From NCBI RefSeq assembly GCF_007995055.1, contig NZ_VOQQ01000001.1:1488001-1552000 (forward strand): a stretch of DNA of 64,000 nucleotides, written 5' to 3'. This document shows, in pieces, positions 1 through 64,000 of the stretch (positions are counted from its first letter, which is position 1; each line of letters starts with the position of its first letter). The translations under genes and the position numbers were made by a program. The notes below the pieces were generated by a model. The model had not been told where the DNA came from, searched no databases, and saw only the letters and a list, made by a program, of their open reading frames with translations. This DNA comes from Sphingosinicella ginsenosidimutans (GTDB taxonomy: Bacteria > Pseudomonadota > Alphaproteobacteria > Sphingomonadales > Sphingomonadaceae).

Positions 1-1188
1 GTCATAGATCGTGGTCGAGCGGCCCGTGTCCGGGTCGAGGCTGACGATCACCCGCGGGCGGGTCGGCGTCTCGCGCGCGCAGACCAGCCTGCGCCCGAGG
101 AGCTGGCAGCCGATCAGCGCATCGGTCGTAGCGAGGAGCGCCACCGGCGCAGGCTCGGCATCGATGCGCCAGCGATAGAGCGTGGTCGTGCCGCCATTTT
201 CGGGCGTGCCGCCCTGCATGAAGAGCAGCTCGCCGGGATCGCGCCACCACAGCGCCCCGACCGCGTCCGCGCAGGCCTCCATCGTGCAGGTGCGGGTCCG
301 GCCGCTGGCTTCGACTTGGAGCTTGGTCGGCCCCTGTACCAGGCCCGGGTCGGTCGGCGACGTCCATGCGCGCGCACCGTCGGCCGACCGGGCGTAGAGC
401 CGGGCACCGGCGGGCTTTCCGTTGTCCCGCCGGTCGGCCGCATCGCCCCCTTCGATCGTGCGGCCGGTGTCCGGGTCGACGAGCCGCTCAACGGTCGGCA
501 GCGGCAGCCGCGGACGCGGGCGAGCCTCCGACAGCGTCCAGAACCGCCGGTCGTAGAGGAAGCCGCGGCGCCCTTCGCGCTCGATCGCGGCGTTCGCGGC
601 AGCCATCGGCCGGGTGGTGACGACCAGCGCCTTGCCATCCTCGGACCAGCGGACGGCGCGCACGTCCTCGGCGTCATGCGTCACCGGTCCCGCGTAGCTT
701 CCGTCGCGCCGCGCGCGCCAGGCTTGGGTCACGCCCCGGTCGCGCCTGAGATAGACGAGCCAGCGACCGTCGGGCGACCATAGCGGCGTCACCGGCTGCT
801 CGGTGCCCACCGGCAGGTCGGGAACGCCGTGGCTGTCGCCGCGCGCGAGGATGAATTCGCCGCCGACGTCGATCAGCCGCGGCGCCCTGGCGCGGTCGAG
901 CGGCACGACGACGATCCCGATGCAATAGCGATCGGTATCGGGATCGGCCCGGCGCAGAGCGATCGCGAGCTCGGTGCCGTCGGGGGACAGGCTGAACGGC
1001 GACGGCCCCGAGAGTGCGGTATCGGATCGCCCGAAATCGCGCAGTTCGACAAGATCGCGCGGGGTGACATCGCGCGCCACCGCAGGCTCCGCCGACACCA
1101 GCCGCGCGCGGCAGTCCTCGGCCATGGCGGCCGATGGAACCATCAGCCATGCCGCCGCAAGGCCGAAGCGCAGTGCGACCCTCACCAT
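1..1188 (-). CDS. Atxe2-family lasso peptide isopeptidase (partial, C-terminus off window)
   Basis: Family members hydrolyse the isopeptide bond that closes the macrolactam ring of a lasso peptide, turning the threaded peptide into a linear one. The visible 396 codons start with a signal peptide (basic MVRVALRF, hydrophobic stretch, AMA cleavage site near residue 24). The segment after it contains VTPRDLVELRDFG and repeated propeller-like blades such as FSLSPDGTELAIAL and LWSPDGRWLVYLRR, as in the N-terminal beta-propeller of prolyl-oligopeptidase-like enzymes. The catalytic alpha/beta-hydrolase domain would lie left of base 1. The ATG overlaps the end of the TonB receptor gene by 7 bp, so the two are translationally coupled. 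The isopeptidase name rests on my recognition of the N-terminal region and on the FecI-FecR-TonB context; a general S9 peptidase is the alternative. Confidence 0.75.
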   Translation of the reverse strand, partial: MVRVALRFGLAAAWLMVPSAAMAEDCRARLVSAEPAVARDVTPRDLVELRDFGRSDTALSGPSPFSLSPDGTELAIALRRADPDTDRYCIGIVVVPLDRARAPRLIDVGGEFILARGDSHGVPDLPVGTEQPVTPLWSPDGRWLVYLRRDRGVTQAWRARRDGSYAGPVTHDAEDVRAVRWSEDGKALVVTTRPMAAANAAIEREGRRGFLYDRRFWTLSEARPRPRLPLPTVERLVDPDTGRTIEGGDAADRRDNGKPAGARLYARSADGARAWTSPTDPGLVQGPTKLQVEASGRTRTCTMEACADAVGALWWRDPGELLFMQGGTPENGGTTTLYRWRIDAEPAPVALLATTDALIGCQLLGRRLVCARETPTRPRVIVSLDPDTGRSTTIYD

Positions 1189-4124
1189 TTCTTGGTGACG
1201 GTGAGCGAGACGACCCGGCCAAGCGGGCTGGCGTTGTCCGGATCGAACCCGACCGAGAAGGGGCCGAGGAAATAGGCCGCCTTGGGCGGATCGCGGTCGA
1301 ACAGGTTGGTGGCGCTCAGTGCAATGCTGAGATCATGGTCGGTTCCGGCTTTGCCGAAGCGATAGCCGATCTGCAGATCGAACGTCGTCCACGAATGGAC
1401 CTTCTGCGGCGTGGCGTTGGTGAGGTTGGTGTAGCCGTCGAGATAGTTGCCGAACACGAAAATGTTGAGGCGGTCGTCGGACCAGCCGGCGCGGCCGCGC
1501 AGGCGCAGGTCGACGGGGTTGCCGAGCCGGTCGACCACATCGGTCGAAGGCGCGGTGGCGGTGAGCGCCTGGTCGATATGGAAGATGTAGGCGCCGGTCA
1601 GGCCGACATCGGCCTTCCCGCCGAGCAGGTCGAAACCGTAGCCGAGATCGAGATCCAGCCCGCTTTGCTTCACGGTCGAGAGATTCTGCAGCCGGGCGTC
1701 GATCAGCAGCGAAATCTGGCTGGGCGTCAGGTTGAAGGGGTTCTGGAAGACCGGAGAGGCGAAGTAGCTCTGGATCGTCGCGAGCGAGGGATTGGCATCG
1801 ATGATGCCGGCATAGGTCGCGCGGTTGACCAGGAAGTTGAGCAGGTTCGCCGCCGGCGAGGCGATGCGGTCGCGATAGTGGATGTTGTAGTAGGTCAGGC
1901 TGAGCTGGAGGTTGGGGATCGACGGCGGCCGCACGTCCGCGCCGAGGGTCCAGCTCGTTGCCCGCTCGGGACGCAGGTCCGGATCGTTGCCGCGCAGCAC
2001 CAGCACGTTGGTCTGGCCGGTCGGAGAAGCCGGATCGGGCAAGGTATAGGTGAAAAACAGCGAATTGGCCGGGTCCTGCCTCAGGTTGTTGAAGTTGGGG
2101 GCGCGGAACGACTTGCCCCAGGTGCCGCGCACGGTCAGGCCCGGGAAGGGTTCCCAGGCGATGCCGATTTTCGGATTGGTGGTGGTCCCGAAGTCGCTGT
2201 AGCGCTCGGTCCGCACCGCCGCCGAGAGGTCGAGCCGCCGAAACCCCGGCAGCGTGAAATCCTCGCCAAACACCGGTACGTGCACTTCGCCGTAGAGCGC
2301 GCGGACCCGGCGCGGCCCGGGCAAGGCGATCGGCGCGAGCGTCACGGGCGTCAGCGTGCTGACGTCGCTGATCGTCGTGCTATCGTTGTATCGTTCCTCG
2401 CGATATTCGCCACCGACCGCCAGCCGGATGTCTCCGCCCGGAAGCGTGGCGAGCGGCCCATCCGCCCGCAGCGCCGCCGACCACACCGTGCCGCTGTTGC
2501 CCGAGCGGGTGGAACCGCGGACCTCGGCGATCGTCGCGGGATTGGTGGAGGGGCCGTCGCCGAACAGGTTGTAGGCGGTCGCGGGATCGGTGTCGGCCAG
2601 TGCGGCATTGAGCCGGGCGGTGTTCACCCGGTTGGAGATTGTGGTGCGCTCGGTCTGGCGCCCCCAGGTGCCGTGCAGGTCGATGTTCCAGCGGCCGAGG
2701 TCGGCATCGAGTCCGAGGCTGCCGCCATAGGCTTCGACCCGGCCGCTGGTCGTCTCCGGACCGAGATCGCGCACGAAGCTGTACTGGACACGCACCGGCT
2801 GCCGGGTGCCGATGGGGTCGACATAGAAGGGATTGGTCACCGGCACGGTGCGGGCGGCATTGCTGATCGGCCGCTCGCGCTGGGTGAAGCTGCGCGACGA
2901 ATAGAGGCCACGGGCATAGAGCCGGACGTTCGGCGCGAACTCCTGGGTGGCGGCGGCGAAGACCGAGTGCCGGCGCTGGTCCGGGAGCAGGTCGGCATCG
3001 GTCCAGTCGTTGCCGAGGTTGAACGTGTTCGCCACCAGATCGCCCGGCTTCAGACTGCGACCATCCTGTCCCCGCGGGATCGCGAAGGTACGGCCGTTCG
3101 CGGCGATGATGGTTCCTGGGTTCGCGTAGCGGGTGCGATTGTCGGTGCCGCCATAGTTTCGCAGATCGTCGGTGGCATAGGCCCGGTCCGCCGCGGCCAG
3201 GCGCGTCCGATGGTAATATTCGTAGGCGATCATCGCCTGCCCGCCCGACCAGTGGGTGCCGATGAGCTGGCTCGCGACGATGTCTTGGGAATCGCCGTCG
3301 GCGGTGCCGATCCGGAACTTGGTTTCGGCCCCGGTGAAGTTGAGCCGCGGGATGATGTTGACGACGCCTGCAACCGCGTCCGATCCGTAGATCGCGGAAG
3401 CCCCATCGGCGACGATCTCGATCCGTTCGATCGCGGACGCCGGAATCATAGAGACATCGCTGAACACGCCGGAGAAGCCGCCGAGCGGCGGCCGATCGCC
3501 GTTCAGCAGGACCAGCGTCGATCCAGTGCCGAGCCCGCGTAGGTTGATGCTCGAACCGGCCGCGGTGTTGAACCCTGAGTCCGAATTGAACGACCCGGCG
3601 CCGTTGCCCTCGTTGGGAGAACCCCCGAAATTCTGCGGGATGGTCTGGGCGATGTCCTGCGTCGTGGCATAGCCGCTGCGCTCAATCGCCTGCCGATCGA
3701 CGACATTCACGGTCGAGCCCACCGGGCCGGACCCGCGGATGCGGGTTCCGGTGACGACGATCTCGCCCGAGGGTGCCCCTTGATCCCCTGGATCGCTGTC
3801 GCTGGACCGGACGCGCTCGATCAGCAGTCCGTCGCCTACCCGGCACCCGGTCAGCCCCGAACCTGCGAGCAGCGCTTCGACGACTTCGCCGAGCGTATAG
3901 TCCCCTCGGATTGCCGGTGCCGTCCTGCCCCGAAGCAGTTCCGCGGGAGCGGCGATATTGCGCCCCGACCGCATCGAAACTTCGCGGAGCGACCGGGCAA
4001 GCGGTTGGGCGGGTAAATCGTAGCTCTGCCGTTGCTCCTGGGCGGCGGCTGCGGGAGCCAGGGGCGCGGACAGGCCCGCGACGGAAATGGACAGAGCAAG
4101 CGCGACCTTCGGAACAATCGACAT
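1182..4124 (-). CDS. TonB-dependent receptor with N-terminal STN signalling domain (putative lasso peptide receptor)
   Basis: This outer-membrane receptor of 980 aa imports a ligand using TonB energy. A signal peptide ends near AAAAQEQ (residues 1-28). A secretin/TonB N-terminal (STN) domain follows at about 33-105 (YDLPAQPLARSLREVSMRSG), the part that talks to a FecR anti-sigma factor. The plug is at about 120-260 (IVVTGTRI, NLRGLGTGSTLVLLNGDRPP, EIVADGASAIYGSDAVAGVV) and the rest is a 22-strand-type barrel ending in VTKKW. It lies 81 bp after fecR and overlaps the isopeptidase gene. Such receptors in lasso clusters are thought to take the lasso peptide back into the periplasm; that ligand is inferred from context only. 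A siderophore or other peptide is possible. Confidence 0.88.
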   Translation of the reverse strand: MSIVPKVALALSISVAGLSAPLAPAAAAQEQRQSYDLPAQPLARSLREVSMRSGRNIAAPAELLRGRTAPAIRGDYTLGEVVEALLAGSGLTGCRVGDGLLIERVRSSDSDPGDQGAPSGEIVVTGTRIRGSGPVGSTVNVVDRQAIERSGYATTQDIAQTIPQNFGGSPNEGNGAGSFNSDSGFNTAAGSSINLRGLGTGSTLVLLNGDRPPLGGFSGVFSDVSMIPASAIERIEIVADGASAIYGSDAVAGVVNIIPRLNFTGAETKFRIGTADGDSQDIVASQLIGTHWSGGQAMIAYEYYHRTRLAAADRAYATDDLRNYGGTDNRTRYANPGTIIAANGRTFAIPRGQDGRSLKPGDLVANTFNLGNDWTDADLLPDQRRHSVFAAATQEFAPNVRLYARGLYSSRSFTQRERPISNAARTVPVTNPFYVDPIGTRQPVRVQYSFVRDLGPETTSGRVEAYGGSLGLDADLGRWNIDLHGTWGRQTERTTISNRVNTARLNAALADTDPATAYNLFGDGPSTNPATIAEVRGSTRSGNSGTVWSAALRADGPLATLPGGDIRLAVGGEYREERYNDSTTISDVSTLTPVTLAPIALPGPRRVRALYGEVHVPVFGEDFTLPGFRRLDLSAAVRTERYSDFGTTTNPKIGIAWEPFPGLTVRGTWGKSFRAPNFNNLRQDPANSLFFTYTLPDPASPTGQTNVLVLRGNDPDLRPERATSWTLGADVRPPSIPNLQLSLTYYNIHYRDRIASPAANLLNFLVNRATYAGIIDANPSLATIQSYFASPVFQNPFNLTPSQISLLIDARLQNLSTVKQSGLDLDLGYGFDLLGGKADVGLTGAYIFHIDQALTATAPSTDVVDRLGNPVDLRLRGRAGWSDDRLNIFVFGNYLDGYTNLTNATPQKVHSWTTFDLQIGYRFGKAGTDHDLSIALSATNLFDRDPPKAAYFLGPFSVGFDPDNASPLGRVVSLTVTKKW

Positions 4125-4205
4125 TCGTGTCTTCCCCCTTTGCGCACGCCTGCGTGGCGTTGCTTGGGGGACTTCGACGCGACTGCGCCCCGCTACCCTG
4201 GGAAA

Positions 4206-5189
4206 TTATTTGCCGGGCTCGAGAACCAGGTTGTCGGCTTCGTCGCGCTCGATGCTCAGATCGAACATCGACCCGATCATTTCGGCGAGCTGCGCCGGTT
4301 CGCCTGCCTTGAACGTGCCGGTGAAGCGACGCTCACCGCCCATAGGATCGCGAAGGACGATCTGGGTTTGGCTGTAGCGGTTCGCCGAGGCCACCACATC
4401 GGCGAGCGGCGCGTCCTCGAAGGACAGCATGCCTGAGGGCCAGCGCGTTTCCGGGACCTTGATCGCGACCGGCGCGGCCGGGGCCTGGCTTCCGATCAGA
4501 GCGAGTTGCTGGCCCGGTCTCAGCATTGTCGAAGTTGCGGGCATGCCGACGGCGGCGGGCCGGCGAACCTCGACCGAGCCCTGCAGCAACACCACCAGGG
4601 TCCTCGATTCCCGCAGGTCGACATCGAAAACGGTTCCGTGGGCCACCACTTCGCCCGATCCGGCAGCGACGACGAAAGGCCGCCGCGTATCATGCGCGAC
4701 CTCGAAACGCGCACGACCCCGCTCGAGCTGAAGGCGACGCTGCTCGCCGTCGAAGCGCACCTGCACCACGCTGTTCGTATCGAGCGTGACGCGCGAACCG
4801 TCCTCGAGGGTGAAGGTGCGGATCTCGCCGACCCTGCTCGCCAGCATGGTTTGGGATGCCACGTTGTGCCGGCCGGTGCCGGTGAGAACGAGGCCACCGG
4901 CAACGAACAGTAGCAATACCGCGGCCACAGCGGCGGCGGCCTTCCACCATGACGGGCCGGCGGCGAGTCGCGGCTGCCGTGCGAAGGGCGTTCGCGATAC
5001 GAGCGCGGTGTCGTCCCAGCTGTCGAGCAACGCGTCATAGGTATCGGCGTGCTGCGGATCGGCGGCGTACCAGGTCTCGAAGTCCGCGATGTCCCGGTCG
5101 GCCGGCCCTGCTCGCAGGCGGGCGAGCCAGGCAATCGCCTCCTCGCGCACCGCCTCGGGCGCGCCGGGGCCCATCCTTCGCTGCTCCAT
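4206..5189 (-). CDS. FecR-family anti-sigma factor
   Basis: FecR proteins sit in the inner membrane, hold an ECF sigma factor inactive and release it when the periplasmic domain senses a ligand-loaded TonB receptor. The 327-aa protein has an N-terminal cytoplasmic anti-sigma region (EEAIAWLARLRAG..DIADFETWYAADPQHADTYD, residues 16-53), one membrane segment (about 84-106) and a FecR domain (about 117-215, with FTLEDGSRVTLDTNS and VVAHGTVFDVDL). A C-terminal STN-like segment follows at about 255-320. The start overlaps the last base of the sigma gene stop (TGATG), typical of coupled fecI-fecR pairs. With the STN receptor downstream, it completes a three-part cell-surface signalling pathway. Confidence 0.92.
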   Translation of the reverse strand: MEQRRMGPGAPEAVREEAIAWLARLRAGPADRDIADFETWYAADPQHADTYDALLDSWDDTALVSRTPFARQPRLAAGPSWWKAAAAVAAVLLLFVAGGLVLTGTGRHNVASQTMLASRVGEIRTFTLEDGSRVTLDTNSVVQVRFDGEQRRLQLERGRARFEVAHDTRRPFVVAAGSGEVVAHGTVFDVDLRESRTLVVLLQGSVEVRRPAAVGMPATSTMLRPGQQLALIGSQAPAAPVAIKVPETRWPSGMLSFEDAPLADVVASANRYSQTQIVLRDPMGGERRFTGTFKAGEPAQLAEMIGSMFDLSIERDEADNLVLEPGK

Positions 5190-5788
5190 CAGCGTCTCAG
5201 GACTCGATCGAGATGATCAATTGCCTTCGTCATGTGCCACTCGACGCCTTTTACGCTCAAGCCGGATCGCTCCGCGATCTGCTTGTAGCTCAATCCGTCT
5301 AGGCGGTGGGCGAGGAATATCTCGCGGGTCTTCGGCTTCAGCCGCATCAGCGCGTTCTGGAGCCGGTTGAGCTTGTCGCGTGCCTCCAGCGCGGCGACCA
5401 GGTCCGTGCCCGCCAGCGGAACCTCGTCGGCGGGAACGTGGCTGGCAAGCGACCTTTGCAGGGCAGACTTCGCGCGATCCCGCAGGAGGTTTGTCGCAAT
5501 CTGGTTGAGGTAGGCCTCCGGGCATTCGATTGCGCGGTCTCGACAGGCTGGCGAATTGGCAAACCGGACGAAGCTCTCGTGCAGGAGGTCGTCGGCGTCC
5601 TGCCGGTCCGTGCGCCGCGAGAAGAAGCGGAGCAGCCGTGGGCCATGGATGCGATAGAGGTCGTCAAGCGCGAACGCCGGTCGTGGGACGCGGTCCTCTG
5701 GCGGGAGCGGATCGTCCTCGCCAAGGCGCGGGAGTGCGGCTGCCCTCAACATGCCATCGGCCGCAAGCACTTGGGCCGCCGGCTGCAC
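5189..5788 (-). CDS. FecI-type ECF RNA polymerase sigma factor
   Basis: This is a 199-aa extracytoplasmic-function sigma factor. Region 2 is at about 43-112 (LDDLYRIHGPRLLRFFSRRT, then DADDLLHESFVRFA) and region 4 with its helix-turn-helix at about 145-197 (KTREIFLAHRLDGLSYKQIA). The sequence upstream of residue 40 is variable, so the true start may be the Met at 5752 or another downstream codon. It is the first gene of the minus-strand operon sigma - fecR - TonB receptor - isopeptidase. By analogy with FecI it probably activates the receptor operon. No promoter could be recognised in the 486 bp upstream. Confidence 0.9.
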   Translation of the reverse strand: MQPAAQVLAADGMLRAAALPRLGEDDPLPPEDRVPRPAFALDDLYRIHGPRLLRFFSRRTDRQDADDLLHESFVRFANSPACRDRAIECPEAYLNQIATNLLRDRAKSALQRSLASHVPADEVPLAGTDLVAALEARDKLNRLQNALMRLKPKTREIFLAHRLDGLSYKQIAERSGLSVKGVEWHMTKAIDHLDRVLRR

Positions 5789-6274
5789 GCGGGCGCGTTC
5801 CTTGAACTCGATGCATTGGCGCTAAGGTTCTCGACCATGCCCGCCTGACCCACAGTTGTGAGCGCACGCGGGCGAAAGCCGGGTGTTGAGAACATGCTTG
5901 AGACATGCGCCGATGCCTTTGGCCGCAAGCGGCTTGGACATGCGCGTCGGCCACCCGGCCGAAGGGGACGGATCTCGTTCTCTCAAGCGGGGTTCTCACG
6001 CCCCGGCGCCACCCTCGTAGCGCCTAGCCAGACTATCGTGGCACGTTTGATACGCAACCCGCTTCCGAAGGTGCCGCTTCGCGGTCGCTGCGGAATAGCA
6101 GCACGGCCGGGACCGCACATGCGGTCCGGCCTTTCTTTATAGGGCGAGAGAACCACGGAGGCGCCCGTCACCTATTGTCAAGGCGCCGTGCTAGCCGGGC
6201 CAAGAGCCGGCTCGCGCGGAATTTCTATATTTCAAAGCGTTTGGATCAGCGCAGAGGAAGGGCCGAGCAGCCCC
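5789..6274. other. Intergenic stretch, no convincing gene
   Basis: This 486-bp gap separates the sigma gene from the HEPN/zinc-ribbon gene, both on the minus strand. It contains only short frames lacking a recognisable product. I looked on both strands for a lasso precursor (short leader, Thr at position -2 of the core, Gly/Ala/Ser at 1, Asp/Glu at 7-9) and saw none. The only clear structure is a + strand hairpin with a T tract at 6105-6138. The promoter of the sigma operon should lie in the left part. Confidence 0.6.
6105..6138 (+). terminator. Rho-independent terminator on + strand without an obvious gene
   Basis: The sequence GGCCGGGACCGCA pairs with TGCGGTCCGGCC with a single bulged G and a very short loop, followed by TTTCTTT. 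The T tract lies only on the + strand side, so it would stop rightward transcription. No + strand gene lies upstream within the window; both flanking genes are on the minus strand. It may end a small RNA or be a leftover of an earlier gene arrangement. Confidence 0.65.
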
Positions 6275-7246
6275 TCAATCCTCCCGCATCATTTTTTCCT
6301 GCATATGCGCGCAGTAGGAGCAAAGCCCCTCGTCGAGTCCGTCGAGATAATCCTGGATGCCGATGCCTTCCCCGCAGCGAACGCACTCAGTGGTATAGTC
6401 CAGAGGTTCGCTGCAAATCGCGCACCCGTCCTCGCCCTCAACCAGAGTCGCCCGGCCGCAGGCGGGGCAATTGTAGATGGGGCCGTCCTCGAATGTCTCC
6501 TTGAAGCGGATATAGCCTTCTGTCCCGTGCACCTTTTCGATCGCCCGTTCGATCGCATCACCCATCTCGACGTCTTGTCCGCAGGTCTTACAGCGGAGCT
6601 CCGCACAGTCCTGGCTTTCGTTATCGGGCTCGACCTGCTCGACCAGCTCGGACTGACAACTTCCGCATTTGATCAGTTCCGCCGTGATCGACGGGGAATG
6701 CCACCCGATCTTTTCAAGGGTCGCGCGCGCTTCCCCGAGCTCCTGGTCGTATAGCTCTTTGGTCGCCAGCATGGTTGTCCATGCCTCTCCCAGCAGGGCA
6801 ACCGGATCTTCCTCCAATTGTCGGAACAACGATGCGGCGACCGGGAACCCCTTACTGATTGCGGCGCGGATCGCCGTCGCCGATTCCGACGTGTAATGAT
6901 GCTCTATGTCGTTGCGGATCGTGTTCAGCGCCTTGAGCGCCCTGCCATCCAAGGTGATCCCGAAATCCTTGGCGCGCTCGCCGATCTGCTGAAAATCGAT
7001 CGTCGAATGGCCGACCTGCGCCATCTCGATGCCGCCCTGGCCGTCGGGCACAGGTTTGAGCTTCGCACCGATGACATGCTGGGGATCGGCATTCGGTGCC
7101 GCCCGAATGAGCGCTTCCTTCGCAAGCAGCAACACGCCGGCGTAGAAATTGCGGACCGCTGAAATATCGCGATCATGGTCCTGTTGCCGAAAATCTTCGA
7201 CCCCCATCCGGATCGACGCGATCGCGTTCTCAAATAGTGAAGGCAT
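6275..7246 (-). CDS. HEPN-like domain protein with C-terminal zinc ribbons, unknown function
   Basis: I do not recognise a named family for this 323-aa protein. The N-terminal half is helical: residues 32-50 (VRNFYAGVLLLAKEALIRA) resemble the first HEPN helix. Residues 111-118 read RNDIEHHY, an R-x4-H arrangement of the kind found at the active site of HEPN ribonucleases (positions 6893-6916). The C-terminal half (about 190-320) carries at least four CxxC-type knuckles (CGSC, CKTC, CPAC, CAIC, CVRC, CSYC), i.e. several zinc ribbons, and a highly acidic spacer. It is 75 bp downstream of a metalloprotease gene on the same strand, inside the putative tRNA-Ser island. A defence or RNA-processing role is conceivable but is inference from motif and location only. 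Confidence 0.7.
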   Translation of the reverse strand: MPSLFENAIASIRMGVEDFRQQDHDRDISAVRNFYAGVLLLAKEALIRAAPNADPQHVIGAKLKPVPDGQGGIEMAQVGHSTIDFQQIGERAKDFGITLDGRALKALNTIRNDIEHHYTSESATAIRAAISKGFPVAASLFRQLEEDPVALLGEAWTTMLATKELYDQELGEARATLEKIGWHSPSITAELIKCGSCQSELVEQVEPDNESQDCAELRCKTCGQDVEMGDAIERAIEKVHGTEGYIRFKETFEDGPIYNCPACGRATLVEGEDGCAICSEPLDYTTECVRCGEGIGIQDYLDGLDEGLCSYCAHMQEKMMRED

Positions 7247-7321
7247 AAACTCTCGGAAACATTAGCAACCGGTGCAAGCGATAGCTAGCAGAGTGAGTAT
7301 AACTGTTCCATCGACACCGAA

Positions 7322-8556
7322 TCACTGGTCATCTAGCCGGGGAAACAGTCCGAGGATGCGGACATCGGTGCCGTTTTCGGCAACGCGCAGACGAATTCGC
7401 TCGCGCGGAACCCTGCCCTGGGACCTCAGCCGCCGGAGGTTCATCACAGCGGCAACGCGCATCCCATCCGAGATGATATCCACAACCCGTACTGCCGCCG
7501 AGAAACTTTTGCCGGTGTTATGGTAGCGAAGCTGCATCGCGATCGCGTCGCGAATCTTTCGCGCCCGCTCCGTCGCGCTCGGATGGGTAAAGCTCATGGC
7601 GCCGGCCTGGCCACCGAACACTTCGAAGCAAGCGTCCAAAGTCTCGACGCTTTTGAGAAAAATGTATGGCGCGAGCGCGGTATAGATGTGGGGAATGCGA
7701 AGCCGGATCGTCGTCTGCATGGTGACGATCGAGCCAACGACGTCCGCCTGAAATTCATCCTCGTGCGAATACACGGACGCGACCAGGTCCTCGAGTCCCT
7801 CCACGCCGATCTGCCGTGTCTGCTCCGCTTCGAGGTGACCGAGATGGAGATGCCCGAGCTCGTGCGCGATCGGGAACATGTTGAGCGCCGGACTGAGCAG
7901 CCCGACGAGCATCATCGCCGCCGGACTGGGCGGCCAGGGCTCGCTGGCCCGCGGCGTGCCGCGCATGACCGCCGAACAGAACAGGTCGGCTGCCCGCTTC
8001 TGCAACTCCGGATCGCGAATGTTATCGGCCACTAAGACGGGATCGAGGCTGGCCTCGCCAGGGAACGGGTTATTGCGCACGAGGCATTCGGCGAAGAGCT
8101 TCGCGATCGAATGGCAGAAGACAGTCAGATCGGCATCGACGAAGATATGGTAATGCTTTTCGTCCCAGCTGTTGGTTGCGCACAGCGCGTTCACCTGGCC
8201 CGATGCGAGCGACGAAACCATCAGCCTGCGACCGCCGGTCTTCATCTCGGCGTCAGTCATGGTCTTGGTCAGAATGTCGACCAGCGCGGACGTGCTGCGT
8301 CGCACATCCGGTTCGTCAAACTCGCTGATCTTCTCGAGGTCGCCGCGATTGAACATCTTATCGACCAGATGCTGCGGCAGCCCCCCTCCAAGGCGGCTCG
8401 GATGAGCCGGTTGGTATGGGCCGGATCGGCATCCGCTCCGGTCCACTCGCGGGCGATCTTTCCCATCAGGCTTTCGGCCTGTCGCGCTTGAATCGAATGC
8501 GCCCAGTCTATCGCGCCCTGATGTTCCAGATCGGAAATGTCATTGGTATCGGCCAT
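7322..8556 (-). pseudogene. Zinc metalloprotease (HELGH) interrupted by a frameshift
   Basis: The gene starts at 8556 (MADTNDISDLEHQGAIDWAH) and reads in one frame to about 8386. The same protein then continues in another frame to the stop at 7322, giving about 411 aa if joined. The switch falls at a run of six C (8381-8386; six G on the coding strand); one extra G restores a smooth join (RAALEGGLPQHLVDKMF). The distal part has a zinc protease site AHELGHLHLGH (HELGH at 7851-7865) and a downstream acidic EDEFQAD that could give the third ligand. It precedes the HEPN gene on the same strand. The break may be a real loss, an assembly error in a homopolymer, or a -1 programmed shift on G-GGG-GGC. 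Substrate unknown. Confidence 0.7.
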
Positions 8557-8782
8557 GCGCCGGCAATCCGGTAAATAGGAGCTGTTTTCAAGCGGCTAGT
8601 CCAAATGGGACGCCAAGGTCTCGGTCGGCGCAACCAGCTCCCCCAAACCTAAACTTGCCCGCCAATCAGCGATTTCGATGCCGTCCCCACCATGGGAGAG
8701 GAAGTGCTTAGGCTTGGTGGCAGCCCCCTCCGCCTGAAAGTTTGCAGCGTCGCAGGCGATGCACAACAACTTGGCGCCAACA
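8557..8782. other. Intergenic stretch, no supported gene
   Basis: Between the metalloprotease start and the VOC remnant there is one minus-strand frame that continues past the remnant in another frame. Its translation is not recognisable and has no good ribosome site. I see no repeat, terminator or RNA gene here. Confidence 0.5.
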
Positions 8783-8940
8783 TCATTTAACCCGGTAAAT
8801 CGCGCAGAGCTTGTTTCCGTCAGGATCGCGCACGTAAGCGAGATGCATCGGTCCAAAGCTGCCGCTGCGCAGGCCCGGCGGCTCTTCGATTGAGGTGCCG
8901 CCGTACACGACTGCACCTGCCAACGACCTGACGGTGTTTC
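8783..8940 (-). pseudogene. Truncated VOC (glyoxalase/bleomycin-resistance-like) family remnant
   Basis: A minus-strand frame ending at a TGA at 8783-8785 encodes about 50 residues resembling the C-terminal half of a VOC protein. It contains VVYGGTSIEEPPGLRSGSFG followed by MHLAYVRDPDGNKLCAIYRV. The YVRDPDGNK signature is characteristic of this superfamily. The N-terminal half is missing: upstream the frame loses similarity and runs into the integrase gene end (8978). The piece is likely a leftover from insertion or deletion events at the island. Confidence 0.6.
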
Positions 8941-8977
8941 TTCGCGACGTGGATGGTGGGCTTTTGACTGACGGCTG

Positions 8978-10318
8978 CTAGGCCGCCTCCGAGCGTCGAC
9001 GGAACCGGAAGTCCCTCGGGACCGGCTTGGGCACGATTCGGCGCGACCACTCGCTGGTCGTCTTCGCCGGCCGCTCGACGAGGACAGCCGGTGCCGGCAT
9101 TCCCTTCAGGAGCATGTCGGCCCAAGCCTGCGCCAGTTCGCGCCGACGCGGCATATAGGCGGCGCGGTTGTAGGCGCCCTCGACCTTCTCCTTCGGGACA
9201 TGCGCGAGCATCAGGTCGATCACCTGACGGTCATGCTCTTTGCCCTGCCGCTCCGCCCATTCGTTCATGATGGTCGAGAACGCCGCCCGGAAGCCGTGCG
9301 GCACATGGTGCCCGTGGTAGCCGGCGCGGTTGAGCAGGTAGCCGATCGCGTTCTCGCTCATCGGGCGATGGGTGTGCCGATTGCTGGGGAAGAGCAGGTC
9401 GCAGCTTCCGGTGAGCGGCCAGAGCGCCCGCAGCACCGCGATGCTCTGGCGAGCCAGCGGCACCAGATGATCGCCGTCGGGCTCCTCCTTGCGGTCGAGA
9501 TCGCCCTTCATCCGGGCAGCAGGGATGCGCCACAGGGGCTTGCGGCCATCGAGATCCTCGAATTCGGCCCATCGGGCGCCGCGCAGCTCGCTTGGCCTGA
9601 CCGCGGTGAGGGCAAGGAAGCGCAGGGCCAAGCGGGTTATCGGCCGAGCGTTGTCCTCTTCGGCATCCTTGATCATCTGGCGTAGCCGCTCGATGTCGGT
9701 GATCGCCGGTTGGCGTCCCTTGCGCAGGGGCTTGAGGACCTTGCCGAGCTTCTCGGCCGGGTCATTCTCCACGATGCCTTGGGCAATGCCGTAGACGAAC
9801 ACCGCGGAGATTCGCTGCCTGACCCGCTTGGCGGTTTCGATCGCCCCGCGGGCCTCGATCTCGCGCAGCACGCCCAGCACGAGCGGCGGCGTCAACTGCG
9901 CAATCGGCAGAGCGCCGATGGTCGGGAAGACGTCGCGCTCGAGGCTGCGGATGACGTCAGACGCGTGGATCTTGGCCCATTGCGCCTTGGAATTCTCGTA
10001 CCACTCGCGCGCAACGCGCTCGAACGTCATCCGTCCAGCCTCGATATTCGCCTCGATCTGGAGCTTCCTGGCGATGGCGGGGTCGCGCCCCTCGCTGAGG
10101 ATGGCTACGGCCTCGTCGCGCTTCCCGCGCGCATCGGCGAGTAAGACGACGGGATAGGCGCCGAAGGCCATGCTCTTCTGCTTGCCGTCGTAAGTATAGT
10201 TCCAGCGCCAGAGCTTGCCACCGCTGGGGGTCACCAGAAGGTAGAGTCGGTTGGAATCGGCGAGCTTGTAGGATTTGGGGCGCGGCTTGGCCGTGCGGAC
10301 CTTGGTATCGGTGAGCAT
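8978..10318 (-). CDS. P4-type tyrosine-recombinase integrase
   Basis: This site-specific recombinase of 446 aa integrates genomic islands into tRNA genes. The N-terminal DUF4102-like arm-binding domain begins at MLTDTKVRTAKPR (about 1-90; DSNRLYLLVTPSGGKLWRW). A core-binding domain follows, then the catalytic domain with Arg in TAVRPSELRGARW, the HxxR box PHGFRAAFSTI and the nucleophile Tyr in EKVEGAYNRAAY. I chose the Met at 10318 over the longer frame because family members start at this motif. The gene lies 182 bp left of a tRNA-Ser whose 3' end faces it. The layout indicates integration at that tRNA, with the island extending left. All catalytic residues are present, so it may be active. 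Confidence 0.93.
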   Translation of the reverse strand: MLTDTKVRTAKPRPKSYKLADSNRLYLLVTPSGGKLWRWNYTYDGKQKSMAFGAYPVVLLADARGKRDEAVAILSEGRDPAIARKLQIEANIEAGRMTFERVAREWYENSKAQWAKIHASDVIRSLERDVFPTIGALPIAQLTPPLVLGVLREIEARGAIETAKRVRQRISAVFVYGIAQGIVENDPAEKLGKVLKPLRKGRQPAITDIERLRQMIKDAEEDNARPITRLALRFLALTAVRPSELRGARWAEFEDLDGRKPLWRIPAARMKGDLDRKEEPDGDHLVPLARQSIAVLRALWPLTGSCDLLFPSNRHTHRPMSENAIGYLLNRAGYHGHHVPHGFRAAFSTIMNEWAERQGKEHDRQVIDLMLAHVPKEKVEGAYNRAAYMPRRRELAQAWADMLLKGMPAPAVLVERPAKTTSEWSRRIVPKPVPRDFRFRRRSEAA

Positions 10319-10335
10319 TGGCGGTCTCCTGAAAA

Positions 10336-10377
10336 TACCACGTTTTTCGACCGCGCGTACCACGTTTGCGTACCACC
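10336..10377. repeat. Short direct repeats TACCACGTTT upstream of the integrase
   Basis: The 10-mer TACCACGTTT occurs at 10336-10345 and again at 10358-10367, 22 bp apart (about two helical turns). A third partial copy TACCACC is at 10371-10377. They sit directly upstream of the integrase start at 10318. They could be operator sites for integrase control or arm-type sites bound by the integrase or an excisionase. This is inferred from position only. Confidence 0.45.
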
Positions 10378-10500
10378 GAATCGCCGGATTGGTTCGGACG
10401 GGTACGGACGGCCGTGGCCGAGCTGATCGGCTAAGTGTTGGATTTCAGGAGAGAAACGTCGATCCCACTGGACTTCTACGAACCCTTATGGAAGGGTCGG

Positions 10501-10591
10501 TGGCGGAGCGGGAGGGATTCGAACCCTCGATACGGTTTTGCCGTATACTCACTTTCCAGGCGAGCGCCTTCGACCACTCGGCCACCGCTCC
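10501..10591 (-). tRNA. tRNA-Ser (anticodon GGA)
   Basis: The minus strand folds as a class II tRNA with a long variable arm. The acceptor stem GGAGCGG pairs with CCGCTCC, followed by discriminator G and an encoded CCA. The D arm is GGCCGAGTGGTCGAAGGC, the anticodon stem-loop CTCGCCTGGAAAGTGAG contains GGA, and the T arm contains GGTTCGAATCC. GGA reads UCC/UCU serine codons. Its 3' end faces the integrase gene, making it the likely insertion target of the island; the tRNA remains intact. Confidence 0.95.
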
Positions 10592-10630
10592 GCATGCCTT
10601 AGAACGCGTCCCCTTAGAGACGCCGGCGGG

Positions 10631-10927
10631 CTAGGGCAAGCTGGGGGCGATGGCGTCGATCGCGCGGGCGAGCGCGACGTCCCTGGCGGTGACGCCGCCG
10701 GCATCGTGGGTGGTGAGCAGGATGTCGACCCGGTTCCACACGTTTGACCAGTCGGGATGGTGATCGGCCTTCTCGGCCGCCAGCGCGACGCGGGTCATGA
10801 AGGCGAAGGCCTCGCCGAAATCGCCGAAGGTGAGGCGTCTCGCGAGGCCGTTGCGCGCTGCATCGAACGTCCAGCCGTCCAGTCCCTCCAGCGCCGCCGC
10901 CCGCTCGGATTCGGTCAACACGCTCAC
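10631..10927 (-). CDS. phhB: Pterin-4a-carbinolamine dehydratase
   Basis: This 98-aa cytoplasmic enzyme dehydrates 4a-hydroxytetrahydrobiopterin to quinonoid dihydropterin, recycling the cofactor of aromatic amino acid hydroxylases. The family signature is clear: [19 protein letters not shown] near the start and the active-site region [18 protein letters not shown] (two His, then Pro-Asp-Trp). [16 protein letters not shown] near the end is also typical. Length matches the family. No phenylalanine hydroxylase is adjacent. Confidence 0.93.
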
Positions 10928-10956
10928 GCCTCTTCCTCCCTGTCGCGGCGCCCTCT

Positions 10957-11367
10957 ATGTGCCGTGTCATGGCCGGGGGTCAAACCTTTGCGCCCGACGC
11001 TGCGGCGATCGAGCGATTGGCGGAGGCGGCGATCGCCGCGCTCCCCGCGCGCTTCCGCGCGATGATCGGCGATGTCGTGCTGCGGATCGAGGAATTCGCC
11101 GACGAGGAGGTGCTCGAAAGCCTCGGCATCGAGGATCCGTTCGAGCTTTCGGGGCTCTATTCCGGCCGCTCGCTCGACAAGGCCGACAATTGGGCCTCGG
11201 GCGAGTTGCCGCCGATGATCCACCTCTATCGCCGCGCGCTGCTCGACGAATGGGTCGAGACCGGCGTGTCGCTCGAGAATCTCGTCACCCACGTCATCGT
11301 CCACGAGGTCGGCCATCATTTCGGGCTGTCCGATGCCGATATGCACGCGCTCGAGGAGGAGGCGTGA
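10957..11367 (+). CDS. Small metallopeptidase family protein (zincin-like)
   Basis: This 136-aa protein carries an HExxH zinc-binding site in THVIVHEVGHHFGLSD near the C-terminus. The N-terminal half (AEAAIAALPARFRAMIGDV, IEEFADEEVLESLGI) matches the small family of acidic predicted Zn-proteases common in Alphaproteobacteria. Translation may start at Met1 or at Met5 (10969). Its stop overlaps the GTG of ccmA by 4 bp, so they are co-translated. A direct role with CcmAB is unproven. Confidence 0.82.
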   Translation: MCRVMAGGQTFAPDAAAIERLAEAAIAALPARFRAMIGDVVLRIEEFADEEVLESLGIEDPFELSGLYSGRSLDKADNWASGELPPMIHLYRRALLDEWVETGVSLENLVTHVIVHEVGHHFGLSDADMHALEEEA

Positions 11368-11930
11368 GCGCGCTGCTGCGCTTGGCGGGGGTGACGGCGC
11401 GGCGCGGCGGACGGACGCTGTTCGAAGGGCTGGACCTGGTGCTTCAGGCGGGCGAGGCGGCGGTGCTGACCGGCCCGAACGGCATCGGCAAATCGAGCCT
11501 GATCCGCCTTGCCGCCGGGCTGCTGCGCGCCGACGCGGGGCAGGTCGCGCGGGCCGAGGCGGCACTGGCCGATGAACATCTCGCGCTCGACGAGCGCCGG
11601 CGGCTCGGTGATGCGCTCGCCTTCTGGGTGCGACGCGGCGGGCGCGAACAGGTCGCTGCGGGAATGGCGGCGATGGGGCTCGATCATCTGGCCGAGGTGC
11701 CGGTGCGGATGCTCTCGACCGGCCAGCGCAAGCGCGCCGCGCTCGCCCGGGTGATCGCCAGCGGCGCGCCGCTCTGGCTGCTCGACGAGCCGGCGAACGG
11801 GCTCGATGGAGAGGGGCAGGAGCGGCTCGCCGCGGCGATGGCCGCGCACCGGGCGGCGGGCGGCGCGGTCCTCGCCGCCACCCACCAGCCGCTCGGGCTC
11901 GACGATGCGCGCCAGGTGGCGCTCGGATGA
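11364..11930 (+). CDS. ccmA: Cytochrome c biogenesis heme exporter, ATP-binding subunit CcmA
   Basis: CcmA is the ATPase of the CcmABCD complex that releases holo-CcmE during c-type cytochrome maturation. The 188-aa ABC domain has Walker A GPNGIGKSS (about 37-45), signature LSTGQRKRAAL and Walker B LWLLDEPANGLD. The start is a GTG at 11364 that overlaps the previous stop (GTGA). The frame is open further upstream, but the sequence there is non-homologous. It is followed by ccmB with an ATGA overlap. Confidence 0.92.
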   Translation: MSALLRLAGVTARRGGRTLFEGLDLVLQAGEAAVLTGPNGIGKSSLIRLAAGLLRADAGQVARAEAALADEHLALDERRRLGDALAFWVRRGGREQVAAGMAAMGLDHLAEVPVRMLSTGQRKRAALARVIASGAPLWLLDEPANGLDGEGQERLAAAMAAHRAAGGAVLAATHQPLGLDDARQVALG

Positions 11931-12568
11931 TCGCGCTGATCCTTCGCGAGCTTCGCCTTGCCGCGACCGGCGGCGCGGCCGTGCTCCCGCTCGTTTTCTT
12001 CCTTCTGGTGGCGACGCTCTTTCCCTTCGCGGTCGGACCGGACGGGCCGCTCCTCGCGCGAACAGGCGGCGGCGCGCTCTGGATGGCCGCCCTGCTCGCC
12101 GCCCTGCTCCCGGTCGACCGACTCGTCGCGCCGGACCGCGACGCTGGCGTGCTCGATCAGCTCGCCTTGCGCGGGATCGGCGAGGAGACGATCGCGGTGG
12201 CCAAGCTCGCCGGCCACTGGCTGAGCTTCGGCCCCCCGCTCATGCTCGCCGCGCTCCCGGCCTCGGCTTTGCTCAAGCTCCCCGCCGACGTGCTCGCCCG
12301 GCTCGAACTCGGGCTCCTGATCGGGACGCCCGGCCTTGCCGCCCTCAGCCTCGGCGTGGCCGCGCTGACCGCGAGCCTGCGCCGATCCGGCGCGCTTGCC
12401 GGTCTGCTCATGCTCCCGCTCGCCGTTCCTCTGCTGATCTTCGGCGCGGGCCTGGTGGAGCGTGGCAATGAGGACGGCGCGCTTCGATTCCTCGCTGCCG
12501 TCTCGCTGCTGCTGGTCGCCGGCGCGCCGTTCGTCGCCGGCGCGGCCATCCGCGCCGGACGGGATTAA
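11927..12568 (+). CDS. ccmB: Cytochrome c biogenesis heme exporter, permease CcmB
   Basis: This 213-aa membrane protein has about six hydrophobic segments. MIALILRELRLA at the N-terminus and DRDAGVLDQLALRG at about 70-83 are typical of CcmB. It forms the membrane part of the heme-handling ABC complex with CcmA. Stop and neighbouring convergent stop overlap (12565-12568). ccmC, ccmD and ccmE are not next to it in this window. Confidence 0.92.
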   Translation: MIALILRELRLAATGGAAVLPLVFFLLVATLFPFAVGPDGPLLARTGGGALWMAALLAALLPVDRLVAPDRDAGVLDQLALRGIGEETIAVAKLAGHWLSFGPPLMLAALPASALLKLPADVLARLELGLLIGTPGLAALSLGVAALTASLRRSGALAGLLMLPLAVPLLIFGAGLVERGNEDGALRFLAAVSLLLVAGAPFVAGAAIRAGRD

Positions 12569-13431
12569 TCGTTCGACCAGCGCGCGAAGATCGCGGTCGG
12601 GAGGAGCAGGCCGCGCGCTTCCTCCCGCACCGCCATGTCGCCGCATTCGACGGTGCCGCCGAGGTCGCCGAGCGCCTGGCGCAGCAGCTCGCCGATCGCG
12701 AGCGCCGACATGCGGACGGCATAGACGGTGAGCACGAGGAAGCGGCTGTCGGCGTCGAGCAGCTTGCGGCAATCGGCGATCAGCCCGGGCAGGCCTTCCT
12801 CAAGCCGCCAGACCTCACCCTCCGGTCCCCGGCCGAATTTGGGTGGATCGAGGATGATGCCGTCATAGCGCCGGCCGCGCCGCACCTCGCGCGCGGTGAA
12901 CTTGGCGGCATCGTCGACCAGCCAGCGGATCGGCCGCTCGCGCATGCCGGACAGGGCGGCATTGGCCTTGGCGGCCTCGACCGATTTCTTCGAGGCATCG
13001 ACATGGGTGAGCCTGGCCCCCTTCGCCGCCATCGCCAGCGTGCCGACGCCGGTATAGCCGAACAGGTTGAGCGCCTCCGCCCCCTCCGCCAATCGCGCGC
13101 GCATCCACGCCCATTGCGGCGCCATGTCCGGGAAGAAGGCGAGATGGCGGAAGGGCGTCGCCTGCGCCTGGAAGCGCACCTCCTCCCAGCCGAGCGGCCA
13201 GCCCTCGCGCGGTGGCGGCCGGGTGAAATGCCAGCGCCCGCCGCCCTCCTCGTCGGAGCCGGGGACGAACTCGCCATTGGCGTCCCAATCGGCCGATGCG
13301 GGCGCCCACAGTGCCTGCGGCTCGGGCCGGATGAAGCGGCAGGGGCCGTAGCGCTCCAGCTTGCGGCCGTGGCCCGAATCGACGAGCCCGTAATCCGCCC
13401 ACGGCTCCGCGATCAGCGTATCCAGCGTCAC
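12565..13431 (-). CDS. Class I SAM-dependent rRNA methyltransferase (RlmI/RlmL-like catalytic domain)
   Basis: The 288-aa enzyme has a Rossmann SAM-binding motif LNLFGYTGVGTLAMAAKGA (about 119-137), an acidic loop THVDASKKSV and a catalytic motif IILDPPKFGRG. This set is typical of the 23S rRNA m5C/m2G methyltransferases related to RlmI. It lacks the N-terminal PUA domain of RlmI, as do many short alphaproteobacterial homologues. The exact target base is unknown. Its start overlaps the stop of the upstream M16 peptidase gene by 4 bp. Confidence 0.85.
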   Translation of the reverse strand: MTLDTLIAEPWADYGLVDSGHGRKLERYGPCRFIRPEPQALWAPASADWDANGEFVPGSDEEGGGRWHFTRPPPREGWPLGWEEVRFQAQATPFRHLAFFPDMAPQWAWMRARLAEGAEALNLFGYTGVGTLAMAAKGARLTHVDASKKSVEAAKANAALSGMRERPIRWLVDDAAKFTAREVRRGRRYDGIILDPPKFGRGPEGEVWRLEEGLPGLIADCRKLLDADSRFLVLTVYAVRMSALAIGELLRQALGDLGGTVECGDMAVREEARGLLLPTAIFARWSND

Positions 13432-14657
13432 GCCGCCCTGACCGCCGGCACGCCGATCGTCGCGCGCGCCTGGGTGCCGGCAAGCATCGCCGCCCCGGCT
13501 GCGCGGACCTCGTCCAGCGTCACTGCGTCGATCTGCGCCACGAGCTCGGCCGGCGGGACGAGCCGGCCATGGATGGCGAGCACGCGGGCGACGTAATTCG
13601 CCTGGCCCCAGCTGGTTTCGAGGCTCATCAGCAGCCCCGCCTTGGCCTGGGCCTTGGCGCGCTCGAGCTCGCGCGGGGTCGCCGTGCGGGCGGCGTCGCG
13701 AACCACGTCTTCGATCAGCGCGGAGGCGGCGGTGGCCTCGCGCCGGGCGGTCGCGGCGTAGAGATAGAGAAGGCCGGCGTCGCGATAGGTCTGGACCGAG
13801 GACCAGACCGAATAAGCAAGGCCCCGATCCTCGCGCACCGCCTGGAACAGTCGCGAGGAGGCGCCGGCGCCGACGATGTCGGAGAAGAGTCGCGCGCCGT
13901 GTGCGTCCGCTTCCCCCGCGGCGGGTGCCGGCCAGGCGACGGCGAGATGAGCCTGATCGGCGCGGGGCCTGCTTGCGCGGCTGGTTCCGGCAAAGCGCGC
14001 CGTGTCTGCCGCCGCGATCCGGCCTTCCGGAAGGCTGGCGAACCGCTCCTCCGCGACCGCGACCAGCGCGCCATGATCGACCTTGCCGGCGGCGACGAGG
14101 GTGAGGCTGCCGGCACGATAGCGTTCCTTTCGCCAGGCATGGAGATCATCGACGCCGATCGCGGCGATGCTGGCCTCGTCGCCGAGCACCGAGCGGCCGA
14201 TGGGCTGGTCCGGAAAGGCAGCCATCCACAGATCGTCGAAGATGATGTCGGATGGCGTGTCGCGCGCCTCGCCAAGTTCCTGGAGGACGACCTCCTTTTC
14301 GCGGGCGAGATCGTCGGCCTTGAAATGCGGCGCGAGGATCATGTCGGCGATGACCTCGATCCCGAGCGGCAGATGTTCGGCGAGCAGGGTCGCGGAAAAG
14401 CTCGTGCCCTCGCGATCGGTGGCGGCGTTGAGATCGCCGCCGACATCCTCGATCGCCTCGCTGATCTCGCGCGCGGATCGCGGGCCGGCGCCCTTGAACA
14501 CCATATGTTCGTAGAGGTGGGCGATGCCGTTCAGCCGCGCCGGCTCGTGCCGCGCGCCGGCCTCGGCATACAGGCCGACCGCGACCGTCTCGATCCCCGG
14601 CATCGTGCGGCTGGCGACACGAAGGCCGTTGGGAAGGGTGGTGAGTTGCATGGGCAT
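13428..14657 (-). CDS. M16 (pitrilysin/processing-peptidase-like) zinc peptidase
   Basis: This 409-aa peptidase has the inverted zinc motif HLYEHMVFKG (HxxEH, about 47-56) and the downstream Glu ligand region REKEVVLQELGEARD. The N-terminal TLPNGLRVASRTMPGIETVA is typical of the bacterial relatives of mitochondrial processing peptidase. There is no signal peptide, so it is probably cytoplasmic. It lies 20 bp after the SURF1 gene on the same strand at the end of the oxidase cluster. Its substrate is unknown. Confidence 0.92.
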   Translation of the reverse strand: MPMQLTTLPNGLRVASRTMPGIETVAVGLYAEAGARHEPARLNGIAHLYEHMVFKGAGPRSAREISEAIEDVGGDLNAATDREGTSFSATLLAEHLPLGIEVIADMILAPHFKADDLAREKEVVLQELGEARDTPSDIIFDDLWMAAFPDQPIGRSVLGDEASIAAIGVDDLHAWRKERYRAGSLTLVAAGKVDHGALVAVAEERFASLPEGRIAAADTARFAGTSRASRPRADQAHLAVAWPAPAAGEADAHGARLFSDIVGAGASSRLFQAVREDRGLAYSVWSSVQTYRDAGLLYLYAATARREATAASALIEDVVRDAARTATPRELERAKAQAKAGLLMSLETSWGQANYVARVLAIHGRLVPPAELVAQIDAVTLDEVRAAGAAMLAGTQARATIGVPAVRAA

Positions 14658-14677
14658 GAGCGGCCGGATTTAGGCGC

Positions 14678-15292
14678 TCAGGGCTCCGGCGGCAACCTGC
14701 GCCCCCGCCGGGCCAGCGCGATGAGGTAGATGCCGACGGCGAGGCCCGCGAAGATGAACCACTGCATCGCGTAGGACATGTGGTTGTTCGGAACCTCGTC
14801 GATCGAGGGCGGCGCGGCCGGCTGGAGCGGGGCGAGCGCGGTCGCGCTGGTGAGCATGATCGGCTTGCCCGCCTGCTCGGCTCCGAGGCGCCCGGCGACC
14901 AGTCCGTCGACGGTGAAGCGCCGGTCGTGGAGCGGGAGTGCCGTCCAGCCGACATTGACCATGATCCGCCCGGCCAGGCCCCCGGCGCCCGGGCGGCAGG
15001 GGACGAGATAGGCATAGCCGCCCTCGCCGTGCAGGCTGCGGGCCCCGCGGGCCTGCGGCGCGAGATCGCGTGCGTGGCAGGTGATCAGAACACGGCGGAA
15101 GGCGAGCGGCACATCGGCGCCGCGGGCGATTACCGGATCGAGATCGAGCGCCGGGAGCGCCGCATTGGCCGCATATTCGGCGAGCAGCCGTTCCTTCCAC
15201 GCCGCCCGGTGGAGCTGCCAGATGCCGAGCCAGGTCATGATCGCGGCGGCGCCGGCGACGATCAGGGTCGGGACGAGGGGGAGGCGCCTCAC
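14678..15292 (-). CDS. SURF1-family cytochrome oxidase biogenesis protein
   Basis: SURF1 helps insert heme a into subunit I. The 204-aa protein has the two-membrane-segment plan of the family: TLIVAGAAAIMTWLGIWQLHRAAWKERL at the N-terminus (about 8-35, split here only for description) and AMQWFIFAGLAVGIYLI at the C-terminus. A periplasmic domain in between includes VPNNHMSYAMQW, the classic C-terminal motif. Start chosen: GTG at 15292, which overlaps the DUF983 stop (GTGA). It belongs to the ctaC-ctaD-ctaB-ctaG-ctaE operon. Confidence 0.92.
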   Translation of the reverse strand: MRRLPLVPTLIVAGAAAIMTWLGIWQLHRAAWKERLLAEYAANAALPALDLDPVIARGADVPLAFRRVLITCHARDLAPQARGARSLHGEGGYAYLVPCRPGAGGLAGRIMVNVGWTALPLHDRRFTVDGLVAGRLGAEQAGKPIMLTSATALAPLQPAAPPSIDEVPNNHMSYAMQWFIFAGLAVGIYLIALARRGRRLPPEP

Positions 15293-15699
15293 GGCTTGTC
15301 CTTGAGCCGGCCCTCGCGCGCCTCGCGCCGATATTCGAGGATCAGAAGCAGCCCCTTGCCGATTCGCAGCAGGCCGATCGTTCCGACCGCGGCGAGCGGG
15401 ATCCACAGCAATGGATGGACCCAGAAGGGCGGCGAGAAGGCGAGCTCGACCCAGATGGCGAGGCCGACGACGAGCCCGCCGACGATGAAGATGAGGAAGG
15501 CCGCGGGGCCGTCGCCGACGTTGAAGCCGGCGAAATCGAGCCCGCATGCGCGGCATTTCGGGGCGAAGGTCGCCAGGCCGGCGAAGAGCGTCCGGCTGCC
15601 ACAGCGCGGGCACAGGCCCTTGAGGGCGGCGATAAAGTCTCCCCTCCCGCCGGCGGAAGGGGCTTGGGGTGGGTCTGTCTTCATCTTGTCGCTCATCAT
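15289..15699 (-). CDS. DUF983 family membrane protein of the oxidase cluster
   Basis: The protein has a CPRCG...CRACG zinc-ribbon-like pair (LCPRCGSRTLF and CRACGLDFAGFN) followed by two transmembrane helices (about 65-85 and 92-115 from the chosen start). DUF983 genes commonly sit between ctaE and SURF1 in Alphaproteobacteria; the molecular role is unknown. The frame is open to 15777, but that start would overlap ctaE, so I take the Met-Met at 15699/15696. The N-terminal codons (TDPPQAPSAGGRGDF) are made of a GC-rich repeat element. Confidence 0.85.
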   Translation of the reverse strand: MMSDKMKTDPPQAPSAGGRGDFIAALKGLCPRCGSRTLFAGLATFAPKCRACGLDFAGFNVGDGPAAFLIFIVGGLVVGLAIWVELAFSPPFWVHPLLWIPLAAVGTIGLLRIGKGLLLILEYRREAREGRLKDKP

Positions 15700-15736
15700 G
15701 CCCACCCCTTGATCCCCTCCCGCGCACGGGAGGGGA
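15644..15736. repeat. Pair of inverted REP-like GC-rich elements
   Basis: One unit on the + strand (about 15644-15680) reads CCCCTCCCG...CGG-AGGGG...GGGGTGGG. A second unit in the opposite orientation (about 15700-15736) has CCCCTCCCG-CGCA-CGGGAGGGG. Each is a short hairpin followed by a GGGGTGGGY tail, and they face each other. The layout resembles a REP doublet. The first unit lies inside the DUF983 reading frame; the second spans the gap to ctaE. A similar pair occurs at 60350-60500. Confidence 0.6.
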
Positions 15737-15742
15737 GGTGGA

Positions 15743-16558
15743 TCAATGATATTCGGCGCCCCAGCCGCCCCAGACATAGATGCACAGGAACAGGAACAGC
15801 CAGACCACGTCGACGAAATGCCAGTACCAGGCCGCCGCCTCGAAACCGAAATGCTGCCGCGGCGTGAAGTCGCCCTTGTAGGAGCGGATCAGGCAGACGA
15901 TCAGGAAGATGGTGCCGACGATGACGTGGAAGCCGTGGAAGCCGGTCGCCATGAAGAAGGTCGAGGTGTAGATATTTTCCCGGAACCCGAACGGGGCGTG
16001 GGTATATTCATACGCCTGGACGGTGGTGAACAGCAGGCCGAGCAGGATCGTGCACCACAGGCCGTTGATGAGGCCCTTGCGATCGCCGTTGATCAGCGAA
16101 TGGTGCGCCCAGGTGACGGTGGTGCCCGAGCAGAGCAGCACCATCGTGTTGAACAGCGGCCATCCGAAGGGGTTGAGCACGTGCATGCCGTGCGGCGGCC
16201 AGGTGCCGCCGATCGCCTCCGCGGTGGAGGGGAAGAGCGCGGCGTCGAAATAGGCCCAGAACCAGGCGACGAAGAACATCACCTCGGAGGCGATGAACAG
16301 GATCATGCCGTAGCGCAGGTGGAGTTGCACGATCGGGGTGTGATCGCCGGCATGCGCCTCCTTGATCACGTCGACCCACCAGGAGAACATCGTGAACAGG
16401 ACGCCGATCAGCCCGGCGATGCCGACATAGGTGCCCGCCTGATGCTCGTGCATCCACATGACGACGCCGCCGAGCATGACCATCGCCGAAAGCGATCCGA
16501 CCAGCGGCCAGACGCTGGGATTGACGATGTGATATTGATGGTTCTTTGCGCCGGCCAT
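15743..16558 (-). CDS. ctaE: Cytochrome c oxidase subunit III
   Basis: Subunit III of the aa3-type terminal oxidase, 271 aa, with seven hydrophobic segments. It opens with MAGAKNHQYHIVNPSVWPL and contains the family motifs FIASEVMFFVAWFWAYFDAA (about 98-117) and FHGFHVIVGTIF (about 205-216). AAWYWHFVDVVWLFLF near the C-terminus is also typical. The longer upstream frame overlaps intergenic sequence and is not homologous, so the Met at 16558 is the start. It follows ctaG by 32 bp. Confidence 0.97.
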   Translation of the reverse strand: MAGAKNHQYHIVNPSVWPLVGSLSAMVMLGGVVMWMHEHQAGTYVGIAGLIGVLFTMFSWWVDVIKEAHAGDHTPIVQLHLRYGMILFIASEVMFFVAWFWAYFDAALFPSTAEAIGGTWPPHGMHVLNPFGWPLFNTMVLLCSGTTVTWAHHSLINGDRKGLINGLWCTILLGLLFTTVQAYEYTHAPFGFRENIYTSTFFMATGFHGFHVIVGTIFLIVCLIRSYKGDFTPRQHFGFEAAAWYWHFVDVVWLFLFLCIYVWGGWGAEYH

Positions 16559-16590
16559 GCTCTGCCCCTGTGACTTTCTTGCGAGTGTCT

Positions 16591-17145
16591 CTAACCGCGG
16601 GTCCGCGGCTGGTCCACCGGGTAAAATGTGTAGGAAAGGGTGATTTCGCTGATGTCGCGCGTGTCGGGATCGTCGAGGATCTTGGGATCGACGAAGAAGA
16701 CGACCGGCATGGTCACCTCCTGGCCCGGCGACAGGTGCTGCTCGGTGAAGCAGAAGCACTGAATCTTGGTGAAATAGGCGCCCGCCTGGGCCGGCGTCAC
16801 GTTGAACACGGCGCGGCCGACGATCTCGTGATCGGAGCGGTTGTGGGCATAGAAATTGGCGAGGTTGCGGGCGCCGATCGCGACCCGGCGGGTGGTATCG
16901 ACCGGCCGGAAGTCCCAGCCCATGCCCGGCGCGGTGTTGGCGTCGAAGCGGACCGAGATGAGGTGCCCGGTCGCGCCCGGCGCGCTCTGTCCGTCGGTCG
17001 CGCGCTGGGTCGTCCCGTTGAAGCCGGTCGCCTGGCAGAAGATCCGGTAGAGCGGCACGCTCGCCGCCGTCAGACCGGCCATCACCAGAACCGCGAGCAC
17101 GGCAAGGCCGGCGACGCGTCCATTGCTGCGTGCCCGAGCCGTCAT
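16591..17145 (-). CDS. ctaG: Cytochrome c oxidase assembly protein CtaG/Cox11
   Basis: Cox11-type copper chaperone that delivers copper to the CuB site of subunit I; 184 aa. One N-terminal membrane anchor (about 12-33) is followed by a periplasmic immunoglobulin-like domain. The copper-binding motif KIQCFCFTEQ (CFCF) is at about 126-135. SVPLYRIFCQATGFNGTTQ after the membrane segment is also characteristic. The ATG overlaps the stop of the 46-aa gene upstream (ATGA). Confidence 0.97.
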   Translation of the reverse strand: MTARARSNGRVAGLAVLAVLVMAGLTAASVPLYRIFCQATGFNGTTQRATDGQSAPGATGHLISVRFDANTAPGMGWDFRPVDTTRRVAIGARNLANFYAHNRSDHEIVGRAVFNVTPAQAGAYFTKIQCFCFTEQHLSPGQEVTMPVVFFVDPKILDDPDTRDISEITLSYTFYPVDQPRTRG

Positions 17146-17282
17146 GCGCCGTAGAGCTTCATCTTGGCGATGGTGATGAAGAAGGTCAGCACGACGAAGG
17201 CGGCCAGCGCGAGGCCCATCAGCCTCGCCCGGGCGCGCTGGCGGCGGCGAACCTCCTCCTGGTGCGGATCGATCATGCTCAT
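17142..17282 (-). CDS. 46-aa single-pass membrane protein of the oxidase operon (CoxF-like)
   Basis: This tiny protein has a basic N-terminus ([14 protein letters not shown]) followed by one membrane helix (about 21-40, [20 protein letters not shown]). It is joined to ctaB and ctaG by ATGA overlaps on both sides, which strongly supports it being translated. Small proteins of this form occur between ctaB and ctaG in many Alphaproteobacteria and are presumed assembly factors. The sequence itself gives no enzymatic clue. Confidence 0.8.
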
Positions 17283-18187
17283 CCGATCAGGAGCCTGTCG
17301 ACGACGAGCGCGCCGAACATGATGAAGAGGTAGAGGACGGAAAAGCCGAACAGCCGCTTTTCCGCCGCCATCTCCTTGGGCTCGGTTGTCCGGCTGCGGG
17401 CGACGGCGATGGAAAGGACGAGGAAGACCGCATTCAGCGCGACGGCGATGACGCCGTAGATCGGCCCGGCAAGGCCGAGCGGCCAGGGCGCGATCGCCGC
17501 CGCTGCCATGGGCAGCGTGTAGAGCAGGATCTGCCAGCGCGTGGACGTCGCGCCGGCCACGACCGGGAGCATCGGCACGCCGGCGCGCGCATAATCGGAG
17601 CGGACGAACAGCGAGAGCGCCCAGAAATGCGGCGGCGTCCACATGAAGACCAGCGTGAAGAGGAGCAGCGGCAGGAGATCGATGCTCCCCGTCGCCGCCG
17701 CCCAGCCGATCAGCGGCGGGAAGGCGCCCGCGGCGCCGCCGATGACGATGTTCTGCGGCGTCCGGCGCTTCAGCCAGATCGTGTAGACGACGACGTAGAA
17801 GAGGATCGAGACGGCAAGGATGGCGGCGGCCAGCCAGTTGGTCGCGACGCCCATCAGGACCACCGAGAAGCAGCCGAGGCCGACGCCGAAATGCAACGCC
17901 GAGTCGCGCTCCATCCGGCCCGCCGGCAGCGGGCGGCCGGCGGTGCGCTTCATCAGCGCGTCGATGTCCGCTTCATACCATTGGTTGAGCGCGGCGGCCG
18001 CGCCGGCGCCGAGCGCGACGCACAGGATCGCGGTGAAGCCCAGCGCCGGCGGCAGCCGCACTGGCGCCGCCAGCAAGCCGCACAGCCCGGTGAAGACGAC
18101 GAGCGTCATCACCCGGGGCTTGGTCAGCGCGAGGAAATCGCGCCAGTCGGCAGGCAGTGCGGCAGCAGCGGCAGTCGTCGTGGTCAT
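17279..18187 (-). CDS. ctaB: Heme o synthase (protoheme IX farnesyltransferase)
   Basis: CtaB transfers a farnesyl group to heme b, the first step of heme a synthesis. The 302-aa protein has about nine membrane segments. It carries the UbiA-family aspartate motif [19 protein letters not shown] (about 68-86) and a second motif around [17 protein letters not shown]. The N-terminus [20 protein letters not shown] is standard. It sits between ctaD (42 bp upstream) and the 46-aa gene. Confidence 0.96.
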
Positions 18188-18229
18188 CTTTCCAATCCGC
18201 CTCTCCGGAAGGCCGGAGCGGCTGGGTGC

Positions 18230-19939
<1,710 letters not shown>

Positions 19940-20962
19940 TTATCTGGTTTCGGCCTGGTTCGTGGTCGCGGGCTCGGCCGCGGTTGCGACGGTGTTCGCG
20001 GTCTCCGCCGGCGCTGCCGCCGCGGCGGCCTCCGGCGTGGTGGCAGCGCCGGCCATGTGGCCGCCCTGGCTCGCCACCCATTGCGCGAACTGGTCGCGCG
20101 GCAGGACCTCGACCGCGATCGGCATGAAGCCGTGGCGGGCGCCGCAAAGCTCGTAGCAGACGCCGTAATAGACGCCGGGACGATCGACCTTGAACCAGGT
20201 CTCGTTGAGGCGGCCCGGCACGGCGTCGATCTTCACCCAGAAGCCGGGAACGCCCCAGCTGTGGATCACGTCGTTGGACGTGACGATCACCTTCACGACC
20301 GCGCCGGCGGGGACGACGAGGCGGTTGTCGACGCCGAGCTGGCGCGGCTCATGGCGCGCGCGGGCCTGTTCGTCGGTCAGCATGTTGGAGACGATGTGGA
20401 TGCCGTTGTCCGGATATTCATATTCCCAGAACCACTGGTTGCCCGTCACCTTGACGGTGAGGTCGGCGCGCGGCGGAGAATATTGGTGGGCGAGCAGCCG
20501 GATCGACGGAATCGCGATCAGCACCAGGATGATGACCGGGACCAGCGTCCAGATCACCTCGAGCACGGTGTTGTGCGCGGTGCGCGTCGGCGTCGGATTG
20601 GCGCCGCGGCGGAACCGGACGATCACGATCAGCAGCAGGATCAGGACGAAGATCGAGATGGCGATGATCAGCGTCATCAGGATCTTGTTGTGAAACCAGG
20701 CCGCTTCCTCGCCGATCGGCGTGAACTGGGTCTGCAGCGCGGCGCGGCCGTCGGGCTGGCCGATCCCCGCTTCGGGCGTCAGCAGCGCCGGCGCGGCGGG
20801 TGTGGCGGAATTGCCGGCGGTCGAAGCGGCGTCGGCGGCCGGTGCGGCCGCAGCGGCTGGCGCGGCCTGATCGGCAGCCGGTGCCGGTGCCTGGCCACTC
20901 GCGGCGGCGGGAGCCAGGCCGAACGCAGCGGCGATGGCGGCAAGCTTGAAAAGAGTCTTCAT
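19940..20962 (-). CDS. ctaC: Cytochrome c oxidase subunit II
   Basis: This subunit carries the CuA centre that accepts electrons from cytochrome c. The 340-aa protein has a signal peptide, then an unusual Ala/Pro-rich low-complexity stretch (about 24-60), two membrane helices, and a cupredoxin domain. That domain has VIHSWGVPGFWVKIDAVPGR and the CuA loop YYGVCYELCGARHGFM. There is no CXXCH, so it is not a caa3 type. A second Ala-rich tail follows the cupredoxin fold. It is the first gene of the oxidase operon, divergent from pyrE. Confidence 0.97.
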   Translation of the reverse strand: MKTLFKLAAIAAAFGLAPAAASGQAPAPAADQAAPAAAAAPAADAASTAGNSATPAAPALLTPEAGIGQPDGRAALQTQFTPIGEEAAWFHNKILMTLIIAISIFVLILLLIVIVRFRRGANPTPTRTAHNTVLEVIWTLVPVIILVLIAIPSIRLLAHQYSPPRADLTVKVTGNQWFWEYEYPDNGIHIVSNMLTDEQARARHEPRQLGVDNRLVVPAGAVVKVIVTSNDVIHSWGVPGFWVKIDAVPGRLNETWFKVDRPGVYYGVCYELCGARHGFMPIAVEVLPRDQFAQWVASQGGHMAGAATTPEAAAAAAPAETANTVATAAEPATTNQAETR

Positions 20963-21141
20963 CTATACCCCTGTGAGCAGCCCTTGGGGTGGCTGGTTTC
21001 CCGCCCGCAAGGCGCGACGCGGCGCCTTATAGGCAGCGCATAGGCGCGTCTCAAGGCCGTTGCCAAGCCCTTTGGATGCTTGATGCGTCGTCGGGGCGGC
21101 CCTATCAATCAGGAACCCCCCGAACAAGGACGGATTGCGCG

Positions 21142-21726
21142 ATGAACGAAGAAGAGGTGCTGGCCGAATTCCGCGCCGCCGGCGCGTTGCTCGAAGGCCA
21201 TTTCATCCTCTCCTCCGGGCTCCACAGCCCGCGCTACCTGCAATGTGCGCGGGTGCTGATGGATCCGGCGCGTGCCTCGCGCCTCGCCTCCGCCCTTGCC
21301 GCGACGATGCCGCGCGATCTTCGCGCCGCGATCGACCTTGTCGTCTCGCCGGCGATGGGCGGCGTCATCATCGGCCACGAAATGGCGCGCGCGCTCGGAC
21401 GTGAGGCGATCTTCGTCGAACGGCCGCAAGGCGTGTTCGAGCTTCGGCGCGGCTTCCGCATCGCGCCTGGCCAGAAGGTGCTCCTGGTCGAGGATGTCGT
21501 GACCACCGGCCTTTCCTCGCGCGAGGCGATGAAGGCGGTGGCGGAGGCGGGCGGCGAGGTGATCGCCGCCGCCGCGCTCGTCGATCGGTCGGGCGGCGAG
21601 GCCGATCTCGGCGTGCCCTTCTTCCCGCTCGTCCAGCTCGCGGTGCCGACCTACCCGGCCGATTCGCTCCCGCCCGAGCTCGCGGCCCTGCCGGCGGAAA
21701 AGCCGGGGAGCCGGAAGGCCGCGTGA
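21142..21726 (+). CDS. pyrE: Orotate phosphoribosyltransferase
   Basis: PyrE makes orotidine 5'-phosphate from orotate and PRPP in pyrimidine synthesis. The 194-aa protein has the PRPP-binding signature [18 protein letters not shown] (about 116-133) and N-terminal motifs [20 protein letters not shown] and [13 protein letters not shown]. The frame is open upstream, but the Met at 21142 matches the family start. Its stop overlaps the GTG start of pdxJ by 4 bp. Confidence 0.95.
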
Positions 21727-22457
21727 CCGGCCCGCTCCGCCTCGGCGTCAATATCGATCATGTCGCGACGGTCAGGAACGCGCGCGGCGCCGGTACGCCC
21801 GATCCTGTCCGCGCCGCTTTGCTCGCCGCCGGCGCCGGGGCCGATGGCATCACCGCGCACCTGCGCGAGGATCGCCGCCACATCACCGACGACGACATCG
21901 CCCGGCTGTCGACCGAGCTCACCATCCCGCTCAATCTCGAAATGGCGGCGACCGATGAGATGCTCGCGATCGCCCTGCGGCACCGCCCCCACGCCGCCTG
22001 CATCGTCCCCGAAAAGCGCGAGGAGCGGACGACCGAAGGCGGGCTCGACGCCGCGGGGCAGCGCGATCATCTCGCGCCGATGGTGCGCGCGCTCGCGGCG
22101 GCGAATGTCCGCGTCTCGCTCTTCATCGAGCCCGATCCGCGCCAGATCGAGGCGGCGATGGCGCTCGGCGCGCCGGTCGTCGAACTGCACACCGGTCTTT
22201 ATGCCGAGCTGGCGGGCGAGGCCCAGGGCGCGGAGCTGCGCCGACTCGCCGATGCCGCCGCGCTTGCCGCCAAGAACGGGATCGAGGTCCATGCCGGTCA
22301 CGGCCTCACCTATGACAATGTCGTGCCCGTCGCCGCCATCCCGCAGGTCCGCGAGCTCAACATCGGCCATTTCCTGATCGGCGAGGCGATCTTCGTCGGG
22401 CTGGAGGAGAGCGTGCGCCGGATGCGCGCCCTGATGAACGAGGCGCGGGGTGCCTAG
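21723..22457 (+). CDS. pdxJ: Pyridoxine 5'-phosphate synthase
   Basis: PdxJ condenses 1-deoxyxylulose 5-phosphate with 3-amino-2-oxopropyl phosphate to give pyridoxine 5'-phosphate (vitamin B6). The 244-aa TIM barrel is recognised by [47 protein letters not shown] and [15 protein letters not shown]. It starts at a GTG coupled to pyrE. pdxJ-acpS-lepB is a common order in Alphaproteobacteria. Confidence 0.96.
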
Positions 22458-22484
22458 GCCGCTGCCCGCCGCGCGGCCGATGCG

Positions 22485-22898
22485 ATGATCGTCGGCATCG
22501 GCTCCGACCTGTGCAATATCGAGCGCATCCAGAATTCGCTCGACCGGTTCGGCGAACGGTTTCTCAACCGGGTCTTCACCGACACCGAACGCGCGCGGGC
22601 CGAGCGGCGTCCGTTCACGCGCGCGGGCACCTATGCCAAGCGCTTCGCCGCCAAGGAGGCCTATTCCAAGGCGGTCGGCACCGGCTTCAAGCGCGGGGTC
22701 TATATGAAGGACATCGGCGTCGTGAATCTGCCCTCCGGCGCACCGACGCTGGCGCTGGCCGGCGGCGCCAAGGAGAGGCTTGACGCGCTCGTCCCGCCGG
22801 GCCACGCCGCCCGCATCCATTTGACAATGACCGACGACCACCCATTTGCTCTGGCTGTGGTCGTCATCGAGGCGATCCCCGAGGAGCAGGCTTGTTGA
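22485..22898 (+). CDS. acpS: Holo-[acyl-carrier-protein] synthase
   Basis: AcpS attaches the phosphopantetheine arm to acyl carrier protein. The 137-aa protein has both signature blocks: [14 protein letters not shown] (metal-binding Asp) at the start and [15 protein letters not shown] (Glu and Lys) at about 62-76. It is 27 bp after pdxJ and overlaps the TTG start of lepB. Length is within the family range. Confidence 0.95.
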
Positions 22899-23824
22899 CC
22901 GACACCGACCGCAGCGACGCGGCTGACACCCACAGCGACATCGTCGCCCCGCCCGCCGCGCTCGACGCTGCGAAGCCGGCCAAGCCGGGCACCGACTGGT
23001 GGTCGGAGATCAAGGCGATCTTCTGGCTGATTCTCGCCGTCCTCGCGTTCCACTCGTTCATCGCCAAGCCGTTCTACATCCCGAGCGAATCGATGATGCC
23101 GGGGCTGCTCGTCGGCGATCGGCTGGTGGTGAGCAAATATCCCTATGGCTGGTCCTGGGTTTCGCCGAGCTTCCACATCTTCCCGCGCTGGAGCGGGCGG
23201 ATCTGGGGTCGCATGCCGGAGCGCGGCGATGTCGTCATCGTCACGCCGCCGGGTGAGAGCAGCGACTATATCAAGCGGGTCATCGGGCTTCCCGGCGACA
23301 CGATCGAGGTGATCGGCGGACGCGTCTTCCTCAACGGCCGTGAGCTTCGTACCGAGCAGCGGCCGCCGACGATGATCCCTGTCGACATCAACACGCCCTG
23401 CGCCGGCCGCGGTTACGACGAATATGGCGACTTCCGGGTTCGCGGCGCGGACGGCAAGCTCTATTGCCGCCTTCCGGTCGTGCGCGAATATCTGCCGAGC
23501 GGGCGTTATTACGACACGCTCGACCTCGGCCGATCGACGGGCGATGATTTCCCGCGCGTCACGGTGCCGGCGAACCGCGTCTTCCTGATGGGCGACAATC
23601 GCGACAACAGCGCGGACAGCCGCTTCCCGGTGAGCGAGCTCGGTCTCGGCGGGCCGGTGCCGTGGGAGAATATCGGCGGCCGCGCCGAGTTCATCACCTT
23701 CAGCCTTGACGGATCGTCGAGCTACTGGAACCCGATCAGCTGGTTCACCGCCCTGAGGTCCGGCCGCGCCGGCACCTCGCTCCGACCGGGCCAGGCGCCT
23801 GTGCCGGCCAGCGGGGGCCGATGA
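22892..23824 (+). CDS. lepB: Signal peptidase I
   Basis: LepB cleaves signal peptides of exported proteins at the outer face of the inner membrane. The 310-aa protein has one membrane helix (about 48-66), the catalytic Ser in [14 protein letters not shown] and the catalytic Lys in [16 protein letters not shown]. Box E is [16 protein letters not shown]. The start is a TTG at 22892 overlapping the acpS stop, preceded by GAGGAG. The C-terminal tail is Gly/Pro-rich and low in conservation. Confidence 0.94.
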
Positions 23825-24903
23825 GCGAGGCGGCAGCCCCGCCCCCGCCCACCGATCGGCCCGCCGACAGGCCGGGCCCGTCCGAACTGCGCGATCCGCT
23901 GATCCGCCAGGAGCTCAAGAAGGCAAGCGTCTGGTTCGCGCTCGGCCTCGCGGTTCTTGCCGTCATCTTCCTCGCGCAGCCGCTGCTGCTGATCTTCGGC
24001 GGGATCGTCGTCGCCGCGATCTTCGACGGCGGCACGCGCCTGCTCGGCCGGGTGCTGCCGATCGGCCGTGGCTGGCGGCTGCTGATCGTGGTCCTTGCCG
24101 GCTTCGCCTTCCTTGCCGGCACGATCTGGCTCGCCGGCGTACAGCTGACCGCGCAGGCGGCTGCCTTCAAGGCGACGATCGAGACCGAGCTGACCCGCCT
24201 GCTGGCGCTGGCCGCCTCGTTCGGGCTCGACGTGCCCAGCCTCGATCCGGACCAGATCGTCGCGCAGGCGATGGGGTCGATCGGCCGGCTGACCTCCGCG
24301 GTCGGCACCGCGGTCGGGGTCGTGACCAATCTCGTCATGATCCTGGTGATCGGGCTGTTCGTCGCCGTCGAGCCGCGAATCTACGAACGGGGCGTCGCCT
24401 GGATGCTGCCAAGCGCCAACCGCGAGGGCTTCTACCGGACCTCCGATCGCATGGGATATACGCTGCGCCGGCTGATGGCCGGGCGGCTGCTCGGCATGGC
24501 CGTGGAGGGCGTCGGCACCTGGCTGCTGCTGATGGTCGGCGGGGTGCCCATGGCGGCGCTGCTCGGCCTGCTCACCGGCATCCTCGCCTTCCTGCCCAAT
24601 ATCGGCGCGATCGTCTCGGGCCTGCTGATCGTCCTCATCGGCTTTTCGGCCGGAGTCGACACCGGCCTGTGGGCAGTCGCCGTCTATGCGGTGGTGCAGA
24701 TCGTCGACGGCTATCTCATCGTGCCCTATGTCGCGCGGCGCACCGTCGATCTCGCGCCGGCGCTCGTGCTTGGCGCGCAGCTCATCTTCGGCGCGCTGTT
24801 CGGCATTCTCGGCCTTGCCCTGGCCGATCCGATCGTCGCGCTGACCAAGGCGGCGCTCGACCAGAAGTCCGAAGACGACGCGCCCGAAATTCCCGAACCC
24901 TGA
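23821..24903 (+). CDS. AI-2E family transporter (PerM-like permease)
   Basis: This 360-aa membrane protein has seven to eight predicted helices, an N-terminal cytoplasmic Pro-rich tail and the conserved region GILAFLPNIGAIVSGLLIVLI (about 259-279 when read with its flanks). AVYAVVQIVDGYLIVPYVARR and a final FGILGLALADPIVAL are also typical of the AI-2E/PerM family. Members include an autoinducer-2 exporter and Na+/H+ antiporters; most substrates are unknown. It is coupled to lepB by an ATGA overlap. Confidence 0.88.
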   Translation: MSEAAAPPPPTDRPADRPGPSELRDPLIRQELKKASVWFALGLAVLAVIFLAQPLLLIFGGIVVAAIFDGGTRLLGRVLPIGRGWRLLIVVLAGFAFLAGTIWLAGVQLTAQAAAFKATIETELTRLLALAASFGLDVPSLDPDQIVAQAMGSIGRLTSAVGTAVGVVTNLVMILVIGLFVAVEPRIYERGVAWMLPSANREGFYRTSDRMGYTLRRLMAGRLLGMAVEGVGTWLLLMVGGVPMAALLGLLTGILAFLPNIGAIVSGLLIVLIGFSAGVDTGLWAVAVYAVVQIVDGYLIVPYVARRTVDLAPALVLGAQLIFGALFGILGLALADPIVALTKAALDQKSEDDAPEIPEP

Positions 24904-24948
24904 GCGAGCCCCGCCGCGCGCGTGCGCGGCGGATCCCGAGTGCCTTCG

Positions 24949-25584
24949 TCAGTTCTGGCTGTTGCCCGTCCCGGTGGGCGGCGCGGCCGTTTCCGGCGCG
25001 CCGGCGTGCGGATTGCCGTGCCCGGATTCGAGCTCGCGCATATTCTCCTGTGCTTCGCCGCCCGGAGGCCCGCCCTGGGGGCGTCCCATCATCTGCTGGA
25101 GCGCGGCCATGCCGCGCCCGATCTGGACGACGCGGACCTTGAAATAGAGCGTGTCCATCGGGCCGAAGGGCGCGCCCGGCGGCAGCCGTCCGGCATAGCC
25201 GAGATGCGGCGGCATCCAGAACTCATAGGTTCCGCCGGCGCGCATCATGCGGATCGCCTCGGCCATGCCGGGGACGACCGAGCCGGCGCTGAGCGGTACG
25301 GGCTGGCCGCTTTCGTCGCTGTCCTGGATGACCGGGTTGGAGGGGCCGGTGACGTGCAGCTGGTAGCGCAGCAGCACGACGTCCTGATCGGTCGCCGGCT
25401 CGCCGGTGCCTTCGTGGATCACGCGGAAGCGAAGCCCCGACTGCGTCGTCGTCACCTGCAGCGGCGCCGTCCCCCACCAGGCGATCGCGCCGGCGGCGAG
25501 CACGAGCACGATCAGCGCGATCCACAGCTTGACGATGGATCCCTTCGCAAGCGGGCGAATCGGGACGGCGGTGACGTTGGACAT
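24949..25584 (-). CDS. Membrane-anchored FKBP-type peptidyl-prolyl isomerase
   Basis: This 211-aa protein has one N-terminal membrane helix (about 20-37) and a periplasmic FKBP domain (about 45-155). Motifs are DQDVVLLRYQLHVTG, SAGSVVPGMAEAIRMMRAGG and MPPHLGYAG. Some canonical FKBP active-site aromatics differ. The last 40 residues are Gly/Pro/Gln-rich. I chose the Met at 25584 because it precedes the anchored domain directly. It probably assists folding of exported proteins. Confidence 0.88.
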   Translation of the reverse strand: MSNVTAVPIRPLAKGSIVKLWIALIVLVLAAGAIAWWGTAPLQVTTTQSGLRFRVIHEGTGEPATDQDVVLLRYQLHVTGPSNPVIQDSDESGQPVPLSAGSVVPGMAEAIRMMRAGGTYEFWMPPHLGYAGRLPPGAPFGPMDTLYFKVRVVQIGRGMAALQQMMGRPQGGPPGGEAQENMRELESGHGNPHAGAPETAAPPTGTGNSQN

Positions 25585-25596
25585 CGATTTCCCCCA

Positions 25597-25631
25597 AACG
25601 AGAACGGGCGGCGATGGATTATCGCCGCCCG
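25597..25631 (-). terminator. Hairpin terminator after rpsU
   Basis: A perfect 11-bp stem (CGGGCGGCGAT at 25605-25615 with ATCGCCGCCCG at 25621-25631, 5-nt loop) is followed on the minus strand by TTCTCGTTT. It lies 49 bp beyond the rpsU stop and just upstream of the FKBP gene. It probably ends the rpsU transcript. Confidence 0.55.
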
Positions 25632-25679
25632 GTCGTAATGCCAAGTTTCCTCGCCGTCACCCCGGACGGCGCCGAGAGA

Positions 25680-25886
25680 TCAGCGCTGGCCGTCGCGCTC
25701 GGCGCGCTTGCGCTCGAGCTTGCGGGCGCGGCGGATCGCAGCGGCACGCTCGCGCGCGCGCTTTTCGCTCGGCTTCTCGTAATGGCGACGCAGCTTCATC
25801 TCGCGATAGACGCCCTCGCGCTGCAGCTTCTTCTTGAGCGCCCGCAGCGCCTGGTCGACATTGTTATCGCGAACGATGATCTGCAT
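25680..25886 (-). CDS. rpsU: 30S ribosomal protein S21
   Basis: S21 is a small basic ribosomal protein involved in translation initiation. The 68-aa product opens with [20 protein letters not shown] and ends in a run of Arg/Lys-rich helix ([20 protein letters not shown]), matching the family in length and pattern. The frame extends upstream, but the Met at 25886 is the conserved start. A terminator-like hairpin follows. Confidence 0.97.
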
Positions 25887-26045
25887 AAAAGCTCGCCACT
25901 CTTCCTTTTTAGCCGTTCGATCCCGTGCGCGGCGCCGATCGCGCCGCCATGAACAAATGCTTATACCCGAAAATAGGAGTCGCCGCACGGGAGGCCCGGG
26001 CGGCGTGAGCGGGAGCCCCTAGCAGAGGGCGCCCGCCCTTGCAAG

Positions 26046-27362
26046 TCAGCCCCGCGCCCGCCGCCGCGCATTGCCCGTCGGCTTGACCGACGAGGCATAG
26101 CGCCCGCGCTGCGGATGCGCCCGCTGGCGTGGCGCGCGCTCCTCGTGGCGCGGCGCGAGCCGCTCCTCGAAGGCCGGCGTCGTCCGGCTCGCCTTGATCC
26201 GCGCCGCTTCGGCGAGGAAGCCCTGCGGCAGCGGCTCGACCGCGATTTTCTGTCGCGTCAGCTTCTCGATGTCGCGCAGATAGGCCTTCTCGTCATCCGC
26301 GCAGTAGGCGATGGCGACGCCATCATTGCCGGCGCGCGCCGTCCGCCCGATCCGGTGGACATATTGTTCGGGCACGTTGGGCAGCTCGAAATTGATGACG
26401 TGGCTGACGCCCGACACGTCGATGCCGCGCGCGGCGATGTCGGTCGCGACCAGGATGCGGACCCGGCCGCTCTTGAACTCGGCGAGCGCGCGTTCGCGCT
26501 GCGGCTGGCTCTTGTTGCCGTGGATCGCGTTCGCCGGGATGTTGTTGCCGGCAAGCAGCTTCACGACCCGGTCGGCGCCATGCTTGGTGCGGGTGAAGAC
26601 GAGGACGCGGTCCATATTGCCGCGTTCGGAAAAGCCCCAGCGCAGCATCATGGTGAGCAAGGCCTGCTTCTCGCCCTGCTGGACGAAGGTCACATATTGA
26701 TCGACCCGCTCGGCAGTCGTCGACTGCGGCGCCACCGACACCGTCGCCGGATCGGTGAGGAAGCGATCGGCGAGCTCCTTGATCGCCTTCGGCATGGTCG
26801 CCGAAAAGAACAGGGTCTGGCGCCTGGCCGGGAGCATCTTCACGATCTGCTTCAGCGCGTGGATGAAGCCGAGATCGAGCATCTGATCGGCCTCGTCGAG
26901 GACGAGGATCTCGACCTCGCGAAGCGTCAGATAGCCCTGCTCGACGACGTCGATCAGCCGGCCCGGCGTCGCGACGAGCACATCGACGCCGCGCGCCACG
27001 TCGGCGCGGTTGCGGCCGATCGAGGTGCCGCCGAAGATGGTGGCGACGCGAAGCCCGGCGAACTGGCCGTAAGCGCGCGCCGATTCGGCGATCTGCCCGG
27101 CGAGCTCGCGGGTCGGCGCGAGGACGAGCATCCGGCACGATTGCGGCCGGGTCCCGCCCCGCCGCGAGGCGACGAGCCGATCGATCGAGGGCAGCATGAA
27201 CGCCGCCGTCTTGCCGGTGCCGGTCTGCGCGATGCCGAGCAGGTCGCGGCCCTTGAGCACGGTCGGGATCGCCTGCATCTGGATCGGCGTGGCGTCCTTG
27301 TAGCCCTTGAAGGCGAGCGCCTGGAGAACGGGCTGCGACAGCCCGAGGTTCTGGAATGACAT
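26046..27362 (-). CDS. DEAD-box ATP-dependent RNA helicase (RhlE-like)
   Basis: This 438-aa RNA helicase has the full motif set: Q motif (FKGYKDATPIQMQAIP), Walker A AQTGTGKT (about 44-51), DEAD in LVLDEADQML, SAT in FFSATMP, and HRIGRTARAG. The basic C-terminal tail (RAHPQRGRYASSVKPTG) resembles RhlE. The start codon is preceded not by a purine-rich ribosome site but by the palindrome AGTTTAAACT (27367-27376). It probably acts in rRNA or mRNA remodelling. Confidence 0.93.
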   Translation of the reverse strand: MSFQNLGLSQPVLQALAFKGYKDATPIQMQAIPTVLKGRDLLGIAQTGTGKTAAFMLPSIDRLVASRRGGTRPQSCRMLVLAPTRELAGQIAESARAYGQFAGLRVATIFGGTSIGRNRADVARGVDVLVATPGRLIDVVEQGYLTLREVEILVLDEADQMLDLGFIHALKQIVKMLPARRQTLFFSATMPKAIKELADRFLTDPATVSVAPQSTTAERVDQYVTFVQQGEKQALLTMMLRWGFSERGNMDRVLVFTRTKHGADRVVKLLAGNNIPANAIHGNKSQPQRERALAEFKSGRVRILVATDIAARGIDVSGVSHVINFELPNVPEQYVHRIGRTARAGNDGVAIAYCADDEKAYLRDIEKLTRQKIAVEPLPQGFLAEAARIKASRTTPAFEERLAPRHEERAPRQRAHPQRGRYASSVKPTGNARRRARG

Positions 27363-27366
27363 TTTA

Positions 27367-27376
27367 AGTTTAAACT
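27367..27376. promoter_or_regulatory. AT-rich perfect palindrome AGTTTAAACT just upstream of the DEAD-box helicase start
   Basis: The 10-bp palindrome ends five bases before the ATG at 27362 and occupies the place of a Shine-Dalgarno sequence. It stands out in a very GC-rich region. It may be an operator or an AU-rich leader suited to translation at low temperature; this is speculative. Confidence 0.35.
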
Positions 27377-27572
27377 CACTTCATGCGTTGCCTGCCCGGC
27401 ACGCCGAAACGGCGCGCGCGCAAACGCGGCGGGTGTCTGAACGACCCGCGTGAAAAGGGAAGCTCTTGGAAATACGAGACGGAGCCGGGCCTTCAGGCCA
27501 GATCACGCTGCATGACGCCTCGCTGGGCGGGCATATGGATGCTGCGATGCAAAAAGTCAAATGCCGGGGCGG

Positions 27573-28376
27573 TCAGGGGACGGGGAAGCTCTGCATTCCG
27601 GCGAGATAGACGTCGAAGGGAAGGTCGCCCTGCCGCCATGGCGTCTGTTCGCCGCCGGTCTCGCGATTGACGCGCAGCGCGACCCGGCGGACGAGTGCGT
27701 CGAGCGATTGACGGCGCCCGAGCTCGGCCGCGAAGGCGTTGGCGAAGGGGCTCCCCGATCCCGGCTCGCCGTCGAGCGCGACATTGCCCGGATCGGTGGA
27801 GAAGAGGGCGAGCACCGAGAGGCCGCGCAGATCGCCGAGCTGGCTGAGGCCGCGATGGGCGGCGGTCAATTCGGCGACGGACACCGTCGGCAATGCGCGG
27901 GCTGCCGCGACCACATCGGGGCTGTCGCCGCGCTGGAAGGGATTGTTGCGGCAGGCGTCGATGACGAGGAAGACCCCGCGCGCCCGATCGCTGAGGCGCG
28001 GGATCATCCGCTCCATGTCGATCAGGCTCGTGCCGTCGCCGGCGAGGAAATAGTTTCGCCCGGACACCTGGATGGCGTGGCCCGCATAATAGAGGAGGGC
28101 GACGTCGCCGGGCGCGAGCCGCGCCGCGAAGGCCTCCAGCTCGGTTTCCCAGCGCGCGAGATCGGGATCCTCGATCAGCCTCACGTCGCGCAGGCCAGCC
28201 CGGGTGAGGGCGGCGGCGACGTTGCGGCCGTCCACCGCGGTATTGGCGAGCGCGAGTGCGGGATTGCCGCTTCCGGCATAGCTCGCCGCCACGACCAGCG
28301 CGCGAGTCTCGGCGCGCGCGGCGACCGGAAGCGCAAGCAGGAAGACGAGCAGGATGCGGGCGAGCCGGCTGATCAT
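27573..28376 (-). CDS. Exported caspase-like (peptidase C14 family) protein
   Basis: This 267-aa protein has a signal peptide (LARILLVFLLALPVAARA) and a caspase p20-like domain. The catalytic His is in LLYYAGHAIQVSG (about 94-106) and the catalytic Cys in FLVIDACRNNPF (about 135-146). TRALVVAASYAG begins the fold. The specificity residue cannot be read from sequence. It starts 5 bp after the stop of a putative outer-membrane protein gene on the same strand, suggesting a common unit. Substrates of bacterial caspase homologues are mostly unknown; a periplasmic localisation is inferred. Confidence 0.87.
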   Translation of the reverse strand: MISRLARILLVFLLALPVAARAETRALVVAASYAGSGNPALALANTAVDGRNVAAALTRAGLRDVRLIEDPDLARWETELEAFAARLAPGDVALLYYAGHAIQVSGRNYFLAGDGTSLIDMERMIPRLSDRARGVFLVIDACRNNPFQRGDSPDVVAAARALPTVSVAELTAAHRGLSQLGDLRGLSVLALFSTDPGNVALDGEPGSGSPFANAFAAELGRRQSLDALVRRVALRVNRETGGEQTPWRQGDLPFDVYLAGMQSFPVP

Positions 28377-28381
28377 GCCGG

Positions 28382-29401
28382 CTACCGCCCCAATGCGAAG
28401 GTGAGGCCGAGGTTGAGCCCGTGATTGACGCGCGGATCATCGAAGCTGCGGACCCCGCTCAGCGGGAAATAGAAGATGCCGCGATACCGTATGTCGAGCG
28501 CCACGCGGTCGCTGAACCGGGAGAGGATGCCGACCGAAATGTCCGGGCCGACCGAGGTCTCCGAAGGCCGGCGCGTCGACAGGTCCAGCGTTCCGCCGCC
28601 GTCGAGATCGGTGAGCAGCGCCTGTGCGGTCAGCGCTGGGGCGCGGCTGACATGGACCATGCCGTTGACATAGACGAGCTGGCGCCGTGCGAAGGGAACG
28701 AAGGCCGCGGCGCCACCCCGGAGGCTCCAGCTTTCGCTGACGGCGCCGAGATCGAGCCGCTGCTCGCCTTGCGAAAGGCCGAGATCGACCGGCCCGGATC
28801 CCGAAAGCAGGGCGACGAGATTGGCGATGTTGGTCGACGACGTCGTGATCGCATCGAGCGTCGCGCGGCTGCGAACCCGTTCGTAACGGACGCCGCCGAT
28901 CAGCGCGAACCGCTCGTCGAGCCGATGCTGGACGGTGAGCTCGAGGTCGATCCGGCGGTAGGTCGCGCGACCTTCGGCGACGGTGCTGAGCAGATCGGTC
29001 GCGGTGAAGCCGCCCGCCGTGAGGGCAAGGTTGAGCGGCACGACGATGCGCGAACTGGTCTCGGCGGTGCCGTAAAGCCCCGTGAAGGTGACCTGCGTTT
29101 GCTGGCCGCCGACGGTGATCGATCCGCCGAACATCGGAAAGACGATCTGGCGCGCGCTGCCGCCGCCTTCGCCCACCGCGCCGCTCAGCGCCGCGTCCGG
29201 TCCGGCGAGCGCGCGGATCTGGTCATTGAGCCCGGCCAGGGCGTCGGTCGGAATCGGGAAGGCGTCGATGCCCTGCTGACGCTGCTCGCCATTGTCGAAA
29301 TAGATGACGGCGCGGGGCGACAGGCTGATTCCGGCCGCCGCCGCCTGCGGCGCCAGGATCAGCGCCGCGCCGCCCAGAATGCGCAGAAATGATCTCAACA
29401 T
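28382..29401 (-). CDS. Putative outer-membrane beta-barrel protein, unknown function
   Basis: I do not recognise a named family. The 339-aa protein has a signal peptide (about 1-23, ending AAAAG). After it comes a pattern of alternating hydrophobic residues with repeated aromatic-girdle-like segments (YRRIDLELTVQHRLDERFAL, GGVRYERVRSRATLDAI, VALDIRYRGIFYFPL). The end is HGLNLGLTFALGR, like the last strands of a small porin. The middle has an Asp/Gly loop (LTDLDGGGTLDLS). Its only neighbour in the unit is the caspase-like gene. Confidence 0.6.
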   Translation of the reverse strand: MLRSFLRILGGAALILAPQAAAAGISLSPRAVIYFDNGEQRQQGIDAFPIPTDALAGLNDQIRALAGPDAALSGAVGEGGGSARQIVFPMFGGSITVGGQQTQVTFTGLYGTAETSSRIVVPLNLALTAGGFTATDLLSTVAEGRATYRRIDLELTVQHRLDERFALIGGVRYERVRSRATLDAITTSSTNIANLVALLSGSGPVDLGLSQGEQRLDLGAVSESWSLRGGAAAFVPFARRQLVYVNGMVHVSRAPALTAQALLTDLDGGGTLDLSTRRPSETSVGPDISVGILSRFSDRVALDIRYRGIFYFPLSGVRSFDDPRVNHGLNLGLTFALGR

Positions 29402-29510
29402 GCCGTCCCCGATGCCCTGCCCATGTCAGGACTAACGGCGGAGCCCGGCGGCGCTTTAGCCTGCGGTCAGTCGGCCGGGGCCCGATCCGCGCCGCGCGCC
29501 GGGCCTTGGC

Positions 29511-29972
29511 TCACGGCATCACCTCCAGCACCTCGATCGCCTCGGCGGTGCCGTTGAAGTCGACCCGCTCGCCCGCCTCCGCGCCGATCAGCGCGCGGGC
29601 CAGCGGCGCGGAAAAGGCGATTCGGTCGGCCGCGGGATCGGCCTCGTCGCCGCCGACGATCGCAATCGTCCGCTCGGCGCCGCCGAGCCGGATGCGGACG
29701 CTGGAGCCGATCCCGGCCTCGCCGGGCGTCGGTGGCGGCGCGATCTCGGCGGTGGTCTGGCGGGTCGTCCAGTAGCGAAGGTCGCGGCGCAGCGCCTCGC
29801 GGGACGCCTCGTCCGCCTCGGCCGCGACCGCCGTCTCAAGCCGCGCGACCTCCGCCGCGATCAGGGCAAGCCCCCGCTCCGTGACCAGGTTCGGCCCTGG
29901 CGGGATCGGCAGCTCGAACCGCGGCTCCTTGTGCTCCTCGTCGCTCTCGCGGCGGAATGCGACGCTCATCAT
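29511..29972 (-). CDS. GreA/GreB-family transcription elongation factor
   Basis: GreA/B proteins stimulate transcript cleavage by backtracked RNA polymerase. The 153-aa protein has the N-terminal coiled-coil region (about 32-75; GLALIAAEVARLETAVAAEA) and a C-terminal FKBP-like domain (SSVRIRLGGAERTIAIVGGD, ISFSAPLARALIGAEAGE-like). The N-terminal extension HKEPRFELPIPPGPNLVT is typical of the sphingomonad GreB-like group. The start could be Met1 or Met2. Confidence 0.85.
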   Translation of the reverse strand: MMSVAFRRESDEEHKEPRFELPIPPGPNLVTERGLALIAAEVARLETAVAAEADEASREALRRDLRYWTTRQTTAEIAPPPTPGEAGIGSSVRIRLGGAERTIAIVGGDEADPAADRIAFSAPLARALIGAEAGERVDFNGTAEAIEVLEVMP

Positions 29973-30040
29973 CCTCTCCGTTCTTCGTCCGAATGTAGGC
30001 GCGGCGAGAGACGTTTCCTATCGCCCGTGCGATTCGCAGC

Positions 30041-30856
30041 TCAGTCGTCCAGCGGTTTGAACATCGGTTCCGCCTTCGCGAGGCGCGCCTGCATCGCCTC
30101 GCCGATGTCCACGCTGGCGAGCGTCGCCGCGTTCCAGAGGGCAACGTCGCGCAGCCCCTCCTCGATCGGGCGGCCGCGGCTGTGGTTCAGGCTCCGCTTG
30201 GCCCCGGCAACGGCGAGCGGCGATTTGGCGGCGATCATCTCGGCGATCGCACGCGCGGCTGCGATGGCGCCCTCCCGATCCGGGGCGACGGCGTTGACGA
30301 ACCCGATTCGCGACGCCTCCCCGGCGTCCATTCGGCGGCCGGTATAAACGAGCTCGCGCAGCAGGCCCTGGGGAACGAGATGACCCATGCGCTGCAGCGT
30401 GCCGAGATCGGCGGTGATCGCGACATCCACCTCGGCGATCTGGAAGAAGCTATCGGCGCTGGCGATGCGGATGTCCGCAGCGCATGCGAGATCGACCCCG
30501 GCGCCGATGCAGCCGCCATGGATCGCCGCGATCACGGGCGCGCGGGCCGCCTCGACCGCGCTGAACATGTCCTGGAGCCATTCGATATGGCGCAGCCGCG
30601 ATTCGGCCGCGCGGCCCGCATCGCTGCCAGGCGCAAACTGGGTCGCGGCATAATCGAGGTCGAGCCCGGCGGTGAAATGCCGGCCCGCGCCGGCCAGCAG
30701 GATCGCGCGCACGGCGGGATCGCGGCCGAGCCGGCGAAACGTGTCGCCGATCGCCGCGAACATCTCCCCGTCCATCGCGTTGAGCCTGTCCGGCCGGGTC
30801 ATCGTCACCGCCGCGACGCCCCGTTCGATCCCGATCCCGATCCGCGCGCTTTCCAT
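30041..30856 (-). CDS. Enoyl-CoA hydratase/isomerase family protein
   Basis: This crotonase-fold protein of 271 aa has the oxyanion-hole segments AGAGRHFTAGLDLDY (about 56-70) and AIHGGCIGAGVDLACAADIRI (read in two parts, about 112-132). The C-terminal pattern FVNAVAPDREGAIAAARAIA also fits. The Asp-rich residues near 140-150 (SADSFFQIAEVDVAITADLG) fit the dienoyl-CoA isomerase subgroup. The Met at 30856 is a better start than the one at 30886. It is divergent from the [2Fe-2S] gene with 28 bp between start codons. Confidence 0.9.
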   Translation of the reverse strand: MESARIGIGIERGVAAVTMTRPDRLNAMDGEMFAAIGDTFRRLGRDPAVRAILLAGAGRHFTAGLDLDYAATQFAPGSDAGRAAESRLRHIEWLQDMFSAVEAARAPVIAAIHGGCIGAGVDLACAADIRIASADSFFQIAEVDVAITADLGTLQRMGHLVPQGLLRELVYTGRRMDAGEASRIGFVNAVAPDREGAIAAARAIAEMIAAKSPLAVAGAKRSLNHSRGRPIEEGLRDVALWNAATLASVDIGEAMQARLAKAEPMFKPLDD

Positions 30857-30884
30857 CGCCTTCCCCTTCCGCCTATCAGGGCGC

Positions 30885-31436
30885 ATGACCAGCTTTACCG
30901 TGAACGGCCAGCCCGTCCACTACCGGCTCCATCCCGATACGCCGCTGCTCTTCGCGCTGCGCGAGGCATCGAATCTTACCGGGGCGAAGCTCGGCTGCGG
31001 CACCGGCCATTGCGGCGCCTGCACCGTCCATGTCGATGGCCGCGCGGTGCGAAGCTGCCGGGTTCCGATCCGGGAGATCGAGGGCACCTATGTGACCACG
31101 ATCGAGGGGCTTTCGAACGATCGGTCGCACCCGGTTCAGCAGGCCTTCGCCGCGGACAATGTGCCGCAATGCGGCTTCTGCATTCCCGGCATGATCATGG
31201 CCGCCGCGGCGCTGATCGACCATGAGGACAGCCTGTCGGACGATCGGATCGACGCGGCGATCCCCAATATCTGCCGCTGCGGCATCTATCCGCGACTGCG
31301 CGATTCGATCCGCCGCGCGGCGCGGATCAGGAGCGGGGAGGAACGCGTTGCCGCAAGCCCGCCGCCGCGGATCGCGCCGGTGGATGCCGCCCGCGCGGTG
31401 CCCGCCTTGCGTCCGCCACGCGGCGTCCCGCGCTGA
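30885..31436 (+). CDS. [2Fe-2S]-binding subunit of a xanthine dehydrogenase/aldehyde oxidase-type enzyme
   Basis: This 183-aa protein has both iron-sulfur sites of the small subunit of molybdenum hydroxylases. The plant-ferredoxin-type cluster is GCGTGHCGACTVHVDG (about 40-55) and the second cluster in the helical domain uses CGFCIPGM and CRCGIYPR. The start at 30885 directly follows the divergent hydratase promoter region. Normally the molybdopterin large subunit is the next gene; here the next gene is an RcnB-like protein. The partner must be elsewhere or absent. The Pro-rich C-terminal 35 residues are unremarkable. Confidence 0.9.
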   Translation: MTSFTVNGQPVHYRLHPDTPLLFALREASNLTGAKLGCGTGHCGACTVHVDGRAVRSCRVPIREIEGTYVTTIEGLSNDRSHPVQQAFAADNVPQCGFCIPGMIMAAAALIDHEDSLSDDRIDAAIPNICRCGIYPRLRDSIRRAARIRSGEERVAASPPPRIAPVDAARAVPALRPPRGVPR

Positions 31437-31564
31437 GACGGGGCGATCGTCACCTTTCCGAAACCTTGCCGGCTGGTTCAGCATTGCGTCAGCAGCCGTT
31501 GTGCAAAACGCATCATCAAAGGCGGCCTGTTGCCGCCCTGTGCATGTTTGAAGGAGTAGGGCAG

Positions 31565-32413
31565 ATGCCGAGGGCATTGTTCGGTTTTTTACTCGCCGCA
31601 AGCGCTTTGGCGCCCGCCGCGGCGATCGCGCAGCATCATCGCGACAATGGCGATCGCGGCCATGACCGTGGCAGCTGGCACGGCGGGGAATCGCGCGGGC
31701 AATCGCAGCGCCAGGCTCCGCCGGCCCGCCAGGCGCCGCCGGCGGCCGTCCAGCGCCAGGCCCCGCCGCCCGCAGCCCAGCGTCAGGGCGGCAACTGGCA
31801 GGGTCGCGGCAACTTCCAGGGCAATCGCGGACCTCAGGGATCGCCGCAGGGCGTGCGGCCGCAGGGCGCGCGCGGCCCCCAGGCTGCGCCGCAGGGTTAT
31901 CGCGGCAATCGCGGGCCCCAGGCGCGTCCGGGCAGCATCTACCCGCAGGCGTGGCAGGGCAATCCCAACGATCCCAGGCTGCGTCACTATCAGGAGCTCG
32001 AGCGGCGCAACCAGTATCGCTACGGCACCCCGCAGCAGCGCGCGGCGATCCGCGGCTCCAACGGTCCGCGGGCGGGCGCGCGCGGCAATCGCAACTGGGG
32101 CCGGGACTGGAATCGCGGCTGGCGTGGCGACCGGCGTTACGATTGGCAGCGTTACCGGGTCGGCAACCGCCACCTGTTCCACCTGTCTCCTTATTATGCG
32201 CCTTACCGCAATTGGCACTATCGCCGCTTCTCGATCGGGCTGTTCCTCGATCCGCTATTCTATGGACAGAGCTACTGGATCGGCGATCCTTATTATTATC
32301 GCCTGCCGCCGGCCCCTCCGGGCACGGAATGGGTGCGCTACTATAACGACGTGCTGCTGGTGGACGTCTACACCGGCGAAGTGGTTGACGCGATCTACGA
32401 CTTCTTCTGGTAA
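31565..32413 (+). CDS. RcnB-like exported protein with Gln/Pro/Gly-rich repeats
   Basis: The 282-aa protein has a signal peptide (LFGFLLAASALAPAAAIAQ), then a disordered repetitive region (about 24-150) built of RQAPPA, QGNRGPQG and similar units rich in Gln, Arg, Gly and Pro. The C-terminal domain (about 195-282) resembles the RcnB/DUF3300-type family, with FHLSPYYAPYRNWHYRRFSI and a final VDVYTGEVVDAIYDFFW. RcnB of Escherichia coli is a periplasmic nickel/cobalt homeostasis protein; metal binding here is not proven. AAGGAG lies upstream of the ATG. A clear terminator follows. Confidence 0.8.
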   Translation: MPRALFGFLLAASALAPAAAIAQHHRDNGDRGHDRGSWHGGESRGQSQRQAPPARQAPPAAVQRQAPPPAAQRQGGNWQGRGNFQGNRGPQGSPQGVRPQGARGPQAAPQGYRGNRGPQARPGSIYPQAWQGNPNDPRLRHYQELERRNQYRYGTPQQRAAIRGSNGPRAGARGNRNWGRDWNRGWRGDRRYDWQRYRVGNRHLFHLSPYYAPYRNWHYRRFSIGLFLDPLFYGQSYWIGDPYYYRLPPAPPGTEWVRYYNDVLLVDVYTGEVVDAIYDFFW

Positions 32414-32444
32414 GTCCGATCGACTTCTCCGCGGGGAAGCAGGA

Positions 32445-32474
32445 AGCCCGGGGCCACAAGCCCCGGGCTTTTTC
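32445..32474 (+). terminator. Rho-independent terminator after the RcnB-like gene
   Basis: A 10-bp perfect stem AGCCCGGGGC / GCCCCGGGCT with loop CACAA is followed by a run of T (CTTTTTCC). It is 32 bp beyond the stop codon and would end rightward transcription before the amidohydrolase gene. Confidence 0.85.
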
Positions 32475-32551
32475 CTTGTCAGGCCAAGCGCGTCTGAGTC
32501 ATGAATGCGCCACGCCGAAACAGTGGCCAAAACAAGGGCCAAAACAGGGGG

Positions 32552-33859
32552 ATGTCGATGATCGCGCGCTTCATGGTCATGCTGCTTGTCTCCGCCGCCG
32601 CGTCATCCGTCGCGGCGCAGGGCAGCAGCCAATCGTCTGCACCGCACCAGACGATCGTCGTCCAGGCCGGCCATCTGATGACCGACCCCGCCCGGCCGAT
32701 CGCCGGCCCTTCGACCATCATGATCGTCGACGGCCGAATCCAGAGCGTCACCGCCGGCATCGTCCCGCCGCCCGCGGGTGCCCGGCTGATCGATCTCACG
32801 AACCGGACGGTGATGCCCGGGCTGATCGACGCCCATGTCCACCTGGTCGGCGATTCGCGGGCGCCGTTCTGGCGCGGCGCGGTCGACACGGACGATTATC
32901 TGACGCTGCTCGGCGCGCATAATGCGCTGGTCACGCTGCGCGCCGGTTTTACCACCGTGCGCGATCTGGGCTCGCCCGGCGTCACCGGCTTCGCGCTCCG
33001 GCGGGCGATCGACGAAGGCCTGATCGAAGGCCCGCGCATGCTCGTCGCCGGCGAGCCATTGTCCACCATCGGCGGCCATGGCGACACCGCCGGCTTCCGG
33101 CCGGAAGTGAACGAGGTCCTCCAGGGCCACAACACATGCACCGGCGCCGATCAGTGCGCCGCCCGCGTTCGCGAACAGGCCCGCAATGGCGCCGACGTGA
33201 TCAAGTTCATGGCAACCGGCGGCGTCCTTTCCCAGGGCGATCGCGGGCTCGGCCAGGCCTTTACCGACGAGGAGATGCGCGCGATCGTCTCGACCGCGCA
33301 TTCGCTCGGCCTCAAGGCGGCGGCGCACGCGCATAGCGACGAGGGGATCGCGGCGGCGGTCCGGGCGGGCGTGGATTCGATCGAGCACGGCACCTTTGCA
33401 AGCCCGGCGACGCTCCAGCTGATGCGGCAGCACGGCACCACGCTCGTGCCGACCCTGATGGCGTTCGAAGGCATAAGGGAGCGGCTGGGGACCGGCGTCT
33501 ACACGCCGCGGGTCGAAGACAAGGTGCGGATGACGCTTCAGGTGGTCGGCCGGGCGGCACGCGGGGCGATCCAGGCCGGGGTCCCCGTCGTTTTCGGCAC
33601 CGACGAGGGGGTCTATGAGCATGGCCTCGACGCCGGCGAGTTCAACCTGCTCGTCACCGAAGCCGGCATGACGCCCCAACAGGCGATCGCCGCCGCGACC
33701 ACGGGCGCCGCGCACCTGCTCGGCCTCGACGACGAGGTCGGGAAGATCGCGCCCGGCTATTCGGCCGATCTCATCGCGGTGGACGGCGATCCGCTCGCCA
33801 ATGTCCGTCTTCTCGAACATGTCGGCTTCGTGATGGTGCGCGGCCACGTGGTGGAGTGA
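32552..33859 (+). CDS. Exported amidohydrolase (metal-dependent, prolidase/imidazolonepropionase-like)
   Basis: This 435-aa protein from the Met at 32552 has a signal peptide (SMIARFMVMLLVSAAASSVAAQ) and the metal-site series of the amidohydrolase superfamily. The series is GLIDAHVHL (HxH), DVIKFMATGG (bridging Lys), AHAHSDEG (His), SIEHGTF (His) and FGTDEGVYEHG (Asp). C-terminal GKIAPGYSADLIAVDGDP is the usual closing strand. Relatives hydrolyse X-Pro dipeptides and related amides; the substrate is not determinable. It is 4 bp ahead of the dioxygenase gene. Confidence 0.9.
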   Translation: MSMIARFMVMLLVSAAASSVAAQGSSQSSAPHQTIVVQAGHLMTDPARPIAGPSTIMIVDGRIQSVTAGIVPPPAGARLIDLTNRTVMPGLIDAHVHLVGDSRAPFWRGAVDTDDYLTLLGAHNALVTLRAGFTTVRDLGSPGVTGFALRRAIDEGLIEGPRMLVAGEPLSTIGGHGDTAGFRPEVNEVLQGHNTCTGADQCAARVREQARNGADVIKFMATGGVLSQGDRGLGQAFTDEEMRAIVSTAHSLGLKAAAHAHSDEGIAAAVRAGVDSIEHGTFASPATLQLMRQHGTTLVPTLMAFEGIRERLGTGVYTPRVEDKVRMTLQVVGRAARGAIQAGVPVVFGTDEGVYEHGLDAGEFNLLVTEAGMTPQQAIAAATTGAAHLLGLDDEVGKIAPGYSADLIAVDGDPLANVRLLEHVGFVMVRGHVVE

Positions 33860-33863
33860 GGCG

Positions 33864-34541
33864 ATGAGTGCTGCGCATGTCGACTACAAGGCGGCGATCG
33901 GCGCGTCGGTGGCCCAGCGCCTGGCGCGTCACCCGAGCGGTTTCAAGATTCCGTCGAACGACATCGACATCTTCGTCATCCGCGATTTCCTGACCGCGAA
34001 GGAGTGCGAGGGCCTCGTCCGCAAGATCGATCGCGAGCGCATCCCCTCGAAGCTGCTGGCGCCCTCATCCGATCCGGAGTTCCGGACCAGCGAGAGCTGC
34101 AACCTCGATTCGAAGGACCCGCTGGTCATCCAGGTCGAGGCGAAGCTCACGGCGCTGACCGGGATCGAGCCGAGCCATGGCGAGACGATCCAGGGCCAGC
34201 GCTATGCGGTCGGCCAGCAGTTCAAGCCGCATCACGATTATTTCCACCAGTCCGAAGCCTATTGGGAGGAAATGGACCGGTGCGGCGGCCAGCGCACCTG
34301 GACCGCCATGGCCTTCCTCAACATGCCCGAGGAAGGCGGCCAGACCCATTTCCCTCGCGTCGGCATCAAGGTCGCGCCGCGAACCGGCAACCTGCTCATC
34401 TGGAACAATCTCGATGCGCATGGCCTGCCCAATCCGGCGACGCTCCATCAGGGGATGCCGGTGATGGCCGGGACGAAATATGTCATCACCAAATGGCATC
34501 GCGAGCGCCCCTGGATCGTCTCGAGCGCCACTTATTATTGA
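33864..34541 (+). CDS. Prolyl 4-hydroxylase-like 2-oxoglutarate/Fe(II) dioxygenase
   Basis: This 225-aa protein has the P4H catalytic domain: QFKPHHDYFHQ supplies the His-x-Asp iron ligands (about 112-118), TLHQGMPVMAG the distal His and GTKYVITKWHRE the 2-oxoglutarate-binding Lys. TWTAMAFLNMPEEGGQTHFP is the core strand. Bacterial members hydroxylate proline in proteins or peptides. It lacks a signal peptide. It follows the amidohydrolase by 4 bp, suggesting one transcript, though a metabolic link is not evident. Confidence 0.9.
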   Translation: MSAAHVDYKAAIGASVAQRLARHPSGFKIPSNDIDIFVIRDFLTAKECEGLVRKIDRERIPSKLLAPSSDPEFRTSESCNLDSKDPLVIQVEAKLTALTGIEPSHGETIQGQRYAVGQQFKPHHDYFHQSEAYWEEMDRCGGQRTWTAMAFLNMPEEGGQTHFPRVGIKVAPRTGNLLIWNNLDAHGLPNPATLHQGMPVMAGTKYVITKWHRERPWIVSSATYY

Positions 34542-34615
34542 GCCGGGGCGCGAGCGCGCTTGCGGCCGCCGGCTCCCCGTATTAGCGTCACAACACAGTT
34601 CGCAGGGGAATCTCC

Positions 34616-36430
34616 ATGAGCCGCCGTTCGCTCCTTCTCGCCGCCCTTCTCGCCGCCGCACCGATCCAGCCGCTCCTGGCGCAGGCCCCGACTTCGGCGG
34701 CCGCGCCGGCAAGCGCCGACGCGCGTCTTCGCCAGCTGTTTCACGACAGCGATGAGGCGAATCTCCGCCGCAACCCGATCATGGCGATCTTCCGCGGCGA
34801 CTACAGCCATGCCGACCAGCTGGGCGACTATCTGAGCGATGCCTACTACGCCGCCGAGCGCGCGGCGGCGGAGCAGGATCTGGCGGCGTTGCAGGCGATC
34901 CCCCGCGACCAGCTCGATCCGACGGACCAGATCGCCTACGATGTCTTCAAATATCAGCGCACCGAGGATCTCGCGGACGTCCAGCCGGACATGCTGGCGC
35001 TTACCGTGGTGAGGCCGATGAACCATTTCAGCGGCTTCCAGACCTTCTATCCGGTCTTCGCCTCCGGCCACGGCGCGGCGCCGTTCCGCAACGTCAAGGA
35101 TTATGAGGACAACCTCGCCCGCCATCGCCAGTTCGTGAGGATCATGGATCGGGTGATCGAGCGCTTCCGCCAGGGCCTCGCCTCGGGCGTCGTCGAAACC
35201 CAGCTCACGATCCGCAACGTCATCCAGCAACTCGACACCCAGCTCGCCGAGGCCCCTGAGGCCTCGCCTTATTACGCGCCGGTGCTGAACTTCCCCGATG
35301 CGGTGCCGGCGGCGGATCGGCCGCGTCTCCAGCAGGCCTATCTCGCCGAGGTCCGCGACGACATCTTCCCCGCCTATCGCCGGCTGCGTGATTTCCTGCA
35401 GAACGACTATCTGCCGCATGCCCGCGCCGAGGTCGGCCTCCATTCGATGCGCGGCGGCGATCGCATGTATGCGCGCCTCATCGAAGAGAACACGACGCTG
35501 CCGCTCACCGCGGACGACGTCCACAATCTCGGCCTCTCCGAGGTCGCGCGGATCCGCGGCGAGATGGAGCAGATCAAGACGCGGGTCGGCTTTACCGGCA
35601 CGCTCGCCCAGTTCTTCGAGCATCTGCGCACCGATCCCCAGTTCGCACCGGCGAGCTGCGACGCGCTGCGCGACGGTTTCTACGCCATCGGCCGGCGCGT
35701 CGATGCGCGGGTGCGCGAGTTTTTCTCGACGATCCCGCGCTCGCATCTCGACATTCGCCGGGTCGAACCGTTCCGCGAGCGGACCGAGGCGGCCGGCTCC
35801 TACAATGACGGCACGCCGGACGGCTCGCGGCCCGGCGTCTTCTATTTCAACTGCTACGATCTGCCATCGGCCCGGACCTACGGCATGGAGACGCTGTACC
35901 TGCACGAAGGCATTCCGGGGCACCATTTCCAGATCATGCTCGCCTCTGAGAACGAGCGGCTGCCCAATTTCATGCGCTTCGGCGGCAACACCGCCTTCGT
36001 CGAAGGCTGGGCGCTTTATGCGGAGACGCTGTGGGACGAGCTCGGCATGGAGACCGATCCCTATCAGCGCTTCGGCGGGCTCAATGACGAGATGCTGCGC
36101 GCGATGCGCCTCGTGGTCGACACCGGGATCCATGCCAAGGGCTGGACCCGCGATCAGGCGATCCAGTACATGCTCGACAATAGCGGCATGAGCCGGACCG
36201 AGGTGACCGCCGAGGTCGAGCGCTATATTGCCATCCCCGGCCAGGCGCTCGCCTACAAGATCGGCGCCCTCACCATCCTGCGCCTCCGCCACGAGGCCGA
36301 ACAGGCTCTGGGCTCCCGCTTCGATCTCAAGGCCTTCCACGCCGAGGTGCTCGACACCGGCGCGCTGCCGATGCCGGTGCTGGAGGCCAAGATCCGCGCC
36401 TGGATCGCGGCGCAGCGCGCGGCCGCCTGA
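34616..36430 (+). CDS. Exported DUF885-family putative metallopeptidase
   Basis: This 604-aa protein has a signal peptide (LLLAALLAAAPIQPLLAQ). The conserved DUF885 zinc-site-like motif YLHEGIPGHHFQIML is at about 431-445, followed by FRFGGNTAFVEGWALYAETL in two parts, which supplies the Glu ligand. The N-terminus carries DANLRRNP-type sequence (DEANLRRNPIMAIF). Relatives are thought to be carboxypeptidases. It lies 74 bp after the dioxygenase and ends 7 bp before the convergent lysK stop. Confidence 0.88.
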   Translation: MSRRSLLLAALLAAAPIQPLLAQAPTSAAAPASADARLRQLFHDSDEANLRRNPIMAIFRGDYSHADQLGDYLSDAYYAAERAAAEQDLAALQAIPRDQLDPTDQIAYDVFKYQRTEDLADVQPDMLALTVVRPMNHFSGFQTFYPVFASGHGAAPFRNVKDYEDNLARHRQFVRIMDRVIERFRQGLASGVVETQLTIRNVIQQLDTQLAEAPEASPYYAPVLNFPDAVPAADRPRLQQAYLAEVRDDIFPAYRRLRDFLQNDYLPHARAEVGLHSMRGGDRMYARLIEENTTLPLTADDVHNLGLSEVARIRGEMEQIKTRVGFTGTLAQFFEHLRTDPQFAPASCDALRDGFYAIGRRVDARVREFFSTIPRSHLDIRRVEPFRERTEAAGSYNDGTPDGSRPGVFYFNCYDLPSARTYGMETLYLHEGIPGHHFQIMLASENERLPNFMRFGGNTAFVEGWALYAETLWDELGMETDPYQRFGGLNDEMLRAMRLVVDTGIHAKGWTRDQAIQYMLDNSGMSRTEVTAEVERYIAIPGQALAYKIGALTILRLRHEAEQALGSRFDLKAFHAEVLDTGALPMPVLEAKIRAWIAAQRAAA

Positions 36431-36436
36431 CGGCCG

Positions 36437-38011
36437 CTACCGCGCCAGCGCCTCGGCGATGAGCTTGCGGCTGTTGGCGATTCCGTAGAGGGCGATGAAG
36501 CTGCCCATGCGGGGCCCCTGCGACGTGCCGAGCAGCGTTTCGTAAAGCGCCCTGAACCAGTCGCGCAGCGATTCGAACGGGTGGGTCTTGCCGACTTCAT
36601 AGACCTCGGCCTGGATCGTCTCCGCATCGGCCGTCTCGGGGAGCGCCGCCAGCCGGTTGTCGAGATCGCGCAGCGCCGCCGCCTCCATCTCGGTCGGCGC
36701 CCGGTGATCGAGCGCGCCGGCGATGAAGTCGCGGAAATAGGCGAGCGCATAATCGATCCGCCGGTCAAGCTCGGGATGAGTCTCCGGCGACGCCTCCGGC
36801 ACATGGCGCTTCACGAAGCCCCAGAGCAGCGCCTTGTCGTCGGTCGAGGCGACGGCGACGAGGTTGAGCAGCAGCGGGAAACCGATCGGCATGCGCGCCT
36901 CGGGCACGCGTCCCGCATGGATGTGGTGGACTGGATTGCCGAGCTTCTTGGCGGTCTCCTGCGTCGGATAGGCCGCAAGGAACTGGTCATATTCGTCCAC
37001 CGCCTTGGGGATGATCCCGAAGGACAGCTGCTTGGCCTTCCGCGGCTCGCGGTAGATATAGAAAGCGAGGCTCTCTTCCGGCGCATAGGTCAGCCATTCG
37101 TCGATGGTGACGCCGTTGCCGCGGGTCTTCGAGATTTTCTCGCCATTCTCGTCGAGGAAGAGCTCGTAATTGAATCCCTCCGGCGGCCGCGCGCCGAGCA
37201 CGCGGGCGATCTTCGAGCTCTGGACGACCGAATCGATGAGGTCCTTGCCCGCCATCTCGTAATCGACGCCCAGCGCGACCCAGCGCATCGCCCAATCGAC
37301 CTTCCATTGGAGCTTCGCGCCGCCGGAAAGGATCGACTGGACGATCCGCTCGCCCTCGTCTTCGAACGCGACCAGGCCCGCCTCGGCATCGACGACCTCG
37401 ACCGGCACCTGGAGCACCCTGCCGCTTTTCGGGCTGATCGGCAGGACCGGAGAATAGGTCCTGCGCCGTTCCTCGCGCAGCGTCGGCAGCATCACGTCCA
37501 TGATCTCGCCATGGCGGCGCAGCACCGCCCTCAGCGTCGCATCGAACCGGCCCGAGCCGTAAGCGTCCGAAGAGGCCAGGAACTCGTAATCGAAGCCGAA
37601 GCGATCGAGGAATTGCTTCAGCAGGTGGTTGTTGTGATCGGCATAGCTTTTGTGCCCGCAGCCATAGGGATCGGGCACGCGGCTCAGCGGCTGATCCAGA
37701 TGTTCGTGCATCATGTCCTGGTGCGGCACGCCGGGCGGCACCTTGCGCATCCCGTCCATGTCGTCCGAAAAGGCGATGAGGCGGCTCGGCCAATCCACCA
37801 TTTCGGCGAGCGCGTGGCGGACCATCAACGTGCGCGCGACCTCCTGGAAGGTGCCGAGATGGGGGAGGCCCGACGGGCCGTAGCCGGTCTCGAACACGAT
37901 CTCCCCCGCCGGCGGGCCGTCCGGATAGCGTTTCAGCAGCTTGCGCGCTTCCTCATAGGGCCAGGCCTTGGAGACGCGCGCTGCTTCGCGGAGTTCGGCA
38001 GGATCGATCAT
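36437..38011 (-). CDS. lysK: Lysyl-tRNA synthetase, class I
   Basis: This enzyme charges tRNA-Lys. The 524-aa protein is a class I LysRS: HIGH-like motif TGYGPSGLPHLGTF (about 41-54), DDMDGMRKVPPGVP and the KMSKS-like loop GEKISKTRGNGV (about 288-299). Class I LysRS is typical of Alphaproteobacteria. The Met at 38011 is chosen; the frame upstream is not conserved. A DoxX gene follows upstream on the same strand after 48 bp. Confidence 0.96.
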   Translation of the reverse strand: MIDPAELREAARVSKAWPYEEARKLLKRYPDGPPAGEIVFETGYGPSGLPHLGTFQEVARTLMVRHALAEMVDWPSRLIAFSDDMDGMRKVPPGVPHQDMMHEHLDQPLSRVPDPYGCGHKSYADHNNHLLKQFLDRFGFDYEFLASSDAYGSGRFDATLRAVLRRHGEIMDVMLPTLREERRRTYSPVLPISPKSGRVLQVPVEVVDAEAGLVAFEDEGERIVQSILSGGAKLQWKVDWAMRWVALGVDYEMAGKDLIDSVVQSSKIARVLGARPPEGFNYELFLDENGEKISKTRGNGVTIDEWLTYAPEESLAFYIYREPRKAKQLSFGIIPKAVDEYDQFLAAYPTQETAKKLGNPVHHIHAGRVPEARMPIGFPLLLNLVAVASTDDKALLWGFVKRHVPEASPETHPELDRRIDYALAYFRDFIAGALDHRAPTEMEAAALRDLDNRLAALPETADAETIQAEVYEVGKTHPFESLRDWFRALYETLLGTSQGPRMGSFIALYGIANSRKLIAEALAR

Positions 38012-38059
38012 GGCTGCGGCTCTGGCGCGAGCGTCGCCGAATCGCAAACCTGAAATGAC

Positions 38060-38551
38060 TCAGGAGGCGCGTTGGCGGCGGCGCTTCGTCCCGAATCGTC
38101 GTGCGAGCCAGGAATCCACGGCCAGCGGCCCTGGCCCCGCCATCACCAGCGTGGCGAGGCAGGCGAGGTAGAGAAGGTCGGTTTCATAGCCGGGCGGCCC
38201 GAATTGCGGGCCTTGGCGCGTCACCGCCATCAGCTTGATCGAGGTGAAGCCGAAACGGAGGTGGACGGTGAGCGCCGCCACCGCCAGGACCGCCGCCATC
38301 GGGATGCTCGCCAGCGTCACGAAGGCGCCGATCAGGATCGCGATCCCGCCGATCAGCTCAACCCAGATCGTGAGCCACGCCATCAGGTGCGGCATCGGCA
38401 CGCCGATCGCATCGACGATCGCGACGAACCGGTCCGGGCCCTTTTCAAGCTTGGCGAGGCCATGGATGAAGAAGCCGGCGCCGACGATCAGCCGCAGCGG
38501 CACCGGCGCCCAACGCGCGGCCATCGCGCCAAGCCGGGTTGTATCGAACAT
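38060..38551 (-). CDS. DoxX family membrane protein
   Basis: This 163-aa protein has four membrane helices. It begins with APVPLRLIVGAGFFIHGLAK (read from about 15) and contains PHLMAWLTIWVELIGGIAIL, both typical of DoxX. It lies 62 bp downstream of the nrsF stop but has its own copy of the promoter seen before the sigma gene (38584-38609). DoxX-type genes are part of the SigF regulon in Caulobacter, which supports a role in response to metal or oxidative stress. Its exact biochemical function is unknown. Confidence 0.88.
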   Translation of the reverse strand: MFDTTRLGAMAARWAPVPLRLIVGAGFFIHGLAKLEKGPDRFVAIVDAIGVPMPHLMAWLTIWVELIGGIAILIGAFVTLASIPMAAVLAVAALTVHLRFGFTSIKLMAVTRQGPQFGPPGYETDLLYLACLATLVMAGPGPLAVDSWLARRFGTKRRRQRAS

Positions 38552-38583
38552 ATGGGCTGCTCCTCCCTGAACCTCTTTCGAAG

Positions 38584-38609
38584 TTCGTCGTGGAGCCGCC
38601 TGCGGTTAC
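38584..38609 (-). promoter_or_regulatory. SigF-type ECF promoter of doxX (GTAACC-N16-CGAA)
   Basis: On the minus strand GTAACC (38604-38609) is separated by exactly 16 bases from CGAA (38584-38587), 33 bp ahead of the doxX ATG. The same element with the same spacing precedes the sigma gene at 39804-39829. It agrees with what I recall as the consensus for Caulobacter SigF. Confidence 0.7.
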
Positions 38610-38613
38610 AGGA

Positions 38614-39255
38614 TCACCAGCGAAGCAGGCGTGGCCCGGCAAGCGCGCCGAGGCCCGCGGCAAGCCCGATCCCGAGCGAATACCAGGTCAGCACGAACAG
38701 AGCGGAGACTTCGGGGCAGTGGAGGCAGTAGAGCGTCGCCGACCAGGCGCCGGCGGCGAGCCCGGCCGCGGCGCCGGCCAGCCGCAGCCGCGTCGGCGCG
38801 AAGCGGCGGAACGACCACAAGAGCCCGGCAAAGATCGGCAGCGCCAGCAGCAGCACCAGCCAGGGGCAATATTGCCAGCTCGCGCCGAGCCACATGCGAA
38901 CCCAGTCGGCCGGCGGCGTGTGCGCCAGCTCGGCGATCCCGACCCCGGCGAGCAGCAGCACCGGCACCGCCATTGCCCAGAGCAGGGGAGCGCGCGCGCC
39001 TTCGGGCCGCGCCAGTCGCATCGTCGCCGCCACCGCGACGAGCCCGAGCGAGGCAGTGTAGGCCCATTTCATCCAGAACGGAAAGCCGCGCATCGCGGCG
39101 CCGAGATCGGGACGCACGCCGATCGTCGCAACGATCAGCAGGAGCGTCGCCACGCCGCCAAGCCCCATGCCGAGCGCGATCCGCCGGCCGAAGGCATGGC
39201 GCGGGACCGCCGGGACATCGCGGGAGAGCGTTGCGATCAGATCGTCGGTCCTCAT
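38614..39255 (-). CDS. nrsF: NrsF family anti-sigma factor (DUF1109)
   Basis: This integral membrane protein of 213 aa has six hydrophobic segments. It starts with MRTDDLIATLSRDVPAVPRH, the cytoplasmic region that binds the sigma factor. DUF1109/NrsF proteins inhibit SigF-type ECF factors; two conserved Cys are needed for sensing in Caulobacter. Candidate cysteines here are in SWQYCPWL and LYCLHCPEVSALF. Its start overlaps the sigma stop (ATGA). Confidence 0.9.
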   Translation of the reverse strand: MRTDDLIATLSRDVPAVPRHAFGRRIALGMGLGGVATLLLIVATIGVRPDLGAAMRGFPFWMKWAYTASLGLVAVAATMRLARPEGARAPLLWAMAVPVLLLAGVGIAELAHTPPADWVRMWLGASWQYCPWLVLLLALPIFAGLLWSFRRFAPTRLRLAGAAAGLAAGAWSATLYCLHCPEVSALFVLTWYSLGIGLAAGLGALAGPRLLRW

Positions 39256-39785
39256 CGCTTCTGTCCCTTCACCCGCGCCGCCAGGGCTTTCAGGCCGCGA
39301 TGGACCGACACCTTGACGTCGGATTCGCCGATGCCCGCGCGCGCCGCCGCCTCGGCCACGCTCAATCCCTCGATCCTGGTGTTCCGGATCGCCGCCGCCT
39401 GCTTCGCGGGCAGGCTGTCGAGCAGGCGGGCGAGATCGGTCCGCGCGAGGCTCGGCGCCTCGAAATCGGCGGCCAGCAAATCTTCGACATCGTCGATCGG
39501 CTGCAGCCGGCTGCGCCGCCGGATATGATCGATCATCTTGTAGCGGGCGATTGCGAACAGCCACGGGCTGAACGGCCGCCTGCGATCGTAGCTTGCCCGG
39601 CGTTCGTGCACGGCGATCAGCGTTTCCTGCACAAGATCCTCGATGTCGTCGGCATCGGCGATCCGGCGCCGGTAGAAGGCGCGCAGCAGCGAGGCCGCAA
39701 GCTCGAGCAGCGCCGCGTGCGACGCGCCGTCCCCGTCGAGGCCCGCAAGCATCAAGGCTCGAAGCTGGTCGTCGCCGATCCGCAC
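39252..39785 (-). CDS. ECF RNA polymerase sigma factor (SigF-like)
   Basis: This 177-aa ECF sigma factor has region 2 (about 45-105; DIEDLVQETLIAVHERRAS and FSPWLFAIARYKMIDHIRRR) and region 4 (about 122-170; LPAKQAAAIRNTRIEGLSVA). I take the GTG at 39785 as start: the sequence before it matches no sigma factor and contains the promoter. It is coupled to nrsF. The promoter at 39804-39829 suggests it drives its own expression, with a very short leader of about a dozen bases. Confidence 0.9.
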   Translation of the reverse strand: MRIGDDQLRALMLAGLDGDGASHAALLELAASLLRAFYRRRIADADDIEDLVQETLIAVHERRASYDRRRPFSPWLFAIARYKMIDHIRRRSRLQPIDDVEDLLAADFEAPSLARTDLARLLDSLPAKQAAAIRNTRIEGLSVAEAAARAGIGESDVKVSVHRGLKALAARVKGQKR

Positions 39786-39803
39786 TGTCGTTCCTATAGC
39801 TCC

Positions 39804-39829
39804 TTCGCCGCAGTTGCGGGAAAGGTTAC
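39804..39829 (-). promoter_or_regulatory. Autoregulatory SigF-type promoter (GTAACC-N16-CGAA)
   Basis: GTAACC (39824-39829) and CGAA (39804-39807) are 16 bases apart on the minus strand, directly ahead of the sigma gene start at 39785. The identical arrangement before doxX makes chance unlikely. The transcription start would be near 39797. Confidence 0.72.
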
Positions 39830-39900
39830 GGGCGTCTGGAGCGGCGCGGAACCGGCTCGTGCCTGTTGCCAATCTGTTCCGCAGCGGCGACAATCGCGCG

Positions 39901-42621
39901 ATGATGCTGCCTCACCCCGCGCTCCACGCGACCCACGCCGGAATCTGGATCGCCCATCCCGACGGCAGGGTGGAGGCGGTGACGCGCGGGGCGGCGATCG
40001 CACGGGCGGCCGAAACGCCGACCATCTTCCTCAATGCGCCTTTGGTCGCGAGCAGGCTCGGCTATCCGGAGCTGTCCGGGCTCGACCTGCTCGAGCTTTT
40101 TGCCTTCGTCCATCCGGCCCGATTCGCGGTGCCGACGCCCAAGGGCCTCGCCGACGCCCTCGGCCTGCCCGAGCCGGAGGGCGACGAGGCAGCGGCCCGC
40201 TTCCTCGGGCAGGCGGCGGCGACTTTGCTCGCCACGCTTTCCGGAGACTGGCCCGAGCGCGCCGGGGCCTGGGCTTCGGCACAGGCACTCCACCGGCTGC
40301 GGTGGCCCTGGGCCGGCGTCGTCGCGGCCCGGCTGAGCCGGCCCGGGCGGGACGAGCCCTGGCTCTTCTCGGTCCTGCCCGAATGGGAGGAGACGGGCGG
40401 GCGCCCGCCGCCGCGCCCGATCCGGCTCGACGCGGGGGCGACGGCCGATCGGCTCGCGCACCTCGTCGGCAGCGATGCCGAGCCGCGCCAGGGTCAGCGT
40501 GACTATGCCGCCGCCGCGCGCGCCGTCTTCGATCCTCGGCCGGCCGAGGGCCGCCCGAACATGCTGCTGGCCGAGGCGGGGACCGGGATCGGCAAGACGC
40601 TCGGCTATCTCGCTCCGGCGTCGCTGTGGGCCGAGCAGGCGGGCGGCGCGGTGTGGGTCTCGACCTATACCAAGGCGCTCCAGCGACAGCTGGACCGCGA
40701 GGGCGCGCGGCTTTTCGCCGATCCTTCCGTCCGCCGCCGCAGGATCGTCGTCCGCAAGGGCCGCGAGAATTATCTCTGCCTGCTCAATCTCGAGGACGCG
40801 CTCCAGGGCGGCTTTGCGGGGCGCGCCGCGATCCTCGCGCAGCTCGTCGCGCGCTGGGCCGCCTATACGAAGGACGGCGACATGATCGGCGGCGATCTTC
40901 CGGGATGGCTGACCAGCCTGTTCCGGCGCGCCGGCGCCACGGCCCTCACCGATCGGCGTGGCGAGTGCGTCTATGCCGGCTGCCCGCATTATCGTCGCTG
41001 CTTCATCGAACGGGCGTCGCGGGCCAGCCAGGACGCCGATCTGGTCATCGCCAATCACGCGCTGGTGATGGTCAATGCGGCGCGCGGCCGCGAGACCGGC
41101 AACCCGCCGACCCGGATCGTCTTCGACGAAGGCCATCACCTGTTCGACGCCGCCGATTCCACCTTCGCCGCGGCGCTGACCGGGCAGGAGGCGATTGAGC
41201 TTCGCCGCTGGATATTGGGCCCGGAAGGGCGCTCGCGCGGGCGGCGGCGCGGCCTTTCGGCGCGGCTGCTCGATGTCGCATCCTATGACGAGGCGGGCGC
41301 GGCGGCTCTCGGCGCGGCGGTGCAGATGGCAGGAGCGCTTCCCGGCGACGGATGGCTTCAGCGCCTGGCCGAGGGCGCCCCTTTCGGCCCGATCGAGGCC
41401 CTGCTGGCGGCGGTTCGCGGGACCGTCTACGCCCGCGCCTCCGCCCAGGATGCCGGCTACGGGCTCGAAACCGAACTTGCCGAGCCCGACGCAGCCCTGG
41501 TCGAGGCGGCGGCCCCGGCGGTGGAGGCGCTGGAGTTGCTGCACCGTCCGCTGGTGGCGCTCGGCAAGCGGCTCGAAGCTGTGATCGAGGATGCGCCCGA
41601 CTGGCTCGATGCGCAGGCGCGCGCCCGGATCGAGGGAGCGATCGCGGGTCTTTCCTGGCGTACCCAGACGCTTGCCGGATGGATCGCGCTCGCGGCGCGG
41701 ATCGGCGGGCCGGGCGATCCGGACTTCGTCGATTGGCTCGCGGTCGATCGGGTCGAGGGGCGCGAATTCGATATCGGCCTCCATCGCCACTGGCTCGATC
41801 CCACGCGCCCGCTTGCCGAAGCGGTGCTGAAGCCGGCCCAGGGGGTGCTCGTCACCTCCGCGACCTTGCGCGCGGGCGGCGACTGGGACACGGCGGAGGC
41901 GCGCACCGGCGCCGCGCATCTCGACGCGCCGATCGGACGATTCGAGGCGGCGAGCCCGTTCGATTATGCCGCGATGTCCGAGGTCCTGATCGTGACCGAT
42001 ATCCGCAAGGGCGACACGGCGGCGCTCGCCGGCGCCTATGCGCGGCTGATCGAGGCGGCTGGCGGCGGGGCGCTCGGCCTGTTCACCGCGATCCAGCGCC
42101 TGCGCGCCGTCCATGCGCGGATCGCCGATCGTCTCGCCCGATCGGGGCTGCCGCTCTATGCCCAGCATGTGGATCCGATCGACACCGGCACGCTCGTCGA
42201 CATTTTCCGCGATGATCCGCGCGCGAGCCTGCTCGGCACCGATGCGCTTCGCGACGGCGTCGACGTCCCCGGCGATTCGCTGCGGCTGGTGGTGATGGAG
42301 GGCGTGCCCTGGCCGCGCCCGACTGTGCTCCACGGTGCGCGCCGCGCGGCCGGCGGCGGATCGTCCTATGACGATCGCGTCGTCCGCGCCCGCCTGGCCC
42401 AGGCGTTCGGGCGGCTGATCCGCCGGCAGGGGGATCGCGGCATGTTCGTCCTGCTCTCGTCGGCGACCCCGTCGCGGCTGCTCGCCGCCTTTCCTCCCGG
42501 CGTCGCGGTGACCCGGCTCACCCTCGACATGGCGATTGCGCGGGTGGCGGCGCGTCTGTCATCAGGTGCGGCGGCCGGCGATGCGACGGCGGCGTGGGTT
42601 CCGTCCGGGGGAGCGCAATGA
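39901..42621 (+). CDS. DinG/XPD-like ATP-dependent DNA helicase with iron-sulfur cluster
   Basis: This 906-aa superfamily 2 helicase has Walker A AEAGTGIGKTLGY (about 223-235) and a DEAH-type box VFDEGHHLFD. Four cysteines of an XPD-type 4Fe-4S domain are present (NYLCLLN, then GECVYAGCPHYRRC). C-terminal motifs include LLGTDALRDGVDVPG and FGRLIRRQGDRG. The N-terminal 200 residues are a family-specific region. The Met at 39901 (or 39904) is the likely start. It probably unwinds DNA or R-loops with 5'-3' polarity. sixA is coupled downstream. Confidence 0.92.
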   Translation: MMLPHPALHATHAGIWIAHPDGRVEAVTRGAAIARAAETPTIFLNAPLVASRLGYPELSGLDLLELFAFVHPARFAVPTPKGLADALGLPEPEGDEAAARFLGQAAATLLATLSGDWPERAGAWASAQALHRLRWPWAGVVAARLSRPGRDEPWLFSVLPEWEETGGRPPPRPIRLDAGATADRLAHLVGSDAEPRQGQRDYAAAARAVFDPRPAEGRPNMLLAEAGTGIGKTLGYLAPASLWAEQAGGAVWVSTYTKALQRQLDREGARLFADPSVRRRRIVVRKGRENYLCLLNLEDALQGGFAGRAAILAQLVARWAAYTKDGDMIGGDLPGWLTSLFRRAGATALTDRRGECVYAGCPHYRRCFIERASRASQDADLVIANHALVMVNAARGRETGNPPTRIVFDEGHHLFDAADSTFAAALTGQEAIELRRWILGPEGRSRGRRRGLSARLLDVASYDEAGAAALGAAVQMAGALPGDGWLQRLAEGAPFGPIEALLAAVRGTVYARASAQDAGYGLETELAEPDAALVEAAAPAVEALELLHRPLVALGKRLEAVIEDAPDWLDAQARARIEGAIAGLSWRTQTLAGWIALAARIGGPGDPDFVDWLAVDRVEGREFDIGLHRHWLDPTRPLAEAVLKPAQGVLVTSATLRAGGDWDTAEARTGAAHLDAPIGRFEAASPFDYAAMSEVLIVTDIRKGDTAALAGAYARLIEAAGGGALGLFTAIQRLRAVHARIADRLARSGLPLYAQHVDPIDTGTLVDIFRDDPRASLLGTDALRDGVDVPGDSLRLVVMEGVPWPRPTVLHGARRAAGGGSSYDDRVVRARLAQAFGRLIRRQGDRGMFVLLSSATPSRLLAAFPPGVAVTRLTLDMAIARVAARLSSGAAAGDATAAWVPSGGAQ

Positions 42622-43157
42622 GGATCCTGACGCTGATGCGTCATGCCAAATCCGGCCTGGCCGATCGCGGCGTGCGCGATTTCGATCGCCCGCTGAACCG
42701 CCGGGGCGCCCAGGCGGCGCGCGCCATGGGGCGGGAGATTCGCGCCCTCGGCCTCGGCTTCGACGCGGTGATCGCCTCGCCGGCGGTGCGCGTCGTCGAA
42801 ACGGTCGAGGGCGTGGCCGAAGGGGCCAGCCGGGCGCTGCACCCGACCTATGACCGGCGCATCTATCTCGCGCCGCTCGCTCTGCTGCTTGATCTGGTGC
42901 GGGAGACGGACGATTCGGTCCGGCGCCTGCTGCTCGTCGGCCACAATCCCGGCTGCGCGCTGCTTGCGAGCTTGCTCGCCGGATCGGGCGACGAGGTGCT
43001 TCGCACACGGCTTGCCGAGCAATATCCGACGGGCGCGCTCGCCGAAATCGGCTTCGAGGTCGCGCATTGGCGGGAGATCGAGCCCCAGGCCGGCGCGCTC
43101 GCGCGGTTCATCCGTCCCCGTGATCTCGACGGCGCGGCCGACGGCGAGGAGGATTAG
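42618..43157 (+). CDS. SixA-type histidine phosphatase
   Basis: This 179-aa phosphohistidine phosphatase family protein has the RHG-like catalytic motif [14 protein letters not shown] (about 5-18), a second Arg region [11 protein letters not shown] and the second catalytic His in [13 protein letters not shown]. The ATG overlaps the helicase stop by 4 bp. SixA in E. coli removes phosphate from histidine of phosphorelay or PTS proteins; the target here is unknown. Confidence 0.9.
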
Positions 43158-43552
43158 AACGCGTCTTCGTCGAGCGCGGCGGCGAGCGATTGGCGCAAGG
43201 CGCGAAGCCGCTCGATCGACGCCCCGGATGCCGGTGCGGAGGCGGGCTCGGCCGGGGCGGGTGCCGCCGCGGTCGCCGGGATGATCTCGTCCTCGCCGCC
43301 GCCCCCGCGCGCCAGCAATTGCTGGACGCCGCGGATCGTATAGCCCTCGACGTTGAGCAGATGATGGATTCGCCGGGCGAGGGCCGCATCCTCGGCGCGG
43401 TAATAACGGCGGTTGCCCGCCCGCTGGAGCGGCTTCAGCTGCGGGAAGCGCGTCTCCCAGTAACGCAGGATATGCTGTGGAACGCCAAGTTCGCCCGCAA
43501 GCTCACCGATGGTCCGGAAGGCGTGCTCGCTCTTGGCTTGGGAAACGGCCAT
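43154..43552 (-). CDS. MerR family transcriptional regulator
   Basis: This 132-aa DNA-binding protein has a winged helix MerR domain: [20 protein letters not shown] (about 12-31), [20 protein letters not shown] and the dimerisation-leading [15 protein letters not shown]. The C-terminal part is Ala/Pro-rich and lacks metal-binding Cys. It lies 6 bp after ihfA. This fabH-ihfA-merR order is general in Alphaproteobacteria. Confidence 0.92.
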
Positions 43553-43558
43553 CGGGTG

Positions 43559-43882
43559 TCAGTCGCCGCTGGCGATCCGCTCGCGCATGATCTGGGAGGC
43601 GCGGAAGGTGAGCACCCGGCGCGGCGCGATCGGCACTTCGATCCCGGTCTTGGGATTGCGGCCGAGCCGCTGGCCCTTGTCGCGCAGGATGAAGCTGCCG
43701 AAACCGGAAATCTTCACATTCTGACCATTTGCCAGGGCATGGCTCATATGATCCAGGATGCCTTCCACCAACCCGGCGGAATCGGCGCGCGAAAGCCCGA
43801 TCTCGCGATGAACGGTGTCGGCAAGGTCCGCGCGAGTCAAAGTGCCGCCCGACGGCTTCCTGACCGTTCCTGCGTCCGCCAT
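43559..43882 (-). CDS. ihfA: Integration host factor subunit alpha
   Basis: IHF bends DNA in replication, recombination and transcription. The 107-aa protein has the HU/IHF fold: [20 protein letters not shown], the DNA-binding arm [19 protein letters not shown] (about 61-79) and [16 protein letters not shown]. The N-terminal 13 residues are an extension. Two adjacent ATGs exist at 43885 and 43882; a GGGGGG ribosome site fits the second better. Confidence 0.95.
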
Positions 43883-43968
43883 CATTTCCCCCCTGTTGGC
43901 GTCTCCAGCCCGGAACACTAGTCGACCTGCGGGTGGAGCGCAATCTGGCCGAGGGCACTGGCCGACGG

Positions 43969-44928
43969 TTAAAAACGCACCACCGCAGCGCCCCAGGTGA
44001 AGCCGCCGCCCATCGCTTCGAGGACGATGAGGTCGCCTTCGCTGATTCGGCCGTCGCGCACCGCGGCGTCGAGCGCCAGCGGGACCGAGGCCGCCGACGT
44101 GTTGGCATGATCGCCGACGGTGACGACCACCTTGCCTTCGGGGAGCCCCAGCTTGCGCGCCGTCGCGTCGAGAATCCGCTTGTTGGCTTGGTGCGGAACG
44201 ACCCAATCGACATCCGCCGGCTTGTGGCCGGTGGCGTCCAGAACCTCCGTCATCACATTGGCGAGATTGACGACGGCGTGCCGGAACACCTCCTTGCCCT
44301 TCATCCTGAGCTTGCCGACCGTGCCGGTGGTGGAGGGGCCGCCATCCACGTAGAGCAGTTCGTTCTGCCGGCCGTCGGCATGAAGGCGGGTCGCGAGCAC
44401 GCCGCGGTCACCGTCCCCGGCCTTCAGCACGATCGCGCCGGCGCCGTCGCCGAACAGGACGCAGGTCGCGCGGTCCTCCCAGTCGAGGATTCGGCTGAAC
44501 GTCTCGGCGCCGATGACGAGCGCGTGATCGGCCATTCCGCCCTTCACCATATTGTCGGCGACGGAGAGGGCGTAGAGGAAGCCGGTGCAGACCGCCTGCA
44601 CGTCGAAGGCGATGCAGTCGTCGATGCCGAGCAGCGCCTGGACCTTCGTCGCGCTCGCCGGAAAGGTCTGGTCGGGCGTCGAGGTCGCGAGCACGATGAG
44701 GCCGATCTCCTCGGGAAGAACGCCGGCCGCTTCGAGCGCCTTTCGGGCCGCCGCCGCGGCGAGCGTCGCGGTGGTCTCGCCCTCGGCGGCGATGTGGCGC
44801 GCGTGGATGCCGGTGCGCTCGACGATCCATTCGTCCGATGTGTCGACCCGTTCGGCAAGCTCGGCGTTCGTCACCCGGCGCGCCGGCAGCGCGGATCCGG
44901 TTCCGACGATCATGCTGCGCCGGCTCAT
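43969..44928 (-). CDS. fabH: 3-oxoacyl-[acyl-carrier-protein] synthase III
   Basis: FabH condenses acetyl-CoA with malonyl-ACP to start fatty acid synthesis. The 319-aa enzyme has the Cys-His-Asn triad: Cys in [14 protein letters not shown] (about 111-124), His in [12 protein letters not shown] and Asn in [14 protein letters not shown]. The N-terminus ([17 protein letters not shown]) is standard. Its ATG overlaps the plsX stop. Confidence 0.97.
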
Positions 44929-45971
44929 TGCGCGGCCGCCGGCACGTTGTGGGCGGAGATGTTGGCGAGATCCTCGCCGATCCTGCGCGTGATGTCGGCG
45001 CTCACCATCCGGGCCGCGACGCCGATCGCATTGGCGACGCCGATGTCGTTCGCGCTGCCGTGGCTCTTCACCACCAGCCCGCCGAGGCCGAGGAAGACGG
45101 CGCCATTATGGTTGTTGGGATCGAGATGGTGGCGCAGCAGCCGGGTCGCCGGCCGCGAGACCAGGAAGCCGAACTTGGAGCGCAGCGAGCTGGCGAAGGC
45201 GCGCTTGATGAGATCGGTCACGAACCGGGCCGTTCCTTCCACCGTCTTCAATGCGATATTGCCCGAAAAGCCGTCGGTCACGACCACGTCCGCCCCGCCG
45301 CGCGACAATTTGTCGCCCTCGATGAAGCCGTCGAACCGCATGTGGAGATAGTCGGCATCGCGAAGCACGGCGGCGGCCGCCTTGAGCTCGTCGGTGCCCT
45401 TGAGCTCCTCGGTGCCGATGTTGAGCAGCTGGACGCGCGGCCGATCGAGCTCGAGCACGACCCGGGCATAGGCCGCGCCCATCACCGCAAACTCGATGAG
45501 GTTGCGCGTATCGCATTCGGTGTTGGCGCCCAGATCGAGCATGACAACGTCGTTGTCGCCAAGCGTCGGCAGCAGTGCCGCGAGCGCCGGCCGGTCGATG
45601 CCCGGAAGGGTGCGCAGGGCGAGCTTGGCCATCGCCATCATCGCCCCGGTATTGCCGCCGGAGACCATCGCATGGGCGGTGCCGTCCTTCACGGCGGCGA
45701 TCGCGCGGCCCATCGAGCTGGTCTTGGCGCGACGGATCGCCTGGCTCGGCTTGTCGGTGCCGGCGATCACATCGGTGCAGTGGACGATCTCGACCGCGCT
45801 GGCGAGCGCGGGGTGCCGGATGAGTTCCGCGCGGATCGCCTCCTCGTCGCCGAACAGGATGAAGGCGAGGTCCTCGCGCTCCTTGCGCGCAAGCGCGGCG
45901 CCGGCGATCATCACCGCCGGGCCGGAATCGCCGCCCATCGCGTCGATCGCGATCCGGGGCGTTTCGCTCAC
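44925..45971 (-). CDS. plsX: Phosphate acyltransferase PlsX
   Basis: PlsX makes acyl-phosphate from acyl-ACP for phospholipid synthesis. The 348-aa protein starts with a GTG at 45971 ([17 protein letters not shown]) and contains [29 protein letters not shown] and [14 protein letters not shown]. Upstream frame extension is not homologous. It lies 34 bp after rpmF and is coupled to fabH. Confidence 0.97.
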
Positions 45972-46005
45972 CCGCCTGGTCTCCCGCTGATTGCCCCGAG
46001 GCGTC

Positions 46006-46188
46006 TTACGCCTCGGTCTTCTGCACGACTTCGCGCCCGTTATAATGGCCGCAGCTGGCGCAGACATTGTGCGGAAGCTTGAGCTCGCCGCAATTCGGGC
46101 ATTCCTGATACTGGGTGGCGGTCAGCGCGTCGTGGCTGCGCCGCATGTTACGCCGCGAGGGCGAGGTCTTTCTCTTGGGGACGGCCAT
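46006..46188 (-). CDS. rpmF: 50S ribosomal protein L32
   Basis: This 60-aa ribosomal protein begins [20 protein letters not shown] and has a zinc-ribbon pattern ECPNCGELK with CASCGHYNG. Four Cys are present, so it is the zinc-binding form. It heads the rpmF-plsX-fabH-ihfA-merR unit. The usual DUF177 gene is not upstream; a MAPEG gene lies there on the opposite strand. Confidence 0.97.
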
Positions 46189-46375
46189 TGCGCACCTGTT
46201 CCAGTTCGTCTTGAAAATAGATGTGGCGATCGCGGGCCGCTGGATCAACGGCCCGTGGGGCCGCTGGCCTCGCGGCCTTGCTGCTCTCGCATGAAGGCGC
46301 CGCCTATAGCGATTTCACGCGCCGTTGCAAGCGAAGCCCGCGCGTGCCAAGCGCGAACAGGAAGGGACCCTGAAG

Positions 46376-46819
46376 ATGATCCTGCCGATCACGCTCACCA
46401 TCGCCGGCGCCGCGGCGATCCTCAACCTCTGGCTCTCGCTCCGCGTCGGCCTGCTGAGACACCGGCTCAAGATCAGCATCGGCGACGGCGGCGACGAGCG
46501 CGTCGCCCGGCGGATGCGGGCGCACGCGAATTTCGCGGAGAACATGCCGATCATGCTCATCCTGGTCGGTTTCGTCGAACTCGCGACAGGCGGCGGCCTG
46601 TGGTTGTGGGGGGCGGGGATCGTGTTCATTTTCGCCCGGATTCTCCACGCCTTCGGCATGGATCGCCAAGGCGCCAATGCCCTGCGCGGCATCGGCATCC
46701 TTTTGACGCTCCTGACCCAGCTTGCGCTCGGCATCTGGGCGATCCTGATCGCCTATCAGAGCCCGGCGCTGCACGCGTCCACCCACCCCCGCGGGCAGGA
46801 GATTTCGATCGGCCGCTAG
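46376..46819 (+). CDS. MAPEG family membrane protein
   Basis: This 147-aa protein has four membrane helices and the MAPEG pattern RRMRAHANFAENMPIMLILV (about 46-65), followed by RILHAFGMDRQGANALRG. Members are glutathione-dependent enzymes or relatives such as the YecN group. The Met at 46376 begins the first helix. It ends within the convergent MBL gene's stop (4-bp overlap). Confidence 0.88.
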   Translation: MILPITLTIAGAAAILNLWLSLRVGLLRHRLKISIGDGGDERVARRMRAHANFAENMPIMLILVGFVELATGGGLWLWGAGIVFIFARILHAFGMDRQGANALRGIGILLTLLTQLALGIWAILIAYQSPALHASTHPRGQEISIGR

Positions 46820-47478
46820 GCCCGCGCCAGGACCCGATCGGCGACGAACGGATTGGACTGGCGCTCGCGGCCAAAGCTGCTCATCGGGCCGTGGCCGGGG
46901 ACGAAGGCGGTGTCGTCGCCAAGCGGCCAGAGCCGACCGGTGATCGCGTCGATCAGGTCCTGGTGATTGCCCATCGGGAAATCGGTGCGGCCGATCGATC
47001 CCTGGAACAGCACGTCGCCGACGATGGCGAGCTTCGAGTCCGGATGGTGGAAGACGACGTGGCCCGGCGTGTGGCCCGGGCAGTGATAGACGTCGAAGAC
47101 GAGCGCGCCGACCGTCACCTGGTCGCCGTTCACCAGCCAGCGATCGGGCTCGAACGGCTTGCCGGTGATTCCGTAACTGCGTCCGTCATCCTCCAGCCGC
47201 GCGATCCAGAACCGGTCCGCCTCGTGCGGCCCCTCGATCGGAACGCCAAGCTCGTCGGCCAGGATCTTCGCCGATCCGCAATGGTCGATATGGCCATGGG
47301 TGACGAGGATCTTCTCGATCGTGACGCCATGCTGCGCCGCCGCCGCCTTCAGCCGCGGCAGGTCGCCTCCGGGATCCGTGAAGGCGCCACGCATCGTGGC
47401 GGTGCACCAGATCAGGCAGCAATTCTGCTGCAACGGAGTCACCGGGATGATGGCGGCCTGGAGGGGCGGGGTCGTCAT
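46816..47478 (-). CDS. MBL-fold metallo-hydrolase (glyoxalase II-like)
   Basis: The 220-aa enzyme has the metallo-beta-lactamase motif ILVTHGHIDHCGSAKIL (HxHxDH, about 58-74), a second His in YHCPGHTPGHVVFH and an Asp in LAIVGDVLFQGSIGRTDFP. This pattern is typical of the YcbL/GloB-like subgroup that hydrolyses glutathione thioesters. The Met at 47478 fits the family start. The substrate is not proven. Confidence 0.9.
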   Translation of the reverse strand: MTTPPLQAAIIPVTPLQQNCCLIWCTATMRGAFTDPGGDLPRLKAAAAQHGVTIEKILVTHGHIDHCGSAKILADELGVPIEGPHEADRFWIARLEDDGRSYGITGKPFEPDRWLVNGDQVTVGALVFDVYHCPGHTPGHVVFHHPDSKLAIVGDVLFQGSIGRTDFPMGNHQDLIDAITGRLWPLGDDTAFVPGHGPMSSFGRERQSNPFVADRVLARA

Positions 47479-47543
47479 GCACCGCGACATGGCGCGCCGG
47501 CGCCCGGGATACAAGCGCCCGGCGATCATGCTACGCAGGCGCG

Positions 47544-48371
47544 ATGAAGCCCTCGCCGATCCTCGTCGCCTTGTGCCTGCTCGGGGGCTGCGCGATGGCG
47601 TTCGAGGGCGGTGGCCTGCTGCCGGCCCGCTTCGCGCCCCCGCCGAGCGTTGCCGAGGACCGGCTCGACGCCCCCTATGTGCCGACGCCCGAGCCCGTGG
47701 TCGAAGCGATGCTCGATCTCGCCGGCGTTGGCCCGGACGATTATCTCATCGATCTCGGCTCCGGCGACGGGCGGATTCCCATCGCCGCGGGCCGCCGCGG
47801 GGCCCGCGCGCTCGGTGTCGATATCGATCCCGAGCGGATCGCCCAGGCGAATCTTGCCGCCCAATTGGCCGGAGTCGAAGGCCGCGTGTCCTTCCGCCGG
47901 CAGGACATGTTCGAAACGTCGATCGCCGATGCGAGCGTGGTCGCGATGTACCTTCTGCCGGATATCAACCTGCGCCTTCGCCCCCGCCTGCTGACCGAGC
48001 TCAGGCCGGGGACGCGGGTGGTGACCCACGCCTTCACGATGGGCGATTGGGCGCCCGACCAGCGCCGCGTGATCGGCGAGCGCAACATCTACCTGTGGAT
48101 CGTGCCCGCCGTGGTCGAGGGGCGCTGGGAACTGACCGAGGGCAACGGACCGCCGGCGACGCTCGTCCTTGAACAGCATTTCCAGACGGTCGGCGGAACG
48201 CTGGCCGGCGCGGGCGGCGTCGCCTCGATTCGCGAGGCGCGGCTTCGTGGCTCGGACTTCAGCTTCACCGTCGATACCGCGTCCGGGCCGCGAACCTATC
48301 GCGGCATCGTCTCCGACGATTCGATCGTTCCCGAGTCGGGTCGGGCCTGGCGCGCGCGCCGCGTCGGTTAA
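47544..48371 (+). CDS. Predicted lipoprotein with class I SAM-methyltransferase fold
   Basis: The 275-aa protein starts with a short lipoprotein signal (LVALCLLGGC, lipobox LGGC with Cys16) yet carries a Rossmann methyltransferase domain. The SAM motif is YLIDLGSGDGRIPIAAG (about 67-83), followed by ALGVDIDPERIAQANL, FRRQDMFE and VVAMYLLPDINLRLRP. These closely resemble the histone-methylation DOT1-like or L11-methyltransferase-type Rossmann core. The C-terminal 90 residues form a beta-rich domain of unknown function. SAM is not expected in the periplasm, so either export or catalysis is in doubt. Confidence 0.78.
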   Translation: MKPSPILVALCLLGGCAMAFEGGGLLPARFAPPPSVAEDRLDAPYVPTPEPVVEAMLDLAGVGPDDYLIDLGSGDGRIPIAAGRRGARALGVDIDPERIAQANLAAQLAGVEGRVSFRRQDMFETSIADASVVAMYLLPDINLRLRPRLLTELRPGTRVVTHAFTMGDWAPDQRRVIGERNIYLWIVPAVVEGRWELTEGNGPPATLVLEQHFQTVGGTLAGAGGVASIREARLRGSDFSFTVDTASGPRTYRGIVSDDSIVPESGRAWRARRVG

Positions 48372-48964
48372 TCGAAGACGCCTTCGATCCGGACGGCCGC
48401 CTGGCGCTTCGCGACGCCGGCGATGATCCACGCGAGCGCGAGGGCGGCGCCCATCGACAGCAGGTCCGCTCCCGCAGCGACCGTCTCGCCGACGCGAACG
48501 GCCTCGGCATCGGGCTCGGAGGTCAGGCGGAATGCCACGATCTCCGCGACGTTCGACGCGATCCACAAGGTCCACCAGACCGGGAGCATGATCGGCTGCG
48601 GGACAAGCTGCCAATCTCTCGGATTGGTGCTCGCCTTCCACAGCTCGCGCATCGCGAGAAAGGGCATGACGAGATTGCCGAGGGGAATGAAAAACCAGCC
48701 GACCGCCAGGCCCGGGCTCACCATCATCTCGGTCGCGCCAAGCGCGCGCACGTTCCTCTGCGCGCGGTTGATCCAGGTCAGCACCGATGCCGCGCAGGCA
48801 AGGAAGATCACCAGCCGGGCCACAGCAGCGAGGATCACCGACGAGTCGTCGAGAGAGGACTCCCGCTCCAGTCCCAGCGCGACCGAGGCGGCCGCGAACG
48901 CCGCCCAGATGCACAACATGATCCGCGCGGCGCGGCCGGACGGGGGCCCGTTCCCCGGACTCAC
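48368..48964 (-). CDS. DUF4328-like membrane protein
   Basis: The 198-aa protein from a GTG at 48964 has about five hydrophobic segments. It carries the DUF4328 pattern LTWINRAQRNVRALGATEMM (about 59-78), then SPGLAVGWFFIPLGNLVMPF and AMRELWKASTN. Function is unknown. Its start overlaps the stop of the upstream hypothetical gene (GTGA), so the two are translated together. Confidence 0.75.
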   Translation of the reverse strand: MSPGNGPPSGRAARIMLCIWAAFAAASVALGLERESSLDDSSVILAAVARLVIFLACAASVLTWINRAQRNVRALGATEMMVSPGLAVGWFFIPLGNLVMPFLAMRELWKASTNPRDWQLVPQPIMLPVWWTLWIASNVAEIVAFRLTSEPDAEAVRVGETVAAGADLLSMGAALALAWIIAGVAKRQAAVRIEGVFD

Positions 48965-49482
48965 GCTTGCGCCGCGATCGTGGTTCCACCCGGCCGGTAG
49001 GCGTTGTCCGCCTCGAACTGGGCCGTCGCCTCTGCGCGGGTCTTGCGCGTCAGGATGTAGCCGACGATCCCGAGGATCATCACGCCGAGCCCGAGAAGGG
49101 AGATTCCCCCATAGACGAGGATCGCGACCGCGACGAGGGCGAAGCCCAGGATCGCGAGGATCAGCAGCGCCTTCTCGTTGTTGCGCGGATAGCCGAAGAC
49201 GCAATTGCCCTGGCTGTCGCGAATGCCGTGCAGGCCGCGATGATCGAAGGCGGTGAAGAGGTAGAATCGCCCGCTCGTGCCGGGGACCAGCGCCGCGCCG
49301 ACGTCGCCGTCGACGATCGACTTGGCAATCGATTTCTCGCTGCCGTCGGCGAGGCGGAATTTCAGCCGGTCGTAGATGCGGATCTTGCCGACGGCGCGCC
49401 GGAGCACCGCCTCCTCGAGCGTGCCGTCGATCGTTGAGACGCCCATGCCGTCCTCCCCCGTTGGAACGACGGCATTGCTCAT
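48961..49482 (-). CDS. Hypothetical two-helix membrane protein
   Basis: I do not recognise a named family. The 173-aa protein has a soluble N-terminal half ([40 protein letters not shown]) and two adjacent membrane helices (about 104-145, rich in Leu/Ile/Gly), then a short tail. It is coupled to the DUF4328 gene and lies 36 bp after sdaA on the same strand. Confidence 0.7.
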
Positions 49483-49518
49483 CGCAAAAGCCGGAGAGTC
49501 AAGCCGGCGGCGACGAAC

Positions 49519-50895
49519 TCAACATTCCACCACGTTGACCGCGAGGCCGCCGAGGCTCGTCTCCTTGTAGCGCTCGTTCATGTCGAGCCCGGTCTTGCGC
49601 ATCGTCTCGATCACCTGGTCGAGGCTGACGCGGTGGGAGCCGTCGCCGATCAGGGCGAGTCGCGAGGCTTCGATCGCCTTGACCGCGCCGACGGCGTTGC
49701 GTTCGATGCACGGCACCTGGACAAGCCCGCCGACCGGATCGCAGGTGAGGCCGAGATTGTGCTCCATGCCGATCTCGGCCGCATTCTCGACCTGGCCCGG
49801 TGAACCGCCGAGCGCCGCCGTCAGCCCTGCCGCCGCCATCGAGCAGGCGACGCCGACCTCGCCCTGGCAGCCGACCTCGGCGCCGGAGATGGAGGCATTT
49901 TCCTTGAACAAGGAGCCGATCGCCGCGGCGGTGAGCAGGAAGGTCCGCACGCCCTCGGCGCAAGCGCGCGGCGTGAACCGCTGGTAATAACGAAGCACCG
50001 CGGGAACGATGCCGGCCGCGCCGTTGGTCGGCGCCGTCACGACCTTGCCGCCGGCCGCATTCTCCTCATTGACCGCAAGCGCCCACAAATTGACCCAGTC
50101 TATCACGGTGAGCGGGTCCTGGAGCGCGCGCTCGGCCCGATCGAGCAGCGTGCGGTGGAGCGCCGGGGCGCGGCGCTTTACCGCGAGCCCGCCCGGCAGG
50201 ACGCCGCCCTGGCTCATGCCGCGATCGATGCAGGCGGACATGGCGGCCGCGATCGCGTCCAGCTTCGCGTCGATCTCGGCGTCCGAGAGGGTCGCGCGCT
50301 CGTTGATTCGGGCGATGTCCGCGAAATCGAGCCCCTCGCGCGCGGAGATGGCGAGCAGCTCGGCCCCCGAGCTGAAGCGGTAGGGCACGTCCCACGCACC
50401 GTCGGGCGGTGCGTTGCGTGCGACCGTCGCCTCGTCGACCACCGCGCCGCCGCCGACCGAATAATAGATGCCCGCCTCGCGCGATCCGTCCGCCAGCTCC
50501 GCGGTGAATCGCATGCCGTTGGAATGATGGGGCAGCTTCTCGCGCTGATGAAACAGGAGATCGCGGCTCTCGACGAAGCCGATCTCATGCGTCCCGCCGA
50601 GCCTGAGCCTGGCCGACGCGCGGATCCGCTCGACCTTGGCATCGGCGGCGTCGGGATCGATCGACTCCGGCCGCTCACCGGCAAGGCCGAGCAGGATCGC
50701 GCGATCGGTGGCATGGCCCTTCCCGGTCAGCGCGAGCGAGCCGTAGAGATCGACCTGGACCCGCTCGGTCGCGGCCAGCAGATTGCGTTCGGCAAGGCCC
50801 TCGACAAAGCGGCACGCGGCCGTCATCGGACCCATCGTGTGCGAACTGGACGGACCGACGCCGATCTTGAACAGATCGAAGACGCTGCAAACCAA
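49519..50895 (-). CDS. sdaA: L-serine ammonia-lyase, single-chain iron-sulfur type
   Basis: This enzyme deaminates L-serine to pyruvate and ammonia with a 4Fe-4S cluster. The 458-aa chain has the beta domain at the N-terminus ([20 protein letters not shown]) and the alpha domain with cluster cysteines in [20 protein letters not shown] and [19 protein letters not shown]. No Met fits; a TTG at 50895 preceded by GGAGAGG gives the standard N-terminus [10 protein letters not shown]. It is divergent from pabB with 42 bp between starts. Confidence 0.94.
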
Positions 50896-50937
50896 GACAC
50901 CTCTCCCGGTGCGGCGGCATGGACCGGCGCGCGGCCG

Positions 50938-52644
50938 ATGACAAGCGTGCCGTTCGTGCTGCTCGACGATGCCCGGCGCGGCGGCCGCGCGCTCTTGTTC
51001 AAACAGCCGCGGGAGGTTGTCGAAACGCGCGATTTCGCGGACGTGCGCGCCTGCCTCGCGCGGCTTCGCGGCCGGGAAGCGGCCGGCTTTCTCTCCTACG
51101 AGGCGGGCCATGCGCTGGAGGACAGGCTCGCGCCGCTGCGCGCCGCGCCGGCAGCGGGCGATCCGCCGCTGCTGTGGTTCGGCCTGTTCGATCGGGTCGA
51201 GGAAATCGACGCGCGCGGCTGGCTGCCCAATCCGGAGGGCGGCTGGTGCGGGCGGGCGCGGCCACTGGTCGATCGCATCGATTACGAAGCCTGGGTGGCG
51301 CGCGCGCTCGATCATATCCGCGACGGCGACATCTACCAGGCGAACCTGACCTTCCAGGCCGAGGTCCGCACGGCCGGCCATCCGCTCGCCGTCTATGCGG
51401 CGCTCAGGCGGCGCCAGTCGGCCGGCCATGGCGCCGTGGTCTTCACCGGCGCGCACTGGATATTGTCGCTTTCGCCGGAGCTGTTCTTCGCCGTCGAGGG
51501 CAGCCGGGTCACGACCCGGCCGATGAAGGGCACGGCGCCGCCCGGGACCGATCCGGAGGCGCTTCGCGACGATCCCAAGCAGCGCGCCGAGAATCTGATG
51601 ATCGTCGATCTGCTCCGCAACGATCTCTCGCGGGTCGCGCGCACGGGTAGCGTCGCGGTGCCCCGCCTGTTCGAGGTGGAGCCATATCCGACGGTGCTGC
51701 AGCTCACCTCGACGGTCACCGCCGATCTCGACGAGGGCAGGGACGCGATCGATCTGCTCCAGGCGATCTTTCCGTGCGGATCGATCACGGGCGCACCAAA
51801 AATCCGCGCGATGGAAATCATCCACGATCTCGAAACCGGGCCGCGCGGCGTGTATTGCGGCGCGATCGGGAGGGTTGCGCCAACGGGCGAAGCGGCGTTC
51901 AACGTCGCGATCCGGACGCTGACGATGACGCCGGGCGCGAACCGGGCGCGCATCGGTCTTGGCGCCGGCATCGTCATCGACAGCCGTCCGGCCGATGAAT
52001 GGCGGGAATGTTTGGGCAAAGGGGATTTCTTGGAAGACCGCAGGCCATTCGATCTGATCGAGACGATGCGGTTCGATCCGCATGAGGGCCTCGCCGAGAT
52101 CGATCGCCACCTGGCCCGGATGAAGGCGAGCGCGGAGGCGCTCGATTTCGCTTTCGACCGGCACGAGGCGCGCAACGAGCTTCAGGCGGCGACCTTTCGC
52201 GCCGGGCCGAGCAAGGTGCGCCTGCGCCTGTCGCGAAGCGGCGCGATGGCGGTCGAGGTTCGCCCGCTCGGCCCGCCGCCTGATGGGCCGGTCGCGGTCC
52301 GGCTGGCCGCGCGGTCGCTGAGGGCCGACGACTTCCGCCTCGCCCACAAGACCAGCGACCGTTCCTTCTACGACGATGCGCGAGCCGCATCGGGCGCGTT
52401 CGAGTTGCTGTTCACCGACGCCGAGGGCTTCCTGACGGAAGGCAGCTTCACCAACCTCTTCGTGGCGAAAGGGGACAAGCTCGCGACGCCGCCGTTGTCG
52501 CGCGGTCTCCTGCCGGGCCTGCTGCGCGCCCGCCTGATCGACGAAGGCGAGGCGGCGGAGGCGGATCTGCGGGCCGAGGATCTCGCCGGCGGATTTTGGA
52601 TCGGAAATTCGGTGCGCGGCCTGATCCGCGCCCGGCTCGTCTAG
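50938..52644 (+). CDS. pabB: Bifunctional aminodeoxychorismate synthase component I / aminodeoxychorismate lyase-like fusion
   Basis: The 568-aa protein makes p-aminobenzoate for folate. The N-terminal two thirds (about 1-365) are a chorismate-binding PabB domain with [43 protein letters not shown] and [18 protein letters not shown]. The C-terminal third (about 375-568) is a class IV aminotransferase-fold PabC-like domain with [11 protein letters not shown], a candidate PLP lysine in [14 protein letters not shown], and [11 protein letters not shown]. The start ATG is 42 bp from the divergent sdaA start. Its stop overlaps the convergent pdeM stop. Confidence 0.93.
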
Positions 52645-53303
52645 GCTGCGAGAGGGAAGCGGAGCAGCCGGCCGGCGATCGGCACCAGCGCTTCTCCCGG
52701 CCCGCCGAGGGCGCGGCCGATCTCGGGATGCCGTGCGTCGAGCCCGCCGGTCAACGCGCCGAAGGCAGGCAGGATCAGCTTGCGGCCGGTGGCGACGAAG
52801 CAGCGCCGCGATACGAGCCGGCCGCGCCGCGCGACGCGCAGCTTCGGGTGGAAATGGCCGGAAAGTTCGGGCCTGGTCTCGCGCGGGTCGGCCTCGTGGC
52901 GCAGGACCAGGCCGTCGACCACCGCCTCTTCCATCAGCCGCCCGCCGCACGGATCGGCGACGACCGGGTCGTGGTTGCCGGTGATCCAGGTCCAGGCGGT
53001 GCGCGACGTGAGCCCGAGCAGCAGGGCGCGGGCCTCATCGGAAAGGCGCTCGCAGCCGTCCCGGTCGTGGAAGCTGTCGCCAAGGCACCAGATTTCGCGC
53101 GCGTCGGTGACCGCCGCGAGCGCGGAAAGATCGTGCAGCGTCGCCAGCGAATCATAAGGCGGCAGCATCTGGCCGCCGGCGGCGAACCAGCTCGCCTTTT
53201 CGAGATGGAGATCGGCGACGAGCAGCGCCCGGCGCGCCGGCCAGTGAAGCGCGCCCTGCGGCAGGGCCGTCAATTGATGTCCACAGAACGAAAAGGGAAC
53301 CAT
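52641..53303 (-). CDS. pdeM: Ligase-associated DNA damage response endonuclease PdeM (MPE)
   Basis: The 220-aa calcineurin-like phosphoesterase has the metal-site motifs [13 protein letters not shown] (about 28-40), [18 protein letters not shown] and [12 protein letters not shown]. In Pseudomonas the corresponding MPE protein is a Mn-dependent DNA endonuclease encoded with Lhr-Core, a DNA ligase and Exo. Here it stands alone, 4.6 kb from the helicase gene and 7.2 kb from the Exo gene. Confidence 0.9.
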
Positions 53304-53341
53304 AAGCCCGCTATAGCGCGGGCGGCGACGGGTTCAATCGC

Positions 53342-53491
53342 TCAACGCGCGGCGTGCGACGAAGCGACGGGCGACGGAGCCGCAGCCGGCGCGGCCTCGG
53401 CCTGGTGGGTCACCAGGAACAGGAGACCGCCGAAGACAAAGCCCTGGCCGACAAGCGCGAACGGGTTCTGCATTTTCTTCCACAGCTTCAT
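53342..53491 (-). CDS. 49-aa small membrane protein
   Basis: The frame gives one predicted membrane helix (NPFALVGQGFVFGGLLFLVT, about 9-28) between a basic start (MKLWKKMQ) and an Ala/Pro-rich tail. An AGAC-rich leader with weak ribosome site precedes the ATG at 53491. I do not recognise it. The longer frame upstream is Arg-rich and implausible. It is 38 bp beyond the pdeM start on the same strand. Confidence 0.5.
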   Translation of the reverse strand: MKLWKKMQNPFALVGQGFVFGGLLFLVTHQAEAAPAAAPSPVASSHAAR

Positions 53492-53665
53492 GGCAGGTCT
53501 CTTGTCTTGTCTTCCTTGTCGAGACCGGCGCCGCCGGGAACGAGGCCCGTGGCGCCGGTTCGGGCGTGATGCCCCGCCGGCGATGGATCGCGCCTGAATC
53601 GCGCATTCATCGCCGGGCAAGGCGTCCGGCGCCGCGACGGGCGGCGCCGGGTTCTTCAATCGCGG

Positions 53666-54145
53666 TCAGGCGGCCTTCGCCTCCTCGCGCGTCTTTTCCA
53701 CCGGCACGGAGGCCAGCTCCTGAGTCTGGCCGCCAATCGCGATCTTGCGAGGCTTCATCGCCTCGGGCACCTCGCGCACGAGATCGATGGCGAGCAGCCC
53801 GTCGGCAAGGTCGGCGCCGGTCACGCGCACGAAATCGGCGAGCTCGAAGCGCCGCTCGAACGCGCGGGTGGCGATGCCGACGTGCAGGAAATTGCCGTCA
53901 CGGTTGCGGCTCTCCGCCTTGCGGCCGGCGATGACCAGCATGTTCTGCTGCGCGGTGATCTCGAGTTCGTCGGGCTTGAAGCCGGCGACCGCGAGCGTGA
54001 TCCGGTAGCTGTCGTCGCCAAGCTTCTCGATATCGAAGGGCGGGAAGTTGTCCTGCTCGGCGCGGTTCGCATTTTCGAGGAAGTCGAACAGCCGGTCGAA
54101 GCCGACGGTCGCGCGACGATAGGGGGATAGATCAAAGCCTCTCAT
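53666..54145 (-). CDS. Small heat-shock protein Hsp20 (IbpA-like)
   Basis: This alpha-crystallin-type chaperone of 159 aa prevents aggregation of unfolded proteins. It has MRGFDLSPYRRATVGFDRLF at the N-terminus, typical of alphaproteobacterial class A Hsp20. The crystallin domain (about 37-125) contains YRITLAVAGFKPDELEITAQ and FERRFELADFVRV. Of three possible Met codons I prefer 54145, five bases after GGAGG. A sigma-32-like promoter and ROSE-like leader lie upstream. Confidence 0.94.
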   Translation of the reverse strand: MRGFDLSPYRRATVGFDRLFDFLENANRAEQDNFPPFDIEKLGDDSYRITLAVAGFKPDELEITAQQNMLVIAGRKAESRNRDGNFLHVGIATRAFERRFELADFVRVTGADLADGLLAIDLVREVPEAMKPRKIAIGGQTQELASVPVEKTREEAKAA

Positions 54146-54222
54146 CATGTCCTCCATTGAGCAACATCTTGCGGGGCCGCCATGGCCTCGCGGCGCACAG
54201 GCCGAAGACGAAAGGTCCTTCA
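54146..54222 (-). promoter_or_regulatory. Candidate ROSE-type RNA thermometer in the hsp20 leader
   Basis: The 5' leader of hsp20 is about 77 nt long. Its 3' end (54150-54164) reads TTGCTCAATGGAGGA on the minus strand. ROSE elements keep a U(U/C)GCU sequence that pairs imperfectly with the AGGA of the ribosome site in the last hairpin, and the spacing here fits. Upstream GC-rich complementary segments (GCCGCGAGGCC and GGCGGCC) could form earlier stems. Confidence 0.55.
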
Positions 54223-54228
54223 GCGCAA

Positions 54229-54259
54229 CTGATCTAGGAAAAGCCTGCGGGGCTTCAAG
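54229..54259 (-). promoter_or_regulatory. Heat-shock sigma-32 (RpoH) promoter of hsp20
   Basis: On the minus strand CTTG (54256-54259; within TCTTGAAGC) is followed after 17 bases by CCTAGATCAG (54229-54238). This matches the alphaproteobacterial RpoH pattern CTTG-N17/18-CYTATNTNNG with one mismatch. It ends about 84 bp before the hsp20 start. Confidence 0.65.
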
Positions 54260-54268
54260 ACCCGGCGG

Positions 54269-56395
54269 TCAGCCGCGCGCGGCGCCGATCAGCGTGCCGA
54301 CGAGGGCCGCGAGATCGGCGACGCCGAACGGCTTGCGAAGCACGGGGACATCGGGGCCGAGCGCAGCTTCGAGCTGCCCCGTCTCCGCATAGCCCGTGAC
54401 GAACGCCATCGGCAGGCCGCGCCGGCGCTGGCGAAGCTCGCGGGCGAGCTCGGCACCATTCATGCCCGGCATGGTGAAGTCGATCAGGGCAAGCTCGGGA
54501 TCGGCCTTGTCGAGCCGCGCGAGAGCCTCCGCGCCATCGGCGCAGGCGGCGACCTCATGCCCGAAGCCCTTCAGCGTCTCGGCGACAAAGGTCCGCACGT
54601 CGGCATCGTCGTCGACCACCAGGATCCGCGCCCTCGGCGGCGCGGGGCGCGCCGGCCCACGCCCGCCGGCCACGTCCTCGGCCGCGCCCTCGGCCGGAGG
54701 CGCCGCATCGGGGAGCAGGATATGCACGCGCGTGCCCTCACCCTCCGCGCTTTCGATCCGCACCGTCCCGCCGGACTGGCGGGCGATGCCATAGACCTGG
54801 GCGAGACCCAGCCCGGTGCCCTTGCCGAACGGCTTGGTCGAAAAGAACGGCTCGGTCGCTCGCGCCAGGATGTCCGGCGCCATGCCCATGCCGGTGTCGG
54901 CGACGGTGATTCGCACATAATCGCCCTCGGCGAGATCGGGGGCCCCGGCATGGGGCTCGCGGGCGGTGGAGATCGTGAGGGTGCCGCCGTCCGGCATGGC
55001 ATCGCGCGCGTTGATCGCAAGGTTCAGGATCGCGTTTTCGAGCTGGTTTTCGTCGCAAAGCGCATAGACGCCCGGCGCCCCCATCTCGGTCATGATCCGG
55101 ATGCCGCTCCCGATCGTGTGGCTCAGAATGTCCGAAAGATTGGCGATCACCTGCTCGACCGGAACCGGCGCCATGCGAAGCCGCTGGATCCTGGAAAAGG
55201 CGAGGAGCTGCGTGGCGAGCTTGGCGCCGCGGCGGCTCGATTCGAGCGCGGCATCGGCGAGCCGCTTGAGCCGAGGCTCGCTGACCGCGCCGGCGATGAG
55301 CTCGAGGCCGCCGATCACCGGCGTCAGCAGATTGTTGAAATCATGCGCGATCCCGCCGGTGAGACGGCCGACCGCTTCCATCTTCTGGGCCTGCCGCAGC
55401 GCCTCTTCGGCCCGCTCGCGCTCGGCGACTTCGGCGCGCAGTCGTTCGAGCGCGGCGGAAAGATCGGCGGTGCGCCCTTCCACGCGCCGCTCGAGCATTT
55501 CGTTGACCTCGCGCAGCGCCTCGTTGCCGAGCTTCCATTCGGTGATATCGTGGGCGACGCCGATGAAGCCGATATGCTCGCCATGTGCGCCCCAGCGCGG
55601 CTGCGAGATCGAGCGCAGCCAGCGCCATTCGCCATCGCCACGCCGGAACCGCGCCTCCAGCGTGAACGGCTGGAGCGAACTTTCGCCGGCCAGCGATTCG
55701 GCGCGGATCCGTTCCGCATCGTCCGGATGGATGATGTGGCGCCAGTCGAAATCGACCGCTTCCTCATAGGTGATGCCGAGGAACTCGACATAGGCGCGGT
55801 TGACGAAGCCGCGCTTGCGATCGAGCTTCGTCACCCAGATCGGCACCGGCGCCGAATCGGCGATCAGGCGGAACCGCTCCTCACTCTCGCGCAGCCGCCC
55901 CTCGGCGTCCGCGTTGCGGCTGATCGATACGACCGTACCGAACAGGCCGACGATCCGGCCGTCCTCACCGAGGACCGGATTGTAGGAATAAGTGAGCCAG
56001 ATCGTCTCGCCTTCGCCGTGGCGGGTCAGGTGGCGCGGCTCGGCTTCGAAATAGAGTGTCTCGCCGGCCATCGCGCGCTCGGCATTCGGTTTGATCCGGT
56101 CCCACGCATCCGCCCAGACCTCGCGCGCTGGACGGCCGAGCGCCGGATTGCGATCGCCGAGCAGGTCGCCATAGGCGTCGTTGAACACCATCAGCAGATC
56201 GGGGCCCCAGGCGAGGAACATCGGAAGCGTCGAGCCGAGCACCATCGATGCGGCGGTTTTCAACGATTGCGGCCAGGATTCGGGCGGCCCTAGCGGGGTC
56301 GATGCCCAGTCATGGCTCCGGGCGGCGGCTGCGGCAGGCGCGCCCGGGAAAATGGCTGGGCCCGCGCGATCGGGCCGGGACGCGATACGATCCAT
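54269..56395 (-). CDS. PAS-domain hybrid histidine kinase with C-terminal receiver domain
   Basis: The 708-aa kinase has no membrane segment. Two PAS domains (about 50-160 and 168-290; the second with WRHIIHPDDAERIRAES) sense an unknown cue. A coiled coil (about 290-345) follows. The HisKA box is GRLTGGIAHDFNNLLTPVIG (phospho-His near 353), then the ATPase domain with NLAINARDAMPDGG and GKGTGLGLAQVYG. The receiver domain (about 585-705) has RILVVDDDADVRTF and phospho-Asp in LALIDFTMPGMNG. Such kinases in sphingomonads often feed the general stress response; no response regulator is adjacent. Confidence 0.93.
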   Translation of the reverse strand: MDRIASRPDRAGPAIFPGAPAAAAARSHDWASTPLGPPESWPQSLKTAASMVLGSTLPMFLAWGPDLLMVFNDAYGDLLGDRNPALGRPAREVWADAWDRIKPNAERAMAGETLYFEAEPRHLTRHGEGETIWLTYSYNPVLGEDGRIVGLFGTVVSISRNADAEGRLRESEERFRLIADSAPVPIWVTKLDRKRGFVNRAYVEFLGITYEEAVDFDWRHIIHPDDAERIRAESLAGESSLQPFTLEARFRRGDGEWRWLRSISQPRWGAHGEHIGFIGVAHDITEWKLGNEALREVNEMLERRVEGRTADLSAALERLRAEVAERERAEEALRQAQKMEAVGRLTGGIAHDFNNLLTPVIGGLELIAGAVSEPRLKRLADAALESSRRGAKLATQLLAFSRIQRLRMAPVPVEQVIANLSDILSHTIGSGIRIMTEMGAPGVYALCDENQLENAILNLAINARDAMPDGGTLTISTAREPHAGAPDLAEGDYVRITVADTGMGMAPDILARATEPFFSTKPFGKGTGLGLAQVYGIARQSGGTVRIESAEGEGTRVHILLPDAAPPAEGAAEDVAGGRGPARPAPPRARILVVDDDADVRTFVAETLKGFGHEVAACADGAEALARLDKADPELALIDFTMPGMNGAELARELRQRRRGLPMAFVTGYAETGQLEAALGPDVPVLRKPFGVADLAALVGTLIGAARG

Positions 56396-56453
56396 GTTGG
56401 AAACGCAACTCCTGACCGGGCCAAACTAGCCCCGCGCGCGCCTTGTGGAAAGA

Positions 56454-57656
56454 TCAGCCGCCCGTTGCCGCCGCCTGGGCCTGGCCCAGCACCCGCAGCA
56501 GGTTGCCGCCCATGATCTTGGCGATGTCGGCATCGGGGATGCCGGCGCGGCGCAGCGCGGCGGTGACGCGGGGCAGCGCCGTGACATCGCGCATTCCGAT
56601 CACGCCGCCGCCGCCGTCCCAGTCGCAGCCCATGCCGACATGGTCCGCACCCATCACCTCGATCGCGTGGAGCATCGCGCGCATGTAGGTGTCGAAATCG
56701 GCCTCGTGCTGCGGCGCGCGCGCGTCGAGCGCGGCTTCATCGGAGAGCAGGCGCTGGCGCTCGTCCTCGCTGAGCGTCGCCCAGCGGCGATGCCGGTCCT
56801 CGATCGCGGCACGCTCGGGCGAATGATCCATCGGCGCCAGATAGACGCTGTTGATGAACATCACTCCGCCCGCCGCGGCGAGCCGGCGCATCCGCGCATC
56901 GTCGAGATTGCGGGGATGATCGAAGATCGCGCGCGGGCTGGAATGCGACAGGATGATCGGCGCGCGTGAAAGCTGGAGCACCTGATCGAACACGTCGTCC
57001 GACGAGTGGCTGAGATCGATCAGGATGCCGAGCCGGTTCATCTCGGCCACCCATTGCCGGCCGAGCGGCGACAGGCCGTGCCAGCGCGGCGAATCGGTGG
57101 CGCTGTCGGCCAGCTGGTTGTTCCTGAAATGGACCGGCGATGCCAGCCGCAGGCCGAGCCGATGGAAGGTCGCGAGCAGCGAAAGATCCTCGCCCAGCGG
57201 CCAGCCATTCTCCATGCTCATGAAGCCGAAGCGCTTGCCCTCGCGCACCAGCCGCCGGGCATCGTCCGGCGTCAGCGCAAGCCCGATCCGGTCGCGATTC
57301 TCGGCCAGGACGCGGCGGATCGCCGTCGCGCGGACAAGCGCGGCATCGCGCGCCTCGCGATAGCCTTCCGGCGTGAGCGCGCCCTGCGGCGTGTAGATGG
57401 CGAAGAAGCCGCCATCCATGCCGCCCTCCTCCATGCGGGGCAGATCGATCTGGCTGCGATCCCATTCCCAGCGGTGGCGCGCGCCGAAATCCCAGCTTCC
57501 GTCATCCCAGCGCTCGGGAATGTCGAGATGGGTGTCGAGGACGGTGAGGCTTTCATGGAAGGCGCGGTCGGCCGGGGACACGTCGTCGCGTGGCTGCTGC
57601 GCCGAGGCCGGCAGCGCGAGGAGGAGCGGCAGGAGGGCGAAGCCGAGAAGGCGCAT
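56454..57656 (-). CDS. Exported M19 (renal dipeptidase family) membrane dipeptidase
   Basis: The 400-aa protein has a signal peptide (LLGFALLPLLLALPASAQQ) and the zinc dipeptidase motifs: TVLDTHLDIPERW (HxD, about 34-46), SMENGWPLG (bridging Glu), LIDLSHSSDDVFD and ILSHSSPRAI. Members cleave dipeptides including some with D-residues at the C-terminus. It lies 51 bp after a small zinc-ribbon gene on the same strand. Confidence 0.92.
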   Translation of the reverse strand: MRLLGFALLPLLLALPASAQQPRDDVSPADRAFHESLTVLDTHLDIPERWDDGSWDFGARHRWEWDRSQIDLPRMEEGGMDGGFFAIYTPQGALTPEGYREARDAALVRATAIRRVLAENRDRIGLALTPDDARRLVREGKRFGFMSMENGWPLGEDLSLLATFHRLGLRLASPVHFRNNQLADSATDSPRWHGLSPLGRQWVAEMNRLGILIDLSHSSDDVFDQVLQLSRAPIILSHSSPRAIFDHPRNLDDARMRRLAAAGGVMFINSVYLAPMDHSPERAAIEDRHRRWATLSEDERQRLLSDEAALDARAPQHEADFDTYMRAMLHAIEVMGADHVGMGCDWDGGGGVIGMRDVTALPRVTAALRRAGIPDADIAKIMGGNLLRVLGQAQAAATGG

Positions 57657-57707
57657 GGCGGAAGCTCCCTGTTGAGCGCGCCACCAAAGCGGCGCGCCAG
57701 CCGGGGG

Positions 57708-57926
57708 TCAACCCGCGTCGTCGCGCCCCACGAAGGCCTCCAGCCCGCGGCGAAGCGCTTCGGCCGATTGGCTGCGCGCGAGATTTTCCGCCTCGGCCCG
57801 AAGATCGCCGATGCTGCCGAGATCGGTGCCGCAATCGTTGCAGGTGAGCCGCGCGTCGGCGCCGTCGCCAAGGCTGTAATTGGCGCTGCCGCACAGGTCG
57901 CAATGGATTTCGAGGCTGATGTCCAT
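57708..57926 (-). CDS. 72-aa zinc-ribbon protein
   Basis: The small protein has two CxxC pairs (HCDLCGSANY at about 8-17 and TCNDCGTDLGS at about 28-38) forming a zinc ribbon, then an acidic helix (LRAEAENLARSQSAEALRRG). It begins 8 bp after the stop of the Lhr-Core-type helicase, indicating a shared transcript. I do not know a function. It could bind nucleic acid or a protein partner. Confidence 0.75.
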   Translation of the reverse strand: MDISLEIHCDLCGSANYSLGDGADARLTCNDCGTDLGSIGDLRAEAENLARSQSAEALRRGLEAFVGRDDAG

Positions 57927-57934
57927 TGCGGCTC

Positions 57935-60349
57935 CTATTCCACCCGCATCGCTTCGGCGGCAAGCGCCTCCGCCTCCACGAGCAATTCGTCCTCGGCCGC
58001 GCCCGCGGCGATCATCTCGCGCCCGATCATGATCAGGACGGGAACCGCCATCGGCGTGATCCGGTCCAGATCGACATGCCGCATCGTGCCCTGCGCGCGA
58101 TCGAGCAGGGAGGCAAGGCGGGCGACATCGGTGAGCCGGGTCTTGGCGTCCTCCCAGGCGGCGCGGAGGAGCAGGTGATCGGGCTCGTAACGGCGCAGGA
58201 CATCGTAGATGAGATCGGTCGAGAAAGTGACCTGCCGCGCCGACTTGCGCTGGCCCAGGTGGGCGCGCTCGACGAGGCCGCCGATCACCGCGACATCGTG
58301 GAAGGCGCGCTTCAGCAGGTTCGAGCCCTGCACCCACTGGACGAACTCGTCCTCCAGCAGGTCCGGGCTGAACAGGCTGGCGGGATCGGCGATCGGCTCC
58401 AGCCCATAGCAGGCGAGCGCATAATCGTTGGCGACGAAGCCCAATGGCTTCAGCCCCTGCGCCTCCATCCGCCGGGTGATCAGCATGCCAAGCGACTGGT
58501 GCGCGTTCCAGCCTTCGAAGCTGTAGGCGACCATGTAGTGGCGCTGCTCGTGCGGGAAGGTCTCGACCAGCAGCTGACCCGGCTCGGGCAGGATCGAGCG
58601 CTGCGCCTGCATCTCCAGCCATTCGCGCACATCGTCGGGGAAGCGCGTCCATTCGCGTGGATTTGCGAGGAATTTGCGGACGCGGTCGGCGAGGCGCGTG
58701 GTCATGGCGAGGCGGGTGCCGACATAAGTGGGGATTCGCGCGGGCCGGGTGGTGGCGCGCACCGTGATCTCGGTTCCCTGCATCCGCTCGACCTCGAGGC
58801 TGAGGCCGGCGAAGAAGAAGGTGTCGCCGACGCTGAGCGTCGAGGCGAAATAATCCTCGACCGTGCCGAGCCTGCGGCCGTTGCGGAAGCGCACGTCGAG
58901 CACCGGCGCATCGACGATGATCCCGGCATTCTGGCGGTGCTGGCGGATGAAGCGGGGATGGCTGACGCGCCACAGGCCGTCCGGGCCGCGGGCCAGCCGC
59001 TTGAACCGATCATAGGCGCGAAGCGCGTAGCCGCCGCTTTCGATATAGGCGAGGACGCGCGCGAAGGTCTCGGCGGTGAGGCCCGCATAAGGCGCGGCGC
59101 CGCGCACCTCTTCGAGCAGCGCCTCCTCGCGAAACGGGCCGGCGCAGGCGCAGGCCATGACATGCTGGGCAAGGACGTCGAGCGCACCGGGGCGGAAGGA
59201 TTCGGCGTCGAGCTCGCCTTCCCCGATCGCGTCGAGCGCCGCGCGCGCCTCCAGATATTCGAAGCGGTTGCCGGGAACGAGGATCGCCTCCGAAGGCTCG
59301 TCCATCCGGTGATTGGCGCGGCCGATGCGCTGGATGAGCCGCGAGGCGCCCTTGGGCGCGCCCATCTGGATGACGAGATCGACATCGCCCCAATCGACGC
59401 CGAGATCGAGGCTGGCGGTGCAGACGAGCGCGCGCAGCCGGCCCGCCGCCATCGCCGATTCGACCTTGCGTCGCGCCTCGACCGCGAGGCTGCCATGGTG
59501 GATGCCGATCGGGAGCGCCTGTTCGTTCGCCGACCACAATTCCTGGAAGATGAGCTCGGCGAGTCCGCGCGTGTTGCAGAAGACGAGCGTCGTGCGGTGC
59601 GCCTCGATCTGCTTCATCACCTGGGCGGCGGCCCATTTGCCGCTATGGCCGGACCAGGGGACGCGGGCGTCCTCGGGAAGCATGATGCGGATGTCCGGCT
59701 CGGCGCCGGGGTCGCCCTCGACGATCTCGACGCTCTCGGCGTCGCCATGCGCCGCAAGCCAGCCTTGATAGGCTTCGGGATCGGCGACCGTCGCGGAAAG
59801 GCCGACCCGGCGCAGCTTCGGCGCGATCCGCTGGAGCCTGGACAAGGCGAGGGACAGCAGGTCGCCGCGCTTCGTCGAGGCGAAGGCGTGGATTTCGTCG
59901 ATGACGACGGTGCTCAGCCCTTCGAACAGCCGCGGCGCGTCCTCGTGGCTCAGGAGCAGGCTGAGCGATTCGGGCGTGGTCAGCAGCATCTGCGGCGGCC
60001 GCGCGCGCTGGCGCGCCTTGCGCTCGGCCGGCGTGTCGCCGGTGCGCGTCTCGACCCGGATCGGCAGGCCCATCTCGCCGATCGGATCGATGAGGTTGCG
60101 CTGGACGTCGACCGCCAGCGCCTTCAGCGGCGAGACGTAGAGCGTGTGGAGGCCGTCGACGGGCTTCTCGATCAGCTCGATCAGGCTCGGCAGGAACCCC
60201 GCCATCGTCTTGCCGGCGCCGGTGGGCGCGATGAGCAGCGCGCTGCGCCCCGCCCGCGCGGCGGCGAGCATTTCCAGCTGATGCCGGCGTGGGCTCCAGC
60301 CCTTCGCCGCAAACCAGGAGGAGAGAATCGAGGGGAGCTCTTTCGTCAT
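57935..60349 (-). CDS. Ligase-associated DNA damage response DEXH-box helicase (Lhr-Core)
   Basis: The 804-aa superfamily 2 helicase has Walker A IAPTGAGKTMAGFLP (about 39-53), a DEIH box VVIDEIHAFAS (about 150-160), VGLSATVADPEAYQGW and the C-terminal half GRANHRMDEPSEAIL. The C-terminal 400 residues match the Lhr-Core winged-helix and beta-barrel region. It unwinds DNA 3' to 5'. Related operons also encode Exo, PdeM/MPE and an ATP-dependent ligase. Exo is divergent across a 191-bp gap here; the ligase is not seen. The Met at 60349 precedes the conserved start. Confidence 0.93.
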   Translation of the reverse strand: MTKELPSILSSWFAAKGWSPRRHQLEMLAAARAGRSALLIAPTGAGKTMAGFLPSLIELIEKPVDGLHTLYVSPLKALAVDVQRNLIDPIGEMGLPIRVETRTGDTPAERKARQRARPPQMLLTTPESLSLLLSHEDAPRLFEGLSTVVIDEIHAFASTKRGDLLSLALSRLQRIAPKLRRVGLSATVADPEAYQGWLAAHGDAESVEIVEGDPGAEPDIRIMLPEDARVPWSGHSGKWAAAQVMKQIEAHRTTLVFCNTRGLAELIFQELWSANEQALPIGIHHGSLAVEARRKVESAMAAGRLRALVCTASLDLGVDWGDVDLVIQMGAPKGASRLIQRIGRANHRMDEPSEAILVPGNRFEYLEARAALDAIGEGELDAESFRPGALDVLAQHVMACACAGPFREEALLEEVRGAAPYAGLTAETFARVLAYIESGGYALRAYDRFKRLARGPDGLWRVSHPRFIRQHRQNAGIIVDAPVLDVRFRNGRRLGTVEDYFASTLSVGDTFFFAGLSLEVERMQGTEITVRATTRPARIPTYVGTRLAMTTRLADRVRKFLANPREWTRFPDDVREWLEMQAQRSILPEPGQLLVETFPHEQRHYMVAYSFEGWNAHQSLGMLITRRMEAQGLKPLGFVANDYALACYGLEPIADPASLFSPDLLEDEFVQWVQGSNLLKRAFHDVAVIGGLVERAHLGQRKSARQVTFSTDLIYDVLRRYEPDHLLLRAAWEDAKTRLTDVARLASLLDRAQGTMRHVDLDRITPMAVPVLIMIGREMIAAGAAEDELLVEAEALAAEAMRVE

Positions 60350-60500
60350 GGCCCCTCCCTTTCGAGGGAGGGGTTGGGGCGGGCGCGCGCGTCCGCGCGC
60401 CCATAAGACTCCGGCGCCTCTGAAGCGAACCGGCGGCATCGAGCCGCCGCTCCGCTCACCCACCCCCAGCCCCTCGCTCGAAAGGGAGGGGAGGATTCGG
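60350..60500. repeat. Inverted pair of REP-like elements in the helicase/exonuclease divergent region
   Basis: One unit (about 60350-60385) reads CCCCTCCCTTTCGAGGGAGGGG then TTGGGGCGGGC. The other (about 60458-60495) is its inverted counterpart, CACCCCCAGCCCCTC-GCTCGAAAGGGAGGGG. Together they form a divergent doublet with a GC-rich spacer that also contains GGGCGCGCGCGTCCGCGCGCCC, a further hairpin. The element type matches the pair at 15644-15736. Confidence 0.6.
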
Positions 60501-60540
60501 GGGACTCGGTTTCGCGGTTCATCGCCTCCATATAGGCGTC

Positions 60541-61539
60541 ATGCCCCGTCTCGGCTCATGGATCGATCCCCGCCCGGAAGGCATCTACGTGAAACCGGCC
60601 GACGCCTGGATCGATCCCTCGCAGCCCAAGCCCCGCGCGCTCGTCACCCACGGCCATGCCGATCATGCCCGCGGCGGCCATGGATCGGTGTGGGCGACGC
60701 CGGAAACCCTGGCGATCATGGACTGCCGCTATGGGCCGCAGCCGGGCAACGCCGTGGCTTATGGCGAGCCGATGCGGCTTGGCGAGGTGGACGTGACCTT
60801 CGTGCCGGCGGGCCATGTTCTCGGCTCCGCGCAGATCGTGCTGGAGCACAGGGGGGAGCGGATCGTCGTCTCGGGCGACTACAAGCGCCGCGCCGATCCC
60901 ACCTGCGCGCCGTTCGAGCCGGTGCCGTGCGACGTCTTCGTGACCGAGGCGACCTTCGGCCTGCCGGTCTTCCACCACCCGCCCGTGGCCGGCGAGATCG
61001 ATCGCCTGCTCCAGCGGCTCCACGACAATCCCGATCGCTGCGTCCTGGTCGGCGCCTATGCGCTCGGCAAGGCGCAGCGGCTGATCACCGAGCTCAGAGG
61101 CCGGGGACATGAGGCGCCGATCTACATTCACGGCGCGCTGCAGAGGCTATGCGATCTCTATGCCGAACTCGGCGTCGGTCTCGGCGAGCTGCGCCCCGCA
61201 ACGGGCGTTCCGAAGGAGGAGCTCAAGGGTCATATCGTCCTCGCCCCACCCGGCGCGCTTCGCGATCGCTGGTCGCGGCGGCTGCCCGATCCGATCACCG
61301 CCATGGCCTCCGGCTGGATGCGGATCCGCCAGCGCGCGCGCCAGCAGCTGGTCGAAATGCCGCTGATCGTCTCCGACCATGCCGATTGGGACGAGCTCAC
61401 GCGGACGATCACCGAGCTCGCCCCGCGCGAAGTGTGGATCACCCACGGCCGCGAAGAGGCGCTGATGCACTGGTGCATGACCCGCCAGATCAAGGCCCGC
61501 GAACTGCACCTGGTGGGCTATGAGGACGAGGATGATTAG
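60541..61539 (+). CDS. Ligase-associated DNA damage response exonuclease (Exo, MBL/beta-CASP)
   Basis: The 332-aa nuclease has the MBL motif ALVTHGHADHARGGHGS (about 33-49), VPAGHVLGSAQIVLEH and VVSGDYKRRADPTC. The beta-CASP region includes VGAYALGKAQRL and VSDHADWDELTRTI. In the Lhr-Core/MPE/ligase/Exo system it is the exonuclease component. In most sphingomonads the ligase gene would follow; here the next gene is a small membrane protein on the opposite strand. Confidence 0.92.
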   Translation: MPRLGSWIDPRPEGIYVKPADAWIDPSQPKPRALVTHGHADHARGGHGSVWATPETLAIMDCRYGPQPGNAVAYGEPMRLGEVDVTFVPAGHVLGSAQIVLEHRGERIVVSGDYKRRADPTCAPFEPVPCDVFVTEATFGLPVFHHPPVAGEIDRLLQRLHDNPDRCVLVGAYALGKAQRLITELRGRGHEAPIYIHGALQRLCDLYAELGVGLGELRPATGVPKEELKGHIVLAPPGALRDRWSRRLPDPITAMASGWMRIRQRARQQLVEMPLIVSDHADWDELTRTITELAPREVWITHGREEALMHWCMTRQIKARELHLVGYEDEDD

Positions 61540-61778
61540 GCCGTCAGCCAGACCCCGAGCGCGAGCGCGGCGAGGCCGAGGGCGCCCCAGCGCAGCTGGC
61601 GTTCGAGCCGCTCGTCTTCCTTCCTGGCCAGCGCATAGGTGCTGAGCGGCATCAGCACCATGAGCAGGCCGAGCGCGACGGCGAGCCCCGCCAGCGGTCC
61701 GCCGAGCACGCCGCCCGTCAGCGCCAGCAGGGCCCAGGCCCCGCAGAACAGCAACGCTTCGACGTGGAGGCGCGGCAT
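61536..61778 (-). CDS. 80-aa membrane protein, unknown
   Basis: The protein has three hydrophobic stretches (about 8-26, 27-48 and 65-78) with a charged loop KEDERLERQLRWG. I do not recognise a family. The Met at 61778 overlaps the phosphomannomutase stop by one base (TGATG), so the two genes are probably coupled. Confidence 0.6.
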   Translation of the reverse strand: MPRLHVEALLFCGAWALLALTGGVLGGPLAGLAVALGLLMVLMPLSTYALARKEDERLERQLRWGALGLAALALGVWLTA

Positions 61779-63160
61779 CAATGCCCCGCCTGCGGCCCGC
61801 GCTGGACGCCGGACAAAGCGAGCTGCTCGTCGATCTGGGCGACCAGGCGGTCGAGGCCGGCCTGGTCCTTCGCCTCGGCGCGGGCGACCAGCACGTCCTG
61901 GGTGTTCGACGCGCGCAGCAGCCACCAGCCGTCGCCGGTGTTGACGCGGGCGCCGTCGGTGCGGTCCACCTCGGCCCCGTCGGCGGCGAGCCGGCCCAGC
62001 ACTTCCTCGACCACCGCGAACTTGCGGCTCTCGTCGACCTGGAAGCGCAGCTCCGGCGTGTTGACGACGGCCGGCATCGCATCCTTGAGCGCGGTCAGCG
62101 AGCCGCCGAGCGCCGTCACCGCGCGGATCAGGCGGACGGCGGCATAGAGCGCGTCGTCATAGCCATAATAATCGTGGGCGAAGAAGATGTGGCCGCTCAT
62201 CTCGCCGGCGAGCGGCGCGTTGGTTTCCTTCATCTTCGATTTGATGAGGCTGTGCCCAGTCTTCCACATGCAGGGTTTGCCGCCGAGCGCCGCGACGCGA
62301 TCGAACAGGGCCTGGCTCGCCTTGACGTCGGCGATGACCGTCGCGCCCGGCACGGCGCTCAGCACCGGCTCGGCGAGGATGGCGAGCAGCTGATCGCCCC
62401 AGACGACCCGGCCCTCGCCGTCCACCGCGCCGATCCGGTCGCCGTCGCCGTCGAAGGCGATGCCGAAATCGAGGCCCTTGTCGCGCACCAGCGCCTTGAG
62501 ATCCGCGAGATTGGCCTCGTCGGTCGGGTCCGGGTGATGGTTGGGGAAGCGGCCGTCGACCTGGGTGTAGAGCAGGTGGTGCTCGCCGGGCAGCAAGGCG
62601 GTCAGCCGCTCGGTCGCGGGCCCGGCCGCGCCGTTGCCGGCATCCCAGCCGATCCGGTAGGCGGCGCCGTCGAACCCCTTGAGCAGGCGATCGACATAGC
62701 GGTCGAGAATGCTCTCCTCGGAAACGGTGCCTTCGCCCTCCTCCCAGTCGCCGGCGGCGGCCATCGCGCCCACCTTCTGGATGTCGGCGCCGAAAAAGGC
62801 GTTGCCGCCGAGCGTCATCTTGAAGCCGTTATAGTCGGCCGGATTGTGGCTGCCGGTGATCATGACGCCGCCGGCGACGTCGAGCTCGGCGGCGGCGAAA
62901 TAGAGCATCGGCGTCGGCCCGAGGCCGACCTTCACCACATCCACGCCGCTTTCGGTGAGGCCGCGGACCAGCGCTGCCTCCATCAGCGGCGAGCTTTCGC
63001 GGCCGTCGCGGCCGACCGCGATGCGCGTACCGCCGGCGCGGCGCGCGAGCGTGCCGAAGCTGCGGCCGAGCGCATGGGCATCGTCCGGCCCGAGCGTCTT
63101 CCCGACGATCCCGCGAATGTCATATTCGCGCAGCGAGGTCGGGTGGAATTGATGCGGCAT
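61778..63160 (-). CDS. Phosphomannomutase/phosphoglucomutase
   Basis: The 460-aa enzyme interconverts hexose 6- and 1-phosphates for exopolysaccharide and LPS precursors. It has the phosphoserine loop [13 protein letters not shown] (about 97-109), metal loop [14 protein letters not shown] (about 233-246), sugar loop [11 protein letters not shown] and phosphate site [12 protein letters not shown]. It belongs to the AlgC/ManB subfamily (N-terminus [14 protein letters not shown]). Its start lies in the stop of the J-domain gene. Confidence 0.95.
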
Positions 63161-63417
63161 CAGTGTCTCCGTCTGAGTTCCGCGAGCAGCAGATCGCGCG
63201 CGGCATTGACCCTCTTGGCGAGCTCGGACGAGCCGCCGGCATCGGGATGAACGCGCTGGATGACCCGGCGATGCGCCGCCCGGACCTCGTTTTCGCTCGC
63301 CCCGGCGTCGATGCCCAGCAGCGTTCGGGCTTCGCCGGCCGACAAACGGGTCCGCCGGCCGAGCCACCAGAAATAGACTCCGGCGGCGAGGGCGACGATC
63401 AGGACCAGCTTGGCCAT
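63160..63417 (-). CDS. Membrane-anchored J-domain protein
   Basis: The 85-aa protein has one N-terminal helix ([17 protein letters not shown]) and a C-terminal J domain. The HPD motif is in [13 protein letters not shown] (about 53-65), followed by [14 protein letters not shown]. This small TIM14/DjlA-like arrangement is common in Alphaproteobacteria. It would recruit an Hsp70 to the membrane. It is coupled to mipZ upstream. Confidence 0.88.
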
Positions 63418-64000
63418 CAGGCGAAAGCGGTTTGTGGCGCCATCTGTGCTCCCGGCTCGGGCAGCGCGAGCGCGGCGATCATCTCGCGCAGTTCCTGGCG
63501 CGCGGCGATATGGCCAAGGCCGACCTGCGCCGCGCCGATCTGCTGCAGATCGAGAAGGGTAAGCCCCTTGGGAAACAGCTCGCGATAGATGACGCGTTCG
63601 CCAAGCCCGGGAATGATCCGGAAGCCGACGCGGCGCGACAATTCGCCGAGCGCAGCGCCGACGCGGCGCATGTTGCGCGCCTCGATATGCTGGGTGCGGT
63701 TCCTGAGGACCACCCAGTCGACGCTCGCGCCCTGGGTTTTCGCGCGCTGGGTGCGGCTGTTCCAGACCAGCTCGGCATAGAAGCTCGGCCGGCGCACCTT
63801 GTAGGTTTCGGCATCGACCTCGCCGATCAGGTCGAGATCGACGAAGCTGTCGTTGATCGGGGTGACCAGGGTATCGGCGGCGATCATCGCGGCGCGCGCA
63901 TGGGGATCGTCGCGGCCAGGCGTGTCGACGACCAGGATGTCGACACCGGCGCCCATCCGCTCCATCGCCGATTCGATCGACTCTCCCTTGGCCGGATCGA
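63417..64000 (-). CDS. mipZ: Division-plane positioning ATPase MipZ (C-terminal part, runs off window)
   Basis: The visible 194 residues match the C-terminal part of MipZ, the ParA-like ATPase that keeps FtsZ away from the poles. Characteristic blocks are [49 protein letters not shown] and [17 protein letters not shown]. The Walker A motif lies beyond the right edge. The stop overlaps the J-domain gene start. Confidence 0.94.

What the first reader, a model, noticed from the sequence alone, without database searches (positions are those of the whole stretch)
1..5788. Lasso peptide uptake and hydrolysis module without visible biosynthetic genes
The order ECF sigma - FecR - STN-type TonB receptor - Atxe2-like isopeptidase is the catabolic and sensing half of proteobacterial lasso peptide loci. 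No precursor (A), protease (B) or cyclase (C) gene is present in the visible 9 kb to the right. Either the synthesis genes lie left of base 1 or this strain only consumes lasso peptides made by others.
Basis: partly seen in the sequence, partly recalled or inferred. Interest (0 to 1): 0.7.

Follow-up and report, generated by a model that had tools for sequence, protein, structure and literature searches.

The report
Complete lasso locus beside quorum-sensing genes
The window holds the uptake, sensing and breakdown half of an ordinary lasso-peptide gene cluster; the synthesis half lies just left of the window edge, and beside it sits a cell-density signalling cassette that recurs next to many such clusters in related bacteria.

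Summary
In detail: window 1-5788 carries, on the minus strand, ECF sigma, FecR, an STN-type TonB receptor and the first half of an AtxE2-type lasso isopeptidase. Synthesis genes lie within 3.7 kb left of base 1: two tandem benenodin-family precursors, a B protein and a C cyclase, convergent with the isopeptidase. The missing isopeptidase half has Ser534, His645 and Glu617 in the AtxE2 columns. So this is a complete isopeptidase-type lasso cluster of a known kind. Less ordinary: luxR-luxI-phyH-gntR, on one strand, reads into the precursors. In 249 genomes of the family, 26 of 41 isopeptidase loci have this PhyH within 20 kb; 31 of 32 genomes with the isopeptidase have a LuxI, against 46 of 217 others; 18 of 51 mapped loci show the order luxR-luxI-phyH-gntR-B-C. 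gntR stands beside phyH in 31 of 33 lasso-linked cassettes but in 2 of 18 sampled unlinked ones. I infer quorum-gated lasso synthesis; this is untested. My searches of the held library found no paper reporting this link. The locus probably lies in a tRNA-Ser integrated element.

The parts
1..1188 (-). AtxE2-type lasso isopeptidase, N-terminal 396 of 722 aa; the gene continues left to G000:C1:1487020, where the Ser-His-acid hydrolase half lies
   Evidence: NF033523 798.5 bits, cut-off 400; 5txc AtxE2 E 3.6e-143. A signal peptide is readable by eye only
1182..4124 (-). STN-type TonB-dependent receptor, 980 aa
   Evidence: PF07715, PF00593, PF07660; a homologue is present in 51 of the 51 loci mapped
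4206..5189 (-). FecR-type anti-sigma/sensor, 327 aa
   Evidence: PF04773 78.4 bits, PF16220; homologue in 43 of 51 mapped loci
5189..5788 (-). ECF sigma factor, 199 aa (GTG start as listed by the ORF tool; the true start may be later)
   Evidence: PF04542, PF08281; TIGR02937 72.3 bits, cut-off 42.9; homologue in 50 of 51 mapped loci
8978..10363 (-). tyrosine integrase next to tRNA-Ser; right end of the putative integrative element that holds the lasso locus
   Evidence: PF22022, PF13356, PF00589
10501..10591 (-). tRNA-Ser(GGA); a 25-bp exact copy of its 3' end lies 56.8 kb to the left in the same orientation
   Evidence: ARAGORN; copy at G000:C1:1441700-1441724

Best explanation
This is a complete isopeptidase-type lasso-peptide locus with its own quorum-sensing cassette. 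Left of the window, luxR, luxI, phyH, gntR, two precursors (A1, A2), B and C lie on the plus strand. The isopeptidase, TonB receptor, FecR and ECF sigma lie on the minus strand and converge on C. Shown: the genes, their order and their families. Inferred steps: (1) LuxI makes an acyl-homoserine lactone, and LuxR with it switches on luxI-phyH-gntR at high density. (2) GntR and/or read-through sets transcription of A1-A2-B-C. (3) B removes the leader after Thr-Leu, and C closes Gly1 to Asp8, giving two 21-residue threaded peptides. (4) The peptide leaves and is taken back through the TonB receptor, whose STN domain signals through FecR to the ECF sigma. (5) The sigma raises receptor and isopeptidase. 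(6) The isopeptidase opens the ring. PhyH most likely belongs to the LuxI signal branch, not to lasso tailoring.
For: Precursors over the NF033522 (benenodin) cut-off: 36.9 and 39.4 bits, cut-off 33. B over the NF033537 cut-off: 58, cut-off 33; its Cys165 and His197 (numbering; 160 and 192 in the trimmed alignment) are shared by 41 and 42 of 42 B proteins. C: PF00733 95.4 bits with an SGGLDS motif. E as above. LuxI: PF00765 89.4 bits, R24-F-W signature. Linkage: 26 of 41 isopeptidase loci, from 25 genomes and 19 of the 20 genera concerned, have PhyH within 20 kb. PhyH lies within 3 kb of LuxI in 75 of 78. 28 of 38 B hits with E within 20 kb have PhyH within 20 kb, against 4 of 110 B hits without E. 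About 1.8 PhyH with B or E within 20 kb are expected by chance, 33 of 78 observed. Order luxR-luxI-phyH-gntR-B-C in 18 of 51 mapped loci, cassette elsewhere in 13 more. gntR beside phyH in 31 of 33 lasso-linked cassettes (29 of 31, 2 of 2) against 2 of 18 sampled unlinked ones. A review states that GntR precedes the precursor and that a TonB transporter and sigma/anti-sigma pair follow E in the isopeptidase clusters found so far (PMC9266682, passages).
Against: No expression, AHL or peptide data exist here. C is below the cut-offs of both lasso/macrolactam cyclase models (NF033535 36.8 of 525; NF033561 90.2 of 300). The classical lux-box core CTG-N10-CAG is absent upstream of luxI in 30 of 30 stretches, one of them only 8 bases long. 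The alternative palindrome CCC-N5/6-GGGA was written after looking at the sequences; it is found upstream of luxI in 12 of the 30 loci with LuxI, was not matched upstream of the precursors, and over whole loci is no commoner than in one shuffle (23 against 22). 15 of 41 isopeptidase loci have no PhyH within 20 kb, and 20 of 51 mapped loci show none. The genomes are related, so the tests overstate independence.
Confidence: 0.75

Rival explanations
1. Ordinary lasso cluster; the luxR-luxI-phyH cassette is a neighbour carried on the same mobile island without regulating it.
For: The locus lies between a 25-bp direct repeat and a tRNA-Ser with integrase; PhyH exists without lasso genes (45 of 78 PhyH have neither B nor E within 20 kb); 15 of 41 isopeptidase loci lack PhyH within 20 kb.
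Against: The linkage recurs in 26 of 41 loci and in several geometries, gntR goes with the lasso-linked cassettes, and B hits without E rarely have PhyH near.
Confidence: 0.3
2. PhyH is a lasso tailoring hydroxylase, like CanE of canucin.
For: PhyH is a phytanoyl-CoA dioxygenase-family protein, the second gene upstream of A1; CanE, an Fe/2-OG enzyme, beta-hydroxylates Asp14 of canucin A (PMC9266682, passages).
Against: PhyH lies beside LuxI in 75 of 78 loci, and 45 of 78 have no B or E within 20 kb; luxI-phyH is already reported in a paper that does not mention lasso (PMC3704786, passages).
Confidence: 0.1
3. Consumer only: the strain takes up and hydrolyses lasso peptides of others.
For: The window alone shows no A, B or C. 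In a relative, G280, the catabolic set stands without detectable B or C.
Against: In this genome A1, A2, B and C are adjacent and read open.
Confidence: 0.02

Closest known systems
Astexin-2/-3 cluster of Asticcacaulis excentricus (AtxE2)
   Same: Isopeptidase homologous over nearly its full length with the same Ser, His and Glu columns; E, TonB receptor, sigma/anti-sigma and GntR architecture as the review describes for isopeptidase clusters (PMC9266682, passages)
   Different: Different precursors; the review holds no occurrence of LuxI, LuxR, quorum or phytanoyl. I did not fetch the A. excentricus genome
Benenodin family of lasso peptides (NF033522)
   Same: Both precursors over the family cut-off
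   Different: Own predicted cores GGEGKMPDLVREIPETGLSDE and GADGQLPDFVREIPQTGLSDD
Sphingocin locus of Sphingomonas BPH (PMC11006600, abstract and passages)
   Same: A-B-C without D, with an adjacent isopeptidase and TonB receptor set; precursor core also ends in GLSDD
   Different: One precursor; GntR has no occurrence in the text; luxI was not searched in that paper, but it is not among the papers holding both 'lasso peptide' and 'luxI'
luxR-luxI-phyH topology of Novosphingobium (PMC3704786, passages)
   Same: luxR, luxI and phyH adjacent; the paper cites a hypothesis that phyH is in a quorum-regulated operon
   Different: The paper has no occurrence of 'lasso' or 'GntR'; here gntR and lasso genes follow

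Membership tests
Isopeptidase-type lasso-peptide cluster | Precursor with Thr two before the cut, Gly1 core, Asp/Glu at 7-9 | tested here: met
   A1 and A2: T-L then G, Asp8; over the NF033522 cut-off. The Thr rule is recalled
Isopeptidase-type lasso-peptide cluster | B (leader protease) gene | tested here: met
   NF033537 58 bits, cut-off 33; Cys165 and His197 conserved
Isopeptidase-type lasso-peptide cluster | C (asparagine-synthetase-like cyclase) gene | tested here: inconclusive
   PF00733 95.4 bits and SGGLDS, place after B; but below the NF033535 and NF033561 cut-offs
Isopeptidase-type lasso-peptide cluster | AtxE2-type isopeptidase with Ser-His-acid triad | tested here: met
   NF033523 798.5 bits; Ser534, His645, Glu617 in the AtxE2 columns Ser527, His638, Glu610. 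That Glu610 is the triad acid is recalled; the review says Ser-His-Glu/Asp
Isopeptidase-type lasso-peptide cluster | TonB receptor plus FecR plus sigma next to E; GntR before A | tested here: met
Isopeptidase-type lasso-peptide cluster | Threaded peptide is made and is hydrolysed by E | not testable with these tools
   needs expression and mass spectrometry
LuxR/LuxI quorum-sensing system | AHL synthase with Arg, Phe, Trp signature; LuxR with autoinducer-binding and HTH domains | tested here: met
   PF00765; R-x3-F-x5-W from residue 24 in the own protein and in 29 of 30 LuxI of the mapped loci; PF03472 and PF00196
LuxR/LuxI quorum-sensing system | lux box of the CTG-N10-CAG kind upstream of luxI | tested here: not met
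   0 of 30 stretches; CCC-N5/6-GGGA instead in 12 loci. The CTG-N10-CAG consensus is recalled
LuxR/LuxI quorum-sensing system | An AHL is made and controls the lasso genes | not testable with these tools
   needs reporter or LC-MS
Integrative element at tRNA-Ser | Integrase beside tRNA, direct repeat of the tRNA 3' end, transfer genes between | tested here: inconclusive
   integrase and tRNA, 25-bp repeat, coupling protein and ArdC; no full type IV secretion set was looked for

The most novel reading that the evidence does not exclude
In this bacterial family, isopeptidase-type lasso peptides are the output of an AHL quorum circuit: gntR has been added to an existing luxI-phyH operon to put lasso synthesis under cell density, while the receptor-FecR-ECF arm senses the returned peptide and triggers its hydrolysis. 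The lasso peptide would then be a density-gated shared good or second-stage signal that is made, retrieved and destroyed, which would give the class of non-antibiotic lasso peptides a role.
Probability: 0.45. Interest if true: 0.7.

Novelty: new variant of a known kind. Interest (0 to 1): 0.45.

Why it matters
Known isopeptidase-containing lasso peptides, astexin-1 excepted, lack antimicrobial activity and the role of the system is open (PMC9266682, passages). A recurrent link to an AHL quorum cassette makes a direct test possible: does cell density switch on synthesis? As for the finding as given, the locus is an ordinary complete lasso cluster.

Tried and rejected
Consumer-only reading: rejected for this genome, since A, B and C lie next door. 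PhyH as tailoring enzyme: put low, since PhyH goes with LuxI whether or not lasso genes are near. CTG-N10-CAG lux box in front of A1: one match in the own locus, but 5 of 18 loci against 2.2 in shuffles, and 0 of 30 upstream of luxI, so dropped. A search for shared inverted repeats with 4-5 base arms found none in 26 luxR-luxI intergenic stretches; in the 170 bases after gntR it found TATA-N7-TATA in 6 of 16 and CTGC-N8-GCAG in 5 of 16, shuffles reaching 1-3. The CCC/GGG palindrome was seen by eye; one search counts 23 matches on one strand of the 51 loci against 22 in one shuffle, so only its position is informative. A search for a 15-bp repeat of the tRNA end in 14 kb left of the window plus the window found none; the copy was found genome-wide. 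The tRNA-Tyr that ARAGORN reports in L095 I take for a false positive, untested.

Rows dropped: I left out 15 of the 93 PhyH rows (E 1e-62 and weaker, or a fragment); also 4 of the 45 isopeptidase rows below the family cut-off, which includes. Distances are between printed start coordinates. The 18 unlinked cassettes are 18 of the 45 PhyH without B or E within 20 kb, picked by hand; the other two regions of that call, G061 and G203, are lasso-linked. PF13471 scored at most 17 candidates per genome and may miss some. The figure of 1.8 by chance assumes 3.4-Mb genomes and uniform placing.

Full report
Observation. On the minus strand of window 1-5788 lie an ECF sigma factor (5189-5788), a FecR protein (4206-5189), an STN-type TonB receptor (1182-4124) and an ORF cut by the window edge (1-1188). 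The window is G000:C1:1488001-1552000 of a 3.04-Mb genome. No call names the organism; a sphingomonad is my inference from the luxI-phyH topology reported for that group (PMC3704786, passages).

What lies left of base 1. I fetched G000:C1:1474001-1494000 as L002 (window position = L002 position minus 14000). On the plus strand: LuxR 7288-8073, LuxI 8151-8771, PhyH 8785-9654, GntR 9651-10274, precursor A1 10369-10488, precursor A2 10558-10677, B 10725-11402, C 11399-13108. The isopeptidase runs on the minus strand, 13020-15188, so C and E converge and overlap by 89 bases. A1 and A2 pass the cut-off of the benenodin family. Cores predicted by the Thr-x-Gly rule (recalled) are 21 residues with Asp at position 8. 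B passes the lasso B2 model; C is an Asn_synthase-family protein with an SGGLDS motif but is below the cut-offs of both lasso/macrolactam cyclase models.

The isopeptidase. The whole protein scores 798.5 bits against NF033523 (cut-off 400) and is the only match over the cut-off in this genome. It aligns with AtxE2 (5txc, E 3.6e-143) from residue 22 to 701; Ser534 and His645 fall on AtxE2 Ser527 and His638, and Glu617 on Glu610. In 5txe, also AtxE2, the serine column reads alanine. A Sec-type signal peptide is readable by eye at the N-terminus; no program was run.

Known architecture. A review says that the isopeptidase clusters found so far share a GntR-like regulator before the precursor and a TonB transporter plus sigma/anti-sigma pair after the isopeptidase (PMC9266682, passages). 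This locus fits, so as a lasso cluster it is a new member of a known kind.

The quorum cassette. That review has no occurrence of LuxI, LuxR, quorum, homoserine or phytanoyl. I searched 249 genomes of the window's family (at least 90% complete) with PhyH, the isopeptidase, LuxI and B. 41 isopeptidase loci over the cut-off lie in 32 genomes. 21 of 41 have PhyH within 10 kb and 26 of 41 within 20 kb; 31 of the 32 genomes have a LuxI, against 46 of the other 217. The 26 loci come from 25 genomes and 19 of the 20 genera concerned. Of 38 B hits with an isopeptidase within 20 kb, 28 have PhyH within 20 kb; of 110 B hits without one, 4 have. The 110 are a mixed control, since PF13471 need not be a lasso enzyme. 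Expected by chance were about 1.8 PhyH with B or E within 20 kb, observed 33 of 78.

Geometry. I mapped 51 loci (the own one, 12 from the relatives panel, 38 from the family panel) with profiles built from them. 31 of 51 hold PhyH. In 18 of 51 the order is luxR-luxI-phyH-gntR-(A)-B-C on one strand, convergent with the isopeptidase arm, as here. In 12 of the other 13 the cassette lies on the ECF side, reading toward or away from the ECF arm, and in one (L047) beyond B and pointing away. Linkage kept through rearrangement argues for function more than inherited order would. gntR stands beside phyH in 29 of 31 of these and in 2 of 2 further lasso-linked ones, but in 2 of 18 sampled unlinked ones. 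PhyH itself goes with LuxI (75 of 78 within 3 kb) whether or not lasso genes are near. So gntR, not phyH, looks like the joint between quorum circuit and lasso genes. Relatedness of genomes is not corrected for, so the p values are only descriptive.

Catabolic halves alone. 5 of 51 mapped loci show no C: L046, on a 4-kb contig, and L075, L076, L086 and L089. Three of the four genomes behind the latter have B elsewhere; G280 (L086) has no B match and no C match.

Control sites. The classical lux-box core is absent upstream of luxI in 30 of 30 stretches. A palindrome CCC-N5/6-GGGA sits 81-106 bases upstream of the luxI profile start in 12 of 30 loci, the own one included; the pattern was written after looking, and over whole loci it is no commoner than in one shuffle (23 against 22), so only its fixed place is suggestive. 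It was not matched before the precursors, so if the quorum signal controls the lasso genes, it should do so by read-through or through GntR. Upstream of A many of the 16 printed stretches share a sequence like GTATAAAATTCGGATA (seen by eye; weaker in the own locus), and the 55 bases before the first precursor tend to fold (mean z -1.6 over 31 loci, single-base shuffles).

Literature. Searches for lasso peptide with luxI, with quorum sensing, homoserine lactone and Sphing, with GntR and isopeptidase, lasso with quorum sensing, Sphingomonadaceae and LuxR, and with quorum sensing and isopeptidase listed no paper whose listing shows such a link. I read passages of PMC6963729 (capistruin in Burkholderia; an AHL-raised repressor, ScmR, is discussed), PMC12670498 and PMC13352647 (no occurrence of quorum or LuxR), PMC10915500 (a lasso cluster in a sphingomonad genome, LuxR domains mentioned apart) and PMC8125074 (homoserine-lactone and lasso clusters both present in two other bacteria's metagenome genomes, no adjacency stated). 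The library lacks most subscription journals, so the link may be in print elsewhere.

Setting. A 25-bp exact copy of the 3' end of tRNA-Ser (window 10501-10591) lies at G000:C1:1441700-1441724, in direct orientation, 56.8 kb to the left. Between them are a coupling protein, ArdC, defence-type genes and, next to the tRNA, a tyrosine integrase. The lasso-quorum locus thus probably sits in an integrative element.

Noticed in passing
G000:C1:1441700-1498524 (right end = window 10501-10524): Putative 56.8-kb tRNA-Ser integrated element holding the lasso-quorum locus: integrase, type IV coupling protein, ArdC, serine recombinase at the left end, plus SIR2, AIPR, HEPN/nucleotidyltransferase and C5-methylase genes that look like defence genes.
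   Followed up: partly
L086 (G280:C2:275001-295000): Isopeptidase, TonB receptor, FecR and ECF sigma without B or C in the locus or, by three searches, in the genome: a candidate consumer-only strain.
   Followed up: partly
L002:10270-10368 and counterparts in L041-L068: Conserved stretch like GTATAAAATTCGGATA and a foldable palindrome just before the ribosome-binding site of the lasso precursor; in L040, L043 and others it reads GTCATGGCCATGAC. GntR operator or mRNA hairpin not decided.
   Followed up: partly
L002:8078-8091 and counterparts: Palindrome CCC-N5/6-GGGA right after luxR and 81-106 bases before the luxI profile start in 12 of 30 loci; candidate LuxR site of this family.
   Followed up: partly
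L049:3562-19226: A relative of the same order (G058) has two isopeptidase genes in tandem and two B-C pairs at one locus.
   Followed up: no
G032:C1:331485-333360: An isopeptidase-like gene broken by several stops, an apparent pseudogene.
   Followed up: no
window 6275-8446: Two minus-strand genes between the ECF gene and the integrase: one without a Pfam match (6275-7246), one with a weak M48-like peptidase match below the cut-off (7322-8446); lower G+C (about 0.60) than the surroundings.
   Followed up: no
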